From: Phytomonas francai
Taxonomy: Eukaryota; Euglenozoa; Kinetoplastea; Trypanosomatida; Trypanosomatidae
Assembly (NCBI GenBank): GCA_001766655.1
Contig: MJCC01000002.1
Coordinates: forward strand, 777,050-841,049
Length of the DNA stretch: 64,000 nt
Direction of reading: 5' to 3'
Translations under genes and position numbers: made by a program
Shown here: one piece after another, positions 1 to 64,000 of the stretch
Layout: each line of letters opens with the position of its first letter
Position numbering within the stretch: the stretch's first letter is position 1
Notes under the pieces: model-generated
What the model saw: the letters and a program-made list of their open reading frames with translations, nothing else
Told to the model about the DNA's origin: nothing
Database searches by the model: none

Positions 1-2
1 AG

Positions 3-3000
3 AGCCTTTTCACTGCGCGGGCTGAGACTGTCTTGCGGGTCGCACGCATCAGCCCCCTCCACTTCGATGCCATCATCCCTAAAGAGGTTCTTGACGCCTT
101 TAAGAACTTCATGGTTGTTCATCCAATGTATAGGTTTCTAAGAAAGGTAGCCCCGAGGAAAGTACGAAGTGAGATGAATTTAATTGGACTTAATCAGACT
201 ATAGAAGAAGGTAAAAATTGCCAAAGTAGCTCGAAAACGGCAAGCACCCTATCTAGCATTCGATGGTTTGATGGCCAGGACGACAAGAAGAGCAATGCTG
301 CTTCTCGTCATCGCAAAAACACGGGAAGGAGTATCTCTAAACTTGCTGCGGTTGAACAGCTCCCACATTTTCGTAAGATGTCTTCCTTTGGGAAGCTGAG
401 CCAGATTAAGGATAAACCACCGTCTCGGAACAAGCCTATGATGAACACCGCAACGACAATCTCACATCAGTCGCACATCCAAACGAGTGAAAATGACAAA
501 AGCGGCAAAGTTAATACTATTTCCGGCAATACTCCACATGCACACCGATTTTCGAATACCAAGCACTCATCCATAGGATCCTCTCTTTGGCACCAGATCA
601 GCCCCGACGGTGAAATTGTTTTCTTGGGTGGTCGAAATCTGTACCGCTTCCCACTCGAGGCGCTCTGTGCGAACAATACCATAATTATTGAAATAATTAT
701 GGACGGTACCATCATCCAATGGAATCCCATTGCTCAGCACGTGATCGGCTACGTGCCATATGAGGTGATCGGGCAGAATATTTTTGATCTCATGAACTGC
801 GAAGAGAGCCGGAAAAAGCTGCGAACAATGCTGAAGGCTGGAAAGGAATACGCGGGAAAGTGGGAGTCGTATGTGTCCGCGGAGCTAAATTCGCAGAAGA
901 TATTTTCCTTTCGACAAAATACAGGGCTGTACCAGATCGATGTTGCGTTGAGCGTCATCCCTTCCATATCTTCTTCGTTCTCCGAAGTGTTCCTTTTAGT
1001 GGGCCGTGAATCGAAATACCATGCTGCGGCCAATTACTCTACCGATGTTGTGGCTTGGCTAAACGAGCGGATGCGTCCGCAGCTCGCAAACTTTCAGTAT
1101 TACATCTCGTACATCGAATCTAAGAAGTGGATGGTAACGCCTGATGATGCTATCTTATTGCGAAGACACTTGGATGCCTGTATGGTAACCGTTGAGCACC
1201 TCGCCCGCTTGTCTTTGCTTACCATGGAGACCGTTAGAGATTCTTTGCGGCCGACTCAACTGATTGTTCCGATTAGACATTTTATAAACCACGCCTGTGC
1301 ACTCGTGCGTAACACCAATTGCAATTTGTCTTGCAATGCAGATGATATCACACCCAACGTAAACGTCTTCTTGGATGCCGAAAAGGTTATCCTGTTTCTG
1401 TGCTTGTTGCTAAAAGATGTGATCAACTCCCTGCAGTACGACCCCGAGATGCACGTCGATATTGAGCTTCGGGTTATGATTATCGAACCGGAGAGCACCT
1501 ATTTCGGGCAGCAGCTTAAGCCCGACGCGGCGCAACCATCCCCACGGCAGTCTCCAAGATCGCAGCAGCAAAACCAGGACCAGGCCGATCCGGGCGTAAA
1601 TGGTGCCGGATCGCCCGGAGCAGTGGCAGCGTTGTCTGGCGGCGGCGGCAATTCCCTGCCGGGGGCCCCCTCGAACTCCCCCCAATCCCGCAAGGCCTCC
1701 GCGCCTTCTTCGGTCGACGCCGTCAAATCCTCGCTCGTGTCGGGGCCGCGAAGCACCGTAGGGGATACGAAGGAGAGCAAATCGTCGGCCGCGTACAGTT
1801 CGCTGCCGCCCCAGAGCAGCTCCTCGGCCTATCCACCGCCGAACGCGGAGCAGAGCGAGGGCATCGACCTGCAGCTCTCCTCGCTGCGCCGGATCTGCTT
1901 CGAGCTGCGCGACAACGGCCTGACGATCCCGCTCTTCCACTCGACGCGGGAGGCCGCGGACGGGCCGGAGTCGCCGTCGAAGTCCTTCCTTCCGACGGTG
2001 CTGAGCCCGACGCTTCGGTTCGACCGTCCGGAGGCGCCCCCGACGGCGCCGTACAACAGCCCGGTGGTGGCGGACGGCGCCGCCCCGGCCTTCCCGCGCG
2101 CCGCCCGCCGCGGCGAGGCCCTCCCGCACGTCGAGCGCCTCGTCGCCGCGATGGGCGGCCTCCTGCGCTGCTTCACGCGGCCGGAGGTGGACGGGAACGT
2201 CGTGCGGGTGGAGCTCCCGCTGCTGCCGGTGCCCGGGAGCCGGGAGGCGGGGCCGGGGGCGGCCGCGGGGGCCTCCGGGGCCGAGCGCGGGGGCCGCTCG
2301 CTGACCGTCCTCGTCGCCGACACCCACCACGTGCACCGGAACCACCTCTGCCAGATCCTCTGGGCCCGCCAGCACGCCGTCATCCCGCTCGGCTCCTTCG
2401 ACGAGCTCATGCGCGCGATCGCGGGGAACACCGCGGATATCCTCATCATCGACCCGATCCAGCTCGACCTCGGGCTCGAGGACTACGTCGCGCGGCACGG
2501 GCGCGACCCCTTCGGCGACATCCTCGAGCGCACGAGCCGCATGGTGCTCATCGTTGTCGGCATGGACTTCAGCGACTGGCGGGTGCGGCGGCTGCTCGAC
2601 CGGAACTCCGTCATCGAGGTCCCGAAGCTCGGCTCCGCCGCGCTCATCCACATCGCGATCCAGGAGGCGGAGCAGATGGTCGCCGAGATGCGCGACGAGG
2701 AGGACCGCATCGAGCAGCTCCGCGCCAACTTCACGAACGCCGCGGCCGGGCGGCATAAGGTCGGCCGCCTCCTCGGCAAGGGCACCTTCGGCGACGTCTA
2801 CGAGGTCAAGGACACCCTCACGAGCGGGCGCATGGCTATGAAGCGGATGCAGCTCCACGAGGGCACCGTCGTCGACGAGGTCGTGCAGGAGATCCTCGCG
2901 ATGACGTCGCTGCAGCACGAGAACATCGTTCACTACTTTTACTGCGAGAAGGAAAGCGATACCATGCTGCGCTTGTACATGGAGCTCGCGACGGAGGGCT

Positions 3001-3932
3001 CGCTCCGGGATCGCATCCGCGAGAACCCCGGCGTTGGGCTGCCGTTCGAGGAGATTGTCCAGCGGCTCACCGGGATCTGCCGCGGCCTCGCCTACGTCCA
3101 CTCCCAGCACTACGTCCACTGCGATCTGAAAACCGCCAATCTCCTCCTGGGGACCCACGGACGCACCAAGATCGGGGACTTTGGTACCGCCAAGCAGCTG
3201 AAGCCCGGGCAAAAGCTCTATAAATTGCTCGGAACGCCGCAGTATATGGCGCCCGAGGTGCTCATGGCGGACGTTCAGCAGCGTATCGGGTACGATTACA
3301 AAGCGGATGTCTGGTCGGTCGGCTGCATCGCCCTCGAGATGGCAACGGGGCTGCCGCCTTTCTCGCACATTGAGCAGAGCCACGGGATGGGGATTATTAA
3401 ATATCTTTCGGAGCTCACCGATACGCCAGATCTGTCACCGCTCTTTAGCGGGAATCCGCTGATTTACGAGTTTGTGAAGGCGTGCTTGGAGATTAACGCG
3501 GAGCTGCGTCCGACCGCACAGGAGTTGCTGCATTTTGATATTTTGCAGGGCACGGGGACAAGCATCCGGGCGGAGCGCATCATGAGACGTGCGGAGATGC
3601 TCTACAAGCTCAATAAATACGCATCGATACGCGACAAACCCAAAGAGAGATCCAACGATGAGTCCAACAAGAGTGATTCAGAGTCCACGGATGGCACTGA
3701 TGATTATGAGGAGGAGGAAGAGGAGGAGGAGGATGGTGTTGGTGGTGGTGATGGTGGTGGTGGTGATGGCAGAGCTGCTCAATATAGCTATGAAACCAAT
3801 TTCCGAAACTCTGTAAGCTCCTCATCGGCAAGTGAAAGTAGCTTCACATCGACATCATCTTCGCAATCCGCTTTATCGTTGAATTGGTCGATCGAGTCGC
3901 TTCAACCTAGTATATCCTCAAAAACGATGTAA
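3..3932 (+). CDS. PAS / degenerate histidine-kinase-receiver / STE11-like protein kinase, 5' partial
   Basis: This is a signalling Ser/Thr kinase with a multi-domain sensory N-terminus. The frame is open from the window edge and no convincing ATG starts it (first in-frame ATG at 111), so the 5' end is probably missing. Residues below are counted from the TTG at 33. A PAS domain covers about 210-330. A DHp/HATPase-like region covers about 340-475 and resumes around 615-750, split by a low-complexity Pro/Ser/Gly/Gln insert. A receiver-like domain covers about 760-890 (VLVAD, LIIDP). The kinase domain covers about 907-1180, with GKGTFG, the Lys codon at 2841, HCDLK at 3117 and DFG at 3177. The catalytic loop has Cys where RD kinases have Arg. 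The tail is acidic, then Gly-rich, then Ser-rich. The kinase resembles the MAPKKK group. The few residues before 33 resemble the end of a cyclic-nucleotide-binding domain. Codon use becomes very GC-rich between about 1600 and 3200. Confidence 0.85.
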   Translation, partial: SLFTARAETVLRVARISPLHFDAIIPKEVLDAFKNFMVVHPMYRFLRKVAPRKVRSEMNLIGLNQTIEEGKNCQSSSKTASTLSSIRWFDGQDDKKSNAASRHRKNTGRSISKLAAVEQLPHFRKMSSFGKLSQIKDKPPSRNKPMMNTATTISHQSHIQTSENDKSGKVNTISGNTPHAHRFSNTKHSSIGSSLWHQISPDGEIVFLGGRNLYRFPLEALCANNTIIIEIIMDGTIIQWNPIAQHVIGYVPYEVIGQNIFDLMNCEESRKKLRTMLKAGKEYAGKWESYVSAELNSQKIFSFRQNTGLYQIDVALSVIPSISSSFSEVFLLVGRESKYHAAANYSTDVVAWLNERMRPQLANFQYYISYIESKKWMVTPDDAILLRRHLDACMVTVEHLARLSLLTMETVRDSLRPTQLIVPIRHFINHACALVRNTNCNLSCNADDITPNVNVFLDAEKVILFLCLLLKDVINSLQYDPEMHVDIELRVMIIEPESTYFGQQLKPDAAQPSPRQSPRSQQQNQDQADPGVNGAGSPGAVAALSGGGGNSLPGAPSNSPQSRKASAPSSVDAVKSSLVSGPRSTVGDTKESKSSAAYSSLPPQSSSSAYPPPNAEQSEGIDLQLSSLRRICFELRDNGLTIPLFHSTREAADGPESPSKSFLPTVLSPTLRFDRPEAPPTAPYNSPVVADGAAPAFPRAARRGEALPHVERLVAAMGGLLRCFTRPEVDGNVVRVELPLLPVPGSREAGPGAAAGASGAERGGRSLTVLVADTHHVHRNHLCQILWARQHAVIPLGSFDELMRAIAGNTADILIIDPIQLDLGLEDYVARHGRDPFGDILERTSRMVLIVVGMDFSDWRVRRLLDRNSVIEVPKLGSAALIHIAIQEAEQMVAEMRDEEDRIEQLRANFTNAAAGRHKVGRLLGKGTFGDVYEVKDTLTSGRMAMKRMQLHEGTVVDEVVQEILAMTSLQHENIVHYFYCEKESDTMLRLYMELATEGSLRDRIRENPGVGLPFEEIVQRLTGICRGLAYVHSQHYVHCDLKTANLLLGTHGRTKIGDFGTAKQLKPGQKLYKLLGTPQYMAPEVLMADVQQRIGYDYKADVWSVGCIALEMATGLPPFSHIEQSHGMGIIKYLSELTDTPDLSPLFSGNPLIYEFVKACLEINAELRPTAQELLHFDILQGTGTSIRAERIMRRAEMLYKLNKYASIRDKPKERSNDESNKSDSESTDGTDDYEEEEEEEEDGVGGGDGGGGDGRAAQYSYETNFRNSVSSSSASESSFTSTSSSQSALSLNWSIESLQPSISSKTM

Positions 3933-5200
3933 AAACTCATACAAATGAACGTGACGATGCTTTCGATTTTGCGTATGTATGTATAAGTCTATATACATAC
4001 AGAGACATTGTAACGCGTATAGTATACAATAATTCAAGGGATCGGAAAGAAGGCAAACTCACTCTTGCTTAAAAGAAAATGTGTGAAATATAAATGAACG
4101 ATTAGTTATAAGTGTTACGTCTATAAGTGGTTGATGTTCTCCTCCACTTCACACCTTCTTCACCCCATTTTTTTTTTCTTATACTAAGTAAATGGGGATA
4201 TGGATATAATGGGAAAAAGAGTTACGATTGAAAATATCAAAGAATCAGGGGGAAAAATATTGAGGTAAGCGCATGAGAGTGAGTGTGTATCTTGTAACTT
4301 CATAAAATGACATTTATTTTTATATTAGGTTTACCACCTACTACAAATTTTCCCCTTTACAAGGATCGTGTTTTTTTTTCGTATTTAAATAAATGTGAAC
4401 AATTTAATTAAAAGAAAGCGTTCATTATATATATAACAACAACAACGAAAAAGAAAAGCGCATTGCTTTAAAAGAGCTTTATTGGTTTCGATTTTTTTTT
4501 TAGATCAAACGTTTTTTTTTTTTGACTTAACACAAGCATAGTTTTATAAAAAAGGAGATCGCTACCTCTTGCAATAATTTTGTATTTTTTTCCCCCCTTG
4601 ATGTTCACTTTGCTTCTTTGTCGTTGATTCTAAGGCTACTTTATTAGCACAGTTCGAGAATTCGAAAAATCATTTTACGCACCTTCAGAATATTTCGATT
4701 GGATAGTGTTTAACTTAACAGGCGTCCATCCATTAACACCTTTTTTCATCTTTTTTTGTTCGTCGGAATATCAATCACGTTAAATTTCGTTAACTTTAAG
4801 ATTAGTAATTTTCTTTTAAATGAGTGGAGAATACCACACAGAGATGTGATACTTAGGGAGGATGGCAAGAATGAAATAAAATGTGTTTTCATACACGAGC
4901 ATTGTGGGCGCGAATCTATTTTTATGTATATAAAAATACCACAAATATAAAGTGATAATAGATGCATTTTTTTTCCCGTGTGGACCTGCTTGGGTATATA
5001 TATCTTTTTTTTTTTTGAACATGTGTCTAGCTTATTTTTCCTTAAAAAAAAACAAGTGGCTCATTTACACAATTGTTTCACTTTTTGTCTTTCTCTTTTT
5101 TTTTCATTTGATTGTATTATTATAGCATACAAAAAGAGCATCAACAAGGGGAGAAGTAAGACCAACATTCGCAAAAATCTCCTCTCTTCCATCTCCCATT
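3933..5200. other. Intergenic spacer, no gene seen
   Basis: This is AT-rich sequence with several T-tracts of 8-11 bases (for example near 4370, 4493, 4511, 5005 and 5096) and a short TA repeat near 4426. The tract ending in TATTATTATAG at about 5125 is a plausible trans-splice acceptor for the gene starting at 5201. Short ORFs on both strands around 4750-5020 are low-complexity and look accidental. Confidence 0.6.
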
Positions 5201-7411
5201 ATGGAGGAACGAGAGCTCATTACAGTCGGTTTTGGTAACTTTTCTAATCTCGTAGCCGCCCAATGGGCTAACGGAACCAGTCAATACGACGTTCACCACA
5301 AAACTCTTTATTACGAGCGCCGAAGAGGCGGTGTCGGAAGGTCGGAAACGCAGCCCGGGGGCTCCCGTGCACTTCGCCTGCTTCTTCTGGATGCCCCGCA
5401 CGTGACCTACCTGATAAGTCTTTCCGAAGCTGAGAGAAGTGCCGAGGCCGAGAGCGAGATCAGCAAAGAGGATCCTCACAATTCTTCTTTTTCCCGACGC
5501 CACCCGATGAGAATCGCGTGTGATGTAGACTTGACAAAGGAAGAGGCGCGCCTCGAAAGGATTGCGCATTTTATGCAGAGGCGATACGGGCGTCCACGCA
5601 GCTCAGAGGAAAATGATGACGAGGAAGGAGAGGAAGGGCATTCTTCGTCGCGAAGCGCCGACTCCGATGATGAGACTCCTGATGAGTTCTACTATTCGAC
5701 GAAGAATGTGGATTTCAGCGGAAATCCAGGCTCTCCAGCGTATCACGATCCATCCGCTCAGTCGTTAGCCTCGCCGAACGAGCCCCCTCGTAAGAAGCAC
5801 GACTCGGAGCTTCATCCCGGCAGGCTGAAATCCCCTCAAAAGCACTCTGCGAGGCTATTTCGAACGAAAGACCCTTTAGCGTCGTGGTGGAAGTACATCA
5901 CGGCGGGGGTCGATCCTGGCAATTTCACCACCTTGCGTCCCTTTCACGCCTCGGCGCCCGTTAGCGAGGTGGCTGCGATCCACAGCTTCGGCTACGGCCT
6001 TGCGCACGTGAAGAGCGAGGCCCTGCAGGAGGCCCAGGGGCTCGCGGAGAACCTTCGCCGCCAACTCGAAGACGCCGATCATTTACAGGGCTTGCAGTGC
6101 TTTGTCGATGGGGATTCGCTTTTTGGCGGTGCCGCCCACAACACGCTCCGAGAGTTCTGGGAAGACGTAGGGCCAAAGGTTCCAGTGGCGCTTTTCTCCA
6201 TTTTTACCCCTCTCCCTCCGGAGATTCAGCCGCGGCAGGGAAAGGACTCCTCGCCTGAACGACGATCCTTCTCGCCTAGCATGGCCAATCCTGGAGGATT
6301 GTCGATGTCCACCGTGCCCTTCGCGAATCGGCGCGTCGGGGAGGCTTGCCTTAATCGTCTATTATCCACATCCCTTCTTTCCGAGCCTGGTTCGGCGTTA
6401 TATATCCCGATTGAAATGGGACATTGGCCCTCATTTTTTTCCACCAACTCGAACGGAATAGCCCCTGAAGGTAGTCTTATGAATGCATCGTGTTGGTGGA
6501 TCGAGGAGGATGCCGCCGCCGCGCAGTATTTAGCGGCTGCTATCGATACCGCACTATACGGTACGCGCGATGGGGGCTTGGCAGACGCCGTCGATGCGCG
6601 AGAGGAGGCAATAGGCGATGAAAAACGTAAGGGCCCTGCGTATTATCTTGGTGAGTGGAGCAAAACCCTCCGCCCAAGCCCCTCTTACCGAGTTTCCGCA
6701 CTCTTCGCTTCCCTTCCCTTGCCAGTTGACCCCCGATCGAATCCGCAGCATAGCGGTGAGTTGTGGAGCTTTCTCGAGTCAACGCCGCTCCTAGGGCTCT
6801 CCGAGAGCGGTGGCGTTTCCCATGGGCGGGGCTTTATTCCTCTTTCGCATGGCATGCCGTATTCCCCGCTTTCAACCGCAGGGAGGGTTCTCGGGCACTC
6901 TTTGACTTTACGCGGCGCCGGCGTTCTTCCTTCTCGCGTGTATTCCCCCGCGGAGGCGATTCTGCGTTATGCCCTGCCCCTGCGCAACTCGGCCTACCTA
7001 CCCCTGCTTACGCGGAGCAATTATCCAGTATCGGGTACCTTTCCACGGGAGCTTCTCTTCGATTCGAAAGAAGAATATATTGCGGCTAATAAGATCTTAA
7101 GACAAGGCGCCTCCTCTTCTTCGTCCCAGGCTTTAGCAAATGAAACTTCAAATCCGAGAGGAACTCTTGCAGAACGGTTTGATAGTGTCGATGTCGGTTC
7201 TCACGTTATCACGACCTTTAATTCCGCCCCTATGTTAGATGGTGTAGTTAGGGAGGCCCAGAAAGCGCTTCGCTATAATATGAATACGTATTGCACCTCG
7301 TATTGGATGGAGGAAGAGGATTGGAAGGAACGCATTGAGGACGTGCTTGAGATGCGTGATGATTACCGCCACGATGAAGTGGGCAATGGTGATTCAGACT
7401 CTGAGGACTAG
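5201..7411 (+). CDS. Misato/DML1 family tubulin-like protein
   Basis: The product has 736 residues. Its N-terminus (ELITVGFGNFSNLVAAQWAN) matches the Misato segment that resembles the start of tubulin (GQ..N..G..FW). A second family block at about residues 225-330 contains WWKYITAG, LQGLQCFVDGDSLFGG and LREFWEDVGPK, which correspond to the Misato/DML1 tubulin-like region around the LQGFQ motif. Members act in mitochondrial distribution and chaperonin-assisted tubulin or actin biology in yeast and animals; that role is carried over by family only. An acidic Ser-rich insert (about 140-210) separates the two blocks, and the C-terminus is acidic. The ATG at 5201 is the first in-frame ATG before the conserved block, about 75 bases after an AG-ended pyrimidine tract. 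The protein is longer than typical human Misato (about 570 residues), mostly through inserts. Confidence 0.75.
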   Translation: MEERELITVGFGNFSNLVAAQWANGTSQYDVHHKTLYYERRRGGVGRSETQPGGSRALRLLLLDAPHVTYLISLSEAERSAEAESEISKEDPHNSSFSRRHPMRIACDVDLTKEEARLERIAHFMQRRYGRPRSSEENDDEEGEEGHSSSRSADSDDETPDEFYYSTKNVDFSGNPGSPAYHDPSAQSLASPNEPPRKKHDSELHPGRLKSPQKHSARLFRTKDPLASWWKYITAGVDPGNFTTLRPFHASAPVSEVAAIHSFGYGLAHVKSEALQEAQGLAENLRRQLEDADHLQGLQCFVDGDSLFGGAAHNTLREFWEDVGPKVPVALFSIFTPLPPEIQPRQGKDSSPERRSFSPSMANPGGLSMSTVPFANRRVGEACLNRLLSTSLLSEPGSALYIPIEMGHWPSFFSTNSNGIAPEGSLMNASCWWIEEDAAAAQYLAAAIDTALYGTRDGGLADAVDAREEAIGDEKRKGPAYYLGEWSKTLRPSPSYRVSALFASLPLPVDPRSNPQHSGELWSFLESTPLLGLSESGGVSHGRGFIPLSHGMPYSPLSTAGRVLGHSLTLRGAGVLPSRVYSPAEAILRYALPLRNSAYLPLLTRSNYPVSGTFPRELLFDSKEEYIAANKILRQGASSSSSQALANETSNPRGTLAERFDSVDVGSHVITTFNSAPMLDGVVREAQKALRYNMNTYCTSYWMEEEDWKERIEDVLEMRDDYRHDEVGNGDSDSED

Positions 7412-7598
7412 TCTATCGAATTCAAATAATCTTAATTGTAATTTTTTGCCGTCACCTTAAACCGGGGACACATACATACAGACACACAGACATGGACTAT
7501 ATTCTCTTTATTTGGTAACCTAGGCATGAAAGCTAACCTTTTTTTATTTTATGGGGTGAAGATGTCGTTAATACTATTACGCTTCACTAATATATGGA

Positions 7599-7609
7599 TT
7601 TTTTTTTAG
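7599..7609 (+). promoter_or_regulatory. Putative trans-splice acceptor for the TTLL gene
   Basis: A run of T residues ends in TTTAG at 7609, 24 bases before the ATG at 7634. A polypyrimidine tract followed by the first AG is the usual kinetoplastid spliced-leader acceptor. This is inferred from sequence only. Confidence 0.45.
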
Positions 7610-7633
7610 TATTTTATCAGTTCACAAAGGTTG

Positions 7634-10552
7634 ATGAATCTTCCGATTCCCCAGAGTGCTCCGCTTGTTAGTGTAGAAAATGACGACAAATCGGATCCAA
7701 TTAAGGATCAAAGGCGGCGACATAAAGCACTTTCCACTTCAAAGAAGATTAATGCTATATTGAGTAAATACATGGCCATTCCTCGCCCTTTTAACCTCCG
7801 CGAGGAATCCGATACCGCCGCCGTCGAGCTCTGCAAGGCGGATAAGCCGGTGGACCCCCGCCTGAGAGGCGAATATTCTATGAAAAGCGCAAATGTTTTT
7901 CAAAGACTGCGTTATTATGATTTTCGGGGTGATGACGTTAACAAGCATGTGTTCATTACGAATAAGGAGGTGGAGTTGGCGGTGAGCCCTTTTCCGAATC
8001 GACGCCCGACGCTGTGGTTGACCCCCTACGACCGCCCCTGGGATGGTGATCCCTGCTTTGGCAAATCTTACCACTACCTCCGACCCACCCCCCTCCCCAT
8101 TCCCTCAGAAGAGGCGGTTCACGGCGGAAACTCTTTGAGCTTTTCGACCCATCGCGCGGGATACGTTCAGGGGAATGACGATATTCAATCTAAGGGATGC
8201 GAAGAACGAGTCGAAGGTGCCGATTTTTCACAAAAGACGATAGGGTCACGAAATTCTCCCATAGTTCAACCTTTTCTGGGAAATCCCAACATTGATTGTA
8301 ATGATCAAGTGCCTATGCACTACTACGTCCTCGGCGTGGGTACAACTCCTTTTAGTGGGCTCGTCTCCACGCTAGATTGCGCGGGATTTCTACTGATGCC
8401 GCCCCGAAGGTCTCTTCTAGACTGCTCGTGGTCTCTCAAATGGGCTAAATCCTACTTGAAAAGTGATTATAAAGCCGTACGGGCGGGTTCTTTTCAAAAA
8501 ATGAATCACATCCCAGGCTGTTATCCTCTAGGGAGGAAGCATATGCTCCATTTCTCACTGCTCGCCGCCGAAGAGCGGTGGAAGCGATACGTTGAAGCGC
8601 GTAATGGCGCCAAATCGGCTTCCTCTCTACAAACTGGGGAGGATAAAACTAGGAATTATCGGTCCTTCGGGGAGGGGCTCTCTCCGAGGTCCTGGATCCT
8701 TCCCGAGGAGGACGCGGCGTGCAGGGCCGCCCTTCGCCATCCCCAGCACCTTGGCAGGTTGTTCATCGTGAAACCGGCCTTCAGCGCGTGCGGGAGGGGG
8801 ATTCACCTGGTGAAAGGAGGGCCCAACGCGGACATTCCACGCCCTCAGAGCACGCGCGTTTTAGACCCCAAAGACGAGGTTCGAAAGGGGGATCGTCAGG
8901 GCACCCCTTTCTCGTCCTTTTCCCCAATCGTGGAAACGCTGGCGAGGCAGGGGCCCCCTCCCGAGCGTTTTGTTGTGCAGGAGTATATTGCCGATCCCTA
9001 TCTTGTCTACGGGTACAAGTTCGACCTGCGTCTTTACGTCGTTCTCACCTCCTACGAGCCGGTGCGGATGTATTTATATAAAGAGGGCTTAGTACGGTTT
9101 GCGACCTCGCCTTATTACGAATCTCCCGCACCCCTCGAGAGGCCTAACCTCGCGGGCGACTTATCCGGGGAAGGCTCGACAAGGACTCCTGCCTTGAAAA
9201 GCGAGGAGGAGGGTTCGTTGTGCATCGCGGATGAAGGTTGTCTGACGGCGCACCTCACCAATTTTACCATTAATAAAAAATCGGAGGATTTTGTGATTCC
9301 TTGCGACTCCGGGCAGGGTTCTGCGGATAAATCATCCGCGGGGGATGGGTTTATGGTATCCAAGTGGTCCTTGGCAGCTCTGCGGGCATATATGGAGGAG
9401 GACGGCGTAGATTGGGAGGCTACGATGGAGCGGGTCGAAGATTTGCTTGCCAAGGTTTTCCTTTCCATTGTGCCCAACGTGAGGGCAGAGTTGCGGGGGC
9501 TGGATTCCAATAGAAACGGAGGTGCCCATGATATCAAAAAGGCGGCATTTACCAAAGCGAAGGCAACCAACCAGAATTCCGATTTGCCTGCCGAAACCCC
9601 CTCTTTATTTTCCTCTAAAATACCACCACCGCCGTTTACTGTCCGTGGGGTCAGCCCATTTTTTGAGATATTCGGTGTGGACGTATTGCTACGGCGTAGC
9701 TCGTCGAAATCGGACCACACTTTGGATATTTCCATTTCAGAGGAAGAGGGAAAGCGTCAATGTAAGCCGCAAAGCACTTCCGGCGTCGTTTTAAATCCTG
9801 TTATCATCGAAGCTAATATCATGCCTTCGCTCAGCACGCACTACTCTCCGCTCGATCAGTGTATTAAGGGGAATTTCATCGCCGATGCGCTGAATTTGGT
9901 TGGACTTTCCCCTATAGGGTTCAAACCATCTCGCACACCCTCGTTTCCCTCACCGGATACTACTGGTACCAACAGTAAAGCACCTCATACAAAGCCTTTT
10001 CCCGACATGCACGACAATGCTTCCGAAAGTATTTCTAAACACCCAAAGGAAAAGGAAAAGGGTGGGGAACTACTTGGGTGTGCATCATCCACGGAGAAAA
10101 AGGAGATTACTGGGGAAAGCCATGCCATACAGGATACTTTTTCGACATCCCACGAAAGGGAAGACGGTGAATATGTTTATAATTATTTATTAAAACATCT
10201 TCTCTATGGGCAGCCTTCTTTCGTGGTGGATGCGTGCATGGTAAGCGAGGAGGAGCGCCTCCGCTCTCTTCATTTTAGGCGATTGCTTCCAACATCCAGA
10301 TCCTTTTCTCTTTATGAGCCTCTTCTTGTATCGAAAAAGGATGACTCGTTGACAGATCAGAGTGAGGGTCAAGGAAATACCGATAAGTTCCTTGATTCCA
10401 CCGATTTAAAGACGGATGCCGGGAATTCGAAGGTAAAAGAGGATGAAGCTTGCGATGTTCATCCCTGGCAATCTTTGGATGAGGTTTTAAGCGCATGGGA
10501 AGCATGCAGAGAGAGGCTCGTAAAAAGCGCCATTAAAAAAGGAGAGATTTAA
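7634..10552 (+). CDS. Tubulin-tyrosine-ligase-like (TTLL) enzyme, probable tubulin polyglutamylase
   Basis: The product has 972 residues and belongs to the ATP-grasp TTL family, which adds amino acids (mostly glutamate) to tubulin tails of axonemal and subpellicular microtubules. Core motifs occur in order: LFIVKPAFSACGRGIHLV near nt 8760, VVQEYIADP and GYKFDLRLYVVLTS near 8970-9050, HLTNFTINK near 9250, KWSLAALRAYM near 9363, FEIFGVDVLL near 9663 and IIEANIMPSLS near 9806. The last motif carries the Glu-x-Asn expected to bind Mg-ATP. The FGVD and E-x-N block points to the TTLL4/5-like glutamylase side rather than TTL itself, but substrate cannot be fixed from sequence. Long Ser/Lys-rich inserts interrupt the fold, and the C-terminal 200 residues are low-complexity. 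The ATG at 7634 is preceded directly by an in-frame TTG, which I do not use as start. Confidence 0.85.
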   Translation: MNLPIPQSAPLVSVENDDKSDPIKDQRRRHKALSTSKKINAILSKYMAIPRPFNLREESDTAAVELCKADKPVDPRLRGEYSMKSANVFQRLRYYDFRGDDVNKHVFITNKEVELAVSPFPNRRPTLWLTPYDRPWDGDPCFGKSYHYLRPTPLPIPSEEAVHGGNSLSFSTHRAGYVQGNDDIQSKGCEERVEGADFSQKTIGSRNSPIVQPFLGNPNIDCNDQVPMHYYVLGVGTTPFSGLVSTLDCAGFLLMPPRRSLLDCSWSLKWAKSYLKSDYKAVRAGSFQKMNHIPGCYPLGRKHMLHFSLLAAEERWKRYVEARNGAKSASSLQTGEDKTRNYRSFGEGLSPRSWILPEEDAACRAALRHPQHLGRLFIVKPAFSACGRGIHLVKGGPNADIPRPQSTRVLDPKDEVRKGDRQGTPFSSFSPIVETLARQGPPPERFVVQEYIADPYLVYGYKFDLRLYVVLTSYEPVRMYLYKEGLVRFATSPYYESPAPLERPNLAGDLSGEGSTRTPALKSEEEGSLCIADEGCLTAHLTNFTINKKSEDFVIPCDSGQGSADKSSAGDGFMVSKWSLAALRAYMEEDGVDWEATMERVEDLLAKVFLSIVPNVRAELRGLDSNRNGGAHDIKKAAFTKAKATNQNSDLPAETPSLFSSKIPPPPFTVRGVSPFFEIFGVDVLLRRSSSKSDHTLDISISEEEGKRQCKPQSTSGVVLNPVIIEANIMPSLSTHYSPLDQCIKGNFIADALNLVGLSPIGFKPSRTPSFPSPDTTGTNSKAPHTKPFPDMHDNASESISKHPKEKEKGGELLGCASSTEKKEITGESHAIQDTFSTSHEREDGEYVYNYLLKHLLYGQPSFVVDACMVSEEERLRSLHFRRLLPTSRSFSLYEPLLVSKKDDSLTDQSEGQGNTDKFLDSTDLKTDAGNSKVKEDEACDVHPWQSLDEVLSAWEACRERLVKSAIKKGEI

Positions 10553-11490
10553 TATAAATGTATATATATATATATATATTCTAAAATATTATACTTGCTT
10601 TACTCATCGGATAAACGTTTATTCGATCATAATCTGATCTCCTAGTCGAATTAACTAATTTGTTGGTTAATTAGGCATTAAAAAATATTTCATTTCTTAT
10701 CTATCTGCATATGCAAGATTCATTACTGATACAAATGTATATTTACCAGGAATTTATCCAATGGATGCCATATATTCATCACGTTCTTTTTTTATTCTGC
10801 ACATTTTAAGCAAAAAATAACTTAGGTATTTTGAATGAGGCTGTTCGTTTTTTTTTTTTTTTGAAGCGGGTTCTCTCCAAGATATAGGATATTTCTCTGA
10901 CTGTATATGTCTGAAGGAGAAAGTAGTTATGTGTGCGGGAAATCGAATGGATGCCCGAGTTATTATTATCGGGGCGTCCCCTCCTTCGCGATGTTTCCCA
11001 TATTTTGTTGGTGAATGCGGAGCTGTAGCCATAATGATTCGAAGACTTGGATGAACTTGTCCTCCGCAGATACTTTCAGAATGAAAGCTAGAGGCTGCAT
11101 AAAAACATCCTAATGAATGGCTATAGTATCTTTAACAACACGGTAAGGGATAATACCAAAAACTGTGAGGGTAGGATAGTGCAGGGTGGGAAATCCCAGA
11201 TTTTGTGAAGAAAAATAGACATGTATGGATGTAGTTGAGGGTGCAATGACGAAGCTATTGACTTCAAAAGGGAATGTATGTATTAATGTTTATTATTATT
11301 ATTATTGAAAGCATTAAATTGAATTGACTTCACAATGCTGCCTCTTTCTCTATTTGTTCTATTCTTTATCTGATTCAAGTGATTTTGGGTTACATTTTAC
11401 TTCCATTTTAGAGCTCTTCTAAACTTGCCTACGGTAATTATTTCGATTCCTCCATAATTAAGTGGTAGAAAGGAATTGAGAAGGGTAAAA
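10553..11490. other. Intergenic spacer, no clear gene
   Basis: A TA microsatellite lies at 10561-10579, eight bases after the TTLL stop. The rest is mixed AT-rich sequence with a T-tract near 10849-10862. A 41-codon ORF at 10929-11054 has a slightly protein-like composition but no recognisable family. The tract ending TTTTAG at about 11411 could serve NSF as splice acceptor. Confidence 0.5.
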
Positions 11491-13692
11491 ATGGCGAAGC
11501 GATTTATCGTATGCCCTTCGCCATCCAACGATGATATGATGACGAACCGGCTCTACCTCCATCCCGACGATCATTCCTCGGAGGTCGGGGGAAGGGCGTT
11601 CGTTATGATCGAATCCTTTCCCTTTAGCGTGCACCCGAGCCCAAACGTTAAAAGTGGGTTCATCGCCTTTAACAGCATCCAACGGCGGATGTTAAATCTC
11701 TCCGTTGTGAACAAATCCTCCGTGAGCCTCGCGTATGCGCCGGAAAAGCAGCCGGATATCGTGCGGATTACGATGTCGGTGGAGCATGCCACCTCGAAGC
11801 GGGAGTGCGAATTGGACTGCGGGGAGTTTGCGAGTATTTGCAAGGCCTCCTTTATCGGGCAGTGCTTTCGCAAAACCCAGCAGCTGCTGGTGGTGGTGAA
11901 CCGCGAAATTCGGCTTTGCGCGACGGTGACCGATCTCAAATTGGACCCCTCGTCCGATTCGACTTCGGGCTTTTCGAAGGGCGCCGAAATCGGGTTTCTC
12001 GGGCCCCTCAGCGAGATCATCGTGAGCACGCCAGAGCGGACGGGGATTACCCTGACGAACCTCACCGACGGCCAGCTCGACTCCCATCAGCAGCCGATTA
12101 TTCAGAATTTCGACCTCGAGAGCCTCGGAATCGGGGGCCTGAAGAACGAATTCGGGCAGGTCTTCCGCCGGGCCTTCTCGAGCCGCATCTTCCCGCCGTC
12201 GTATATCCGAAAGCTCGGGATTAAACACGTGAAGGGCGTCCTCCTGCACGGCCCGCCCGGGACCGGAAAGACGCTCATCGCGCGCAAAATCGGCGAGATC
12301 CTGAACTGCCATGAGCCGAAGATCGTGAACGGGCCGGAGGTGTTTAACAAATTCGTCGGCGGGACGGAGGAGAACGTGCGGAATTTATTCGCGGAGGCCG
12401 AGGCCGAGCAGGCGGCGAAGGGCGACACCTCGCGGCTGCATTTGATCATCTTCGACGAGTTCGACGCGATCTGCCGGCAGCGCGGGGGCGTGCGGGACTC
12501 GACCGGGGTCAGCGATAACGTCGTCAATCAGCTCCTCACGAAGATCGACGGGGTGAACGCGCTGAATAACGTCCTGCTGATCGGCATGACTAACCGAAAG
12601 GACCTCATCGACGAGGCGATTCTGCGGCCGGGGCGGTTTGAGGTCCACGTCGAGATCGGCCTGCCCGACGCGGACGGCCGGGCCGAGATTTTTCGCATCC
12701 ACACGCACGGAATGCGGACGAACAACATCCTCAGCCCCGACGTCCGCTTCGACGAGCTCGTTTCGCGGACGAAAAACTACTCGGGCGCGGAGATCGAGGG
12801 CGTCGTGCGGGCCTCCATGTCGAACGCGTTTAATCGCCATATTAACCTCGAGCAGGTCGACCAGAAGGTCGACCTCGAGAATGTCCTGGTGACCCGGCAG
12901 GACTTCCTCAGCGGGGTCGAGGAGGTGAAGCCCGCCTTCGGGCAGTCCAACGAGGAGTGCGCGAAGCTCCAGCGCTGGGGGATTCTGCCGTACGGCGATC
13001 CGTGGAGGAGGGTCGAGGAGCGCTGCCGGCGGTACGTCGGGCAGCTGAACGACGAGGGAAAGCGAATCCACTCGCTGACGGTGCTGATCAACGGCGCGGC
13101 GGGGTGTGGGAAGTCCGCGGTCGCCGCCTACCTCTCCCAGATCGCCAACTTCCCCTATACGAAGGTGGTCTCGTCCGATGATATGGTGGGCTATGGTGAG
13201 ATGCAGAGGGTGAATATCATCCGCAGGATTTTCGAGGACGCCTACAAGTCCCCCGAGAGTTGCATTATTCTCGATGATCTCGAGCGGTTAATCGAATTTT
13301 CCGGGCTCGGAGGGCGGTATAGTAATGCGCTTCTGCAGGCATTTTTGGTCCTTATTAAACGTCTCCCTGCGGAAGGGAAGAAGCTCATGGTGATCGGGAC
13401 GACCTCGCAGTACGATATTATTGACAGTTTAGAGCTCGCGTCGTGCTTTTCTGTGAAATTGCCGATACCTTTAGTGCTCCCGGAATCCATTCCTTCGATT
13501 GCCGAAGGCCTTGGTATTCGGTTTGGCTCTCTCCGGGATCAGAGCACGATTGTTGGGACCTTTCCACGCCCGATGCCGATTAAACAACTTCTTCTTATCA
13601 TGGAAATGGCAGCGGAGAGACGCGATGGGGGCCCTCCTTGTATAACGTACGAGTCTATGGAGCATGCCTTAGAGTCGACTGGCGAGCATTAA
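11491..13692 (+). CDS. NSF: NSF/Sec18-type AAA ATPase
   Basis: The product has 733 residues, the normal size for N-ethylmaleimide-sensitive factor, the cytosolic hexameric ATPase that disassembles SNARE complexes together with alpha-SNAP after membrane fusion. The order is an N-domain (about 1-200), D1 and D2. D1 has Walker A GPPGTGKTLIARKIG (nt about 12250) and Walker B LIIFDEFDAICRQRGG (about 12445), followed by the second region of homology (GMTNRKDLIDEAILRPGR). D2 has Walker A NGAAGCGKSAVAAYL (about 13090) and Walker B CIILDDLERLIEF (about 13262). The D2 lacks the DE pair of D1, as usual in NSF where D2 mainly supports the hexamer. The ATG at 11491 (MAKRFIVCPSP) is chosen over an upstream in-frame TTG. 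GC content is high between about 12100 and 13200 and lower at both ends. Confidence 0.95.
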   Translation: MAKRFIVCPSPSNDDMMTNRLYLHPDDHSSEVGGRAFVMIESFPFSVHPSPNVKSGFIAFNSIQRRMLNLSVVNKSSVSLAYAPEKQPDIVRITMSVEHATSKRECELDCGEFASICKASFIGQCFRKTQQLLVVVNREIRLCATVTDLKLDPSSDSTSGFSKGAEIGFLGPLSEIIVSTPERTGITLTNLTDGQLDSHQQPIIQNFDLESLGIGGLKNEFGQVFRRAFSSRIFPPSYIRKLGIKHVKGVLLHGPPGTGKTLIARKIGEILNCHEPKIVNGPEVFNKFVGGTEENVRNLFAEAEAEQAAKGDTSRLHLIIFDEFDAICRQRGGVRDSTGVSDNVVNQLLTKIDGVNALNNVLLIGMTNRKDLIDEAILRPGRFEVHVEIGLPDADGRAEIFRIHTHGMRTNNILSPDVRFDELVSRTKNYSGAEIEGVVRASMSNAFNRHINLEQVDQKVDLENVLVTRQDFLSGVEEVKPAFGQSNEECAKLQRWGILPYGDPWRRVEERCRRYVGQLNDEGKRIHSLTVLINGAAGCGKSAVAAYLSQIANFPYTKVVSSDDMVGYGEMQRVNIIRRIFEDAYKSPESCIILDDLERLIEFSGLGGRYSNALLQAFLVLIKRLPAEGKKLMVIGTTSQYDIIDSLELASCFSVKLPIPLVLPESIPSIAEGLGIRFGSLRDQSTIVGTFPRPMPIKQLLLIMEMAAERRDGGPPCITYESMEHALESTGEH

Positions 13693-14645
13693 GGAAAGAC
13701 GAAAAGAGCTGGGTACGTTGTAGTATGGTTGCACTGCATTGAGCTCCATATAATGGTTGGGGGGAAAAAACAATTTTGGCTATATACTTTTAGGGAGGGT
13801 AGAAAGCTAAGATGCTGAGTGAATCTTTTATTTATCCAATGGTGGTGTGCTTTTACCCATCACATGGTTACCTGACTGTGGTAATGGTGAATAAATAGTA
13901 TTCTATAAATATAATTCGGACAGCGTTACTTACAGATAAACCAAATACAAAGGTGTTGCGGCTTTTCTTTATTTTGAGGAAAGTTTATCATCTTATTTTT
14001 TCCGAAAAATATTCAGTGGTTACATCGTTGAATCTTTATGATAGGGGAGTAGAATAGAGGCACTCTATTTTCTATTCATTTGCTTTACCCCTATGGTTGT
14101 TTCTCGTTTTTTTCCTCATTTATCATTTGCTTGTTTTTTTTTCTTGGAATTCCCTGTCTGGAAGCCAAGGTAAAGCCATGCCATAGTGGGGGATCCGTGA
14201 CGCCAACAGTCATTCTTTTCTAACTGGTGGTGCGAGGCATTTGTTAAACCAAACGATCGAAACACCTTAATGAATCCAAAAAGATCTCTTCCGTTTCTTG
14301 TGCATTATATAACTAGCGACTAGAGAGGAAAATCAATTCTTTTCTTTTCGCCCAGCCACCCTGTGCCCCTTTAAAAAAAGAAATTACCTCCTCATATTCT
14401 TGCGAAAACAGTCCTTTTCCCAGATAACCACGAGGTCCGGGGGGTTTCGGCCGATGGGGGGACGGTGACGCACGCGTTTCCTTTTCTTGTTCCCCCTCTA
14501 CCCCTAGCCTAGGTCCGTAGTGTATAGTTTTTACGGATCTGACCTCGGGAGCTAAAAAAGCAATCGTGATTATGAAGAGTTCGGCAAAAATTGAAGTAAT
14601 AAGGAAATTAATTTAATTTGTTTGCGAAGCGGCATTTTTGCTCTT

Positions 14646-14663
14646 TACACACACACACACACA
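14646..14663. repeat. AC dinucleotide microsatellite
   Basis: A run of about nine AC units lies in the spacer upstream of Sm D3. No function is implied. Confidence 0.8.
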
Positions 14664-15548
14664 TATGATTGAACCTATAGTTTAAAGCTCTCATCATCAT
14701 TCTATTGTGCAAGAGTAATGGATATTTTTTGCTATTATATGGAAATCACTGTTAAAGAGGATAGCATAGTGGTTCACTTTAAAGAAGGAAAAGAATTTAT
14801 AATGACTTTCAACGCTATCGGTGGCGGGGTCGGCACAAGAATATTGTTCAGTTGCAAATTGTTAATATGGGGGTAGGTACATGGGATTTTTAAAATTTAT
14901 CTCTACCATTCTCTTTCTAAATATTTATATCTTCTGTATCTAACTCAGGCAAAAGGAAGCAGAAGTCTAGCCAGAGCGCGTGGTATTCATGTGAGTCATT
15001 AAAAAGCTACCATTATTCGTATTGCTGCAATTCGTTATTGAGCGTGCAAATAGAATTACGAAAAATACCATAGAACATGTATAAATGAAAACAAAGAGTG
15101 TGGAGTATTTTTCCCCAATTTTTGAATCATGAGCTTTTTACATAATTCATCTCTTTCTTTTTTCGTATTTCTATTTGTGTTTTGTTTCGAGAATTGTACA
15201 CTGCAAATGTTCCCCAACAAGCATTTCTTTCTTGAATGGTGATAGCGACTCAACTTCACAGAACTCAAAGAAGTATTTGTTTTCTAAAATACCACATTGT
15301 ATATTTTATGCTTGGACCATCCCTGGTATTTAGGAATGAATAGTGTGCTTAGTTTTACTTCTTATTGAAAATGAAATTCGTTTCCTTTGATTCCATGTTT
15401 ATTAATTTTCTCTACGATACTGGCTTTGTTTCCTGGTCTTAAAAAAAGGTAGATTTGCTTTATTCCGTGGGTCATATTATTCCGTGTAAGCGAATAATAC
15501 ACACACATTAAAGAGAAATTACTAAACTCATAAGGGTGCATTTCCATC

Positions 15549-15572
15549 GTGTTTTCCTTTTTACTTCTCCAG
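15549..15572 (+). promoter_or_regulatory. Putative trans-splice acceptor for Sm D3
   Basis: A pyrimidine-rich stretch (GTTTTCCTTTTTACTTCTCC) ends in AG at 15572, eight bases before the ATG at 15581. It also shows that the longer ORF beginning upstream at 15536 is not the real start. Confidence 0.6.
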
Positions 15573-15580
15573 TGACCATA

Positions 15581-15919
15581 ATGTCTTTCAGCATTCCTTT
15601 AAAGGTTTTATACGATGCTATCGGTACCAAGGTCTCTCTCGAATTAGCCAATGGTGAGATCTATAGCGGCACCCTCACGGAGCTGCAGGATACGATGAAC
15701 ATCCTCTTAGTTGACGCCACAAAAACTAGCAAATCGGGCAGACAAACTTCTATGAAAAGCGTCTTTCTCCGCGGCTCGAACGTCGTTTTTTTCCAATTAC
15801 CCGATTTGCTTCAAATGAGTCCGGCATTATTAGCGGCTGGTAAACTGGCACCCAAGGCCCTGGATAAGCGAGGAGACGGAAAGGGATTTGGTAGCAACCG
15901 CAAGTTCCAGCGCGATTAA
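15581..15919 (+). CDS. SmD3: Small nuclear ribonucleoprotein Sm D3
   Basis: The product has 112 residues and is an Sm-fold protein of the heptameric ring on spliceosomal U snRNAs. In trypanosomatids these snRNPs serve mainly spliced-leader trans-splicing. The N-terminus [20 protein letters not shown] followed by E-x-x-NG-x-x-Y-x-G is the Sm1 motif. Sm2 appears as [16 protein letters not shown], and the IP-x-K-x-L-x-(D/E) start is the D3 hallmark. The C-terminal tail is short and lacks the long Arg-Gly repeat of the human protein. The start is fixed by the conserved N-terminus and by the splice acceptor eight bases upstream; the frame stays open further up to 15536, but that stretch would precede the acceptor. 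Confidence 0.92.
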
Positions 15920-16604
15920 AACAAAAGGGCATCCAAGTAAAAGGAACAGCAAAGTCATTTATTTGCAGAGACGGAAGCTAATGAGTCTAAAAGAATAAGA
16001 AGATAGAGTGTGGAAAAGATGATATTTTCGTCATTTGTTACATTGAGGGGTAGGATCAATGTAAATGCATTTTTTTTAGCGTTGAAGGTCGAAATTGGGC
16101 GCATCTCAAAAATCATGGGAAGCGGAGAATGGGGAGGGGGGGGGGAGGGGTATTCTTCCTTACCTAAGGAATATTGTGAGCTTGTTTTGGCATTTGAGGT
16201 GTATCCACAAGTTAAAGAAGAATTTAAATGCATTGTGGGTCTTTTATTGATGATATGTGTAAGTATATATATATATATATACTTAGAGAGAGAAAGAGGG
16301 AGCTAAAGTAGGTTGTTTAGCTGATACGATCATTAGTATACGACAACTGTTTTTAATGCGCTTTGATTAGTTACTTTTTTCCCCTTGTTTTATTTTGATT
16401 CATTTGCATTTTCCATTTTGCTTGTAAGAGATGATACACAGATTTATACTGCAAGAGAGTCTTGAGTTTAGTGCTTTAGTCACGTAAGCGTGGTCTTCCT
16501 TTTCCCTTGGGCTGGGGGACAGACGAAAAGGGTCACAATTAGAAAATATCTTTAGAGGCCTGTTCATTATTGAAGCCATATCAAAAAAGTAAAGACGCAC
16601 ACGA
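15920..16604. other. Intergenic spacer with G-tract and TA repeat
   Basis: The region contains a G-rich run at 16131-16150 (two G blocks split by single A residues), a TA microsatellite at 16264-16281 followed by GAGA-type sequence, and a pyrimidine tract at about 16374-16428 ending in AG, the likely acceptor for the next gene. ORFs here are low-complexity and not convincing. Confidence 0.55.
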
Positions 16605-18584
16605 ATGAAGAATAGTCGCCGTCGAACATGTATTTTTAATAACGTAGCTGAAGAAATTAAATTGGCAAAGACATCAACCCCGACCCTTTTCCCAGCGATT
16701 CAAAGTCTTCAGCTGAGTAGTTCCTCTAAGCCCACGTCTTCCAGCGCTCACAAACCGTTTGGAGCTAACCCTGAGATTTTATCATGCACTATATCCAGCA
16801 AGCCCCCTATAGACGATGCTTGCACAGATAGAATGATTAGCGATAGGCTACCAGCCCTGCAGAAAGTAAGAAACTTGAGAGCATGTCCCACTAAGCTCGC
16901 TACCATTAAAGCTTTAGAAACCTCCCAACAGTGTCGTATTGAGGCTGAGGAGGAGAGTCTCCGGAGGGAGGTTTCCCAAACCCCCCTTTACGAGGTCAAC
17001 ACACGCGCCAAAAGCACTAATTCCAGATCCTCCTGGCCCTCAGACTACGCGCAGATGCAGGTCATGGTGGACTCGCATCGATATTCTCGCGCGTACTTGG
17101 GTCTCTCGGCGTTGATGCTAGAGAATAGTAGTGTGGTAGGTCGTGTTCTGGTGTTGAGCGCCATGCGCGCTTTTTGTAGTTATCAGATTTACAATTATGC
17201 CGAATGCGCAGATGACAGTCAGACTTGTTGGCGATTGCTCACAGATGCGCGCCCAGGCGAGGAGCTTGCGCATGATCAGGAAGATAAATCCATCCTATCA
17301 GCATGGCTAAATGCGCGTTTTGTTCTTCTCTGGTCTCGTTCCCTTATTCTTTGTGAGGAATACGATGAAGCTAGGATGCTTTACAATCGCATCTTTTCGC
17401 AAGAGATGGGTGATCAAGCAGTTTTTGTATCAAACATTTTCAACCTCACAGAGAGCGACCTGTCGTTGCTGCAAAGAGAGCGGGATTGCATACCACAAAT
17501 TTGTAGCTTCAGGCAATATGTGGAGACCGGGGCATGGTCGAGCGCTTTGTCGGTTATGAAATCAAAAAGTATTCTCGAATTTTTAGAAGCAACCTCTTTA
17601 AGGTTCTTAGAGGCGCTGGTGCTATTTGAAAATGGGCAGTTAGACGCGGCGCGAGAGGTACTGTTGTCGTATTTAGCCCGCATGCCATTTTCTGTCCCCC
17701 CTTCCTCTTCCTCAGGCAATGCAAAATATTGGTGCAAGGAAGAAAAACAGCTACAGCATTATATTGAGAGAGCCTATCTAAATGCAAACTTATTTCTTTC
17801 AAAAGTAGGTCTGTATTGTGGGAGAGAATACATGAACATTGCGGCTGTATTGATTCAACGGTGTTTAGCTGTGGATCCGCTTTACACACCCGCCTTAAAA
17901 TTTGGCTGCCACTTGGTTGCCCTTGAGGATTTCATTTCCGAGGCAGAGTCAGACATTGAGGAGGGTCGGTTTCAGAATGCGGTTACTCTCATAACCGATA
18001 CGCTCGCGATGGATAGTAAAAATAATCGCATCAACGCCTTCTTATTTGTAATGCGAGCTGAAGCGTATCTAAAGCTCTGTCGCCCCCTTCAGGCTATTGA
18101 GGACTGCACAAGCAGCATTGGGCTTGATGCGGCCCACGCAAAAGCGTATTTCATGCGATCTATAGCGCTTCAGCGTGTTCAAAAGACTGCAGAGGCAGCG
18201 GCGGATAGATGCATGGCCGCTAAGCTTAACTCATCCTATTGCGATATTCATGAGGCTACCGAACTGAATTCAAGTGGCTCGCAGGCAACCTTTTTTAATG
18301 AACGACCTGGATCAAACCATCGACATTTTCCGGATAAAAAATCGGATGTATCGAAGGGCACGTTGTATGATACATTGGGGGTGCGTCCGTGCGCCAGTTT
18401 GGAGGATATTCGTCAGGCCTTTAAACGCCTCACCTTACAATACCATCCCGACAAAGTGGTCAATGAATCCGAGGATTTCCAGCGAATTGCCATCGATCGC
18501 TTCAAAGAACTTAACCAAGCCCACAGCGTGTTGACCGATCCTGAGAAGCGATCTGTCTATGATTTGTCTCTGAGAAGGACGTAA
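16605..18584 (+). CDS. TPR-containing DnaJ (Hsp40) co-chaperone, DNAJC7/TPR2-like
   Basis: The product has 659 residues. A C-terminal J domain at about 587-655 reads YDTLGVRPCASLEDIRQAF through LQYHPDK to DPEKRSVYD. It contains the HPD tripeptide that stimulates Hsp70 ATPase. Upstream, helical repeats from about residue 145 to 560 look like tetratricopeptide units; the clearest are ARMLYNRIF, AVTLITDTLAMDSKN and AIEDCTSSIGLDAAHAKAYFMRSIALQRV. TPR followed by a C-terminal J domain is the DNAJC7/TPR2 layout, used to bridge Hsp70 and Hsp90. The N-terminal 140 residues are Ser/Thr-rich and without clear domain. The ATG at 16605 is the first in frame, but the start is not otherwise supported. Confidence 0.85.
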   Translation: MKNSRRRTCIFNNVAEEIKLAKTSTPTLFPAIQSLQLSSSSKPTSSSAHKPFGANPEILSCTISSKPPIDDACTDRMISDRLPALQKVRNLRACPTKLATIKALETSQQCRIEAEEESLRREVSQTPLYEVNTRAKSTNSRSSWPSDYAQMQVMVDSHRYSRAYLGLSALMLENSSVVGRVLVLSAMRAFCSYQIYNYAECADDSQTCWRLLTDARPGEELAHDQEDKSILSAWLNARFVLLWSRSLILCEEYDEARMLYNRIFSQEMGDQAVFVSNIFNLTESDLSLLQRERDCIPQICSFRQYVETGAWSSALSVMKSKSILEFLEATSLRFLEALVLFENGQLDAAREVLLSYLARMPFSVPPSSSSGNAKYWCKEEKQLQHYIERAYLNANLFLSKVGLYCGREYMNIAAVLIQRCLAVDPLYTPALKFGCHLVALEDFISEAESDIEEGRFQNAVTLITDTLAMDSKNNRINAFLFVMRAEAYLKLCRPLQAIEDCTSSIGLDAAHAKAYFMRSIALQRVQKTAEAAADRCMAAKLNSSYCDIHEATELNSSGSQATFFNERPGSNHRHFPDKKSDVSKGTLYDTLGVRPCASLEDIRQAFKRLTLQYHPDKVVNESEDFQRIAIDRFKELNQAHSVLTDPEKRSVYDLSLRRT

Positions 18585-19110
18585 ACGAATTCATTACCCT
18601 TTTAAGAGCAAATGTTAAATTATTTTTTTGTTTTTATTTTTCTTCAAAAATTATTTCTTGTATTAAATACAGTACCCCACGTTTTGAAATAAAGCATCGC
18701 AACTGTCATGTGCTGGGTATTTTTACGTGATAAATATATATACATGTATGTATTAATAGATAGATAGACGTGCACGCATTTATGGGGCACTTGTATACGA
18801 CAGTTTATAGGTTTATACTATTTTTCAATAAGGCATTTTCTTATTCTTGCTATCCCTTAAGATTGTGGAGTCCGTTATTTGCATTTTTTTCTCTCCTTTT
18901 TTTTTTTTTTTGTTACAATCCATTGTCGAACACCAATCTGACAACATGTCCTATGTGCACCGACAATGCAGAAAATTTACGCCCCCAAAAAGCGAACCAG
19001 GAAAAAGTAGACGCAGTTACGCTTTCGAATCGATCGATTGATTCGTTTGCTTATTTTTTTTTTTTAGGGTCTCGTGTTGTGTGGATTGCCCATCCCCGGC
19101 TCGCGCGCGC
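18585..19110. other. Intergenic spacer before dynein
   Basis: The AT-rich spacer holds TA-type and GATA-type short repeats near 18735-18768 and a T-tract near 18898-18910. It ends in a T-run with TTTAG at 19067 (annotated separately). The ORFs across its end are out of frame with dynein and are not genes. Confidence 0.55.
19050..19067 (+). promoter_or_regulatory. Putative trans-splice acceptor for dynein heavy chain
   Basis: A 13-base T-run ends in TAG at 19067, leaving a 43-base 5' UTR before the ATG at 19111. Confidence 0.6.
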
Positions 19111-22100
19111 ATGCTCTCGGAGGACCCTCGTCTTGACTGGGTCGCGGACCAGATCCAGCGCAACCTGCACGACATCGCCGTCGACTCGATCACGGACCTC
19201 TTCCAGGACGCGGCGGCGGTGGCGATCATCCTGGGCGCCTTCGAGGCCGCGAAGGGCGCGGTGGAGCCGTCCTTCGTCGTGGTCGCGCGGGACGAGGACG
19301 TGGTGGGCGGCGGCGCGTCGTCCGCGGCGTTTTCGACCGGCGAGGGCCCGGCGGGGGCCCGTCGGCTGCGGGTCTCGGCGGGGGCCGTCCGGAGCACCAA
19401 CGTGACCGGCTCCGCCCACCGCCCGCCGGACCGGACGCGCTGCGTGTACTTCGCGCGGGCCGGCGGGGGCCGCATCGCCGCGGCCGACGCCGCCGCCTGG
19501 CGCGTCGACCCCCGCTCGCCCGTCCACGCGGCCTTCGAGGTCTGCTGCGCGCCCGTGCCCTCGCTGCGCTCCTTCCGCGTCTTTTTGAAGGAGGTGCTGC
19601 TGCCGGTCGTGCGGAGCGTGGGGCGGGAGGGCCGGCGCGGCCGCCGCGCCCCNNNNNNNNNNNNNNNNNNNNNNNNNNNNNNNNNNNNNNNNNNNNNNNN
19701 NNNNNNNNNNNNNNNNNNNNNNNNNNNNNNNNNNNNNNNNNNNNNNNNNNNNNNNNNNNNNNNNNNNNNNNNNNNNNNNNNNNNNNNNNNNNNNNNNNNN
19801 NNNNNNNGGGGGGGGGGGGGGGGGGGGGGGGGGGCCGACCGCGAACGGCGGCGTCTCCTGCCGTCAGCTCTACGGCGAGATCGCGAACTGGGTCGCGCGG
19901 CTGGACACGCAGATGTGCGGCTTCATCAAGCAGGTCAGCGCGGAGCGGCGGCTGCCGATGCCGCAGAACCTCGCCGCGCTCGGCACCACCGACGGCGACC
20001 TCAAGGCCGCCCTCGCGGACCCGGAGATGCTGCGCGAGGTCGACCACACCGTCTCGCAGTGGCATGCGGAGATCAGCTACGCGATGGCGCTCGACCCCCA
20101 GAAGACCGGGCCCCTCGGCGAGATCGAGTACTGGCGCGAGAAGTACAGCGCGATCAGCGCGCTCTACGAGCGGATCAACGTCGCCCAGGCGCGGTTCATC
20201 CTGCGGATCGCGACCGAGGCCGAGTGCCCGTCCGCGATGCTCATCACCACCACCCTCCAGCAGTTCTTCCACCAGCACGCGGAGGCGAAGGACAATGTCA
20301 AGTTTCTCGGCACCCTCGACCGCCATTTCCGGACCTTGCAGAACATCGACGCCAAGAACGGCTCGCTCACGCCCATCATCGACACCCTCTCCTCGATGAT
20401 GATGGCCATCCGGATGGTTTGGATTATCTCGCGTTTCTACTCCACCGAGGAGCGCATGGTCGGGCTTCTGGAAAAGGTGGCCAAGCTCATCGCACAGAAG
20501 GTGAGCGAGCACATCGACTTTCGCACGATCCTGCTGCTGCCCATCAACGAGGCGCGCCGCAAGGTAAACGGTGGCCAGCAGTGCTTTTTGAAGTGGAAGG
20601 CCGCGTACACCAACGTGCGCGAGGAGATTAGCACGGCCGAGCGGGAGCAGAATTGGAACTTTGATACGCGCCGGCTCTTTGATACCACGGATTACATGTA
20701 CGATCGGTGCACGGACTTGTTGGATGTTATCGAGACGGTGGAGTACTACACCATGGTCCTCAGTTCCCAGCTCAAGACCGTTCTGACGGACTCCACCGGC
20801 ATTGAGCGGATCCTGAAAGACGTGGAGAAGCTAAAGCGTCCGTTCGAGACCCTCACCTTTGACCCTTTTGAGAAGCGCGCGACGCACAACTGGCAGGTGG
20901 TCTTTTCGACCTTTATCAATATGGTCGCGAATCTCGACCAGGAGGTTTCCTACTTTATCAACAAGATATTTGACGAAGACCTCCGCAGCGCCGAGTCGGC
21001 TCTCGAGCTGCTCTTGTCCTTCGAGACGATCAAAAACCGCCCGCATCGGAGCAGTACGAGCCTGGATATCTCCGCTCTTCTTTCGGAAAAGGCCGACCGC
21101 ATTCTTGCGCAGTACTACTCCGAACTCGAGGACGTTCGGACGATATTTATCGAAAATCGCGACAACCCGCCGCTCACCAAAAACCAACCCCCCGTCGCGG
21201 GCTCCATCCATTGGAGCATGGCCCTCTTCCAGCGCATCAAGAAGCCTATCCTTCGTTTTCAGCAGGAATCGATGCTGGGGACGTCGATGGGGAAGCAGGT
21301 CAAGGCGAAATACGTCGAGGTCGCACGCCAAATGAAGGATTACGCCACCGCACGATTTATTCAGTGGCGCGAGGACATCCAGCACACCAAGACATCCTCC
21401 TTGAAGTGGAATATTCTGCGAAAGGAAATGAACAACACGTACCTGGTGAACTTTGACCCGAAAATTTTCGATATCATCCGCGAGACCAAGTACCTGGATC
21501 TTCTCGGCTTCCAAGTTCCGCAGGAAGCCCTGCACATCACGTTGCAGGACGAAGCCTACCACACCTACGTGGAGTCGCTCAAGACGATGCTGCTGAACCT
21601 GAATTACGAACTGGGGATTATTGAGGGACCGGAATCTGCCATTTTGGTCAAAAACATCGCCGAGCTGAAGGCGGAGCTGGAGCCCGGCTTTCACGACATT
21701 AACTGGACCAGTCTGAGCATCCCGGACTTTGTCGCCAGCTGCAGCAGGGCCATCACCAAATTCCGAAATTTGAGTCGCGAGGTGTCGAAAAGCGCCCAAA
21801 GCATTCAAGTGCAGGTGGTGAACAAGATCGCCTCGACCAAGCTCGTGCCGGCGTATGAGGAGATCCTCCAGGATGGCGGGGAGCTGCCCGAGCTCCAGGC
21901 CCTGCTTGACTTGTTCGAGCAGCGCCGCGTCGTTCAACTCGAGCGCTGCGTTCGCGCCTACCGCATCGCGAAGCCGCTCTTGACGAAGGTCGAAAGCCAG
22001 CTCGTCGGGACGCACACCGGGAAGTGCCCTACGCTGGAGAGCTACTACAGCCATTGGGAGCAGCGCATCTGGCGGGCGCTGCGGACGATGGTGTGCAGGT

Positions 22101-25100
22101 CCCTCGAGGCCTTTGCAAAGCTGGTGGGCTACGCCTCCTCCCGAAATACGAAGCGGCCGCCACTTTTCAAGGTAACTATCTTTCTCACGACCGAGCCGAA
22201 CTACTCGCCGCCGCAGCAGGAGATTACCTCCGCCTTCCACAAGATCCAGTCCGGTATTATCGACTCTACGAAGCTTTTCCAGCGTTGGATGCGCGGGACG
22301 TGCCTGGAGTTCACGCAGGGCGAGATCGTACCCCGCCCGGTCGATGAAGACTACTCGGCGCTCTTTACCTTTCACCAGGATACCTACAATCTGCCCATGG
22401 TGTACAAATTGCAGGCGCTAATCAATAGAACGATCCAAACCCACCTGGCCGCGCTCGCCACGAATATCAAAATGCTCCAGCGCTACCGGTTTGTGTACCT
22501 TGCGGACAAGAAGATCTCCGTCGAGCAGCAGGCCAAGAGCCAGTACCACTGGATCGACTACGACGCCAAGTTCCAGCTCTACTTCAACATGATCAACGAC
22601 TTTGATAGCGAGAACCACATTCAGGACTTCGGCTTCATGCGTTGCGACGAGACGCCCTTTTTCTCGGAGCTGGTCGACCACGTCTACCAGTGGATCTCGA
22701 TGGAGGGCGCGCAGCTGAACGACACCGTGCGGGCGCGCATGATGCGGCAGTACAACCAAATCCTCAAGCTCAACAAGGACCTCAGCCGCGACGTGGACAA
22801 CATCGACGACCTCAAGTTCGTCCTCGAGATGATCCACCGGGCGAAGGCGTCGTCGTTGGAGGTGGAGCAGGAGATCCGGGAGATGGAGTACGTCTACCAC
22901 TCCCTGCTGAGCTTCGGGATCGCGGTCGACAAGGACGAGGTCGCGACGGCGATGGGGCTGCGGAAGCTCTGGCAGTGCACCCTCGCCCACGTCCACCAGA
23001 CCGGGGTCAACTTTGAGGAGCGCAAGGCGCGCTTTCGCGACCTGACCATCAACGACGTCGACAGCTTCCTTCTTGAGGGGGACGCGGCCCTGCAGCGCTT
23101 CATCGCCGCCGGGCCCAACCGCCGCGACCTCGACCTCGCGGAGGGCAACGCCCTCAAGAAGGACTGGCGCGCCCAGGTGGGCGCGCTCCAGCTCCGCCGC
23201 GACGAGCTCACGAAGGCGGAGAAGCTCTTCGACCTCCCCCTCACCACCCACACCTCCCTTCAGATCCTGAACGACGAGCTTTCCAAGGTCGAGGTGGTGT
23301 ACGCGATCTACGAGAAATGGATGGCGGTGCTGCGGCGGTGGAACCGCAGCAACTGGAAGGATATCCTTTTGCAGGATATTGAGGCAACAACGGAGGAGAT
23401 CGCAAAGGAGACCCGAATACTGAGTAAACAATACGGCACCCTCGATGTCTTCTTTCCGATCCAGCAGCTCATTCTCAACTTTCAGAGCTCGCTGCCGTTT
23501 CTCGCGAAACTCAAGAGCCCTGCTCTCAAGTCGCGGCACTGGAAGGAGCTGATGCGGGTCACGGGGCGGCAGTTTAACTACGAGCAGATGAGCCTCAATG
23601 ACCTCATCGCCATGGAGCTCTTCCGCTTTACTGACGAGGTCGACACCATCACGCTGACGGCCGCGCGCGAGCAGAATATCGAGACAGAAATTCGTAACAT
23701 GCGCGAGTTCTGGGCGACCAAGGACTTTATTCTCGCTAAATATGAGCCTCGGAAGGGCCAGGTGCGCTGCAACATCCTGAAAGACCTCAGCACCATCCAA
23801 GACGCAGTTGACGATAATATTCTGAAGATGCAATCGATCGCCAACGTTAAATGGGCCCAGCCGTTTATGGATGATGTTCGAATGTGGGAGAAGAAGTTGT
23901 CGGTGATTAACGAGGTGATCGCGATCTGGGTGGCGGTTCAAAAGAAGTGGCAGTACTTGGAGTCCATTTTCATGGGCAGCGAGGATATCGCCTATCAGTT
24001 GCCCAAGGAGACGGCTAAGTTCAGCGATCTGGATAAGAAGTTTGTGCGCATTATGAACGACACCACAGCGGCGCCCATCGTGATCCAGGTTTGCAACGTC
24101 GCCGGACGCCTTGAGGAGCTTTCCTATATCGAGGAGAAGCTGGAGGAGTGCCAAAAAGAGCTCTCCAACTATCTCGATTCGAAGCGCCACCAGTTTCCGC
24201 GATTTTATTTCATTTCCGACGATGAGCTACTTTCCATTCTCGCCACCAGCAGTGCGAGGGCGGTGCAAGAGCATATGCTAAAGTTATTCGACAACTGCGC
24301 GACGCTGTTGTTTAAAAGTGAATCCGACGAGACCGTCCGCGGTGTGGACTCGCAGGAGGGGGAGAGGCTGGATTTCGCGAACCCTGTGAAAACGGAGGGG
24401 AGGCCTGTCGAAGAGTGGCTGCAGAGCGTTCTCGAGGAGTCACGCTCGACGCTGCACGACATTCTCAAGGCAGGTATCTTTTACAACCCTAAGATGAATC
24501 GTCAAAAGTGGATCGACGAGTATCTTGGAATGGTGACCCTCACCGGTGCCAAGATCTTCTGGACGTTTGAGATCGAAAACGCTTTTGATCTGCTCAAAAA
24601 AGGAAAGAAGAACGCGGTGAAAGAGCTGCTATCCAAGCTAACCGAGCAGTTGTTTGACCTCGTGAGTGAGATCGACAAGGATATCGACAAGCAGTACCGT
24701 AAGAAAATCAACACGTTGATCATCGTCGATGTGCACGGCCGCGATATTGTTCACCGCTTCGTTCGCGACTCTGTTATCGACGCGCGGGAGTTTGATTGGG
24801 AATCCCAGCTGCGATTCTACTGGGAGCGTGAGACTGATACCTGTGTGATTCGTCAATGCACCGGATACTTTAAATATGGCTTCGAATACATGGGCTTAAA
24901 CGGGCGGTTAGTGATCACACCGCTCACCGATCGATGCTTTATGACGCTCACCCAGGCCCTGACCTTTTGCCTTGGAGGTGCCCCTGGCGGTCCTGCGGGG
25001 ACTGGAAAGACGGAATCGGTGAAGGATCTTGCCAAGGCAATGGCGATTCAGTGCGTGGTGTTTAACTGTGGTGAGGGGCTGGATTACAAAGCGATGGGAA

Positions 25101-28100
25101 CCATCTTCTCCGGTCTATCACAGACCGGCTCCTGGGGCTGTTTTGATGAATTCAATCGCATTGAGCTCCCTGTGTTGTCGGTCGTTTCCGAGCAGCTTCG
25201 GTCGATTCAAGCGGCGCTGCGCGCCAAACAGACGGAGTTTCTCTTCGGGGATTCCATCATCAAGCTGGTTCCGACCGTCGGCACCTTTATCACGATGAAT
25301 CCCGGCTACGCCGGGCGTGTGGAGCTGCCCGATAACCTGAAGGCCTTGTTCCGCCCGGTGGTGATGGTGGTTCCGGATATGGAGCTCATCGCGGAGAACA
25401 TGCTCTTTTCGGAGGGCTTCAAGACGGCCCGCGAGCTTGCCAAGAAGATGGTCACCCTCTACGCGCTCGCCAAGGGTCAGTTGTCGAAGCAGCGCCACTA
25501 CGATTGGGGGCTTCGTGCGCTGAAGGCGGTTCTCGTGATGGCCGGACAGCTCAAACGCGGCTCCCCGGAGCTTGAGGAGGAGTCGGTGCTGATGCGCGCG
25601 ATGCGGGATATGAATGCCCCCAAATTCATCGCCGAGGATGAGCCCTTGTTTAAAGGGCTCATTGGGGATCTCTTCCCGGGATTAGACCCAACGCGTGTTC
25701 CTCAGGAGAACTTAGCCAACGCCTCGGCCAAAACGTTGCGCGGGAGGGGCTTTAAGAAGGATGCCAAGCAAATCGACAAGGTCGTGCAGCTCTACGAGAC
25801 GATGCAGACGCGCCATACGTCGATGGTGGTGGGGCCGACGGGGGGCGGAAAGTCCGTCGTAATCGACACGCTCTGCAGGGCGCAGACGGACCTGGGCCTT
25901 CCGACCAAATCGTACGTGATCAACCCCAAGGCCCAGCCGACCTCGCTGCTTTATGGATATATGGACCCCATGACGCGGAATTGGTCCGACGGCATCTTTT
26001 CGAACATCTTCCGAGCCATCAACTGCGCGACCGATACCAAACCCAACGAGAGGCGGTATATTATTTTTGACGGGGATGTGGACGCGAAATGGGTGGAGGA
26101 TATGAACTCCATCATGGATGACAACAAACTCCTGACGCTGCCGAACGGTGAACGTATTCGTCTGCGCCCACAGTGCTCCTTGCTTTTTGAGGTGGGCGAC
26201 CTTCAATACGCGTCGCCCGCGACCGTTTCCCGCGTCGGGATGGTCTTTTTGGATCCTGTGAACCTAAGTTGGCGGCTTTACATGTACTCCTGGAGGATGA
26301 AGCGGCTGCAGGATGAGCAGGAGACCCTGGATGAGTTGACGGAGCAGTTTGTGCAGCCCTTAATTGACTTTGTGCTGAATGGGGTGTGCGGAAACGAGAT
26401 CCTGCCGCCACCGAAGCTTGTGATCCCGACAACCGATCTCAACATGGTCAAGCAGCTCACCACGATGCTGCATACGATGTCGCCCGGGACCACGCCTTTG
26501 GAGCCTCGCGCGCTGCAATGTATTTTTATTCTCGCCTGCCTTTGGAGTTTCGGCGCACTGATTAAAACGCAGGAAGACCGCATCCGCTTCGATGCGTTTC
26601 TCAAAAAGCTTAGCGGGTGGAATCTTCAGGATGTCGGTGAGAATTACCTGAACCGCTTTGTTGGCTCCGGCTCGCTACCCGAGCGAAAGACCCTCTATGA
26701 TTACTTCTTTGATCTTCAGGATGGCCGGTGGAAGCCGTGGAATGTGCTTGTTCAGCCCTTTTCACGTGCACCGAACCAAAAGTTCAGCACCCTCCTTGTA
26801 TCAACGGTCGATACCGAGCGCAATATGTGGTTATTAAACCGAATCGTGCTCAATCGCACGCCGGTGTTGCTAGTTGGTGAGAGCGGAACGGCAAAAACCG
26901 TAACGATTCGCGCCTACCTCTCGAAGCTTAAGCAGAACGCGATGAAGTTAAGCGCGCTCGACGATGATGATGTGCACTTACAGGAAATGCCGCTTGAGAT
27001 GAACTTTAGCTCGCGAACGAGTAGCCTTGATGCGCAGCGTACCATCGAGGATAACGTTGAGAAGCGTATCAACACCGTCCTCGGTCCACCCGCGAAGAAA
27101 CGTTTGGTGGTCTTCATTGATGATATTAACATGCCAAAAACAGACCTCTACGGAACCCAACAGCCTATCGCCTTCCTCAAGCTCCTTATTGAGCATCAAT
27201 CCTGGTATGATCGAAAAGATTTGCTCTTTAAAACGGTGCGTGATACGCAGTTCGTGGCGGCGATGGCGCCGGCCGGGGGCGGACGCAACGCCCTCGACCC
27301 CCGTTTCGTTTCCCTCTTTACCGTCTTCAATATCATCTTCCCAGAGGACGAGTCGATTCACGCCATCTACACCCAAATCCTGCAGGACATCTACAAAAAT
27401 TTATCCCTCACGAACAGTGAGCAGCTCGTTCATACCATCACGAGCGCGACGCTGACGTTTTATCAGAATGTCGTCTCCGCGCTGCCGGCGACCCCAGAAA
27501 AGTTCCATTATATCTTCAACCTTCGCGATCTTTCACGGGTCTACGAAGGGCTCTGCCGCGCGACGCCGGAGAAGTTTGTGGATGTGCGCAGCATCGTGCG
27601 GCTCTGGCGGAACGAACTCACACGCGTTTTTTCGGATCGAATGTCCGACCTGGCGGATAAGCGCTACGTGAGCTCGCTGATCGAGGAGGAAATCAAGCGT
27701 AGCTTCCCAGAGGAGGCCTCGCACGCCATGGAGGACCCGCTGCTTTTTGCCGATTTTGCGGATTTCGTTCCCGACAGCGATGTGGATCGGTTGCACATCT
27801 ATGAAGATCTTGGCCCTGACTACGCCGTGGCCCGCCAACTTGTCGACGCGATTATGGAGGAGATTAACACACCGGTCATGAAAATCGATCTTGTGATGTT
27901 TGACATGGCTCTTGAGCATCTGCTCCGTATTACGCGCGTGTTATCGCTCCCTCAGGGCAATTGCCTTTTGATTGGGGTAGGTGGTAGTGGTAAGCAATCG
28001 CTCACGTCCTTGGGCGCTGCCATTTGCCAGCTAGGCGTTTTTGAAATTTCCCTAACGCGAAGCTACAACGAGGAATCCTTCCGGGAGGATCTGAAGCAGT

Positions 28101-31100
28101 TTTACCTTTCCGTCGGGCTTCATCGGAAGAAGATGGTGTTCTTGTTCATGGATAGCCACGTCAAGGAGGAGGGATTCCTCGAGCTGATCAACAACATGCT
28201 CGCCTCTGGTATGGTGCCGGCTCTCTTCACCGAGGAGGAGAAAGAGCCGCTTTACCGCAGCGTAACGGAGGAGCTCACCAAGAATGGGATGGATCTTTCA
28301 AAAGACAGCAAGTGGAGCGCCTTTGTCGGGCACTGCCGGGATAACCTGCACATTGTGCTCTCCATGAGCCCCTCGGGCGACACCCTTCGCACGCGCTGCC
28401 GGAACTTCCCGAGTTTGATCAACTTCACCACGATCGACTGGTTCGAGAAGTGGCCCGCGCAGGCCTTCCACGCGGTCGGCCGCCGGCTCCTCCTGCCCGA
28501 GAGCCTGCCGGAGGCGACGCTGGACCACATCGTGGAGCACATGGTCTTCGTCCACAACACCGCCGACGCGCTCTCCGCGCGCTATCAAACCGAGCTCAAG
28601 CGCCATAACTACGTGACCCCGAAGAACTTCATGGGCTTCCTCGCGAACTACACGAAGCTGCTCCTCACGAAACGGGAGAGCATGGACGACATCGTGAGCA
28701 AGTTCACCGTCGGGCTCGAGCGGCTGCAGCGCGCGCAGGACGACGTCGAGGTGCTGCAGAAGGAGCTCGCGATCAAGGAGGTGACGCTGCTCGAGAAGCA
28801 GAGCGTGAATGACAAGATGACGCGCGAGATCACGGACCAGAAGTCGCGGAACGAGGCCCGCAAGGCCGAGGCCCTCGCCATGGAGGAGGAGCTCAACGTG
28901 CAGAACGAGGAGATCGAGACGGAGACGGCGGAGGCCCAGATCGTCCTCGACCAGGCGATGCCCGCGCTCGAGGAGGCGATGGAGGCGGTCAAGCACATCA
29001 ACCCGAAGAGCATCACGGAGCTCCGGTCCTTCGCGAAGCCGCCGGTGAACGTGGTGGCGGTGGTGCGGATGGTCTGCGTCGTGAAGGGGGTCGCGTCGAC
29101 CTGGGAGGCGGGCAAGATTATGATGGGGCAGAGCGACTTCATCCGCTCCCTCGTCGACGTCGACGCGCTGACCTCGACGCTCAACCAGGGCAAAATCAAC
29201 GAGGTCAACAAGATCCTCAAGGAGTTCCCGGTCAACTCGAATGACCTCAAGAAGGTCAGCCTCGCGGCCTCCGGACTGATGATCTGGGTGGAGGCGATGA
29301 AGCAGTACTGGAACGTGGCGAAAGAGGTCTTCCCGAAGCAGGAGCGCGTGCGGCAGCTGCAGAAGGCGAAGGAGAACGCGGAGAAGCAGCTGAACCAATG
29401 TCGGAACGAGATCGACATCTTGACAGAGAATTTGCGTAAGCTGGAGCATCGGCTGGAGGCGGGGATGTGCGAGGCGCGGCGGCTGCAGCAGGAAAAGGCG
29501 ATCATGGAGCGTCGGCTCAACGCGGCGCGGAAGCTGATCGATGGCTTCGGCTCCGAGCGAACGCGCTGGACGGAGGAGAAGGTGCTGCTCGGGTCTGCTC
29601 GCCACTGCCTCCTCGGCGATTGCCTCGCCGGGGCGGCCTTCCTATCCTATCTTGGCGCCTTTACGTTTCAATACCGCGAAGAGGCGCTTGAAAACTTGTG
29701 GTTGAAGGATATTCGCGAACGGAATATACCGCTTACGGTGCCCTTTGACATCAACCGTCTTCTCACGGATGAGGTTGCGATCTCACAGTGGGCGAGTGAT
29801 GGCCTGCCGTCGGATGAGCTGTCCATACAGAATGGCATTCTTACCACGCTGAGTACCGATTACACCGGAAAAGGAAAGCGCTCTGGTAAGATCCGTTTTC
29901 CGCTCTGCATTGATCCGCAGATGCAGGCGCTGAAGTGGATTAAGCGACAGCATAAAAGCAATCCGAGATTCGAAACCGCATCCTTTAGCGACTCTGACTT
30001 CCTCAAGCGGCTCGAATTTGCCATACAGTACGGGAATCCTTTTTTGTTTGAAGGAATTGACGAGTTCATCGATCCGATTATCGATTCTGTTCTTGACCCC
30101 AAGTTTACCTATGAATCAGGCCAGCGTTTGATCCGTATTGGGGATAAAGATATCCCGTGGGATAGCAACTTCAAGCTTTACTTGTGCACGAAACTTGCGA
30201 ATCCGAACTACCCCGCGGAGGTTTTTGGCAAGACGATGGTGATTAACTACGGGGTCACCGAAAGGGGTCTGGAATCGCAGCTTCTGAACTACGTCGTGGC
30301 GAGCGAGCGGAGTGACTTACAGCGGCAAAGTGAGGAACTCGTGCAGACGATGGCGGAGAGTCGCTCGCAGCTCAAGGAGCTGGAGGATACGCTTATTCGC
30401 GAGCTAACCCTGGCGACCGGGAATATTCTCGATAATGATGATCTGATTTCTACACTGGAGAACACGAAGCGCAGTGCGTTGGAGGTTGGGCAAAAACTCG
30501 AGCAAGCGAAGGAAACGGCGCAAACGACGGAGCTTTCCAGGCAGCAGTACCGACCTGCCGCCCAGCGTGGCACTGTTTTGTATTTCGTAATCAGCCAGCT
30601 CTCTTCAATTAACCCGATGTACGAGTATTCGCTATCAACCTTCCTGCACAATGTGTTTGGCTACTCTATCACGAAAAGCGACCCGGCCTTCGAGATCAAG
30701 GACCGTCTGCAGAATATTATCAAGGCCCTCACCTACAACCTTTACAACTACGTCTGCATGGGCATCTTTGAGAAGGATAAGCTTATGCTTTCCTTCCAGA
30801 TCGCGATTCGTTTGCTATCACAGCAAGGGCGGATGTCAATGTCGGAACTCGAATTCTTTCTACGTGGCTGCATTCTCCCCTCGAAAGATTTCCCGCCGAA
30901 CGTGGCGGACTGGCTAACGGAGCGTCAATGGCACGATATTTGCAAGCTTTCGTCGATCTGCGAGGCCTTTGCGAGTCTACCCGAGGATGTCAAGAACAAT
31001 ATCGATGTATGGAAGGAGTGGATGTTGATTGACCGCCCTGAGGATGCCGAGAATGCGCTCCCTTGCGGGTACTCCGAGCGGATTACCGAGTTTCAGATGC

Positions 31101-33076
31101 TGTGCCTCCTTCGATGCTTCCGCAGCGACCGCGTCTACAACGCGGTGTCAAACTTCATCTCGAACTGTGATTTGCTCGGCCCTGACTTTGTCGTCCCGCC
31201 GATTTTGCGCTATAAAGAGGTCCTGGATAAGAGCTCGTGTCTTTCGCCGATTGTGTGCGTGGTTTCGCCCGGGGCAAACCCGATGGGGGAGATTTTGGAG
31301 CTCGCGGAGAAGGAGGTCGGGCTCGACAAGCTCCGCTCCGTCTCGCTTGGGCAAGGGCAGGGTGAGGAGGCGATGAAGCTTGTCGAGGTCGGTGCCATTC
31401 GCGGACATTGGGTGATCCTTCAAAATTGCCACCTTCTGACCGATTGGATGAAGTCCCTGGAAACGATGACGGAGAAGATGGATCAACAACAAGTCCACGA
31501 GCAGTTCAGGCTGTGGTTGACGACAGAGCCAACGCCTGAGTTCCCATTGGGGATTTTGCAGCGCTCACTGAAAGTGGTGAACGAGCCGCCGAATGGTCTA
31601 AAGATGAATATGAAAACGACCCTATCGAAGGTGAGTGAGGAGCAGTTAGATGTTTGCCCCCATTGGGCCTTCCGCCCTCTGGTCTTTACCCTCACCTTCT
31701 TCCACGCCGTCCTGCAGGAGCGCCGGAAGTATGGCAAGATCGGTTGGAATGTTTCGTACGACTTCAACGAAACGGATTTTACCGTTTCGATGCGGCTGCT
31801 CGACACCTATTTAACGAAGGCGTACCATAACGACGACCCCATCCCGTGGGACACCCTACGCTACCTGGTGGGGGAGGCCATCTACGGCGGCCGCGTCACG
31901 GACAGCATGGACCGCCGGATCGTGCAGACCTACCTCGAGGAGTACTTCGGCGACTTCCTCTTCGACACCTTCACCCCCTTCCACTTCTTCGCGAGCGACT
32001 CCGTCGACTACGCGCTGCCGCCCGGGGGCGCGAACCCGCGGGGGAAGCTCACGCTGGCGGCGATGGTGGCCCACCTGGACGGCTTCGCGAACACGAACAC
32101 GCCCGACGTCTTTGGGCTGCACCTGAACGCGGAGACGGGCTACCTGCGGAGCGCGGCGGAGCGGATGTGGGCCAGCCTCGTCGAGCTCACCCCGCGCACC
32201 GGCGCGACCGCCTTCCGGCAGGCCTCCCACGAGACCACGCTGCAGCGCCTGACCGAGGACATCCTCGCGCGGGTGCCGGCGCCCCTCGACGCGCGGCGGC
32301 TCGCGCGGGCCGAGCGGGAGCGCGCGGGCGCGGCCGGCGTCCCGCCCACGCAGGTCGTCCTCCTGCAGGAGGTCGAGCGATGGGACGGGCTCGTGCGCGC
32401 GATGGTGGCCGGGCTCCGCGAGCTCCAGCGCGCGCTCGCCGGGCTCGCCGGCATGAGCGGCGACCTCGACGCCCTCGCGTCGGCCCTGCAGAACGGCCAG
32501 CTGCCCGACCCCTGGCGCCGCCACGCGCCGGCGACGCGGAAGAACCTCGGGCAGTGGCTCGCGCACTTCCGCCGGCGGTACGAGCAGTACGCGGCCTGGG
32601 CCGAGTCCGGCGAGCCGCGATGCCTCTGGCTCGCCGGCCTCGCCGTCCCGGAGTCCTACCTCGCGGCGCTCGTGCAGGTGACCTGCCGGAAGTACCGCTG
32701 GCCGCTCGACCGCTCGAGCATCGTGACCAGGGTCACCGCCTTCTGGACCGCCGAGGAGGTCCTCGAGTACCCGGACGACGGGGTCTACGTCAACGGGCTC
32801 TTCCTCGAGGGCGCCCGATGGGACCCCGAGACGAACGAGCTCGCGCCGCAAATGAAGAAGCAGCTGCTCGCGAGAATGCCGGTGATCCAGCTCATCCCGA
32901 TGGAGTCCTCCCGGGTGAAGAACCTCGGGACCTTCCGGACCCCGGTCTACGTCACCTCGGACCGGCGAAACGCCGCCGGGGTCGGGATGGTCTTTCAGGT
33001 AGACCTCCCCACACGTGAGCATGCCTCCATCTGGATCTTAGAGTCCGTCGCTCTGATCTTGGACTCGGATGAATAA
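19111..33076 (+). CDS. Axonemal dynein heavy chain (inner-arm type suggested), interrupted by assembly gap
   Basis: This flagellar motor subunit has about 4600 residues. The start MLSEDPRLDWVADQIQRN is typical of axonemal heavy chains. The tail runs to about nt 24800. AAA1 has Walker A GPAGTGKTES (about 24990) with FNCGEGLDYKAMG and GCFDEFNRI. AAA2 has GPTGGGKS (about 25833), AAA3 has GESGTAKT (about 26877) and AAA4 has GVGGSGKQS (about 27976). The coiled-coil stalk and microtubule-binding domain span about 28650-29580, followed by LLGDCLAGAAFLSYLG of AAA5, AAA6 and a C-terminal domain to the stop. AAA1 keeps catalytic motifs. CVVFNCGEGLDYK and the early EIEYWREK resemble I1-beta/DNAH10-class inner-arm chains, but subtype is only a guess. 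Ns at 19653-19807 plus 27 Gs break the gene, and the frame changes across them, so the gap length is wrong. Several GC-saturated islands alternate with normal codon use. Confidence 0.93.
19653..19834. other. Assembly gap (155 N) plus G27 run inside dynein gene
   Basis: Ns fill 19653-19807 and are followed by 27 consecutive Gs (19808-19834). The dynein reading frame is position mod 3 = 1 before and 2 after, so the true sequence must differ in length by 2 modulo 3. The G-run may be a read artefact or a real polyglycine/G-rich tract. Confidence 0.9.
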
Positions 33077-34899
33077 CCCTTGACAAAAATTCATAAATGG
33101 GTGTCAATCTGTGTGTTTGTGTGTGTGTCGGGAGAGAGGGAGGGGGGGAAGGCGAATAGCTGGATTGCACAGTGTATATATTTACACGCATGCATGCTGG
33201 TAATTGTTCATATTATTATTTTATTTCACCCCCAAGAATGGGGGAAAAAGTGAGAGCCCCTTTTAGAATGTAAATTTATGATGTATATTGTTTAACGCTG
33301 TGTTGATCTGACTCCCAGATTTTTCATATCGATGTATTAAAACGGTGTGATCTTAGATTTCATGAAAGAGTCCATTTCCTTTTTTTGGTTGATTTTTGAT
33401 CTCTAGTAATTCCTTGGTTTACCTGATTATAATTTTTTTTTTGGCGGGGGCTAATACCATTTCTGACATATTGTTAGGCCTTTACGTCTGCATTCTCTTC
33501 TCTACCCTGCTATTCTTCTTAATGGCGAAGCTACGCCCTAGTATTTAAACTAATGCATATACCGAAGCAATGATCTTACAACAAAAACTCTTTCCGTAGG
33601 TCGTGATTTGCGCGTAGATCCACTTAGAATACTGGCTCCCTATCAACAAAGGAATACCCTAATCTGTGGACGCTGGTGCTTTTTATTTAGATCGAAATGT
33701 AGCATTTATCCAGATAGTTAGACACTATTATTGCGCATAATCACGGTCGTTGTTAATCCTTTTCCCGGAACTCTTTCTTCTCTCCAACATCACGGTTCCA
33801 CTTTTGAGCATTGAACTTGTATATTTTTGAACAATGACGTTGCAAACTCTAATGCCATGGATCCAAAGCGTTGAAGTAAAGACGCAGCTTGGTTAACCAC
33901 TTACAACGTGCTACCAAAAGCGTTTCCCGATTGAATACTCTGATGTATTCCAACACAAAGGCAACTATGAAGTTCACAATTATAAACGCTGGGCTTATTT
34001 TATATCGGAGGGTCTCTGATTTGGTCCGGCATCCTGATTATAGTATCTTGTCCGTAGGGATGGGGTTTAATAGCTCTCTTAGGAAGAGAAATAAAGTACC
34101 TACGCGGTTACTTTTTTGTTTGTTCATTTTTTGGGAGTTGAGACCCAGAGTACTACCTAAGACAGTTAGGACAGGCGTAGAACTCATCAGTGACATCTGA
34201 AACCACAATTTTCATTAGGTGCTTTACGCCGTGGTATTCTATGAACCCGTACAGATGAGTAGCACTACCTAGAAGGGGTAGCTACTTTCAACAATATCAC
34301 AATATGCACTTTGTCAAGAATGATACTATAAAATGTATTTGAATCTATTAATTCTTTGTAGTTAATGAAATGAATCTACGTATTTACTTACACTCCATTT
34401 TTGTGTTTTGTGCATAAAGATGTGCCAACAAAGATATATAGATATGTGTATATCTATTTATCATTAATGCTTATTTCACAAACCAAGAACATCATGCTAG
34501 CAAACATGACCATGGATTTATAAATTAAAGGAGTATCCCTGTTCGCATGCTTCTGCGGTATTTTCATTCGATTTAATTATTGTAGCGATTTCTTTTTCCT
34601 TTTAGGAATTTGAATTCTGAAGTCTTGTCGGGTTGCTTCATCAGTGCCTCCCATAACAACTTCCTTTCAAATCTCTCCTTTTTTAAATAAAGAAGCTTGC
34701 ACCATATTCATACGATCCTTGAGTATATATTGCATACATATATACCGAAATTAAAGGCTCACCTTTTAGTGCAAAGTCACTTCATATTGTACTTTTAGGA
34801 AATTACCAAGTTGTTTCAAAAATAATAGAAGCACTGATACATACACATATATATATATATATTTATTTATTTATTTATTTATGTAGCCATAGACCAGCC
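33077..34899. other. Long intergenic spacer, no gene recognised
   Basis: Just after the dynein stop there is a GT repeat (33111-33129) and a G-rich tract (about 33130-33148). Between about 33480 and 34240 base composition is more balanced than in other spacers, yet every frame is broken or lacks a recognisable domain. An ORF at 33889-34200 starts with TTG and matches nothing I know. The distal part is AT-rich and ends in an AT repeat and TTTA repeats before the next gene. Possible contents are a decayed gene or non-coding RNA; neither is shown. Confidence 0.45.
34847..34882. repeat. AT and TTTA tandem repeats with downstream AG
   Basis: About seven AT units pass into five TTTA units, followed by TGTAG at 34886. 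The AG could be the splice acceptor, 13 bases before the ATG at 34900. Confidence 0.7.
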
Positions 34900-36219
34900 A
34901 TGTCTATTGCCAATTATAGCTCGCTTTTTCGTCGTATTGATCGACAACCAATTAGTTCGCTTGAGCCGTTCTTAGCCATCCCGCTCAAGCCGATGGTGCT
35001 TTGGGATATGAACCACTTCAAGGATCCAGGGGAGTTCTTCACGCAGAGTGTGGAGCAGCTTGTCGCGCGCACCGCACGCTGCTACGAGGCCTTTTCCTAC
35101 CCCGCCATGTCGAGTAGCCTCCGTTTGCATAATGCGGAACGCTTGAAATGGGCTCAACGGACGAGCCTACGGGAGTTTAAGCAGTGCTTAGCGTTGCGGG
35201 AATTAGTTAAGGAGTATGTCTCGACTGGCCAGCATCTGAAGGCGGACTGCTTTGCGTCTAGAAAGGACGGCGCCCCTTCCCCCTCCGATGGTGTGGCGCG
35301 TGAGGCTCCGGACAGCCTCCCAGGGATCTTGGATCGCGTGGATGATCGCCTCGACGGCGCCGACGAACCCCCTTTCCTCTCTCCGTCTTATGACTTCGAC
35401 GGGGATGATACCCTAGCCGCCTTCGAGGAGCACTCGGCGCCCTTCCCGAAGCTGCTCGCGGCGTCGCCCCTCTCGGCGCCCCACGCGCTCGACCCCGCGG
35501 CGCTCTCCTTCGAGCTCGCGCTGGAGCTGTTGCGGCCGAAAGGGTCGATCCTGGACGTGGTCTTCAACGAGGCCTCGATCCGGTCGGCGCGGCTGAACGA
35601 CTGGTTCTACTACTACTGCCGGCATCGCGTGGCCTGGCGGGTGCTGCACGAGCACCTCCTCCACCTCGCCCGCCCCGGCCGCCACCCCCGCGTCGTCCAC
35701 GACGCCGTCGGGCTGCCGGAGCTGCTGCGCACCGTCGCCGCCGTCGTCGCCGGCCTCGCGCGCGGCGTCGTCGTGCGGGTCGAGGACGACCCCGGGCTCC
35801 TCGCCCGCCCCCCCGCGCCGGGCCTCCGGGCCGTCCGCGACCACCTCTTCTACGTCCTGCGCGAGCTCCTCAAGAACGCGTGCGCGGCGACGCTGCGGGC
35901 GCGGGCCGCCGACGCGATCGTCGTGCGCTTCGCCGTGGGCCCGCGCCACGGCGTCGTCGAGGTGGCCGACCGCGCGGGCGGCATCCCGCCAGGGCTGACG
36001 GCGCACATTTGGCGCTTCGGATGGACGACGCACCGCTACCGCGCCGGCGGGCTCGGCGGCCTCGGCGTCGGCCTCCCCATCTCGAAGGTCTTCATGGACA
36101 TGTGGGACGGCGCCATCGACGTCTACTCGGTCTGGGGCGAGGGCACCACCGTCCGCGTGCGATTCCCTAAGGCCCCGACCGAGGTCCTCGCCTCGAACGC
36201 GACGCTGCGGCCGGACTGA
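34900..36219 (+). CDS. Mitochondrial PDK/BCKDK-family protein kinase
   Basis: The product has 439 residues and belongs to the pyruvate/branched-chain dehydrogenase kinase family, GHKL-fold enzymes that phosphorylate E1alpha in the mitochondrial matrix. The helical domain carries the family block LNDWFYYYCRHRVAWRVLHEH (nt about 35596). The ATP-binding domain has the N-box RELLKNA (about 35860), G1 box DRAGGIPPG (about 35968; usually D-x-GGG) and G2 box GGLGVGLPISK (about 36055), then a closing GTTVRVRFP strand. All nucleotide-binding boxes look intact. The N-terminus is basic and hydroxylated, compatible with mitochondrial import, but no cleavage site can be given. Residues 110-170 are a family-unlike acidic insert. 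GC3 rises sharply after about nt 35430 and stays near saturation to the stop. Confidence 0.85.
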   Translation: MSIANYSSLFRRIDRQPISSLEPFLAIPLKPMVLWDMNHFKDPGEFFTQSVEQLVARTARCYEAFSYPAMSSSLRLHNAERLKWAQRTSLREFKQCLALRELVKEYVSTGQHLKADCFASRKDGAPSPSDGVAREAPDSLPGILDRVDDRLDGADEPPFLSPSYDFDGDDTLAAFEEHSAPFPKLLAASPLSAPHALDPAALSFELALELLRPKGSILDVVFNEASIRSARLNDWFYYYCRHRVAWRVLHEHLLHLARPGRHPRVVHDAVGLPELLRTVAAVVAGLARGVVVRVEDDPGLLARPPAPGLRAVRDHLFYVLRELLKNACAATLRARAADAIVVRFAVGPRHGVVEVADRAGGIPPGLTAHIWRFGWTTHRYRAGGLGGLGVGLPISKVFMDMWDGAIDVYSVWGEGTTVRVRFPKAPTEVLASNATLRPD

Positions 36220-37304
36220 CCCCGCGGTCATATCTCTGTGTGTGTGGGGGGGGGGGAGTTTGAGCAGGGTTTGTTGATTTCGATGCAATTTTATTTTGTA
36301 CTAGAGTTTTTCACTCCTCCTAGAGTTTAAAAAGAAAAGAGGGTAGGGACGAAACATGCATACACGGATAGGTATTGTCTTCGGCACGATAGTAGACGAT
36401 TGGTTTCTACGACATCGAAACTTTATGTCATATCGATAAATCCGATCAATTGGCCCTTTCATTTACGAGGAAGCCAGTGTAAATTCATAAATACGAATTT
36501 TTAAAAAACATTAGGGTGTATGGTATACCTGTTTTTCCCCCTGGTTTGATACTGGTTCCATCTCTCTCTAATTTTTTATCTGTTGTATTCGTTGGGTTCG
36601 AAATATATGTCGTAAATATGGACGGCTTGACAATTTTGAGTGACCGAGGCAGAGAAGAAATGACGTTTTTAGCAAAGTAGCAGAAGCGTTCTGTACTTTG
36701 TTTTTCATAATTATGCTTTGTAGGAGGAAAAAAGGAAACACCACACCATTAATATTCATACAAAAGAATTTATTTAACTCGATAACGGTATAATCAAATG
36801 AGTATATTGTATCGTTTTGAAAATACTCCACTAGTTTGTTTGGTGTGATTAGCCTCATCTATTTTGCTGCTAATTCAGTTATTCTACATATTTAATCATG
36901 CATGTTAATATATCTATATCTCTATATAGCTATACATCCTTTTTCTGACTTTCTGCCTATTGAATCTCGTATGCATCCTAAGATGATTCTTCCACATTCC
37001 CTTACCTTCATGTGTTCTACTTTAATGTTATTCGTTACCTTCAATGGCTTTATTTGATTATAAGAGTGAAGGTTTTATGTGTATTTTTTTTTAGAAGTTT
37101 CTATATTTGGGCTTTTATACAACACCTTTTTTTTTTTTTTTCTAAAACGCAACCCATGGTTCGGGCAGCTCCTATGTATGCGCCCATTGCAAATAAATAC
37201 GCATTGATCCTGAATGTCTTCCACTTCTCGACCCAAACATCGCAGCTGCTATAACCCCACCAACACGATAATCCCCCCTTTGCAGCTTGTTCTTAAGAAC
37301 TGCA
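36220..37304. other. Intergenic spacer with G11 tract
   Basis: A run of 11 Gs lies at 36246-36256, 27 bases after the PDK-like stop and directly after GT repeats. The remainder is AT-rich with a T-run at about 37127-37141. A pyrimidine tract with CCCCCCTTTGCAG at about 37273-37285 is a plausible acceptor for the small ORF that follows. No other gene is seen. Confidence 0.55.
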
Positions 37305-37502
37305 ATGAACTCAGGAGCGATCCGCTATCCTCTCCAGCGCGGCAATCCAAGGGGAATCCGAGACATCGTATTAGACCCAGAGGTCGTTTCTGAGTGCTCC
37401 GATTTTGATATGGTAAACGACACCATTCAGGAGCTTCTGCTAGCTTCATGCGATTCCTCCTCCGAGGATGAGGATGATGCATTTCCGATGGCGTTAAAGT
37501 GA
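37305..37502 (+). CDS. Small acidic ORF, unknown function
   Basis: This is a 65-residue ORF starting MNSGAIRYPLQRGNPRGIRD and ending in an acidic Ser-rich tail (SSSEDEDD). I recognise no family. Support is a good splice acceptor 19 bases upstream, a protein-like composition and proximity to the phosphatase gene. It ends at 37502 in another frame from the phosphatase ORF and before the G21 tract, so it is not simply the missing N-terminus of that gene unless the assembly is wrong. It could be a small independent gene, an upstream ORF, or chance. Confidence 0.35.
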   Translation: MNSGAIRYPLQRGNPRGIRDIVLDPEVVSECSDFDMVNDTIQELLLASCDSSSEDEDDAFPMALK

Positions 37503-37548
37503 TATGCATCGTTTTTCACATCCCACGCCAGGTTTTCCGACGTGGGAA

Positions 37549-37569
37549 GGGGGGGGGGGGGGGGGGGGG
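37549..37569. repeat. G21 homopolymer
   Basis: Twenty-one consecutive Gs lie between the small acidic ORF and the phosphatase gene. If the CAG at 37531 is the splice acceptor, the tract would sit in the phosphatase 5' UTR. The length may be unreliable. Confidence 0.85.
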
Positions 37570-37669
37570 TACCGAGCGTACGAGCGATCTGTTTGCGGGT
37601 TACTTTTCGGCGAAAAGGCATCTTTCCCATAATGCCCACAATGAGAATTTTGTAGAAAAGCAAAAAGGA

Positions 37670-38563
37670 ATGCGTTCCTGTGATACACTTTCTACTAAAA
37701 CTTTTCTTTCGCCGTCTTTACGGCCCACACAAATGGGAAAGCCTGTCAGGCCGTTGACAGTTGTTTTGGATTTGGATGAAACCTTAGTACGAGCACGGGA
37801 GGGCGGGTGTATCTATGTAAGGCCCTTTCTCAATGATTTCCTTAACATCTGCGAGGAGCAGTGCTGCGAGATCGTTGTCTGGACGGCGGGCGCGGCCTCC
37901 TACGTGAACCCGATCCTTCACGCAATCGCAGACGCCTGCCAACGAAAAGCCTGGTTTCATCACATTATTAGCCGAGATCAAAGCTGGTGTAAAGAAACCA
38001 AAGGTGACGAAGTCAAGGTAAACTTTAACGATTTTACACTTCTCGATCGCTCACTTGATCGCGTTCTTGTGATTGAAAACAGCCCAGATTCAGTTAGCAG
38101 GCAACCCTCTCATGCGATTTTCGTTGAGGATTACCTTGAATCTAATAACGCGGATCAAACATTGCGCGTCATAGCGAGCACTATTCGTCGAACTGCTTTA
38201 ACAATGCGCAGAAAACATCTGAAGATTCGTCAATATTCCATGCCTTTTCAGTATTCTTTCGAGGAATCGGAACAGCTCTCAAATAAAACCTCCATTAAAC
38301 CGCAGCTTACCGCTACACGGCCTCTGCCTGAGGTATTAAGTCGTGAGGCCGAAATTACCACAGCGCAATTTAAGGACGTATGTTGTTGTGCTCATGGAAC
38401 TTCAGAGGCTTTAGCTGGAGTGCGCCAGGCAAAAAAGCCGAAGCATGAGGAAAAAGCGAGATCAACTGAAAATGGTATTTGGTGTTGGGTCTTACGCTAC
38501 TCACTTTCCAGCTTTCATTTAGAGATGCGGTACTACGGATGTAGGCACCCTTTGCCTGCTTAG
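37670..38563 (+). CDS. NIF/FCP1-SCP family HAD phosphatase
   Basis: The product has 297 residues from the ATG at 37670. The catalytic HAD motif LDLDETLV (nt about 37767) supplies the D-x-D-x-T nucleophile and general acid. It is followed by the family blocks YVRPFLNDFL, VVWTAGAASYVNPIL, and LLDRSLDRVLVIENSP (about 38038). This domain is found in RNA polymerase II CTD phosphatases (SCP/FCP1) and in TIM50. There is no BRCT domain and no clear transmembrane segment, so SCP-like is the better guess. The C-terminal 100 residues are unrelated to the family. The frame is open upstream to a GTG at 37499, but that part would translate the G21 tract as polyglycine and has no family match. A seven-codon upstream ORF (37632-37655) precedes this ATG. 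Confidence 0.75.
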   Translation: MRSCDTLSTKTFLSPSLRPTQMGKPVRPLTVVLDLDETLVRAREGGCIYVRPFLNDFLNICEEQCCEIVVWTAGAASYVNPILHAIADACQRKAWFHHIISRDQSWCKETKGDEVKVNFNDFTLLDRSLDRVLVIENSPDSVSRQPSHAIFVEDYLESNNADQTLRVIASTIRRTALTMRRKHLKIRQYSMPFQYSFEESEQLSNKTSIKPQLTATRPLPEVLSREAEITTAQFKDVCCCAHGTSEALAGVRQAKKPKHEEKARSTENGIWCWVLRYSLSSFHLEMRYYGCRHPLPA

Positions 38564-38965
38564 AGATTTTTATCTCTGTAAAGGTAGGCATAGCGAACGC
38601 AAATCTTATGGTTCACGCTATACGAGAGTAAGAAAGAATCCACGATGCTTGGATTCCTATCCACCGGTCCATTAACTCTGGCATTGGATATTTTCATTAA
38701 TTCCTTGCCTTTTTTACAATCTTAAACTTGTCTTTATCATTGCCAAACCTACGGATCTGCTTATGCATGATAAATCTTAACTCATTTTAGTTCAATTCAG
38801 ATACTTTTTTTCTTTCTTTCTACTCTTCCCTTAAACAAAAAATTCCATTTTTAAAAAATAGTATATATACTAGGATTAGCAACATTGAGATTTATCTGTG
38901 TTTGTTATTTTATTTTTATACATTTTTTGCATTCTAAAAGGTGAAAACAGAATATCTTTGAAGAG
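38564..38965. other. Intergenic spacer
   Basis: AT-rich sequence with a long pyrimidine-rich stretch (about 38800-38935) ends in TTCTAAAAG at 38940, a probable splice acceptor 25 bases before the next ATG. No gene is seen. Confidence 0.6.
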
Positions 38966-40606
38966 ATGTCCAAAATAAGCCCCCGAATAAGTGTTATTTC
39001 GCTGACAACTCTTACGCTTGCCTTATTCGCTCTTATAACCTACAAAATCAATCTAACAGGTTCTGCTGAAGCCTATTATGACCCACTAAACATCCGTAAG
39101 TCGGCGGACTCCCGCATAGCCGCTGCGGTCTCTCAAAAAACTTGCGCTCTCAGTTTGAACCTTTTGAGACCTGTTGTTGAGGAAAGCGTGGGCAACCATA
39201 CATTTCCTCCTCAAAAAATTGATCACACAACAATCGATTCCATGAAAATGGACTCCTTCACTTTTGACGCCTTTGATCTGCGCTTTGCCTATCCGGAACC
39301 GCAAAACTTGACGGTGGGCATAATTGATATCGCTCTTAAGATACCCAAAATGAAATTTAAGTTTAAGTATGGTATTTTCAACTGTAAAGGGACCTTTTCA
39401 ATCGCGCTAAACAAAACGAGTGTCTATCTTAACGTCATGCCGTATATCCTTCCAAACGGTTCCTTAAGTATGGCAGTTGGAAAGGTTGATATCACCTGGG
39501 GCAACATGGAAATCCATCACAAAACCAATAACTTTGTATGCAAAGTTGAGGAAAAAGTTGCGCGTATTTTTGTTGGCGAAATTAACAAGTTTGCCGAGAA
39601 AAATTTACGTAAGAGGCTTCCGAAAATACTCGCCTCCGAGTTGCAAACTCGAGTCGAGACGTTTCTGTGGTCGATTCCCTCTCATTTTTATACTCTAAAC
39701 ATGACCAGTGATCGGCTTTTCGTGGACATGGACTTGCTTCCGGGTAGCCTGCCTCAACATCGGACTCCTTCCAGATCTTCAATTCCTTTGCTATCCTCTT
39801 TTTCCCGGCGGATGCAGCTCCAATCACGAGATATTGTGGTAGATTTACCTTCCACAAGCATCAGCAACTATCTCCAGCGCGCTCAAGCGGCGAATTTACT
39901 TAATTACACTTTTATTCTTCCTCCAGGGATTAACAGTACGACACTGCGGTTCTTTTTCCCTGAGGCGTATAACATTTGCCCCAATTGCTTGCTGGCTCTT
40001 ATGTTGGCACCCAGTAAAGGCATTTATGTGAATTACTCAACTGACATGAAACCTGATCTCCACCTTTACAATAACTCCATTAAGATGTCCTTTCAAGAAT
40101 TTAACGTGAGTTTTATGATGTTAGCTGATACTACGAAAAAGGTAGGGAATATTCTTCAAGCTATTCAGCTAAACCCAACACCCTCTTCACGCGACCTCGA
40201 GGATCTTGCAAATGAAGTAATGCGTCGAGACAATCCCCTGCTCTTAGAGAGCCACATACTCGAAAGCCTAACGGCGAAACATTCCACGGATGCTTCTGTG
40301 AATATCATACCATTGGCTCTTTTTAGTGTGGATTTTGTGGTAGGGGTTGCGAATGTGAGTTTTGAAGGATCAAAGCGGAATGAATTGTCTTTTGATACGA
40401 TACCACTTCATGATTTGAATATAAGGTTACTGGAGACTAATATCGGGCCGTTGAATACAACTGAGTGTGAGAGAAAGGTATTAAGTTTTGTGAATCTTTT
40501 TGTCATTCCCATGATCAATACACAAAAGTTGTTTAAGCTTCCCATTACTGACGGATTCATTGAGATTGAAGATGATGATTTGATCACGGGGGTAGATCTT
40601 GGTTAA
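38966..40606 (+). CDS. LBP/BPI/CETP-family secreted or membrane protein (ESAG5/GRESAG5-like)
   Basis: The product has 546 residues. Residues about 8-30 form a hydrophobic signal peptide or anchor (VISLTTLTLALFALITY). The rest has the alternating short-strand pattern of the BPI barrel, with MKMDSFTFDAFDLRFAYPEP, GTFSIALNKTSVYLNVMP and MSMAVGKVDITWGNMEIHHKTNNFVC-type stretches, and several N-x-S/T sequons. A second BPI-like half lies at about 330-540. The conserved cysteine pair of the N-terminal BPI domain may be those in IFNCKG and NNFVCK. In kinetoplastids this family includes ESAG5 and its genomic relatives; BPI-fold proteins bind lipids. Ligand and location (flagellar pocket, endosome or surface) are not known from sequence. 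Codon use is AT-leaning, unlike the dynein and PDK-like islands. Confidence 0.75.
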   Translation: MSKISPRISVISLTTLTLALFALITYKINLTGSAEAYYDPLNIRKSADSRIAAAVSQKTCALSLNLLRPVVEESVGNHTFPPQKIDHTTIDSMKMDSFTFDAFDLRFAYPEPQNLTVGIIDIALKIPKMKFKFKYGIFNCKGTFSIALNKTSVYLNVMPYILPNGSLSMAVGKVDITWGNMEIHHKTNNFVCKVEEKVARIFVGEINKFAEKNLRKRLPKILASELQTRVETFLWSIPSHFYTLNMTSDRLFVDMDLLPGSLPQHRTPSRSSIPLLSSFSRRMQLQSRDIVVDLPSTSISNYLQRAQAANLLNYTFILPPGINSTTLRFFFPEAYNICPNCLLALMLAPSKGIYVNYSTDMKPDLHLYNNSIKMSFQEFNVSFMMLADTTKKVGNILQAIQLNPTPSSRDLEDLANEVMRRDNPLLLESHILESLTAKHSTDASVNIIPLALFSVDFVVGVANVSFEGSKRNELSFDTIPLHDLNIRLLETNIGPLNTTECERKVLSFVNLFVIPMINTQKLFKLPITDGFIEIEDDDLITGVDLG

Positions 40607-41312
40607 TTTTGACGCCTTTTTTGGTATTTTCGTATGACTTCTGTCGAAACTTTCTTGGTGGGATTGTCTTTACCCTTGGGCTGAGAAAGATCTATAAACA
40701 AGCTAAAAAGGTTAGGAGCATTCTATATCAACCGGATTCCTTCCACCCTTCGTTCGTTTTTTCCTTTTTTTATGCTTGCGCCTTTTTATTGACTCCTTCA
40801 TGCAGATTGCAGTCCTGATATATATATATATATATATATAAGGAATCGGGACATGCTGAATATATGACTTGTATACAATTTTTCGTCTTAATTAGTTGAT
40901 TTATGTTGATTACTTTGAAAACCTATGTAAGAAACGCAATATATTATAATTAGAGGCTTATAGCAGAATAGGAAACTGATACTGATACTAATGTGACACC
41001 ACACAGCTGCTTTCCATCACGTGTTTATTCATTTAATCAGTTTATTTCATAATCATTGGGCGCTCTATTCTTCCGGTTATTTTGAACCTTGATTTTCGAG
41101 ACCTTTTCTTTATTATCAACACAGTATATTTTTCTCCGTTTTTTAAAAAGAAGAAAAACTGTATTCAGTAGTAAAGTAATTTCATTTTTTTTTTTTTAGA
41201 TACACGTTTGCATATTTGTATTGACACTATTAACCAAGCAGATCCAAAATATCGTTTCCTTAGCTTTTTGCCCATCTTGACGAACCTAGGCAGCCATTAG
41301 AACCAGGGAGGA
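40607..41312. other. Intergenic spacer with TA repeat
   Basis: A TA microsatellite lies at 40818-40841. The rest is AT-rich and without a gene; a 69-codon ORF right after the preceding stop begins with TTG and is T-rich, so it looks accidental. A T-run ending TTTAG at 41199 is the likely acceptor for TOR3. Confidence 0.6.
41183..41199 (+). promoter_or_regulatory. Putative trans-splice acceptor for TOR3
   Basis: A pure T-run ends in AG at 41199, 113 bases before the ATG at 41313. Later AGs exist, so the exact site is uncertain. Confidence 0.5.
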
Positions 41313-44300
41313 ATGTTTCTTTACGACGAATCCCCCCCCTCCAGTCCGAGGGGGGATCCCAACGATCTTTTAGAAGGGGATAACACGAACGCCCTAGGCC
41401 AACAGCTGAGTGATATCTTTTCGAACCTCATTTCCCTGCGCGAAACGCGCCCGATGCGGATCGAGGACTGCTTAAACGCGCTCATGGACACCCTTTTCGC
41501 GCACGCGAACACCATAGCGGGCGGGGAGCGGCTGCAGCGCATGCTTCTTCGCTTGATCGACCACGTCTTTGAGACCTCGACGGAGAAGGGCTGCCGCGTC
41601 TTCGACGTCGTCTTCGACCTGCAGTGGCGCGACCTGCACGAGAAGCGGAGCCGCTGCCTGTCGCTCCTGCTCAGCCACGCCCTGAAGACGGAGTCGAGCG
41701 AGGCCTGCCGCGCGATCCTGGCGACCGCCGCCAACGTCCTGCGCGAGCACGCGCTCTCGACCCGAGACATGCTCGAGGAGCACCTGCCGCGGCTGACGGG
41801 GACGCTGAAGACCTCCCCGCTCCCGACGCGCCGCGCCGCGAGCTGCGCCGTCCTCGCGACCTTCCTCGCGACGGCCGCGCCGATTTTGAAGCGGAACCCG
41901 GCGCAGCTCGAGCTCCTCAAGGCCGCCTGCGTGCCCTCGGCGCTTCTGCAGGCCGCGGTGGAGACGGCGAGCGACTGGCACCGGGCCGCCGTCATCGACC
42001 TCCTCGGCCGCATGGTCACGGAGAGCTGCTTTGAGGTCCCGCTGCCGATGGCCTCGCAGATCGCGGACATGGTCGCGCACTACATGGCCACCGTCGCCGG
42101 CGAGACCCCGCTCAAGGGCGTCCTCTACGTCCTCTCGAGCATGGCCACCGCGCCCGGGTTCCGCGGCGCGGCGTGGAACCTGCCCGCGATCGCCGGGTTC
42201 CTCATGGAGCGGGATTGGTCCTTCGTCTCGAAGCCCACGAGGGCCGCCCTCGCGTACACCACCGGCAGGGTCGCCTACGTCCTGTTCACCAAGGACAACG
42301 TCCTGTACGACCGTCTGTTGGCGAGGGTGCTGCTCTTTACCGAATCCGACGATCTCGAGGTGGTGGTTCGATCCTTGGTTGTCTTGGTTGAGGTCTTGAA
42401 GAGCGAGCGTGGGCTCAGCAATGTATCGGCGTGTGTCGAGGCGATGCGAAATTGTATCTACCGCATCGTCCCATACACCCCGCAAGTTTTCGAGGTCCTG
42501 GAGCTGATACGGTCTCGCTACGGCGAGAGGGAAATCGTGGGTATTTATGAAATTATAGATGTGTATATGAATTCGGACAACGAATTTGTCAACTATGGCA
42601 AACTCAACGCCTTGATTCGTTTTAAAGGGAAAAAACTAGATCTTAACCGTCCCGAGTTTCAGGCGCTTCCGATCACTGTAACGGTTGAGGTGACCGATCC
42701 GGTTTTGATTCGCTCGTTGCCTATGCTAACGACGCTCGAGCGGACGAACCAGCTTTCGGATGCAGTCGAGATGCTCTTGCACGACACTCCCGCGGTGCGC
42801 CTTTGTGCGCTCGAAACGGTCATAGGCTTGTGTGAAATAATATTAGCGAAAGAGGAGGAATTGAGCTTGGAAAATACGGCGAAGTCGTCTGTTGAAAGCT
42901 CACCACGTCTGAATGCTCGCGTTAGCTACGCAGTTGAAAGCATTTTAGACGTCGCGGTGGCTGACCGGGATCCAAAGGTCCGTCATCAGGCCCTGAAGCT
43001 TCTCTCGCCACCTTTCTACCCGTATCTCTGTTTGCCAGATAATATAGATGCCATTTATATCGCTAACAACGATACCTTCAAAGCTTCACAGTACGAGTCG
43101 CTGATTCTACTCTGCAGACTTTATTTGCATAACCCAGACAATATCTACCCACAGCTCTCGCGTTTGCAAGGGTATATATTGCGCGACGTAGACGCACTCA
43201 GCTCATCCATTTCCCTCTCCATCTACAGGATTGGCTTACTGCAGGTGTGCAGCGACCATCATTCCCTTTTGCTTGAGCCTGAATCAGTCGAAAGGGTGAT
43301 CTTGAAACACCTTGTCCACCAGCCATTTGTTTCGAAGAAGCTGTCTATCGCTTTGTTGGAGCTTCTTAAATCCATTTTAGAGCACTCCGGGCCAGATCAT
43401 CATTGTGGCTTTACTGAAATTGCCAACTCGATTATTGAGTTTACTAATAGCAGCGACTCCAGCTGCCGCAGGCACTGCGCGTTGAACACCCTTTGTTCCC
43501 TTTTAACGACACTCCCAATCCCTGATGACAAGATTCTTATCGATATCTATCGTAGCATCGTCCGTATTATTCGATGGGAGGACGACGAGGATAACTATGT
43601 TGTCGTTGCAGCTATGAAAGTTATTGGTACCATCGGTGCGATCAACCCGGTTAAAATCCGTCCTATTCTAAGCGTCCTTGATACCGATGAGGTGCAAAAA
43701 GAGGTAGTGGTAACGCCTGCGCTAACACACTTTAAGCCGCATTTTCGTTTGCACACGAACATGGCTGAGCACTACCCATCTGTGGTGCTTTACTATATGG
43801 TCAAGGCGCTTCAGCTGACGATTGATCCTAGACTGCAGGTTGAAATTTTGGCGGCGGTTCGCAACATGTTGCGGGAGATTCCTGGAAACCAGGAGGCCCT
43901 GCTCCTCACGCATCTCCTCCCGCAGTTGCAGATGTGGCTTCGCGAGCTAGATAAGACGCAACTGTATGAAACAACCTTGCTGCTCATGATCGACCTGGCG
44001 GTTCTTTTACGGCAGTACAAGGAGGTCGTTCCTCCGGCTACAGGCCGCATGCTTCTAAAGTCCGTCAAGCTCTTTTCCTCAATGCCGCAGGCAACCCAGA
44101 AGCCTCTGAGCACGTACGTCGTCCAGCTGTTGGATGAGCTTGCCAAGGGTCTTCCATCACAGGAGATGCAGGACCACCGCTGGGCGATCGAGTTTAATCA
44201 CCAGCGCCTTTTACAGAATAAAAATGATCTGGATCTTGTGCAGCGTGTCGTGAAGTCTTTGGAGTCCTTTTCCTCCGTTATGCATGAGAAAGATATTCAG

Positions 44301-47300
44301 CTGATTTTGCCACATGTGTTGCGATGCATCGAGCCAGCCAAGGCGACTCCAGCCCATCAGCGACCTAAGATGAAGGTCATTAATGATGCTTGCTTTGATT
44401 TTCTTAATTACATCATGCTTAAAGATATGTCTTTAATTAAAGACTGTTGTGCTCAAATCGTGCACATCATTTTGTGGTATATTGAGCTGTCCGACAGCGA
44501 GGAGGAGATGAACATTGGGTTAGACACATTGGCTAACCTGATGAATGTATTGGGGAGGCCAACCAAGCACTTTATTAGACTTATCGATCATATCGCGGAG
44601 CAAAATGGGTATTCCAGAGGTTATTTCAAAAAGCTTGTACAGCTGACCGGGTCTGAAATGGAGGTTCGCTTTCCATTAACGAACAATGTAGATTTTAATC
44701 CCGACCTACCGTTGCGGGTGATATCAAATCTACCCCGACTTTCCCAGAGCGATTTCATGAGGGAACTTCGATCCACGCTTAATATAAGTGATAATGATTG
44801 TGAAATCCTCTCTGTATCCCACATTGATGGGCAGACCATCATCGATTTCAGCTTTACTGAAGGCCCAGATAAAAATGCGTGCTTTAATCTGTTCACAAGA
44901 AAGGTACAGGATCGAAATTCAGCCTTGCGGCGTAACTTGGTCATCCTAAAGGTTGAACAGTGCGTTCAGATGTTGCGGGAAGTCGATTGCGAAATTATTA
45001 ACGCCATTGCCATGATCCCTTCAGCGAAGAGTTGCAAACGTGAGCAATCCTGGATCTCATGGCTACACAGTACCTCCGTGTTGCTTTTGAAGAATTCGCC
45101 GTACTCCCCGCTGCGATGCGCGGCAGCGATTGCTGATCGCAATAGAGAGCTAGCACAGGATTTACTCCCGTTTGCAGCAGTAGCTATTATTTCGAATCTA
45201 CCACAGCAAGCGCAGATAAAAATCCTTCGCATCTTTAGTAACGCGCTGGAGCTTGCCCCAATGGACACAAAGCAGACTCTTTTCACCTTAGCAGAGTTCA
45301 TGGAGACAAAACAGGTAGACCAAAAGCCAAGACGTGTGACGGTTCAAAAGGAAACGAAGTACGTTGTCGAGCGAACCAGACTGGATTTGAAGTTTGGGAT
45401 AAAGTACGATCAATACCCTAACCACGGGATTGTGATCACAAAGCTGACACCCGATAGCTTTGGTATGAATTCCGGTGTTCCGCTCGGCGGTCATCTGATT
45501 TCGATCAATGATAAACGAGTGCATAACATCTCAGAAATATCAGACATGATTGAGGGCCTCTACCGTATTGAGCTGACCATTTCGCATCCTGTTGAGGAGC
45601 TTGTATTCCCAGAGACTTGTATTCTAATGGATATCGAAAAGCTGGCCAAGGTCGCGTTCAATTCACAAATGCACGCCAGGGCCATTTACTTCAACGAGTT
45701 GCTCTTCGAAAAGCTCAAAGCGGGCCTATTAAATACTACTGAGACGCAACGTGAGACAGAAATGCGAGGTCTTCTTAGTGTTGCAGAACGGTTGATCGAA
45801 TTTTATGGGCATTTGAATCTTACCATGGTTGCTAGTGGACTTGTTAAGTATCTTATAAACAACTTCTCTGATGCTATTATTTCCCCAAAGAGGTTGTGTA
45901 TTGAAGAGCTTAATATTCTTGAGCAGCTTCACTGGTGGAAAGAAGCTCTTAAGCGGTACCAACTTTTCCTCAACACTCAAAGTGATGAACCTGTGAACCT
46001 GCACGCATTTTTAGGTATGCTGCGCTGTGAAGAGGCTCTGGGTAATATGGCAAGAGTTAATGAGATCATTGAGCAGCATTGGGGCCATTTGGATGAGAAA
46101 TCCAAGCGGGAAGTCGCACCACACCGTGCTAAGGCGGCATTTCTTATGGGCGAGTGGGATAAGATCGATCAACTGGCTTCGGATCCGTTTCTGCTTGAGA
46201 AGTTTGGAAGGGTCGAGCGCTGCGCTGCGCTCTTTCGCCGTGGAGAGTATGATCAGCTTCTCGCGTATACACAGGCTAGCCGTGAGTCCATGCTTGAATC
46301 CTTCTCGGACTCTTTTAATGAAAGTTACAGTCGCTCCTACAACGGAATTGTCGAGTTGCAAAACTTGACTCATTTTGAGGAGCTTGTCTCCTATGTGCGT
46401 TCAAAACCAGATCGTAGATTAATGTTGAAAGAACTGTGGCAACATCGTATCGCAAACCTTTCCTCGAGGTCATCAAACTGGACGACAATGATATCCATAA
46501 ACTCTCTGGTGCTAACGCCGCAGGAAGACTTAGCATCAGAGATTCTGGCAATACATAATTTCACAAAAATGCACTGGCACCAAATTGCCGAGCAAATGCT
46601 TGATAAGCTCCTGGGTCACGATCCCCCGATGGAGGTGCTTTTGCAGCAAGACCCTGGTCTTATCCATGCGTATATCATGCATCTCTCCCGAACTAAAAGC
46701 CGACAGGAGGCATATACCCTGTTGAAGAATATCCTACTAAAGGTTCAATCTACTAACGACGATCCCCAAGCCAAAGAATGGGGCATGAACTGGCTTCTTC
46801 TGGGTGAGTGGACGATGACTTTGTTTCCGGGAAATGATGTTGAGGCCATTGAAGAGTTGCTTCGAGCTGCGCAGCTTGCCCCGGACAATTCGGCGGCGTA
46901 CCACACCCTGGGTATTCTGCACTATGATCTCTCAAGTGATCCATTGATGCCATTGAAGAGCCAAACAGAGCACCAAATCTCTGCAGTTGTTGCCCTCTTT
47001 AAGTCCGTGCAGCTTCTCAGTGACCATTCGAACAGTAGCGTTATGCAGGATATTTTGCTGATCTTATCCATTTGGCTCGGTCATTCTACTGTTGCGGATT
47101 TGAATGAGGCAGTCAATAAGGGTGTTTTGCTGCTACCAGATCATGTCTGGTTGCACGTTATTCCACAACTTATCGCGCGGATTGGTATCACCGCGAAGAT
47201 GGCGAGATCTATCTTGGAACATCTTTTGGTACGTGTCGGCACATCCTACCCACATGCCCTTATTTATCCTCTTACTGTAGCCGAAAAGTCCCCAGAAGCC

Positions 47301-49193
47301 ATACGCAGGAGGATGGCTGAGCAAGTCTTGGCTGGTATTCGTCTTACAAACAACCAACTCGTCGATGAAGCCTCCCTGATTAGCAATGAAATGGTTCGCA
47401 TTGCTATTCTGTGGACTGAAAAGTGGCATGCCACGATTCAGCAAGCAGCATACAACCCCGACGATGGCATTGGCATTATGAAGCTTCTTTCCCCATTGTA
47501 CGACGAGCTAGAACATGCCGTAACACCAAACGAGCGCAATTTTGAAAAAACCTTCGGGCCACTTTTGATGTGTGCAAAGGCCGAACTTAATAAAAGGTCT
47601 CTCGATAGAGCCTGGGCGCTTTTGAAGCAAGCTTACACAAAGCTTTCTAAAATTTTATGTGAACGCCGTTTGTATATGAACGATATCTCGCCGACGCTTG
47701 ACAACATCCATGACAGTATTGTGGCAGTCCCAGGCACCTTTTCTCATGGGAGCTTACTTGTTACGATACAGAAGTTCCGCAATTGCATTTCTGTGATGCC
47801 CTCTAAACAGAAGCCCAGGCGTTTTGGCATAGACGCATCGGATGGTAAAACATATTATTTTCTCCTTAAAGGTCACGAGGATATGCGACAAGACGAGAGG
47901 GTGATGCAATTCATTGGCCTCATTAACACTATCTTCATGTCTGACAACTCGGCTACTTCGATCGGGCTTAGAATTTTGCAGTACGCTGTTATTCCGTTAA
48001 CTAGCAATGTTGGCATTATTGGTTGGGTTGAGAAAACAGAAACTATTTACAAAATGCTGGAGACGCATCGGCGCGAAACTGGTGTCTCCATATATGAGGA
48101 AATCAACTTGATAATCAAGAAGGGTGAATTGCTTAATATTGACGAATACCACCACCTTCCAAAACAGCAGCGTAAGGCATTACTATCATACGCAATGGAA
48201 TGCACCCCTGACGATGAAATGTGTCGTATTTTTTGGAAGCTTAATGATAGCTGTGAACAGTGGCTAGACTATCGTAACAGATATGGTTTCTCCCTTGCTG
48301 CAATGTCTATGGTCGGCTATGTTTTGGGTCTTGGCGATCGTCATTTGAACAACCTCATGCTCAACGCTAATGGGATGGTTGTTCACATTGACTTTGGCGA
48401 TTGCTTTGAGGTTGCGATGCAACGTGCACTCTATGCTGAATCTGTGCCATTCAGACTGACACGTCTCTTAGTTGCCTCACTGGGGATAACTGGTGTGGAA
48501 GGTGTGTATCGTTTAACGTCTGAGTTGGTTATGCGAAACTTGCGTCGCAACAGTGAAAATCTTCTAACAATTTTAGAAACCTTTATCTACGATCCGCTTA
48601 TTAATTGGCGACTAACCCTACCAACGGAAGGTGGTGAGAAACTAACCTCATTGCATACAGAGAATATTCACGCTGTGAATAACGAGCCTCCTATACTTAA
48701 AAACAAAGCGGCTGCACAAGAAAAGTGCTCATTGCAGTTATCAAGAACCTTTGCAAAGGCGATGTATCATATGCCGGCGCACTCTTCTGACACCCAAAGC
48801 ACGCTCGAAAATGGTGGTGAGGAAGAAATAAGAAACCAACAGGGAGACCTAGCCCTAGCTCGCGTGCGTGCGAAGCTCACAGGACAAGACTTCGATGTAA
48901 GCAACAACTCTTTTTCCATTTACCGATCTTCACGGCGAGCAGAAGACGAGAATTCCGCTTTGAAAGAAATTTCTCTTTCAGGTTCGGTCAATGGTATTCA
49001 GTTTGCTGAATCACTGAAGGATTCCTTTGCCGGCCTGCCACCGATTCAGACATCGTATTTATCACTTCGTGCTCTTCTAGATGGTGGAGATAGTCTTGAT
49101 ATTCATGAACAAGTAGACAGGCTAATACTGGAAGCAACAAGCATAGACAACCTTGCCAATGCTTTCCTGACAGGATGGGCTCCATTTTGGTGA
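41313..49193 (+). CDS. TOR3: PDZ-containing TOR-family kinase (TOR3 / TOR-like 1)
   Basis: The product has 2626 residues and is a phosphatidylinositol-kinase-related Ser/Thr kinase. HEAT/ARM-type helices fill about 1-1350. A PDZ domain at about 1358-1435 (FGIKYDQYPNHGIVITKL, GGHLISINDKRV) precedes the FAT region (about 1440-2080). A divergent FRB-like helix bundle (about 2050-2110, with RAWALLKQAY) follows. The kinase domain spans about 2170-2420: LLKGHEDMRQDERVMQF, GLGDRHLNNLML, VHIDFGDCFEVA. The FATC tail ends GWAPFW. The catalytic residues are all present. A PDZ domain in a TOR kinase is the signature of trypanosomatid TOR3/TOR-like 1, a paralogue distinct from TORC1 and TORC2 kinases and linked to acidocalcisomes, osmotic and nutrient stress. 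The ATG at 41313 is the first in frame. The first kilobase (about 41460-42350) is a GC-rich island; the rest is not. Confidence 0.93.
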   Translation: MFLYDESPPSSPRGDPNDLLEGDNTNALGQQLSDIFSNLISLRETRPMRIEDCLNALMDTLFAHANTIAGGERLQRMLLRLIDHVFETSTEKGCRVFDVVFDLQWRDLHEKRSRCLSLLLSHALKTESSEACRAILATAANVLREHALSTRDMLEEHLPRLTGTLKTSPLPTRRAASCAVLATFLATAAPILKRNPAQLELLKAACVPSALLQAAVETASDWHRAAVIDLLGRMVTESCFEVPLPMASQIADMVAHYMATVAGETPLKGVLYVLSSMATAPGFRGAAWNLPAIAGFLMERDWSFVSKPTRAALAYTTGRVAYVLFTKDNVLYDRLLARVLLFTESDDLEVVVRSLVVLVEVLKSERGLSNVSACVEAMRNCIYRIVPYTPQVFEVLELIRSRYGEREIVGIYEIIDVYMNSDNEFVNYGKLNALIRFKGKKLDLNRPEFQALPITVTVEVTDPVLIRSLPMLTTLERTNQLSDAVEMLLHDTPAVRLCALETVIGLCEIILAKEEELSLENTAKSSVESSPRLNARVSYAVESILDVAVADRDPKVRHQALKLLSPPFYPYLCLPDNIDAIYIANNDTFKASQYESLILLCRLYLHNPDNIYPQLSRLQGYILRDVDALSSSISLSIYRIGLLQVCSDHHSLLLEPESVERVILKHLVHQPFVSKKLSIALLELLKSILEHSGPDHHCGFTEIANSIIEFTNSSDSSCRRHCALNTLCSLLTTLPIPDDKILIDIYRSIVRIIRWEDDEDNYVVVAAMKVIGTIGAINPVKIRPILSVLDTDEVQKEVVVTPALTHFKPHFRLHTNMAEHYPSVVLYYMVKALQLTIDPRLQVEILAAVRNMLREIPGNQEALLLTHLLPQLQMWLRELDKTQLYETTLLLMIDLAVLLRQYKEVVPPATGRMLLKSVKLFSSMPQATQKPLSTYVVQLLDELAKGLPSQEMQDHRWAIEFNHQRLLQNKNDLDLVQRVVKSLESFSSVMHEKDIQLILPHVLRCIEPAKATPAHQRPKMKVINDACFDFLNYIMLKDMSLIKDCCAQIVHIILWYIELSDSEEEMNIGLDTLANLMNVLGRPTKHFIRLIDHIAEQNGYSRGYFKKLVQLTGSEMEVRFPLTNNVDFNPDLPLRVISNLPRLSQSDFMRELRSTLNISDNDCEILSVSHIDGQTIIDFSFTEGPDKNACFNLFTRKVQDRNSALRRNLVILKVEQCVQMLREVDCEIINAIAMIPSAKSCKREQSWISWLHSTSVLLLKNSPYSPLRCAAAIADRNRELAQDLLPFAAVAIISNLPQQAQIKILRIFSNALELAPMDTKQTLFTLAEFMETKQVDQKPRRVTVQKETKYVVERTRLDLKFGIKYDQYPNHGIVITKLTPDSFGMNSGVPLGGHLISINDKRVHNISEISDMIEGLYRIELTISHPVEELVFPETCILMDIEKLAKVAFNSQMHARAIYFNELLFEKLKAGLLNTTETQRETEMRGLLSVAERLIEFYGHLNLTMVASGLVKYLINNFSDAIISPKRLCIEELNILEQLHWWKEALKRYQLFLNTQSDEPVNLHAFLGMLRCEEALGNMARVNEIIEQHWGHLDEKSKREVAPHRAKAAFLMGEWDKIDQLASDPFLLEKFGRVERCAALFRRGEYDQLLAYTQASRESMLESFSDSFNESYSRSYNGIVELQNLTHFEELVSYVRSKPDRRLMLKELWQHRIANLSSRSSNWTTMISINSLVLTPQEDLASEILAIHNFTKMHWHQIAEQMLDKLLGHDPPMEVLLQQDPGLIHAYIMHLSRTKSRQEAYTLLKNILLKVQSTNDDPQAKEWGMNWLLLGEWTMTLFPGNDVEAIEELLRAAQLAPDNSAAYHTLGILHYDLSSDPLMPLKSQTEHQISAVVALFKSVQLLSDHSNSSVMQDILLILSIWLGHSTVADLNEAVNKGVLLLPDHVWLHVIPQLIARIGITAKMARSILEHLLVRVGTSYPHALIYPLTVAEKSPEAIRRRMAEQVLAGIRLTNNQLVDEASLISNEMVRIAILWTEKWHATIQQAAYNPDDGIGIMKLLSPLYDELEHAVTPNERNFEKTFGPLLMCAKAELNKRSLDRAWALLKQAYTKLSKILCERRLYMNDISPTLDNIHDSIVAVPGTFSHGSLLVTIQKFRNCISVMPSKQKPRRFGIDASDGKTYYFLLKGHEDMRQDERVMQFIGLINTIFMSDNSATSIGLRILQYAVIPLTSNVGIIGWVEKTETIYKMLETHRRETGVSIYEEINLIIKKGELLNIDEYHHLPKQQRKALLSYAMECTPDDEMCRIFWKLNDSCEQWLDYRNRYGFSLAAMSMVGYVLGLGDRHLNNLMLNANGMVVHIDFGDCFEVAMQRALYAESVPFRLTRLLVASLGITGVEGVYRLTSELVMRNLRRNSENLLTILETFIYDPLINWRLTLPTEGGEKLTSLHTENIHAVNNEPPILKNKAAAQEKCSLQLSRTFAKAMYHMPAHSSDTQSTLENGGEEEIRNQQGDLALARVRAKLTGQDFDVSNNSFSIYRSSRRAEDENSALKEISLSGSVNGIQFAESLKDSFAGLPPIQTSYLSLRALLDGGDSLDIHEQVDRLILEATSIDNLANAFLTGWAPFW

Positions 49194-49561
49194 TAAAAGC
49201 ACCCAGTAAAGACAACAATAATAAGAAGAAAAGGCACATAAGATAAAAGTTGAAATTGACAAGCAACAAAAATATGAAAAATCAACATAGTATTCGCTAA
49301 TCTACTGATTTAAGAACTTGAGAAGATTATAGTTCCACAAAGTCAATAATAGAATATACAAAAAAAATGCAAGACTTTAAAAACTAAAAATCAAGGAAAT
49401 TTCAGTATATACCCGACACAAAATCTCTCACTCATTCAAAAACATTTTTTCCAAAATTTTAAATCATTAAGATAAAATTCTTTTCTTTATACAGTAAACT
49501 TTCCAAACAATAATAGAAAATAAGCGAACATCAATAAAGAGCAAAAGATATAATAGTTTAG
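49194..49561. other. A-rich spacer after TOR3
   Basis: The + strand here is markedly A-rich, opposite to the T-rich bias of other spacers. No gene is seen. It ends where the repeated decarboxylase leader begins. Confidence 0.6.
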
Positions 49562-49989
<428 letters not shown>

Positions 49990-50392
49990 ATATGCAGTTA
50001 AAAATTATTCATTTTTCATTAGATTTTTTCTTTTCATCTATTTTCTACTTTTGAATTTATACTCTTGAGTTATTTTATTTATTAAGTTTATTGTTCTGCA
50101 TATTGTTTCTTTTTTTTATTTGTTATTTTATATTTGTTTGACGCTTTAATACTTGTATTATTTCTTTATTTCTTTTAATTTTTTAAATCTCTGATATAAA
50201 TTTTCTCTTCTTAGCTTTTCCATTTGTTTAGCTACAAATGTGAAACGTAACTTCTGCAATTTTATTGCTAATATGTTTATTATATGTTTTTTAATAAATT
50301 TTCCTCACCTTCAAAATAATATAAGCTTTTGTCTAAATATTTTTTATTTTTCCCTTTCAATTTACTAAAAGTAAGATTTTTTGACAAAGTTT
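49990..50392. other. T-rich spacer
   Basis: This is strongly T-rich on the + strand with many short pyrimidine tracts; TTCCCTTTCAATTTAC followed by AAAAG near 50371 could be the acceptor for the next ORF. No gene is seen. Confidence 0.6.
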
Positions 50393-50755
50393 ATGACTTA
50401 TTCGAATTGTATTTTATTTTTGGATTTGAAGTATTTATTAGTATTACCAGTTTACTTTTTGTGTGGTGTTAAAATGTCTGTACTCTCTCCTGCATCATAT
50501 AGTCAAGGTACCATTAGTATCTTCTTAGGATGGCCAAGTTTAATTTCAACTTGGGGATTTATCATTTGGTTTTTCTTAACCATATGGCGTCACGCAGCAT
50601 CCCCCGTGCGGTTCCATGATCGCTCTAATCCACATAATCACTTTAAAATTGATCAAAATTGGTACTTTGCGCTTTGGATTTCAACAACACCACTGCTTCT
50701 CTTCTTTTGCATATTGGGTATATGGCTAGGCTGGAAACTTTTTCGACATAATTAA
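50393..50755 (+). CDS. Small multi-pass membrane protein, unknown function
   Basis: The ORF has 120 residues from the ATG at 50393, or 93 from an ATG at 50474. I cannot place it in a family. Three hydrophobic segments are visible: LKYLLVLPVYFLCGV, SLISTWGFIIWFFLTIW and WISTTPLLLFFCILGIWLGW. The first lies upstream of the second ATG and may only reflect T-rich leader sequence, so the shorter form with two membrane spans is quite possible. The loop VRFHDRSNPHNHFKIDQNWY between the last two spans is polar and protein-like, and the C-terminus is basic (KLFRHN). Composition and length would suit a small organellar membrane protein, but this is a guess. Confidence 0.55.
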   Translation: MTYSNCILFLDLKYLLVLPVYFLCGVKMSVLSPASYSQGTISIFLGWPSLISTWGFIIWFFLTIWRHAASPVRFHDRSNPHNHFKIDQNWYFALWISTTPLLLFFCILGIWLGWKLFRHN

Positions 50756-51836
50756 AGGGGTTACTTTTTAACGTTATTTATCTGCGTTCTGCTCCGATCT
50801 ATTAAAAATAGAAGGGACCTTTTTCCCCAATCCCACTAATGTTCATTCCTGTGAAACGAATGCATTGATATATTGTATGTTATTATCTTTTTGTTATCAT
50901 TTTGTCTTTTTCTGCATTTCTCTCTCTTTAGTACCGATTTTAGATGTCTATTCTGTCAAATAAATATTAGCCTTCGAATTTAGTGCCCCTTCCCTATAGA
51001 ATCCGTTTTCTGACGCCCCATCTGTTATGATTTGCTTATTTTTTTAAAGTTTTTCCCTTTTTAAAGACAAGTGAAAATTCTTCGTGATACCTAGATAGAC
51101 CCCTTTGTAAAATATTGAGTAAATTTCTATTCCCACCTTTACAAATTCTAACTCTAGCTGTATAGTCATGGCAAAATCAGTAGCTTCTATAGAAATGCAT
51201 ATAGACTCCCTGTTTGTTCGTGTCAAATGGAATAGGGTCATTTTCTAGTATTATTCCGCTTCAATCTAGCGTAACCTCTTATGCGGTCTTATATTGTTGC
51301 CCATAGATATTTACCTGGATATTTCTAGGTCCAGTTGTTCGTTTCTTTCTCGTTTAATAAATTAATATCAACGGATAAATGATAATACAGATGGTTCACT
51401 ATGATACTTCTTATTCAACGAATTACTTTTAATCATTTAATCTATTTCTTTTATTCTGCTGTTGGATATTCAAAACACTATTATTTAGATTCATTTTTCC
51501 CTATCAAAAACGTTTTGGAGTAAATTAAATTTAAACAAACGCTATTGCTTCCAGAGTTATTACCAATGTGCATACATATGTATGTATTTATGTATATGAA
51601 GAAGTCTATGAGCTTTTGCTTTTTGTCTAATTTTAAAAAAGTATGGACTTATGGCGAAATACTATATTCTTTGTACTTTTTTGGTCCTCCTCCACAACTT
51701 TTCCCTGGGATGGTGTCATGGAAAGCAACTAGTCGGTGATTAAACGATCCGGAAAAAAATTGCTTTTAACATTTGCATTAAGCAGCGTGTCCACCTTAGC
51801 AAAGGGGGAGCAAAGAAACACTCGAGTTATAACTCA
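50756..51836. other. Intergenic spacer, no gene
   Basis: AT-rich sequence with scattered pyrimidine tracts. ORFs of about 60 codons on both strands are low-complexity. AGs at 51782 and 51799 follow weak pyrimidine stretches and could serve the HECT gene. Nothing else is seen. Confidence 0.55.
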
Positions 51837-54800
51837 ATGGCATTTAACCCCTCACATCTGACTCATCACGATGAAGGCAAAGATCCCTTTGAAGCTTTAT
51901 CAGAGCTCTGTACAATGCTGTTTCTCGCAGAGGATCAGCTGGTTCCGATCGGCAAGATTGGCGCGACGGTTTTAGGCATCCTAAAGAAGAGTTCCAACAA
52001 TGGCGACGTCCTCGTCATGGCCGCGCGAACGCTTGCCCTGATACTCGAGAAGTTTAGCACGATCATCCATCTGCTCTCGGCCGGGAAAGAGAAGGGCGCT
52101 TTCGGCACCAGGAGCGTGGCGCACGCGCTGGCGGCGGTTTTTTCCCGCATGGCCGCCCCCGCCCTCGCCGCCCTGCGCTTCGCCAAGTCCTCGCGGGCGG
52201 AGCTCACCGAGGAGCTTCTGCGCTGCCTGACGCTCGCCGTCGGCGCCCCGCGCGGGCTGCGGGCGGCCGTCCCGCCGGCCGGGGCGCAGCTCGCCTTCGG
52301 CNNNNNNNNNNNNNNNNNNNNNNNNNNNNNNNNNNNNNNNNNNNNNNNNNNNNNNNNNNNNNNNNNNNNNNNNNNNNNNNNNNNNNNNNNNNNNNNNNNN
52401 NNNNNNNNNNNNNNNNNNNNNNNNNNNNNNNNNNNNNNNNNNNNNNNNNNNNNNNNNNNNNNNNNNNNNNNNNNNNNNNNNNNNNNNNNNNNNNNNNNNN
52501 NNNNNNNNNNNNNNNNNNNNNNNNNNGCGCGCCTGGGCGGCCGCGCGGGACGGGGGGCCGCCGGACGCCGACGTCGCGCGGCAGTACCTCGCGCTCTGCC
52601 ACCGCGTCGGCGCCCGCGACCCGCGGCGTCGGCAGCTCGTCCTCGCCTGCACCAACGCCGTCGTCTCCGCGCACGAGCTCGGCGCCCTGACGCCGCCCGA
52701 AGACTGGGCCGCGTGTGCGGATCTGATGCTCGCGATCCTCCAGCAGACCACCCGCGCCACCCTCCGCATAAGCGATCCCTTTGCGCGGCAGAAAAAGTCC
52801 GGCGAAACCGCCTCCGGCGAGGACGCCTTCAAGGGGCTTCCCAATCTGCAATGGGAGCTTCCCGATTTGTACTGGACGGCACTCATTCTCATGGCAAAGC
52901 TATGCAATCTGGAACCAATTTTGGACGAGAAGTATGTCTGGGCATGGCGCGGAGACAACGACGAATTCTATTGGTATCGACAAAGGGATAGGATGGCGCT
53001 CACAAAAGCCTTTTTTTCTGGACAAGGAAAGATTTCCTTGGAGAAAGGTGGGCGCACGGTGGATCTGTCTAATATGACAGACTTCCGGACTCGTTCGAAC
53101 ACCATGACATGGATACACTTTCAGTGCATCCCATGTGCGTATCGATACAATAACTCCTCCTTTAAAAACGTAGGAAAGTCAATTACGCAGAGCCTCCGGC
53201 AATACGCAAAGTTTTCCAATCTAAAGAAGACTCTGCGAACCTTGTCCTTTGGGAGCAACGAGACTGCGCAGCTATGTAAAATCATTTATCTGCATGTTGT
53301 GTGCCACGACAATCCGGCAGACTCTGAGGACGCTAAACCCGCCTTCCGCAGTCTCGCCGCGCAGCAGCCGCTTTCCGTCTTGGAGGAGTTCTCCTCTCAA
53401 CTTCTCTTGCGTGATGCAATGTGGGCACCAGTCCTTCTGGAATCTGGAATCGCAGATGCCCTGACGAAGCGCCCGGAGGAAAGCAGCAGCGCCATGGCGC
53501 GAAAGAGAACACGGCATGAGCTCACCAATCGACACGAAGTTCATCGGTCTCTTTCGCAGAAGCATTCGCTAGTGGTGACCCACGCGGCGGCGCGTTCACC
53601 GCATTTTAAAACCTCCCCCGTTGCCGAAGTGATCCGAGAAACAAGCAGTCGAGTTTCAATCCCGCAGCTGAGCATCTCCGACGTCGCTCTACCATGTTCG
53701 ATGACTTCTATTATTGAATTCCTGCAGCGTGCTTCTTGCCGTGAGTTTACGACTTGGCTGAAAAGCAGTACTCCCCATTCCACGACTAACCTAAGCATGC
53801 TTGATGATGCAGTGTACCCAGTGATTGAAAAATGGCTGAGCGAGAACCCGCAGGAGAGAAGTAGGGTCGATGGGTTCGTGGCAACCTACACTTCTCAGGA
53901 GCTGCAGCAGCTCGCGCTGGAGGGGATAGGGCGGGAGCTTCTCACGGAGATTGCCAAGGCGAGGGCGATGACGCTTTTGGTTTGTACTCCTGGACATGAG
54001 AGTTGCTGCCCGAATGGGCATCCGATGCACGTTCACTTCAGCACTAACTGGCTATGTGATCAATGCGGGATGACGACAACCTACGGCGCCCTATCCTGCC
54101 GTCTCTGTGATTACGATTTGTGCTACCAATGCGGGGAGACGTTAATGGGGCACGTGAAGGCGAGCCCAACAGCGACCGCAGCAGATCTAATTTCGAGCTG
54201 GAATCGAACCTTATCCAACGCGAAGCACCATTCAACGAATAAAAAGAAACCATCCTCTCCATTGGAGGGAAAATATGACGCCGCGAAGTTGCTCTACACG
54301 CGGCTTTCTATTCTTCCCATGTCTACTCCGGTGAGCAGCTTAGTTCGTAATAAGGAAGAAATTCATGTGGGACAGTCGTACACGGTGTGTCGCTGCGGGG
54401 TCACTGTGCCTAATTTTTATATTGGAACACATGCTCATGAGAAGGGCGAAACGCCCTCCGAGCGCGGTGAATTTTCGAATAGTGTGTACTGGAGATTCCT
54501 TTCGATGTGTGGGAAGGCAGTTTCGCAGGATCCTAGCGTAACGCACGCCCTCATCGAGGCGGTGGAATCTTATGCAACAGATATCTTTCTATACGGCGTA
54601 GAAGGCCTACCACATCGGTTGCGCATGATCATGAGCTATTTAGGGCCTTCTCTCCCGTTATCCTTAAAGGTTGAGATCGCACGCTTTCTCGCCGTTGATT
54701 GTCGTCGCTATGCTCTATACCACATTCAAGAATCAAATATGGGGTTGGTTGGAACCGTCCAGGGCGATGTCGATAGTAATGGCCTCCCACATAAGTTGAC

Positions 54801-55839
54801 GGTTCTTCGGGGTGATCTAGATAACATTGTGACGAAGATCTCTCAACTTTTTATCAAAGAGTGTCCTTCTCTTCGCAACAAACTGGAGATTCAATTTCAG
54901 GGTGAAGAAGGTACTGGAACTGGTCCTACGCGAGAGTTCTACGCTGAGCTGTCTGCATTGTATCAAAACGCGAAGTATTTGTGGTATGTGCAAGATGAAG
55001 GGGCGACTTTAGGCTTTCCATCCTGTAAAGCCCTATATCTGAAGGATTTTTATGTGCTCGGGGTGGTTCTTTCAAGGGCGTTTGTAGATGGTTTCACAAT
55101 GGAAGTGCCTCTGATCCCGCAGGTCTGGTCCCTTCTGCGAGCCCGTAATCATGCAGAGGTCGCTTCGGTGCTGCAGAAACTGTTGAAGTTCTTAGAGCCT
55201 ACCCTAATGAACTCGTACGATTTCCTTCTAAAGGCCACCAACGAGGAGATCAATGCCATGGAGCTGTCTGATGAGAATGATCAGCGTGTAACGATTGAAA
55301 CTGTCGAAACGTACGTATCTCGAAGAATAGCGCAGCATTTTGAGGTAGGCTGTGAAAACCTCCACGCGATGGCGGTGGGTTTGCTGAGCTCGATCGACCT
55401 GAACGCGTTTGAAATTTTATCCGACGAGGAGCTCGCCGCACTTCTTTGCGGGGAGGATTATGGGAAGGAGGGGGATAAGTTGTTTTCTCTATCTGAGCTC
55501 CGCGCCATTGTTACAGAGGCTCACGGCTACTCCGTCGGTGCGGAGGAGGTAGAGATGTTTGTTTCCATAGTGGGTGGGGAATTCGACGGAGCGCAGCAGC
55601 GCCTGTTTTTGGAATTCCTTACAGGGAGTGCGCGTTTGCCCTTGAACGGCTTAGCAGGGTTGGAGCGGAAGATTACGGTAGTGAAGAAGCCCTTTGAAGG
55701 CAAAGGCGAGCAGACGCTGCCGTCGTGTAATACGTGCTTCCTTTACTTCAAGCTTCCACCGTACACAAGCAGGAAGGCTATGAGGGAGCGCCTGCTTTAC
55801 GCGATAACTGAGGGGCGTAAGAACTTTAGCCTTTCATAA
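51837..55839 (+). CDS. HECT-domain E3 ubiquitin ligase (UFD4/TRIP12-like), interrupted by assembly gap
   Basis: The protein has about 1330 residues including a gap of unknown size. The N-terminal part (MAFNPSHLTHHDEG...) has ARM-like helices such as VLVMAARTLALILEKF, as in UFD4/TRIP12. After the gap the frame continues from 52527 (...ARQYLALCHRVGARDP) without a stop. A Cys/His-rich segment near nt 54000-54150 (CCPNGHPMH, CDQCG, CRLCDYDLCYQCG) resembles a ZZ or C1-type zinc finger. The HECT domain fills the last 350 residues, with FQGEEGTGTGPTREFY (about 54895), DGFTMEVPLIPQVW and the catalytic LPSCNTCFLYFKLP block. The catalytic Cys codon is 55735-55737. HECT ligases accept ubiquitin on this Cys and pass it to substrate. 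The reading frame shifts across the N run, so its length is wrong by 2 modulo 3. Confidence 0.88.
52302..52526. other. Assembly gap (225 N) inside HECT ligase gene
   Basis: The gap lies in a strongly GC-rich island (about 52080-52750). The HECT frame is position mod 3 = 0 before and 1 after, so the real missing length must be 2 modulo 3. Confidence 0.95.
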
Positions 55840-56236
55840 GGTGAATGAAACAGAAAGTGTCTAAAAGGAAAATGCCAGCAAGGCAACGTTGGCGTGGATG
55901 TGACGTTTAAAAACTTAATTTATTCATTTATTAAATGGTACTATGTATCTAATCATATTGTTGTGTTCTTTTTTTAAAAATGCAAACGCACCAAAAAAAA
56001 ATGCAACCTATTTACTTGCTCTTTAACATTTACGTCGCCAGACAAAAAATCATTCTATAAAACTTGTGTAACTAAGAAAATGCTTTCATCAGAACGCACA
56101 AACTGTTAACTCTTTAACTTTTCTATTCCCTTGGACAAATCAAATAATCTTGATCTACTGATCCCATGAAAGGGTAGTTAATTTTAGTAAATTTTATATA
56201 CAGGAAGGAAAGAATAGATAATATCGTCTGTACACC
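55840..56236. other. Intergenic spacer
   Basis: AT-rich, with a run of As near 55993. A stretch ending ATATACAG near 56202 may be the splice acceptor for AP-1 gamma. No gene is seen. Confidence 0.6.
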
Positions 56237-58525
56237 ATGACCTCTATGAATTCAATGCGTTTGAGGGAACTGATTCGTTCGGTTCGAATATGCAAGACAC
56301 CGAGTGAAGAGCGTGAGCTTATCAATCGGGAATCTGCATGGATTCGCAAAGAATTTAAGGAAGGAACCCCATACTTGCGTACCCGCAATATGCTGAAGTT
56401 ACTTTATGTTCGTTTATTAGGTTATCCGACGGAGTTCGGCCAGCTTGAAGTGATAAACCTACTATCCCAGTCTGATTTTTCAGGAAAGCGAATTGGATAT
56501 CTCGCTTTGCAAATCATAATGGATGAAAACGATGAGGTTTTGACATTATCGGAGAATCGTATGATGTCAGATATGGCGAGTGGGGATCCCCTGCTTCAAG
56601 CTGTTGCGCTCAACGCAGGGGCCAACGTGGCGAGCGCGGATATGTCGTGTGATATCTTCGAAGAGGTGATCCGCCTCGTGGATTCTAGTAATATCTATAT
56701 CCGGCGAAAGGCATGCCTTGCTGCGCTGCGTATTGTGCGGAAAGTTCCGCCGTATGCAGAGCACTTCCTCGAGCACTTTGTGGATTTTTTTTCGTACAAA
56801 CGAACAGGACATCTCCTCTGCTCTTTGGCACTTGTTAACGAATGCTTGAAGACTGAGGCAGGCGTACAATTTTTGCCGCGGTATCAAAAACTCGCTCCGG
56901 ATGCTGTGGGCGCGTTAAAGCGTCTAGTGCTTTCGATGCGTATTTCCGAATCTGATATCGGCGACGTTGCGGATCCTTTCTTACAGGTGAAAATATTGGA
57001 GTTTATGCGCATCATTGGCAAAGGCTCCAAGGAAGTATCGGAGCTATTCAACGATATTCTCGCCCAGGTCATCACCAACACTGACTCCTCTCGGAGCGTG
57101 GGCTGTGCCATAGAATACGAAGGCATCCGTACGATCGGCGCGATCGAAAGTGATAAGGATCTTAGAGCGCTTGCCATCAACACGATCAGCAAATTCCTTT
57201 CCAACACCCGGGATAAGAACCTTTGCTTTGTGGCGTTGGAGGTGTTACTGAGCTACGCCGACAAGGATCCCGAGGCGGTTTTAAAGCATCAAACTTTCAT
57301 TTTAGAGTGTCTGAAGGACGTCGACGTCTCGATTCGGCGTCGGGCACTGGAGCTGACGGTGCTGCTGATCAACGAGGATAACGTGCGGCTGCTCGTGCCG
57401 GACCTGCTCGGCTACCTCGGCCTATGCGCGGAGGAGATTCGCAAGGACGTGACTCTGCGCGTCAGCCAAATCATCGAGGAAAAGTACCCCAGTGAGGAGT
57501 GGCGGGTTGAGATGTCGATTAAGCTGTTGAGACTCGCGAAGCAGCACGTCACGGTGGGGTTTGCGCGGCGTCTGATCGCGTTGATTTCGAATCAGCCCGC
57601 GGAGGTGCAGGCCCGCGTGGTGCATGCGCTGTGGGAGGAGGAGTCGATGCCCTTCGACGCCACGCATCAATCCCGCGGCGCGTTTTTGCTCGTCGCGCTC
57701 TGGACGATCGGCGAGCACGCAGAGTACCTCCTGCACGGCGATGACGCCATCGAACCGGAGAAGATTGCGGAATTACTCAGCGCGGTCACCACAAACTCCC
57801 CTGATAAGCAGGTAAAACTGTATGGGGTAAACGCGCTAATGAAGATGGCCGCGCGCTATCCAGCGGTGAAGTCGACAGTGCTCGGTATCTTTTCAACACT
57901 TATAGGAAGCCTTGATTATGAGCTACAGCAGCGCGCTTGTGAGTACACAACGCTCCTCACGGAGTTTCCGGAGGAGGCGGCGTTTAGCTTCGGGAGTATG
58001 CCGCCTATTCACCTTCAGAAGGACGTGGAGTTCTCCCGCGTGGCGGAGGTGACGGTTGCGAGCTCGCCGGAAATGAACTCGAATCAAGTCAAGGTCAACC
58101 TCGACGATTTGTTTGGCTTTTCCGCTCAAGACTCTACTCAACCTCCTGTCATGCCCCCCGCTTCACAACATCATTTGCCTTCCTTTTTTCCAACTAAAGA
58201 AGAGACGATTTTCTCGGACGCGAACTTCGTTGTGAACCTTTCTCATTCCAGTGTGCGTGAACGCACCGTGGCAGTGCAGTTGTCGGTACAATCTTGTCTG
58301 GGCGTTCGGATAGAGAATCTTTTATTACAGGCTGCGGTGCCCAAAATGTACAATTTGAGGTTGGCGCCGTTAGCCTCTACCTTTATTGAGCCACACGGGA
58401 AACTGATCCAAGAAGCTGAGATCGACATTGCTGAAGAGGGAAATAATCTTCCCAAGGGAATTCTACGGATCAAGATATCATACTCGGTAAATGGGGAGCA
58501 GAGGGAAGATGAATTTCAGGTTTGA
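56237..58525 (+). CDS. AP-1 complex gamma adaptin
   Basis: The product has 762 residues, the usual size for the gamma subunit of the AP-1 clathrin adaptor at the trans-Golgi and endosomes. The N-terminus MRLRELIRSVRICKTPSEER and the blocks YVRLLGYPTEFGQLEVINLL and LSENRMMSDM are classic gamma-adaptin trunk. The armadillo-like trunk covers about 1-590. A short hinge (about 600-670) holds NLDDLFGF, which resembles a clathrin-box/NLDDLFG motif. The C-terminal ear (about 670-762) starts FVVNLSHSSVRERTVAVQL. The conserved start is MRLREL, so the first seven codons (MTSMNS...) may be leader; the ATG at 56237 is the first one, with further ATGs at codons 4 and 7. Confidence 0.93.
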   Translation: MTSMNSMRLRELIRSVRICKTPSEERELINRESAWIRKEFKEGTPYLRTRNMLKLLYVRLLGYPTEFGQLEVINLLSQSDFSGKRIGYLALQIIMDENDEVLTLSENRMMSDMASGDPLLQAVALNAGANVASADMSCDIFEEVIRLVDSSNIYIRRKACLAALRIVRKVPPYAEHFLEHFVDFFSYKRTGHLLCSLALVNECLKTEAGVQFLPRYQKLAPDAVGALKRLVLSMRISESDIGDVADPFLQVKILEFMRIIGKGSKEVSELFNDILAQVITNTDSSRSVGCAIEYEGIRTIGAIESDKDLRALAINTISKFLSNTRDKNLCFVALEVLLSYADKDPEAVLKHQTFILECLKDVDVSIRRRALELTVLLINEDNVRLLVPDLLGYLGLCAEEIRKDVTLRVSQIIEEKYPSEEWRVEMSIKLLRLAKQHVTVGFARRLIALISNQPAEVQARVVHALWEEESMPFDATHQSRGAFLLVALWTIGEHAEYLLHGDDAIEPEKIAELLSAVTTNSPDKQVKLYGVNALMKMAARYPAVKSTVLGIFSTLIGSLDYELQQRACEYTTLLTEFPEEAAFSFGSMPPIHLQKDVEFSRVAEVTVASSPEMNSNQVKVNLDDLFGFSAQDSTQPPVMPPASQHHLPSFFPTKEETIFSDANFVVNLSHSSVRERTVAVQLSVQSCLGVRIENLLLQAAVPKMYNLRLAPLASTFIEPHGKLIQEAEIDIAEEGNNLPKGILRIKISYSVNGEQREDEFQV

Positions 58526-59056
58526 AAGAAGACCCAACGGGAAAAAGGATAAACTGAGGTTTACGTGTTGACTTTATTTGAGTTTTTGAATATCCCATTT
58601 TTAAAGTCTTCTTTGAGATGTGTCGGGGCGCATAATTTTAAGGGAATTTGTTCCTTACCAAAGGGTTTAAATGATAGAGAGGAAAGGAGAAAATGTAGGA
58701 GGGATTTCCTCATATGAAGCAATAAGTGCGTTGCGCCTAATTTCATATATTTATACTTGTATTGGTTTGAAAACATTCGAACTGTAGTTTTCTATCTTTG
58801 TTGGACATTTGGTAAGTAGCGGTTTAGAAAATTATACATACATATATATATATATATATATGTATAATCTTGGGATTTAACTTATACCTGCATATATTTT
58901 AAAATTTCATTCTATATCAAACCAACTTCCTGATATTATATTGACGTTTTCTAAACGTTTGGTGCTAGCATAGCTTGAAATATATTATTAAGGCAGCAAA
59001 CCGATAGGCAAACAACCAAATAAACAACTACACAGACGTACTTTTCCAACCGGCTA
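58526..59056. other. Intergenic spacer with TA-rich palindrome
   Basis: A nearly perfect inverted repeat (ATTATACATACATA... ...TATGTATAAT) with a TA core lies at 58831-58868. The remainder is AT-rich and contains no gene I can support. Confidence 0.6.
58831..58868. repeat. TA microsatellite flanked by inverted arms
   Basis: ATTATAC and GTATAAT arms enclose a run of TA units, so the transcript or single strand could fold into a long hairpin. Confidence 0.7.
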
Positions 59057-59527
59057 ATGTCGCAGGAGAACCAAAATACCAAAAATCAGAACAATGTAGA
59101 CGCAGAAGAGTATAATTACGATCGCGAGCTCTACCGCTGCCCGATCTCATGGCCTTTCACATCAGATAAACCCAAGATGACGAAAAAGGTGTACTCCCTC
59201 ATCCGTAAAGCTGTAAAGGATAACAAAAAGGGAATCATCAAAGGCATCAAAGATGTCACCAAGTCTATCCGAAAAGGTCAAAAAGGTATCCTTGTACTCG
59301 GCGCGGATGCCTCACCGTACGATGTGATTTCGCACTTTCCCTTAGTGGCGGAAGAGGCGAAGATTCCGTATGTTTGGGTGCCCTCTCGTCAGGATTTAGG
59401 CGTCTCCACCCAGTGCAAACGCGCTACCTCGGTCGTGCTGCTCAAGCCTAATGAGGCCTTTAAGGCGAGCTATGATAAAATAGTCCTCGCGATTGAGGAT
59501 CTTCTCGTCAATGAGGAATCGACTTGA
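59057..59527 (+). CDS. NHP2: H/ACA snoRNP protein NHP2 (L7Ae family)
   Basis: The product has 156 residues. The L7Ae/L30e fold is shown by KKGIIKGIKDVTKSIRKGQ, ILVLGADASPYDVISHFPLVAEE and IPYVWVPSRQDLG, then a C-terminal strand TSVVLLKPNEAF. The combination of GIKDVTKSIRKG and P-(Y/I)DVISH-x-P matches NHP2 rather than ribosomal L7Ae or Snu13. NHP2 joins Cbf5, Nop10 and Gar1 in the nucleolar particles that guide pseudouridylation of rRNA. The N-terminal 50 residues are charged and Asn/Gln-rich. The ATG at 59057 is the first in frame. Confidence 0.9.
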   Translation: MSQENQNTKNQNNVDAEEYNYDRELYRCPISWPFTSDKPKMTKKVYSLIRKAVKDNKKGIIKGIKDVTKSIRKGQKGILVLGADASPYDVISHFPLVAEEAKIPYVWVPSRQDLGVSTQCKRATSVVLLKPNEAFKASYDKIVLAIEDLLVNEEST

Positions 59528-60003
59528 ATGATAAAGTTACGGTAATTTATCATTCCTTTTTCTCTCTCTTCGGTAAATTGCATGCGCATGGGTAGGTCTG
59601 AATTGTTTCAGTTTCAGGTTGTGTCTATACATTTTATGATGACAATCTTGGCGGGGGGGGGGGGTTAATTTGTAAAAATAAAGTTGTTAAATCACTACTG
59701 CCAGCTTGATTTTGATCAAGCTGCAGCTTATAATAGTGTAGGTGAATAAGTAATATAAAGGGAAGAACAGGTGCGTTTTTTTGTATTTCTTCTATCGAAA
59801 ATGGGAGAAGAAAGATCTTAATTCGTACTTTTGCATACACTCTTTCTGTTTATAATAACAAAAAAAAGTAATATATTAAAAAAAAATACCCGGCATTCAT
59901 GTCTAAAAAAACAATGTGGTGAGGCTTCTTGTATCCATCAGCCATTTATACTTTTATAATAGTGCATATATAGTTTCATGGGAGCCTTTAGATTTATGAT
60001 CTG
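59528..60003. other. Intergenic spacer with G12 tract
   Basis: A run of 12 Gs lies at 59653-59664, 126 bases after the NHP2 stop. An imperfect inverted repeat CAGCTTGATTTTGATCAAGCTG lies at about 59702-59723. The rest is AT-rich with A-runs near 59860-59887. No gene is seen. Confidence 0.6.
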
Positions 60004-61491
60004 ATGCACTCACGTATTCGTCTAGGCGCCCGTCTTAATCGGAGGTGGTACCTACCGGGGGATATCGTCCGCTTCGAGGTGTCTCTCGAGAACGATAATC
60101 TCAGCACTTTCACCCAACAGTATGCCACTCCCTCGCTAACAGGGGGTCAAAATACATCCTTTTCAAATGCAAGCGAGGCCTTTATCACCTCCACAGAGAA
60201 CGCCGAGTGGATACTCGATGCGTTGGAGGTGAGCATACGGGGGCATTGCAGCCTGGATCCTGAGTGGTTCTCCAGCGATTGGCTCCTTTCCCCGGCGGGC
60301 ACGCTGCAGTACCCATTCATCAGTACCTCCCTACTACCATTGCTTCCGAACGAAGGGAATGTGGAACCCCAGCAGTCCATCTTTGCTAAGGTACTCTCCA
60401 TGGTAAAAGGCGACTCCACAAACACTACGGAAGCTTGTTTATCCCTCCATTACCCCCTATTCGAATCTCCAAGATGGACGATTGCACGGCCTATTCCTGG
60501 AAATCATGGAGGGAATCCTGTTTTTTCCTTTTCAGTGCGTCTTCCGGATGAATTGCCCCCATCCTTTGAAGGAACTCACGCCAAAATAGAGTACATCCTT
60601 TCCATAACCGCCAAGTGGCGTTGTGAGGGTGAGGGTGAGAACAAAGAGAAAGGGGATAAAATCACGACACTCAAGATTCCAATCCGCGTTTTCTGCATGG
60701 CAGCAACTGCCTCAACAATTTTTATTAAATCGATCTTTCCCCTTCGCATCGATCACCCACTTATAGTGGATAATTATAGCTTTAGTTTTTGCCTTTTGAA
60801 TCCAACTTCATCCTCCTGTAATACGACTACAACAAAATTGAATTCTGAGCGGAAGTTTGATAACTGCCAGAGATGCAAACCGCTACCGTATTGGTATGAT
60901 ATTAGATCAAATAGCGAGGCCCTCATGCCTAAGCCAAGAAGCTTAAGTAAGTTTGACTTTATACCCCCTAACGGCGATCGCACTCCTGTTCAACTTATTT
61001 TGCACTCCACTAAGGTTGCGATTGGTTCTTCTGTGATTGGTGTCTTCAACCACCATGAGTTGGAACACGCTATTACATCAAAAGCGGATGAATTAACTTT
61101 AGTTCCCCTTTCGGCTTGTGTTTCTCTTGAGTTTTTGGAGTGCGGTAACGAATATGGGATTCGTCAAGGAAGGGGATTTAGAAAAGCTTACGGATTAGAG
61201 AATTTAGCTATTATTCGCTGCCATACATTCGCTAAAGAGAGTCTTTCTTTGTTGTACTCTCCAAGCACATCCTTTACTTTTCATTTAAGTACGGAGAACC
61301 TCCCCGGTGCGAGTTTTTTTACGGACATCATCTCTGCAATGTGGCATATCCGCGTGCGCGTATCATGGGGTATTTATAATGCCATGAACAAGATAGACAC
61401 GGAAAGTGGAGAAGTCGTAGAAGCTGTAATTCCTATTATCGTGGAGCCTTCACCAGCTCCCCCTGAATCCCGTTGCAAGATTGCAAGGTAA
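60004..61491 (+). CDS. Rgp1-domain protein (Ric1-Rgp1 Rab6 exchange-factor subunit)
   Basis: The product has 495 residues. An arrestin-like beta-sandwich N-terminus (RIRLGARLNRRWYLPGDIVRFEV) and the block FSFSVRLPDELPPSFEGTHAKIEYILSITAKW (nt about 60523) are the signature of the Rgp1 family. Two further conserved parts are PIRVF near 60680 and the second sandwich with PVQLILHSTKVAIGSSVIGVF near 60985 and the VRVSWGI strand near 61350. Rgp1 works with Ric1 as a guanine-nucleotide exchange factor for Ypt6/Rab6 at the Golgi. The pairing with Ric1 is family knowledge; Ric1 is not in this window. The length is near that of yeast and human homologues, and codon use is AT-leaning. The ATG at 60004 has little context support. 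Confidence 0.78.
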   Translation: MHSRIRLGARLNRRWYLPGDIVRFEVSLENDNLSTFTQQYATPSLTGGQNTSFSNASEAFITSTENAEWILDALEVSIRGHCSLDPEWFSSDWLLSPAGTLQYPFISTSLLPLLPNEGNVEPQQSIFAKVLSMVKGDSTNTTEACLSLHYPLFESPRWTIARPIPGNHGGNPVFSFSVRLPDELPPSFEGTHAKIEYILSITAKWRCEGEGENKEKGDKITTLKIPIRVFCMAATASTIFIKSIFPLRIDHPLIVDNYSFSFCLLNPTSSSCNTTTTKLNSERKFDNCQRCKPLPYWYDIRSNSEALMPKPRSLSKFDFIPPNGDRTPVQLILHSTKVAIGSSVIGVFNHHELEHAITSKADELTLVPLSACVSLEFLECGNEYGIRQGRGFRKAYGLENLAIIRCHTFAKESLSLLYSPSTSFTFHLSTENLPGASFFTDIISAMWHIRVRVSWGIYNAMNKIDTESGEVVEAVIPIIVEPSPAPPESRCKIAR

Positions 61492-61579
61492 GGTGGAAAT
61501 CAAACGATTCCCATTTATTCCTTTTTTTCCGACTATAAGTTTTGTATATGGAACATTTTTCTTTGATTTCATTACTACA

Positions 61580-61613
61580 TTTTTTTTTTTTTTTGGGGGG
61601 GGGGGGGGAGGGG
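61580..61613. repeat. T15-G14 compound homopolymer
   Basis: Fifteen Ts (61580-61594) pass directly into fourteen Gs (61595-61608), then AGGGG. It lies between the Rgp1-like and UFSP2-like genes. Confidence 0.85.
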
Positions 61614-61685
61614 TGAATGGGTTCAGTTATGTATAGTTAAATATTGACTCCCCCAAAAAAATATTCCTTCTCTTGTCCTGTTTAG

Positions 61686-63167
61686 ATGACTGAAGTATCT
61701 TTTGTACTTTCGCCGCGTAACGGCATTGTTCAACTAGTCAAATATCATGGGGATGTAATAGCGGTTTTAAAAGAAGAATCGACTTGTAAAGGTCTTGTAC
61801 CTTTTGATTTGGAAAGCTGTGAACTAGCTCCTTTGGAATTTCCTGACGGTGAAGCTACCACTGTTGCTTTGAAGGAGCATGCATGGAAATTTCAGCTCAA
61901 ATGCATCATTTCCTTGAGTCCTTCGACTGGGAATCACTGGCTCTTTCTTTCAGCACCTAGAGATAACAAGCTGCAGGATGTGAGCCTATCCTTTACGCAA
62001 GAGGACTTGCCAACACTGCGCGAAAGGTTAGAAAAGCTCTTAGAACCTTGTTTGACGGCGGGGCCGAAGGCCTATAGGTTGTTTTTGATGAGCGAGCCTG
62101 AACTAAAAGAAGGGTTTCCCACAGCCCGTTTTAATATTCCAAAAGGTGAAGCATCACAAGATGTAGGGATGTTGCCGAATGAACGGGTTTGGTTTGCTGA
62201 TGACCCCGCTGAAATTGTGGGGATGCTTTTAGCACTTATTCAGGGTATTTTCATTAATAATCAAGTGGAACCTACTGTGGTGGTATGGCCTCCATGCCTG
62301 CTATTTCCTGTCAACGTGCACGCAACGGTAGAAGCGCTTCGCCGAAAGGAGCATGAGGCGCTTTTGCTCCCACCACAAAGTCTTCTTCACGCAGGACGAC
62401 GAATCGAAAACTGGGAGACGGCCGAGGATCTGGCAAGACCACCCTCGACGGCCATCCCAAACATGCTAACTAAGAAAGAGCAGCGGCGAATCGTTTCGAA
62501 TCCGCATCTGGCGCTTAAAAAGGGCCCTTCCCCGCCTATTGGAGGAGCTACCATGCACCTTGTTAGCGGTACCTACGATTATTTTCACTACCGCTCGGAT
62601 GGCTTCGTCGATGATGGGTGGGGTTGTGCGTACCGCAGCCTGCAAACGATTCTTTCCTGGTTTCACTACGAAGGCTACCTCGCGAAGCCGGTTCCGTCGA
62701 TTCAATCTCTGCAGAAGATCCTCGCCGTCGTGGATCCTAGTAAAACGAGCAATCCTAACTTTCTCGGGTCGAAGGAGTGGATAGGTTCTATCGAAATCAT
62801 GCTGGTTTTGGGGTACTTTATGCCGGAGCTCGAATGCACGATCAAGCATTTGGAAAGTGGTTCGGAATTGGATACAGATCCTTCTCTTCAGCTCACGTTG
62901 CAAGAACATTTCAAGCGGGAGCGGTCACCTCCCATAATGATTGGCGGTAGTAGCTATGCTCATACAATTTTGGGTATTTATGCAGATATCGATAAAGCTG
63001 AGGCGATCTATCTAATCTTGGACCCACACTATTCCGCGTATTCTACAGATCTTAAGACCGCCGTCAGCAAAGGCTATGTTGGATGGAAACAGGCGAAAAA
63101 ATTCTTTAATCCTGATTCTTGGTATAATATTTGTATTCCACGTGTCGATCTTTACGATCCGCGGTGA
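61686..63167 (+). CDS. UFM1-specific protease, UFSP2-like
   Basis: The product has 493 residues. The C-terminal C78 peptidase domain (about 285-493) contains the motif GWGCAYRSLQT with the nucleophile at Cys314 (codon 62625-62627), and DPHYSAY with Asp446 and His448. These match the Cys, Asp-Pro-His catalytic layout of UFSP1/UFSP2, and DGWGCAYRS is diagnostic. The N-terminal half resembles the extended, Ufm1/ER-substrate recognising half of UFSP2, and makes the protein UFSP2-sized rather than UFSP1-sized. The enzyme matures UFM1 and removes it from targets; kinetoplastids are known to keep UFM1. A pyrimidine stretch ending TTTAG (61681-61685) abuts the ATG, so if used as acceptor the 5' UTR would consist of the spliced leader alone. 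Confidence 0.88.
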   Translation: MTEVSFVLSPRNGIVQLVKYHGDVIAVLKEESTCKGLVPFDLESCELAPLEFPDGEATTVALKEHAWKFQLKCIISLSPSTGNHWLFLSAPRDNKLQDVSLSFTQEDLPTLRERLEKLLEPCLTAGPKAYRLFLMSEPELKEGFPTARFNIPKGEASQDVGMLPNERVWFADDPAEIVGMLLALIQGIFINNQVEPTVVVWPPCLLFPVNVHATVEALRRKEHEALLLPPQSLLHAGRRIENWETAEDLARPPSTAIPNMLTKKEQRRIVSNPHLALKKGPSPPIGGATMHLVSGTYDYFHYRSDGFVDDGWGCAYRSLQTILSWFHYEGYLAKPVPSIQSLQKILAVVDPSKTSNPNFLGSKEWIGSIEIMLVLGYFMPELECTIKHLESGSELDTDPSLQLTLQEHFKRERSPPIMIGGSSYAHTILGIYADIDKAEAIYLILDPHYSAYSTDLKTAVSKGYVGWKQAKKFFNPDSWYNICIPRVDLYDPR

Positions 63168-63456
63168 AAGTATAAGCAAAACAGCAGAAAAATAAGTTAT
63201 TTTCCTAAAACAGGAAGGAACCTAAAGACTCCTCCCCCCCCCCCTCCTCCTACCACAAACTTCCGTTGATGTGATGAACTTAATACTATATGGAAAAGCT
63301 AATGAGATAAACACTCCTTCAGATTCCACTCCTCTCCTTTTTCGGTTTTATTCTCAAAGATACAATTATTTTTGGGATAACTAGTTTGCATTAGATCCTT
63401 TTGAGGAGTCTTCCCGGCTGAATTCTAGAAGGGTTTGATTCGAGCCTACATTCAAC
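63168..63456. other. Short spacer with C11 tract
   Basis: A run of 11 Cs (63234-63244) flanked by CCT units lies 67 bases after the stop. It is the only long C-run on the + strand in this window. Confidence 0.6.
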
Positions 63457-63768
63457 ATGCTTCGTCGCATCGTCGCAGGCACGATACCACCGGCCAGTGC
63501 CTCTTTAGTTTCTGGCTTCCGAGGCTACAATTTATTCCTTTTTAAAAACCCCGAGCGTAGACCGCAACTCAGCCCTGAGGAGGCCGCTAAGGTCAAAATT
63601 AATTACGCCGAATGGCCACAAGAATTTCGAGATTACGATCCGGATGATCCATACAAAAACTCGCCCGAGGTTATTGAAGGACTCTCCAGCTGGCAGCTCT
63701 TCCTTTGGGGTGCGGAAGTTGCCTTTATTTATCAATTCTACGAATGCATATTCCCGAAGGGTATTTAA
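63457..63768 (+). CDS. Small mitochondrial-type membrane protein, possibly respiratory complex subunit
   Basis: The product has 103 residues. The N-terminus MLRRIVAGTIPPASASLV is basic and hydroxylated, as in mitochondrial presequences. A charged segment follows (EWPQEFRDYDPDDPYKNSPEV), then one probable membrane span SSWQLFLWGAEVAFIYQFY, and a short C-terminus CIFPKGI. Single-span proteins with an EWP-RDYDPDDPYKN-like acidic patch occur among accessory subunits of respiratory complexes in kinetoplastids, but I cannot match a named family with confidence. The ATG at 63457 follows the last stop in frame and is the first one available. Confidence 0.6.
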   Translation: MLRRIVAGTIPPASASLVSGFRGYNLFLFKNPERRPQLSPEEAAKVKINYAEWPQEFRDYDPDDPYKNSPEVIEGLSSWQLFLWGAEVAFIYQFYECIFPKGI

Positions 63769-64000
63769 TATTATCGTGGAATTTGGCCTAGGATGTAGAA
63801 CCTTGAGGTGTATCAACCACTTTTATGCGCTTCGGGTTAGTCAATGCCAGTTGTGAGGGATGATTGTTTTGCATTTGAGTCTAAAATATATAGGAATACA
63901 CTAGTAGAGCTCAAAAATAGAGGAGTACAAGATGAGATTATTGTAAAAAAAAAGATAACTATAGTATGATTATCGATGACAGAAAGGTTAGCTAATACTA

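What the first reader, a model, noticed from the sequence alone, without database searches (positions are those of the whole stretch)
3..3932. Sensor kinase skeleton fused to an STE11-like kinase: PAS, degenerate histidine-kinase core, receiver-like domain, HCD kinase
Seen: the order PAS, DHp/HATPase-like, receiver-like, then a Ser/Thr kinase in one frame. The DHp motif reads NERMRPQL, with Glu where the phospho-His would be in HExR-P-L. The N-box (FLCLLLKDVINSL) lacks the usual Asn pair. G1 reads DNGLTI (DxG kept, next Gly lost). The tail of the ATPase domain (ERLVAAMGGLL...VELPL) is well kept. The receiver keeps LIIDP, the site of the phospho-Asp, and one acidic residue of the first strand. 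Inference: a two-component phosphorelay has been turned into a pseudo-histidine-kinase regulatory module for a MAPKKK. Animals lack such proteins, which would make it a lineage-specific signalling system.
Basis: partly seen in the sequence, partly recalled or inferred. Interest (0 to 1): 0.8.

Follow-up and report, generated by a model that had tools for sequence, protein, structure and literature searches.

The report
Kinetoplastid kinase with dead histidine-kinase module
This gene, from a plant-infecting relative of Leishmania, encodes a giant protein kinase whose control region is built from a bacterial-style sensor kinase that has lost its own catalytic parts, behind two nucleotide-sensor-like domains; a related protein with the same dead sensor has been described in trypanosomes, so this is a new branch of a known, little-studied design.

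Summary
The frame at 3-3932 is the C-terminal third of a 3989-codon gene starting about 8 kb upstream, in a genome I assign to Phytomonas (72% and 78% to Phytomonas sp. EM1). Full order: two cyclic-nucleotide-binding-like (CNB) domains, PAS, DHp without phospho-His, ATPase domain without conserved G2 box, receiver, STE-group kinase. Pfam does not find the middle in this copy, but HATPase_c passes in two relatives, a family profile aligns to a bacterial hybrid histidine kinase at 97%, and the AlphaFold2 model has the folds. Two ancient kinetoplastid families exist. Family B keeps a receiver active site; the window's family A keeps phospho-Asp, Lys and one acidic residue (19 of 19) and lost the other acidic residue and the Thr. 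No HisKA, HisKA_3 or Hpt match in the genome. Prior art: T. brucei DAK (PMC8519429) has the same dead cassette; L. major LmjF15.1200 (PMC1266030) has CNB, PAS and kinase. New here: the link between them, and that a family B CNB pair is closest, among solved structures, to the nucleoside-binding trypanosome PKA subunit. Likeliest mechanism: ligand-gated allosteric kinase, not a phosphorelay.

The parts
3..3932 (+). C-terminal 1309 codons and stop of a 3989-codon gene (family A); gene begins about 8 kb before the window
3..152 (+). last part of the second CNB domain (approximate end); its cassette motif GAVELVF lies just before the window
   Evidence: by homology and motif; Pfam itself finds one CNB stretch in this protein and three in EM1 P0127
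681..1010 (+). PAS domain (P0001 residues 227-336)
   Evidence: Pfam PAS_9 2.3e-6; model; PDB PAS matches
1011..1241 (+). DHp-like two-helix hairpin (337-413), phospho-His absent (NERMRPQL at 1062-1085)
   Evidence: 73 of 77 identical to Phytomonas EM1
1242..2228 (+). ATPase (CA) domain split by two low-complexity inserts (about 1491-1883 and 1929-2111); Asp in place of the second N-box Asn at 1416-1418; DNG of G1 at 1911-1919; C-terminal strand VRVELPL at 2202-2222
2295..2633 (+). receiver domain (765-877): acidic D773 (2319-2321), T774 in place of second acidic residue (2322-2324), phospho-Asp D817 (2451-2453), V852 in place of Thr (2556-2558), Lys K875 (2625-2627)
2637..2738 (+). 34-residue helix running from receiver alpha5 towards the kinase (879-912)
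   Evidence: model, residues 665-698; 34 of 38 identical to EM1 over 878-915
2760..3533 (+). STE-group Ser/Thr kinase domain: Lys 947, HCD 1039-1041 (non-RD), DFG 1059-1061
   Evidence: Pfam 1.9e-57
3534..3929 (+). acidic and Ser-rich low-complexity C-terminal tail

Best explanation
The gene encodes a protein kinase of about 3980 residues under allosteric control. Shown by sequence or model: two CNB-like domains, PAS, a DHp-like hairpin, a CA domain, a receiver and a non-RD kinase with its key residues, in that order; no phospho-His; no conserved G2 box; a receiver missing one acidic residue and the Thr. Inferred: the DHp hairpin holds the protein as a dimer; CNB and PAS ligands change the geometry of the dimer; CA and receiver act as adaptor domains without chemistry of their own; the long alpha5 helix carries the change to the kinase and switches it without activation-loop phosphorylation. 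It is therefore not a phosphorelay. In the sister family B the complete receiver could add a phosphorylation or Mg-dependent input.
For: Folds. Homology. Families: in a kinase-domain tree of 39 rows A (12 rows) 98/99, B (12 rows) 99/98, both together 99/99. Constraint: identity to EM1 is 73 of 77 in DHp, 87 of 113 in the receiver, 34 of 38 in the alpha5 extension, 63 of 83 and 29 of 39 in the two main CA parts, against 70 of 128 in insert 1 and 38 of 65 in insert 2. Kinase Lys 19 of 19 A and 24 of 24 B rows; HxD and DFG Asp 18 of 19 and 23 of 24, the missing rows being gaps; the middle residue of HxD is Arg in only 3 of the 41 rows that have it. No HisKA, HisKA_3 or Hpt match in the genome.
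Against: No biochemistry. Placement of the domains in the models is not reliable (pTM 0.46 and 0.51; Foldseek TM-scores of whole-model matches are low, 0.16/0.27 for the best). Dimerisation is assumed from the DHp fold. CA and receiver of family A fall below Pfam detection in 6 of 6 proteins scanned, and the family A receiver profile alone gives only 1.4% to the bacterial protein. ATP binding by CA is not excluded: the G1 DxG is kept in 16 of 19 A rows. Phospho-Asp and Lys kept in 19 of 19 A rows may mean a remaining chemical role. That no membrane segment is present was judged by eye only.
Confidence: 0.6

Rival explanations
1. Receiver-gated kinase: the receiver is still phosphorylated, by a donor other than a histidine kinase (a small-molecule phosphodonor or an unknown kinase), and this gates the Ser/Thr kinase, much as the receiver protein Ssk1 gates the MAPKKK Ssk2 in yeast.
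For: Phospho-Asp 19 of 19 A and 24 of 24 B rows, Lys 19 and 23; B also keeps first acidic 24, second acidic 21 and Thr 24 of 24. In yeast phosphorylation of Ssk1 represses the HOG pathway (PMC4377207, abstract); Ssk1 activates Ssk2 (PMC3573049, abstract start in the listing).
Against: Family A lacks the second acidic residue and the Thr in 19 of 19 rows; no HisKA, HisKA_3 or Hpt in the genome.
Confidence: 0.2
2. A still active hybrid histidine kinase.
For: Colinear with a bacterial hybrid kinase; 6 of 24 B rows keep the full DxGxG of G1 and 7 of 24 the second N-box Asn.
Against: No conserved His in DHp helix 1; a His beside the conserved Trp is found in 3 of 24 B rows only, Bodo P0023 and the unnamed P0025 and P0026. 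No conserved G2 box: a loose GxGxG pattern between N-box and receiver occurs in 1 of 19 A rows (P0134) and 1 of 24 B rows (P0020), place not checked.
Confidence: 0.04
3. Decayed remnant: the middle region is only a spacer under weak selection and the kinase is regulated through other regions.
For: Low identity between A and B in DHp and the first CA part (8 to 18%, alignment uncertain); large inserts.
Against: Within family A the DHp, receiver and alpha5 helix are clearly better conserved than the inserts; the frame stays open for 3989 codons.
Confidence: 0.13

Closest known systems
DAK, dual ancestor kinase, T. brucei Tb927.9.3120 (PMC8519429)
   Same: PAS, DHp, catalytic and receiver regions followed by a eukaryotic kinase domain; conserved His mutated, receiver Asp present; orthologues in T. 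cruzi, L. major and Bodo (passages). A probable DAK orthologue lies in this genome (P0160, L018; assigned by architecture).
   Different: DAK is a shorter transmembrane protein (kinase domain at aa 737-980) seen at the ER when tagged; the term 'cyclic nucleotide' does not occur in its paper. The window protein is about 3980 aa with two CNB domains and a large low-complexity N-terminus.
L. major LmjF15.1200 (PMC1266030)
   Same: Very large STE kinase with two cNMP-type domains and PAS, without T. brucei orthologue (passages); same architecture as families A and B.
   Different: Histidine-kinase or receiver parts are not mentioned in the passages that I saw. No call settles which of the two L. 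major proteins (P0018 family B, P0134 family A) it is; family B is likelier from chromosome lengths that I recall.
Trypanosome PKA regulatory subunit (PMC10959531; PDB 6FTF, 6FLO)
   Same: The CNB pair of the C14 family B protein matches it best in the PDB (1e-38, 3.8e-36; mammalian RI-beta 4.9e-27); GExE cassettes.
   Different: There the CNBs regulate a separate PKA subunit. The window's CNBs are nearly as close to PKG (1.5e-12) as to it (2e-11), and family A mostly lacks the capping aromatic.
Bacterial hybrid histidine kinases (ShkA, PDB 6qrj; protein P0002)
   Same: Domain order and folds.
   Different: No phospho-His, no conserved G2 box; a Ser/Thr kinase as output.
Sln1-Ypd1-Ssk1-Ssk2 of yeast
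   Same: Works alike only in that a receiver controls an STE-type MAPKKK.
   Different: Separate proteins and an active phosphorelay; no homology of the whole is claimed.

Membership tests
Hybrid histidine kinase | DHp with phosphorylatable His | tested here: not met
   no conserved His in helix 1 in 19 A and 24 B rows; 3 B rows have a His beside the conserved Trp
Hybrid histidine kinase | CA domain with N, G1 and G2 boxes | tested here: not met
   fold present; G1 DxG in 16 of 19 A rows; second N-box Asn replaced by Asp or Glu in 19 of 19; no conserved G2
Hybrid histidine kinase | receiver with acidic pair, Asp, Thr/Ser, Lys | tested here: not met
   family A: Asp 19, Lys 19, one acidic 19, second acidic 0, Thr 0 of 19. 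Family B: 24, 23, 24, 21, 24 of 24
DAK-type kinases (dead hybrid cassette plus eukaryotic kinase) | PAS, DHp, CA, receiver, Ser/Thr kinase in this order, His lost, receiver Asp kept | tested here: met
DAK-type kinases (dead hybrid cassette plus eukaryotic kinase) | common ancestry of the kinase domain with DAK | tested here: inconclusive
   A, B, two DAK-like rows and one long-branch kinase together at 94/98, not starred, with a long-branch warning
DAK-type kinases (dead hybrid cassette plus eukaryotic kinase) | transmembrane segments | not tested
   no predictor run; none noticed by eye in the full frame
STE11 / MAPKKK | kinase domain closest to STE11 | tested here: inconclusive
   best PDB matches are STE20-type STK24; MAP3K2 is lower in the list
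STE11 / MAPKKK | phosphorylates a MAPKK | not testable with these tools
   needs biochemistry
Nucleoside-binding CNB (kinetoplastid PKAR type) | GExE cassettes, no Arg at the phosphate position, aromatic cap | tested here: inconclusive
   second Glu: B 21 of 22 (site A) and 22 of 22 (site B), A 16 and 17 of 18; no Arg in the aligned column of site A, but the alignment there is off by a residue from PKA; cap Y/F in 19 of 22 B and 1 of 18 A rows. Window: GEVE and GAVE

The most novel reading that the evidence does not exclude
Kinetoplastids own a family of purine-nucleoside-sensing STE kinases of triple ancestry: a CNB pair related to the nucleoside-binding PKA regulatory subunit, a dead bacterial-type hybrid histidine kinase as transmitter, and a eukaryotic kinase as output. 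In family B the complete receiver is still charged by a donor other than a histidine kinase; family A, in the window, has dropped the second acidic residue and the Thr and runs on allostery alone.
Probability: 0.25. Interest if true: 0.75.

Novelty: new variant of a known kind. Interest (0 to 1): 0.5.

Why it matters
Trypanosomatids have few or no receptor kinases and many STE kinases (PMC1266030, passages), and what feeds signals into these is largely unknown. A conserved kinase family whose control region is a dead sensor kinase, plus a CNB pair related to a known nucleoside sensor, gives concrete ligands to test. Deletion of L. mexicana LmxM.15.1200 was reported to impair establishment of infection in the sand fly (PMC7618733, passage; the review calls it unique to Leishmania, which the relatives found here would contradict if it is the family B gene). 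It also shows graded decay of a two-component module into a regulator, with bodonid, Trypanosoma and Leishmania states side by side.

Tried and rejected
Pfam and NCBIfam on the window protein alone found no HisKA, HATPase_c or Response_reg (one search lists histidine-kinase models only through PAS). The first protein search, with residues 200-900 of P0001, gave one bacterial hit through PAS, because relatives of the full gene exceed the length limit for a 1309-residue query; searches with the C14 paralogue and with a longer piece found the families. Assigning the organism by 18S RNA failed (not completed); protein identity to Phytomonas sp. EM1 was used. Active histidine kinase and simple pseudogene were considered and rejected (see rivals). 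Response_reg in the whole genome: only the C14 paralogue, E 0.0247, under the cut-off. HisKA_2 and other HK subfamilies were not searched; genome searches score only the best candidates. The bacterial source of the cassette was not traced.

Rows dropped. One search listed 33 hits; 22 of them (P0127-P0148) are of the family A kind and 18 of these were aligned (P0136, P0137, P0141, P0143, all Leishmania, left out). One search listed 120 of 130 hits; of the first 25 (P0006-P0030) 24 were aligned (P0014 left out), and P0030 was not counted. The tree took 12 of 19 A and 12 of 24 B rows. In one search the window's own row was missing because BLAST found no hit; its motifs were read from the sequence; P0014, P0017, P0020 and P0030 were not in that set. 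P0148 and P0029 are gene models with a gap at the kinase core. A rerun of the profile comparison with other settings gave 96.6%, E 6.5e-10, over CA and receiver only.

Papers. Passages: PMC1266030, PMC8519429, PMC7618733, PMC7902614 (nothing on LmxM.15.1200 in the passages shown), PMC10959531, PMC10354285. Abstract and outline: PMC4377207. Others only as search listings, among them PMC3019232 (oomycete kinome), which was not read. That no paper links families A and B to DAK rests on searches in the held open-access library only.
Full report
What was checked. The frame at window 3-3932 is open for 1309 codons. It is the C-terminal third of a longer frame: with the overlapping upstream sequence of the same contig it has 3989 codons (contig 769012-780981, first Met at codon 9). 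The long frames that I took for genes in the window all lie on the plus strand, and the genome has 17.4 Mb in 37 contigs. The nearest proteins are from Phytomonas sp. EM1: 72% for the C14 paralogue, 78% for the window protein. I therefore call the host a Phytomonas; the 18S search did not complete.

Domains by sequence. Pfam sees only PAS (2.3e-6) and kinase (1.9e-57) in the window part and one CNB stretch upstream (7.3e-12); EM1's orthologue has three CNB stretches, and the second CNB here, cut by the window edge, rests on homology and motif. The C14 paralogue P0005 has CNB, PAS and kinase and a full-length but sub-threshold Response_reg match (E 0.19 for the whole protein, 0.11 for its C-terminal part). 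HATPase_c passes in T. cruzi P0021 and Bodo P0023 and in none of the other nine family A and B proteins that I scanned; the precomputed Pfam list shows it in five rows, P0021-P0025. The family B profile from DHp to receiver aligns to a bacterial PAS-HisKA-HATPase-receiver protein with 97.4% probability, E 3.4e-11, against 0.7% for shuffled letters; receiver alone 73.7% (shuffled 0.0), CA alone 85.8% (shuffled 1.6), family A receiver alone 1.4% (shuffled 0.0).

Families. A kinase-domain tree of 39 rows puts family A (12 rows) at 98/99, family B (12 rows) at 99/98, and both together at 99/99. Two DAK-like rows and one long-branch kinase of this genome (L005, the gene in L019) join them at 94/98, not starred, with a long-branch warning. 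Family A is found in Phytomonas, Leptomonas, Lotmaria, Leishmania, Porcisia, T. cruzi, T. vivax and unnamed rows; family B also in Novymonas, T. conorhini, T. rangeli and Bodo. No T. brucei row is named in the (shortened) names of either list; PMC1266030 states that LmjF15.1200 has no T. brucei orthologue.

What is lost and kept (19 A rows, 24 B rows). Receiver phospho-Asp 19 and 24; Lys 19 and 23; first acidic residue 19 (D) and 24 (E); second acidic residue 0 and 21; Thr 0 and 24. Second N-box Asn 0 and 7, with Asp or Glu in all 19 A rows. The full G1 motif DxGxG is in 6 of 24 B rows (P0021-P0026) and lost in the Leishmania rows; DxG alone is in 16 of 19 A rows (one further pattern hit, P0145, lies elsewhere). 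No conserved G2 box: a loose pattern occurs in P0134 and P0020 only. The DHp His is not conserved; three B rows (P0023, P0025, P0026) have a His beside the conserved Trp. The kinase residues checked (Gly of the loop, Lys, HxD, DFG) are present in every row with sequence there, and the kinase is non-RD in all of those rows but three of family A.

Sensors. The C14 protein's CNB pair hits the T. cruzi PKA regulatory subunit at 1e-38, the T. brucei one at 3.8e-36, and mammalian RI-beta at 4.9e-27. In that subunit a Glu in place of Ala202 and the loss of Arg209 go with binding of purine nucleosides in place of cAMP (PMC10959531, passages). Here the Glu is present in 21 of 22 (site A) and 22 of 22 (site B) B rows and in 16 and 17 of 18 A rows; the capping aromatic of site A in 19 of 22 B rows but 1 of 18 A rows, and not in the C14 protein itself (Asp). 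The window's CNB region is nearly as close to PKG (1.5e-12) as to trypanosome PKA (2e-11). Nucleoside binding is a fair guess for family B in general and a weak one for both Phytomonas proteins.

No partner. HisKA, HisKA_3 and Hpt give no match at E<=1 in the genome, while found in 12, 7 and 8 of 14 control genomes. The five HATPase_c matches read, by eye, as two topoisomerase II-like, two MutL-like and one PDHK-like frame.

Known work. DAK of T. brucei carries sensor, DHp, catalytic and receiver regions before a eukaryotic kinase; its authors note the lost His and the kept Asp, propose a bacterial origin, and report ER location of the tagged protein and no knock-down phenotype (passages). A probable DAK orthologue lies in this genome (P0160, 1024 aa; PAS and kinase by Pfam; hydrophobic segments by eye). 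LmjF15.1200 was described in 2005 with two cNMP domains and PAS, and deletion of LmxM.15.1200 was reported to impair sand fly infection. I found no paper that joins these, within searches.

Judgement. Observation confirmed with corrected borders. The likeliest mechanism is ligand-gated allostery through a dead histidine-kinase scaffold (0.6). It is a new variant of the DAK kind, not a new category.

Noticed in passing
L018:248-3322 (contig C32 1317747-1320821): Probable DAK orthologue of this genome, 1024 aa: hydrophobic segments (by eye), PAS, a degenerate histidine-kinase-like stretch with VDVVICDSEW, and a kinase with HRD.
   Followed up: partly
L019:1379-4840, minus strand (contig C11): 1153-aa frame with a hydrophobic stretch, no PAS match, a receiver-like stretch by eye whose phospho-Asp position reads His, and a kinase (Pfam 6.4e-57); joins the DAK-like rows in the tree on a long branch.
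   Followed up: partly
window 34723-36219: 498-aa frame with HATPase_c (1.4e-14) near its C-terminus, PDHK-like by eye; no other Pfam family at E<=0.001.
   Followed up: no
window 19589-33076: 4495-codon dynein heavy chain-like frame (by eye) with a run of masked bases near its start.
   Followed up: no
window 50001-52000: AT-rich stretch, GC 0.32 against 0.42 and 0.53 in the neighbouring 2-kb steps; no frame of 150 codons or more between 49193 and 51744.
   Followed up: no
L027 (contig C35, near 72503-73387): PKA regulatory subunit-like frame with GELE in both cassettes, 37% identical to the Bodo family B CNB pair.
   Followed up: partly
P0030 (ENA, unnamed): 1328-aa DAK-like protein with hydrophobic N-terminal segments (by eye), PAS and kinase; Arg stands at the phospho-Asp column of the receiver alignment.
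   Followed up: partly
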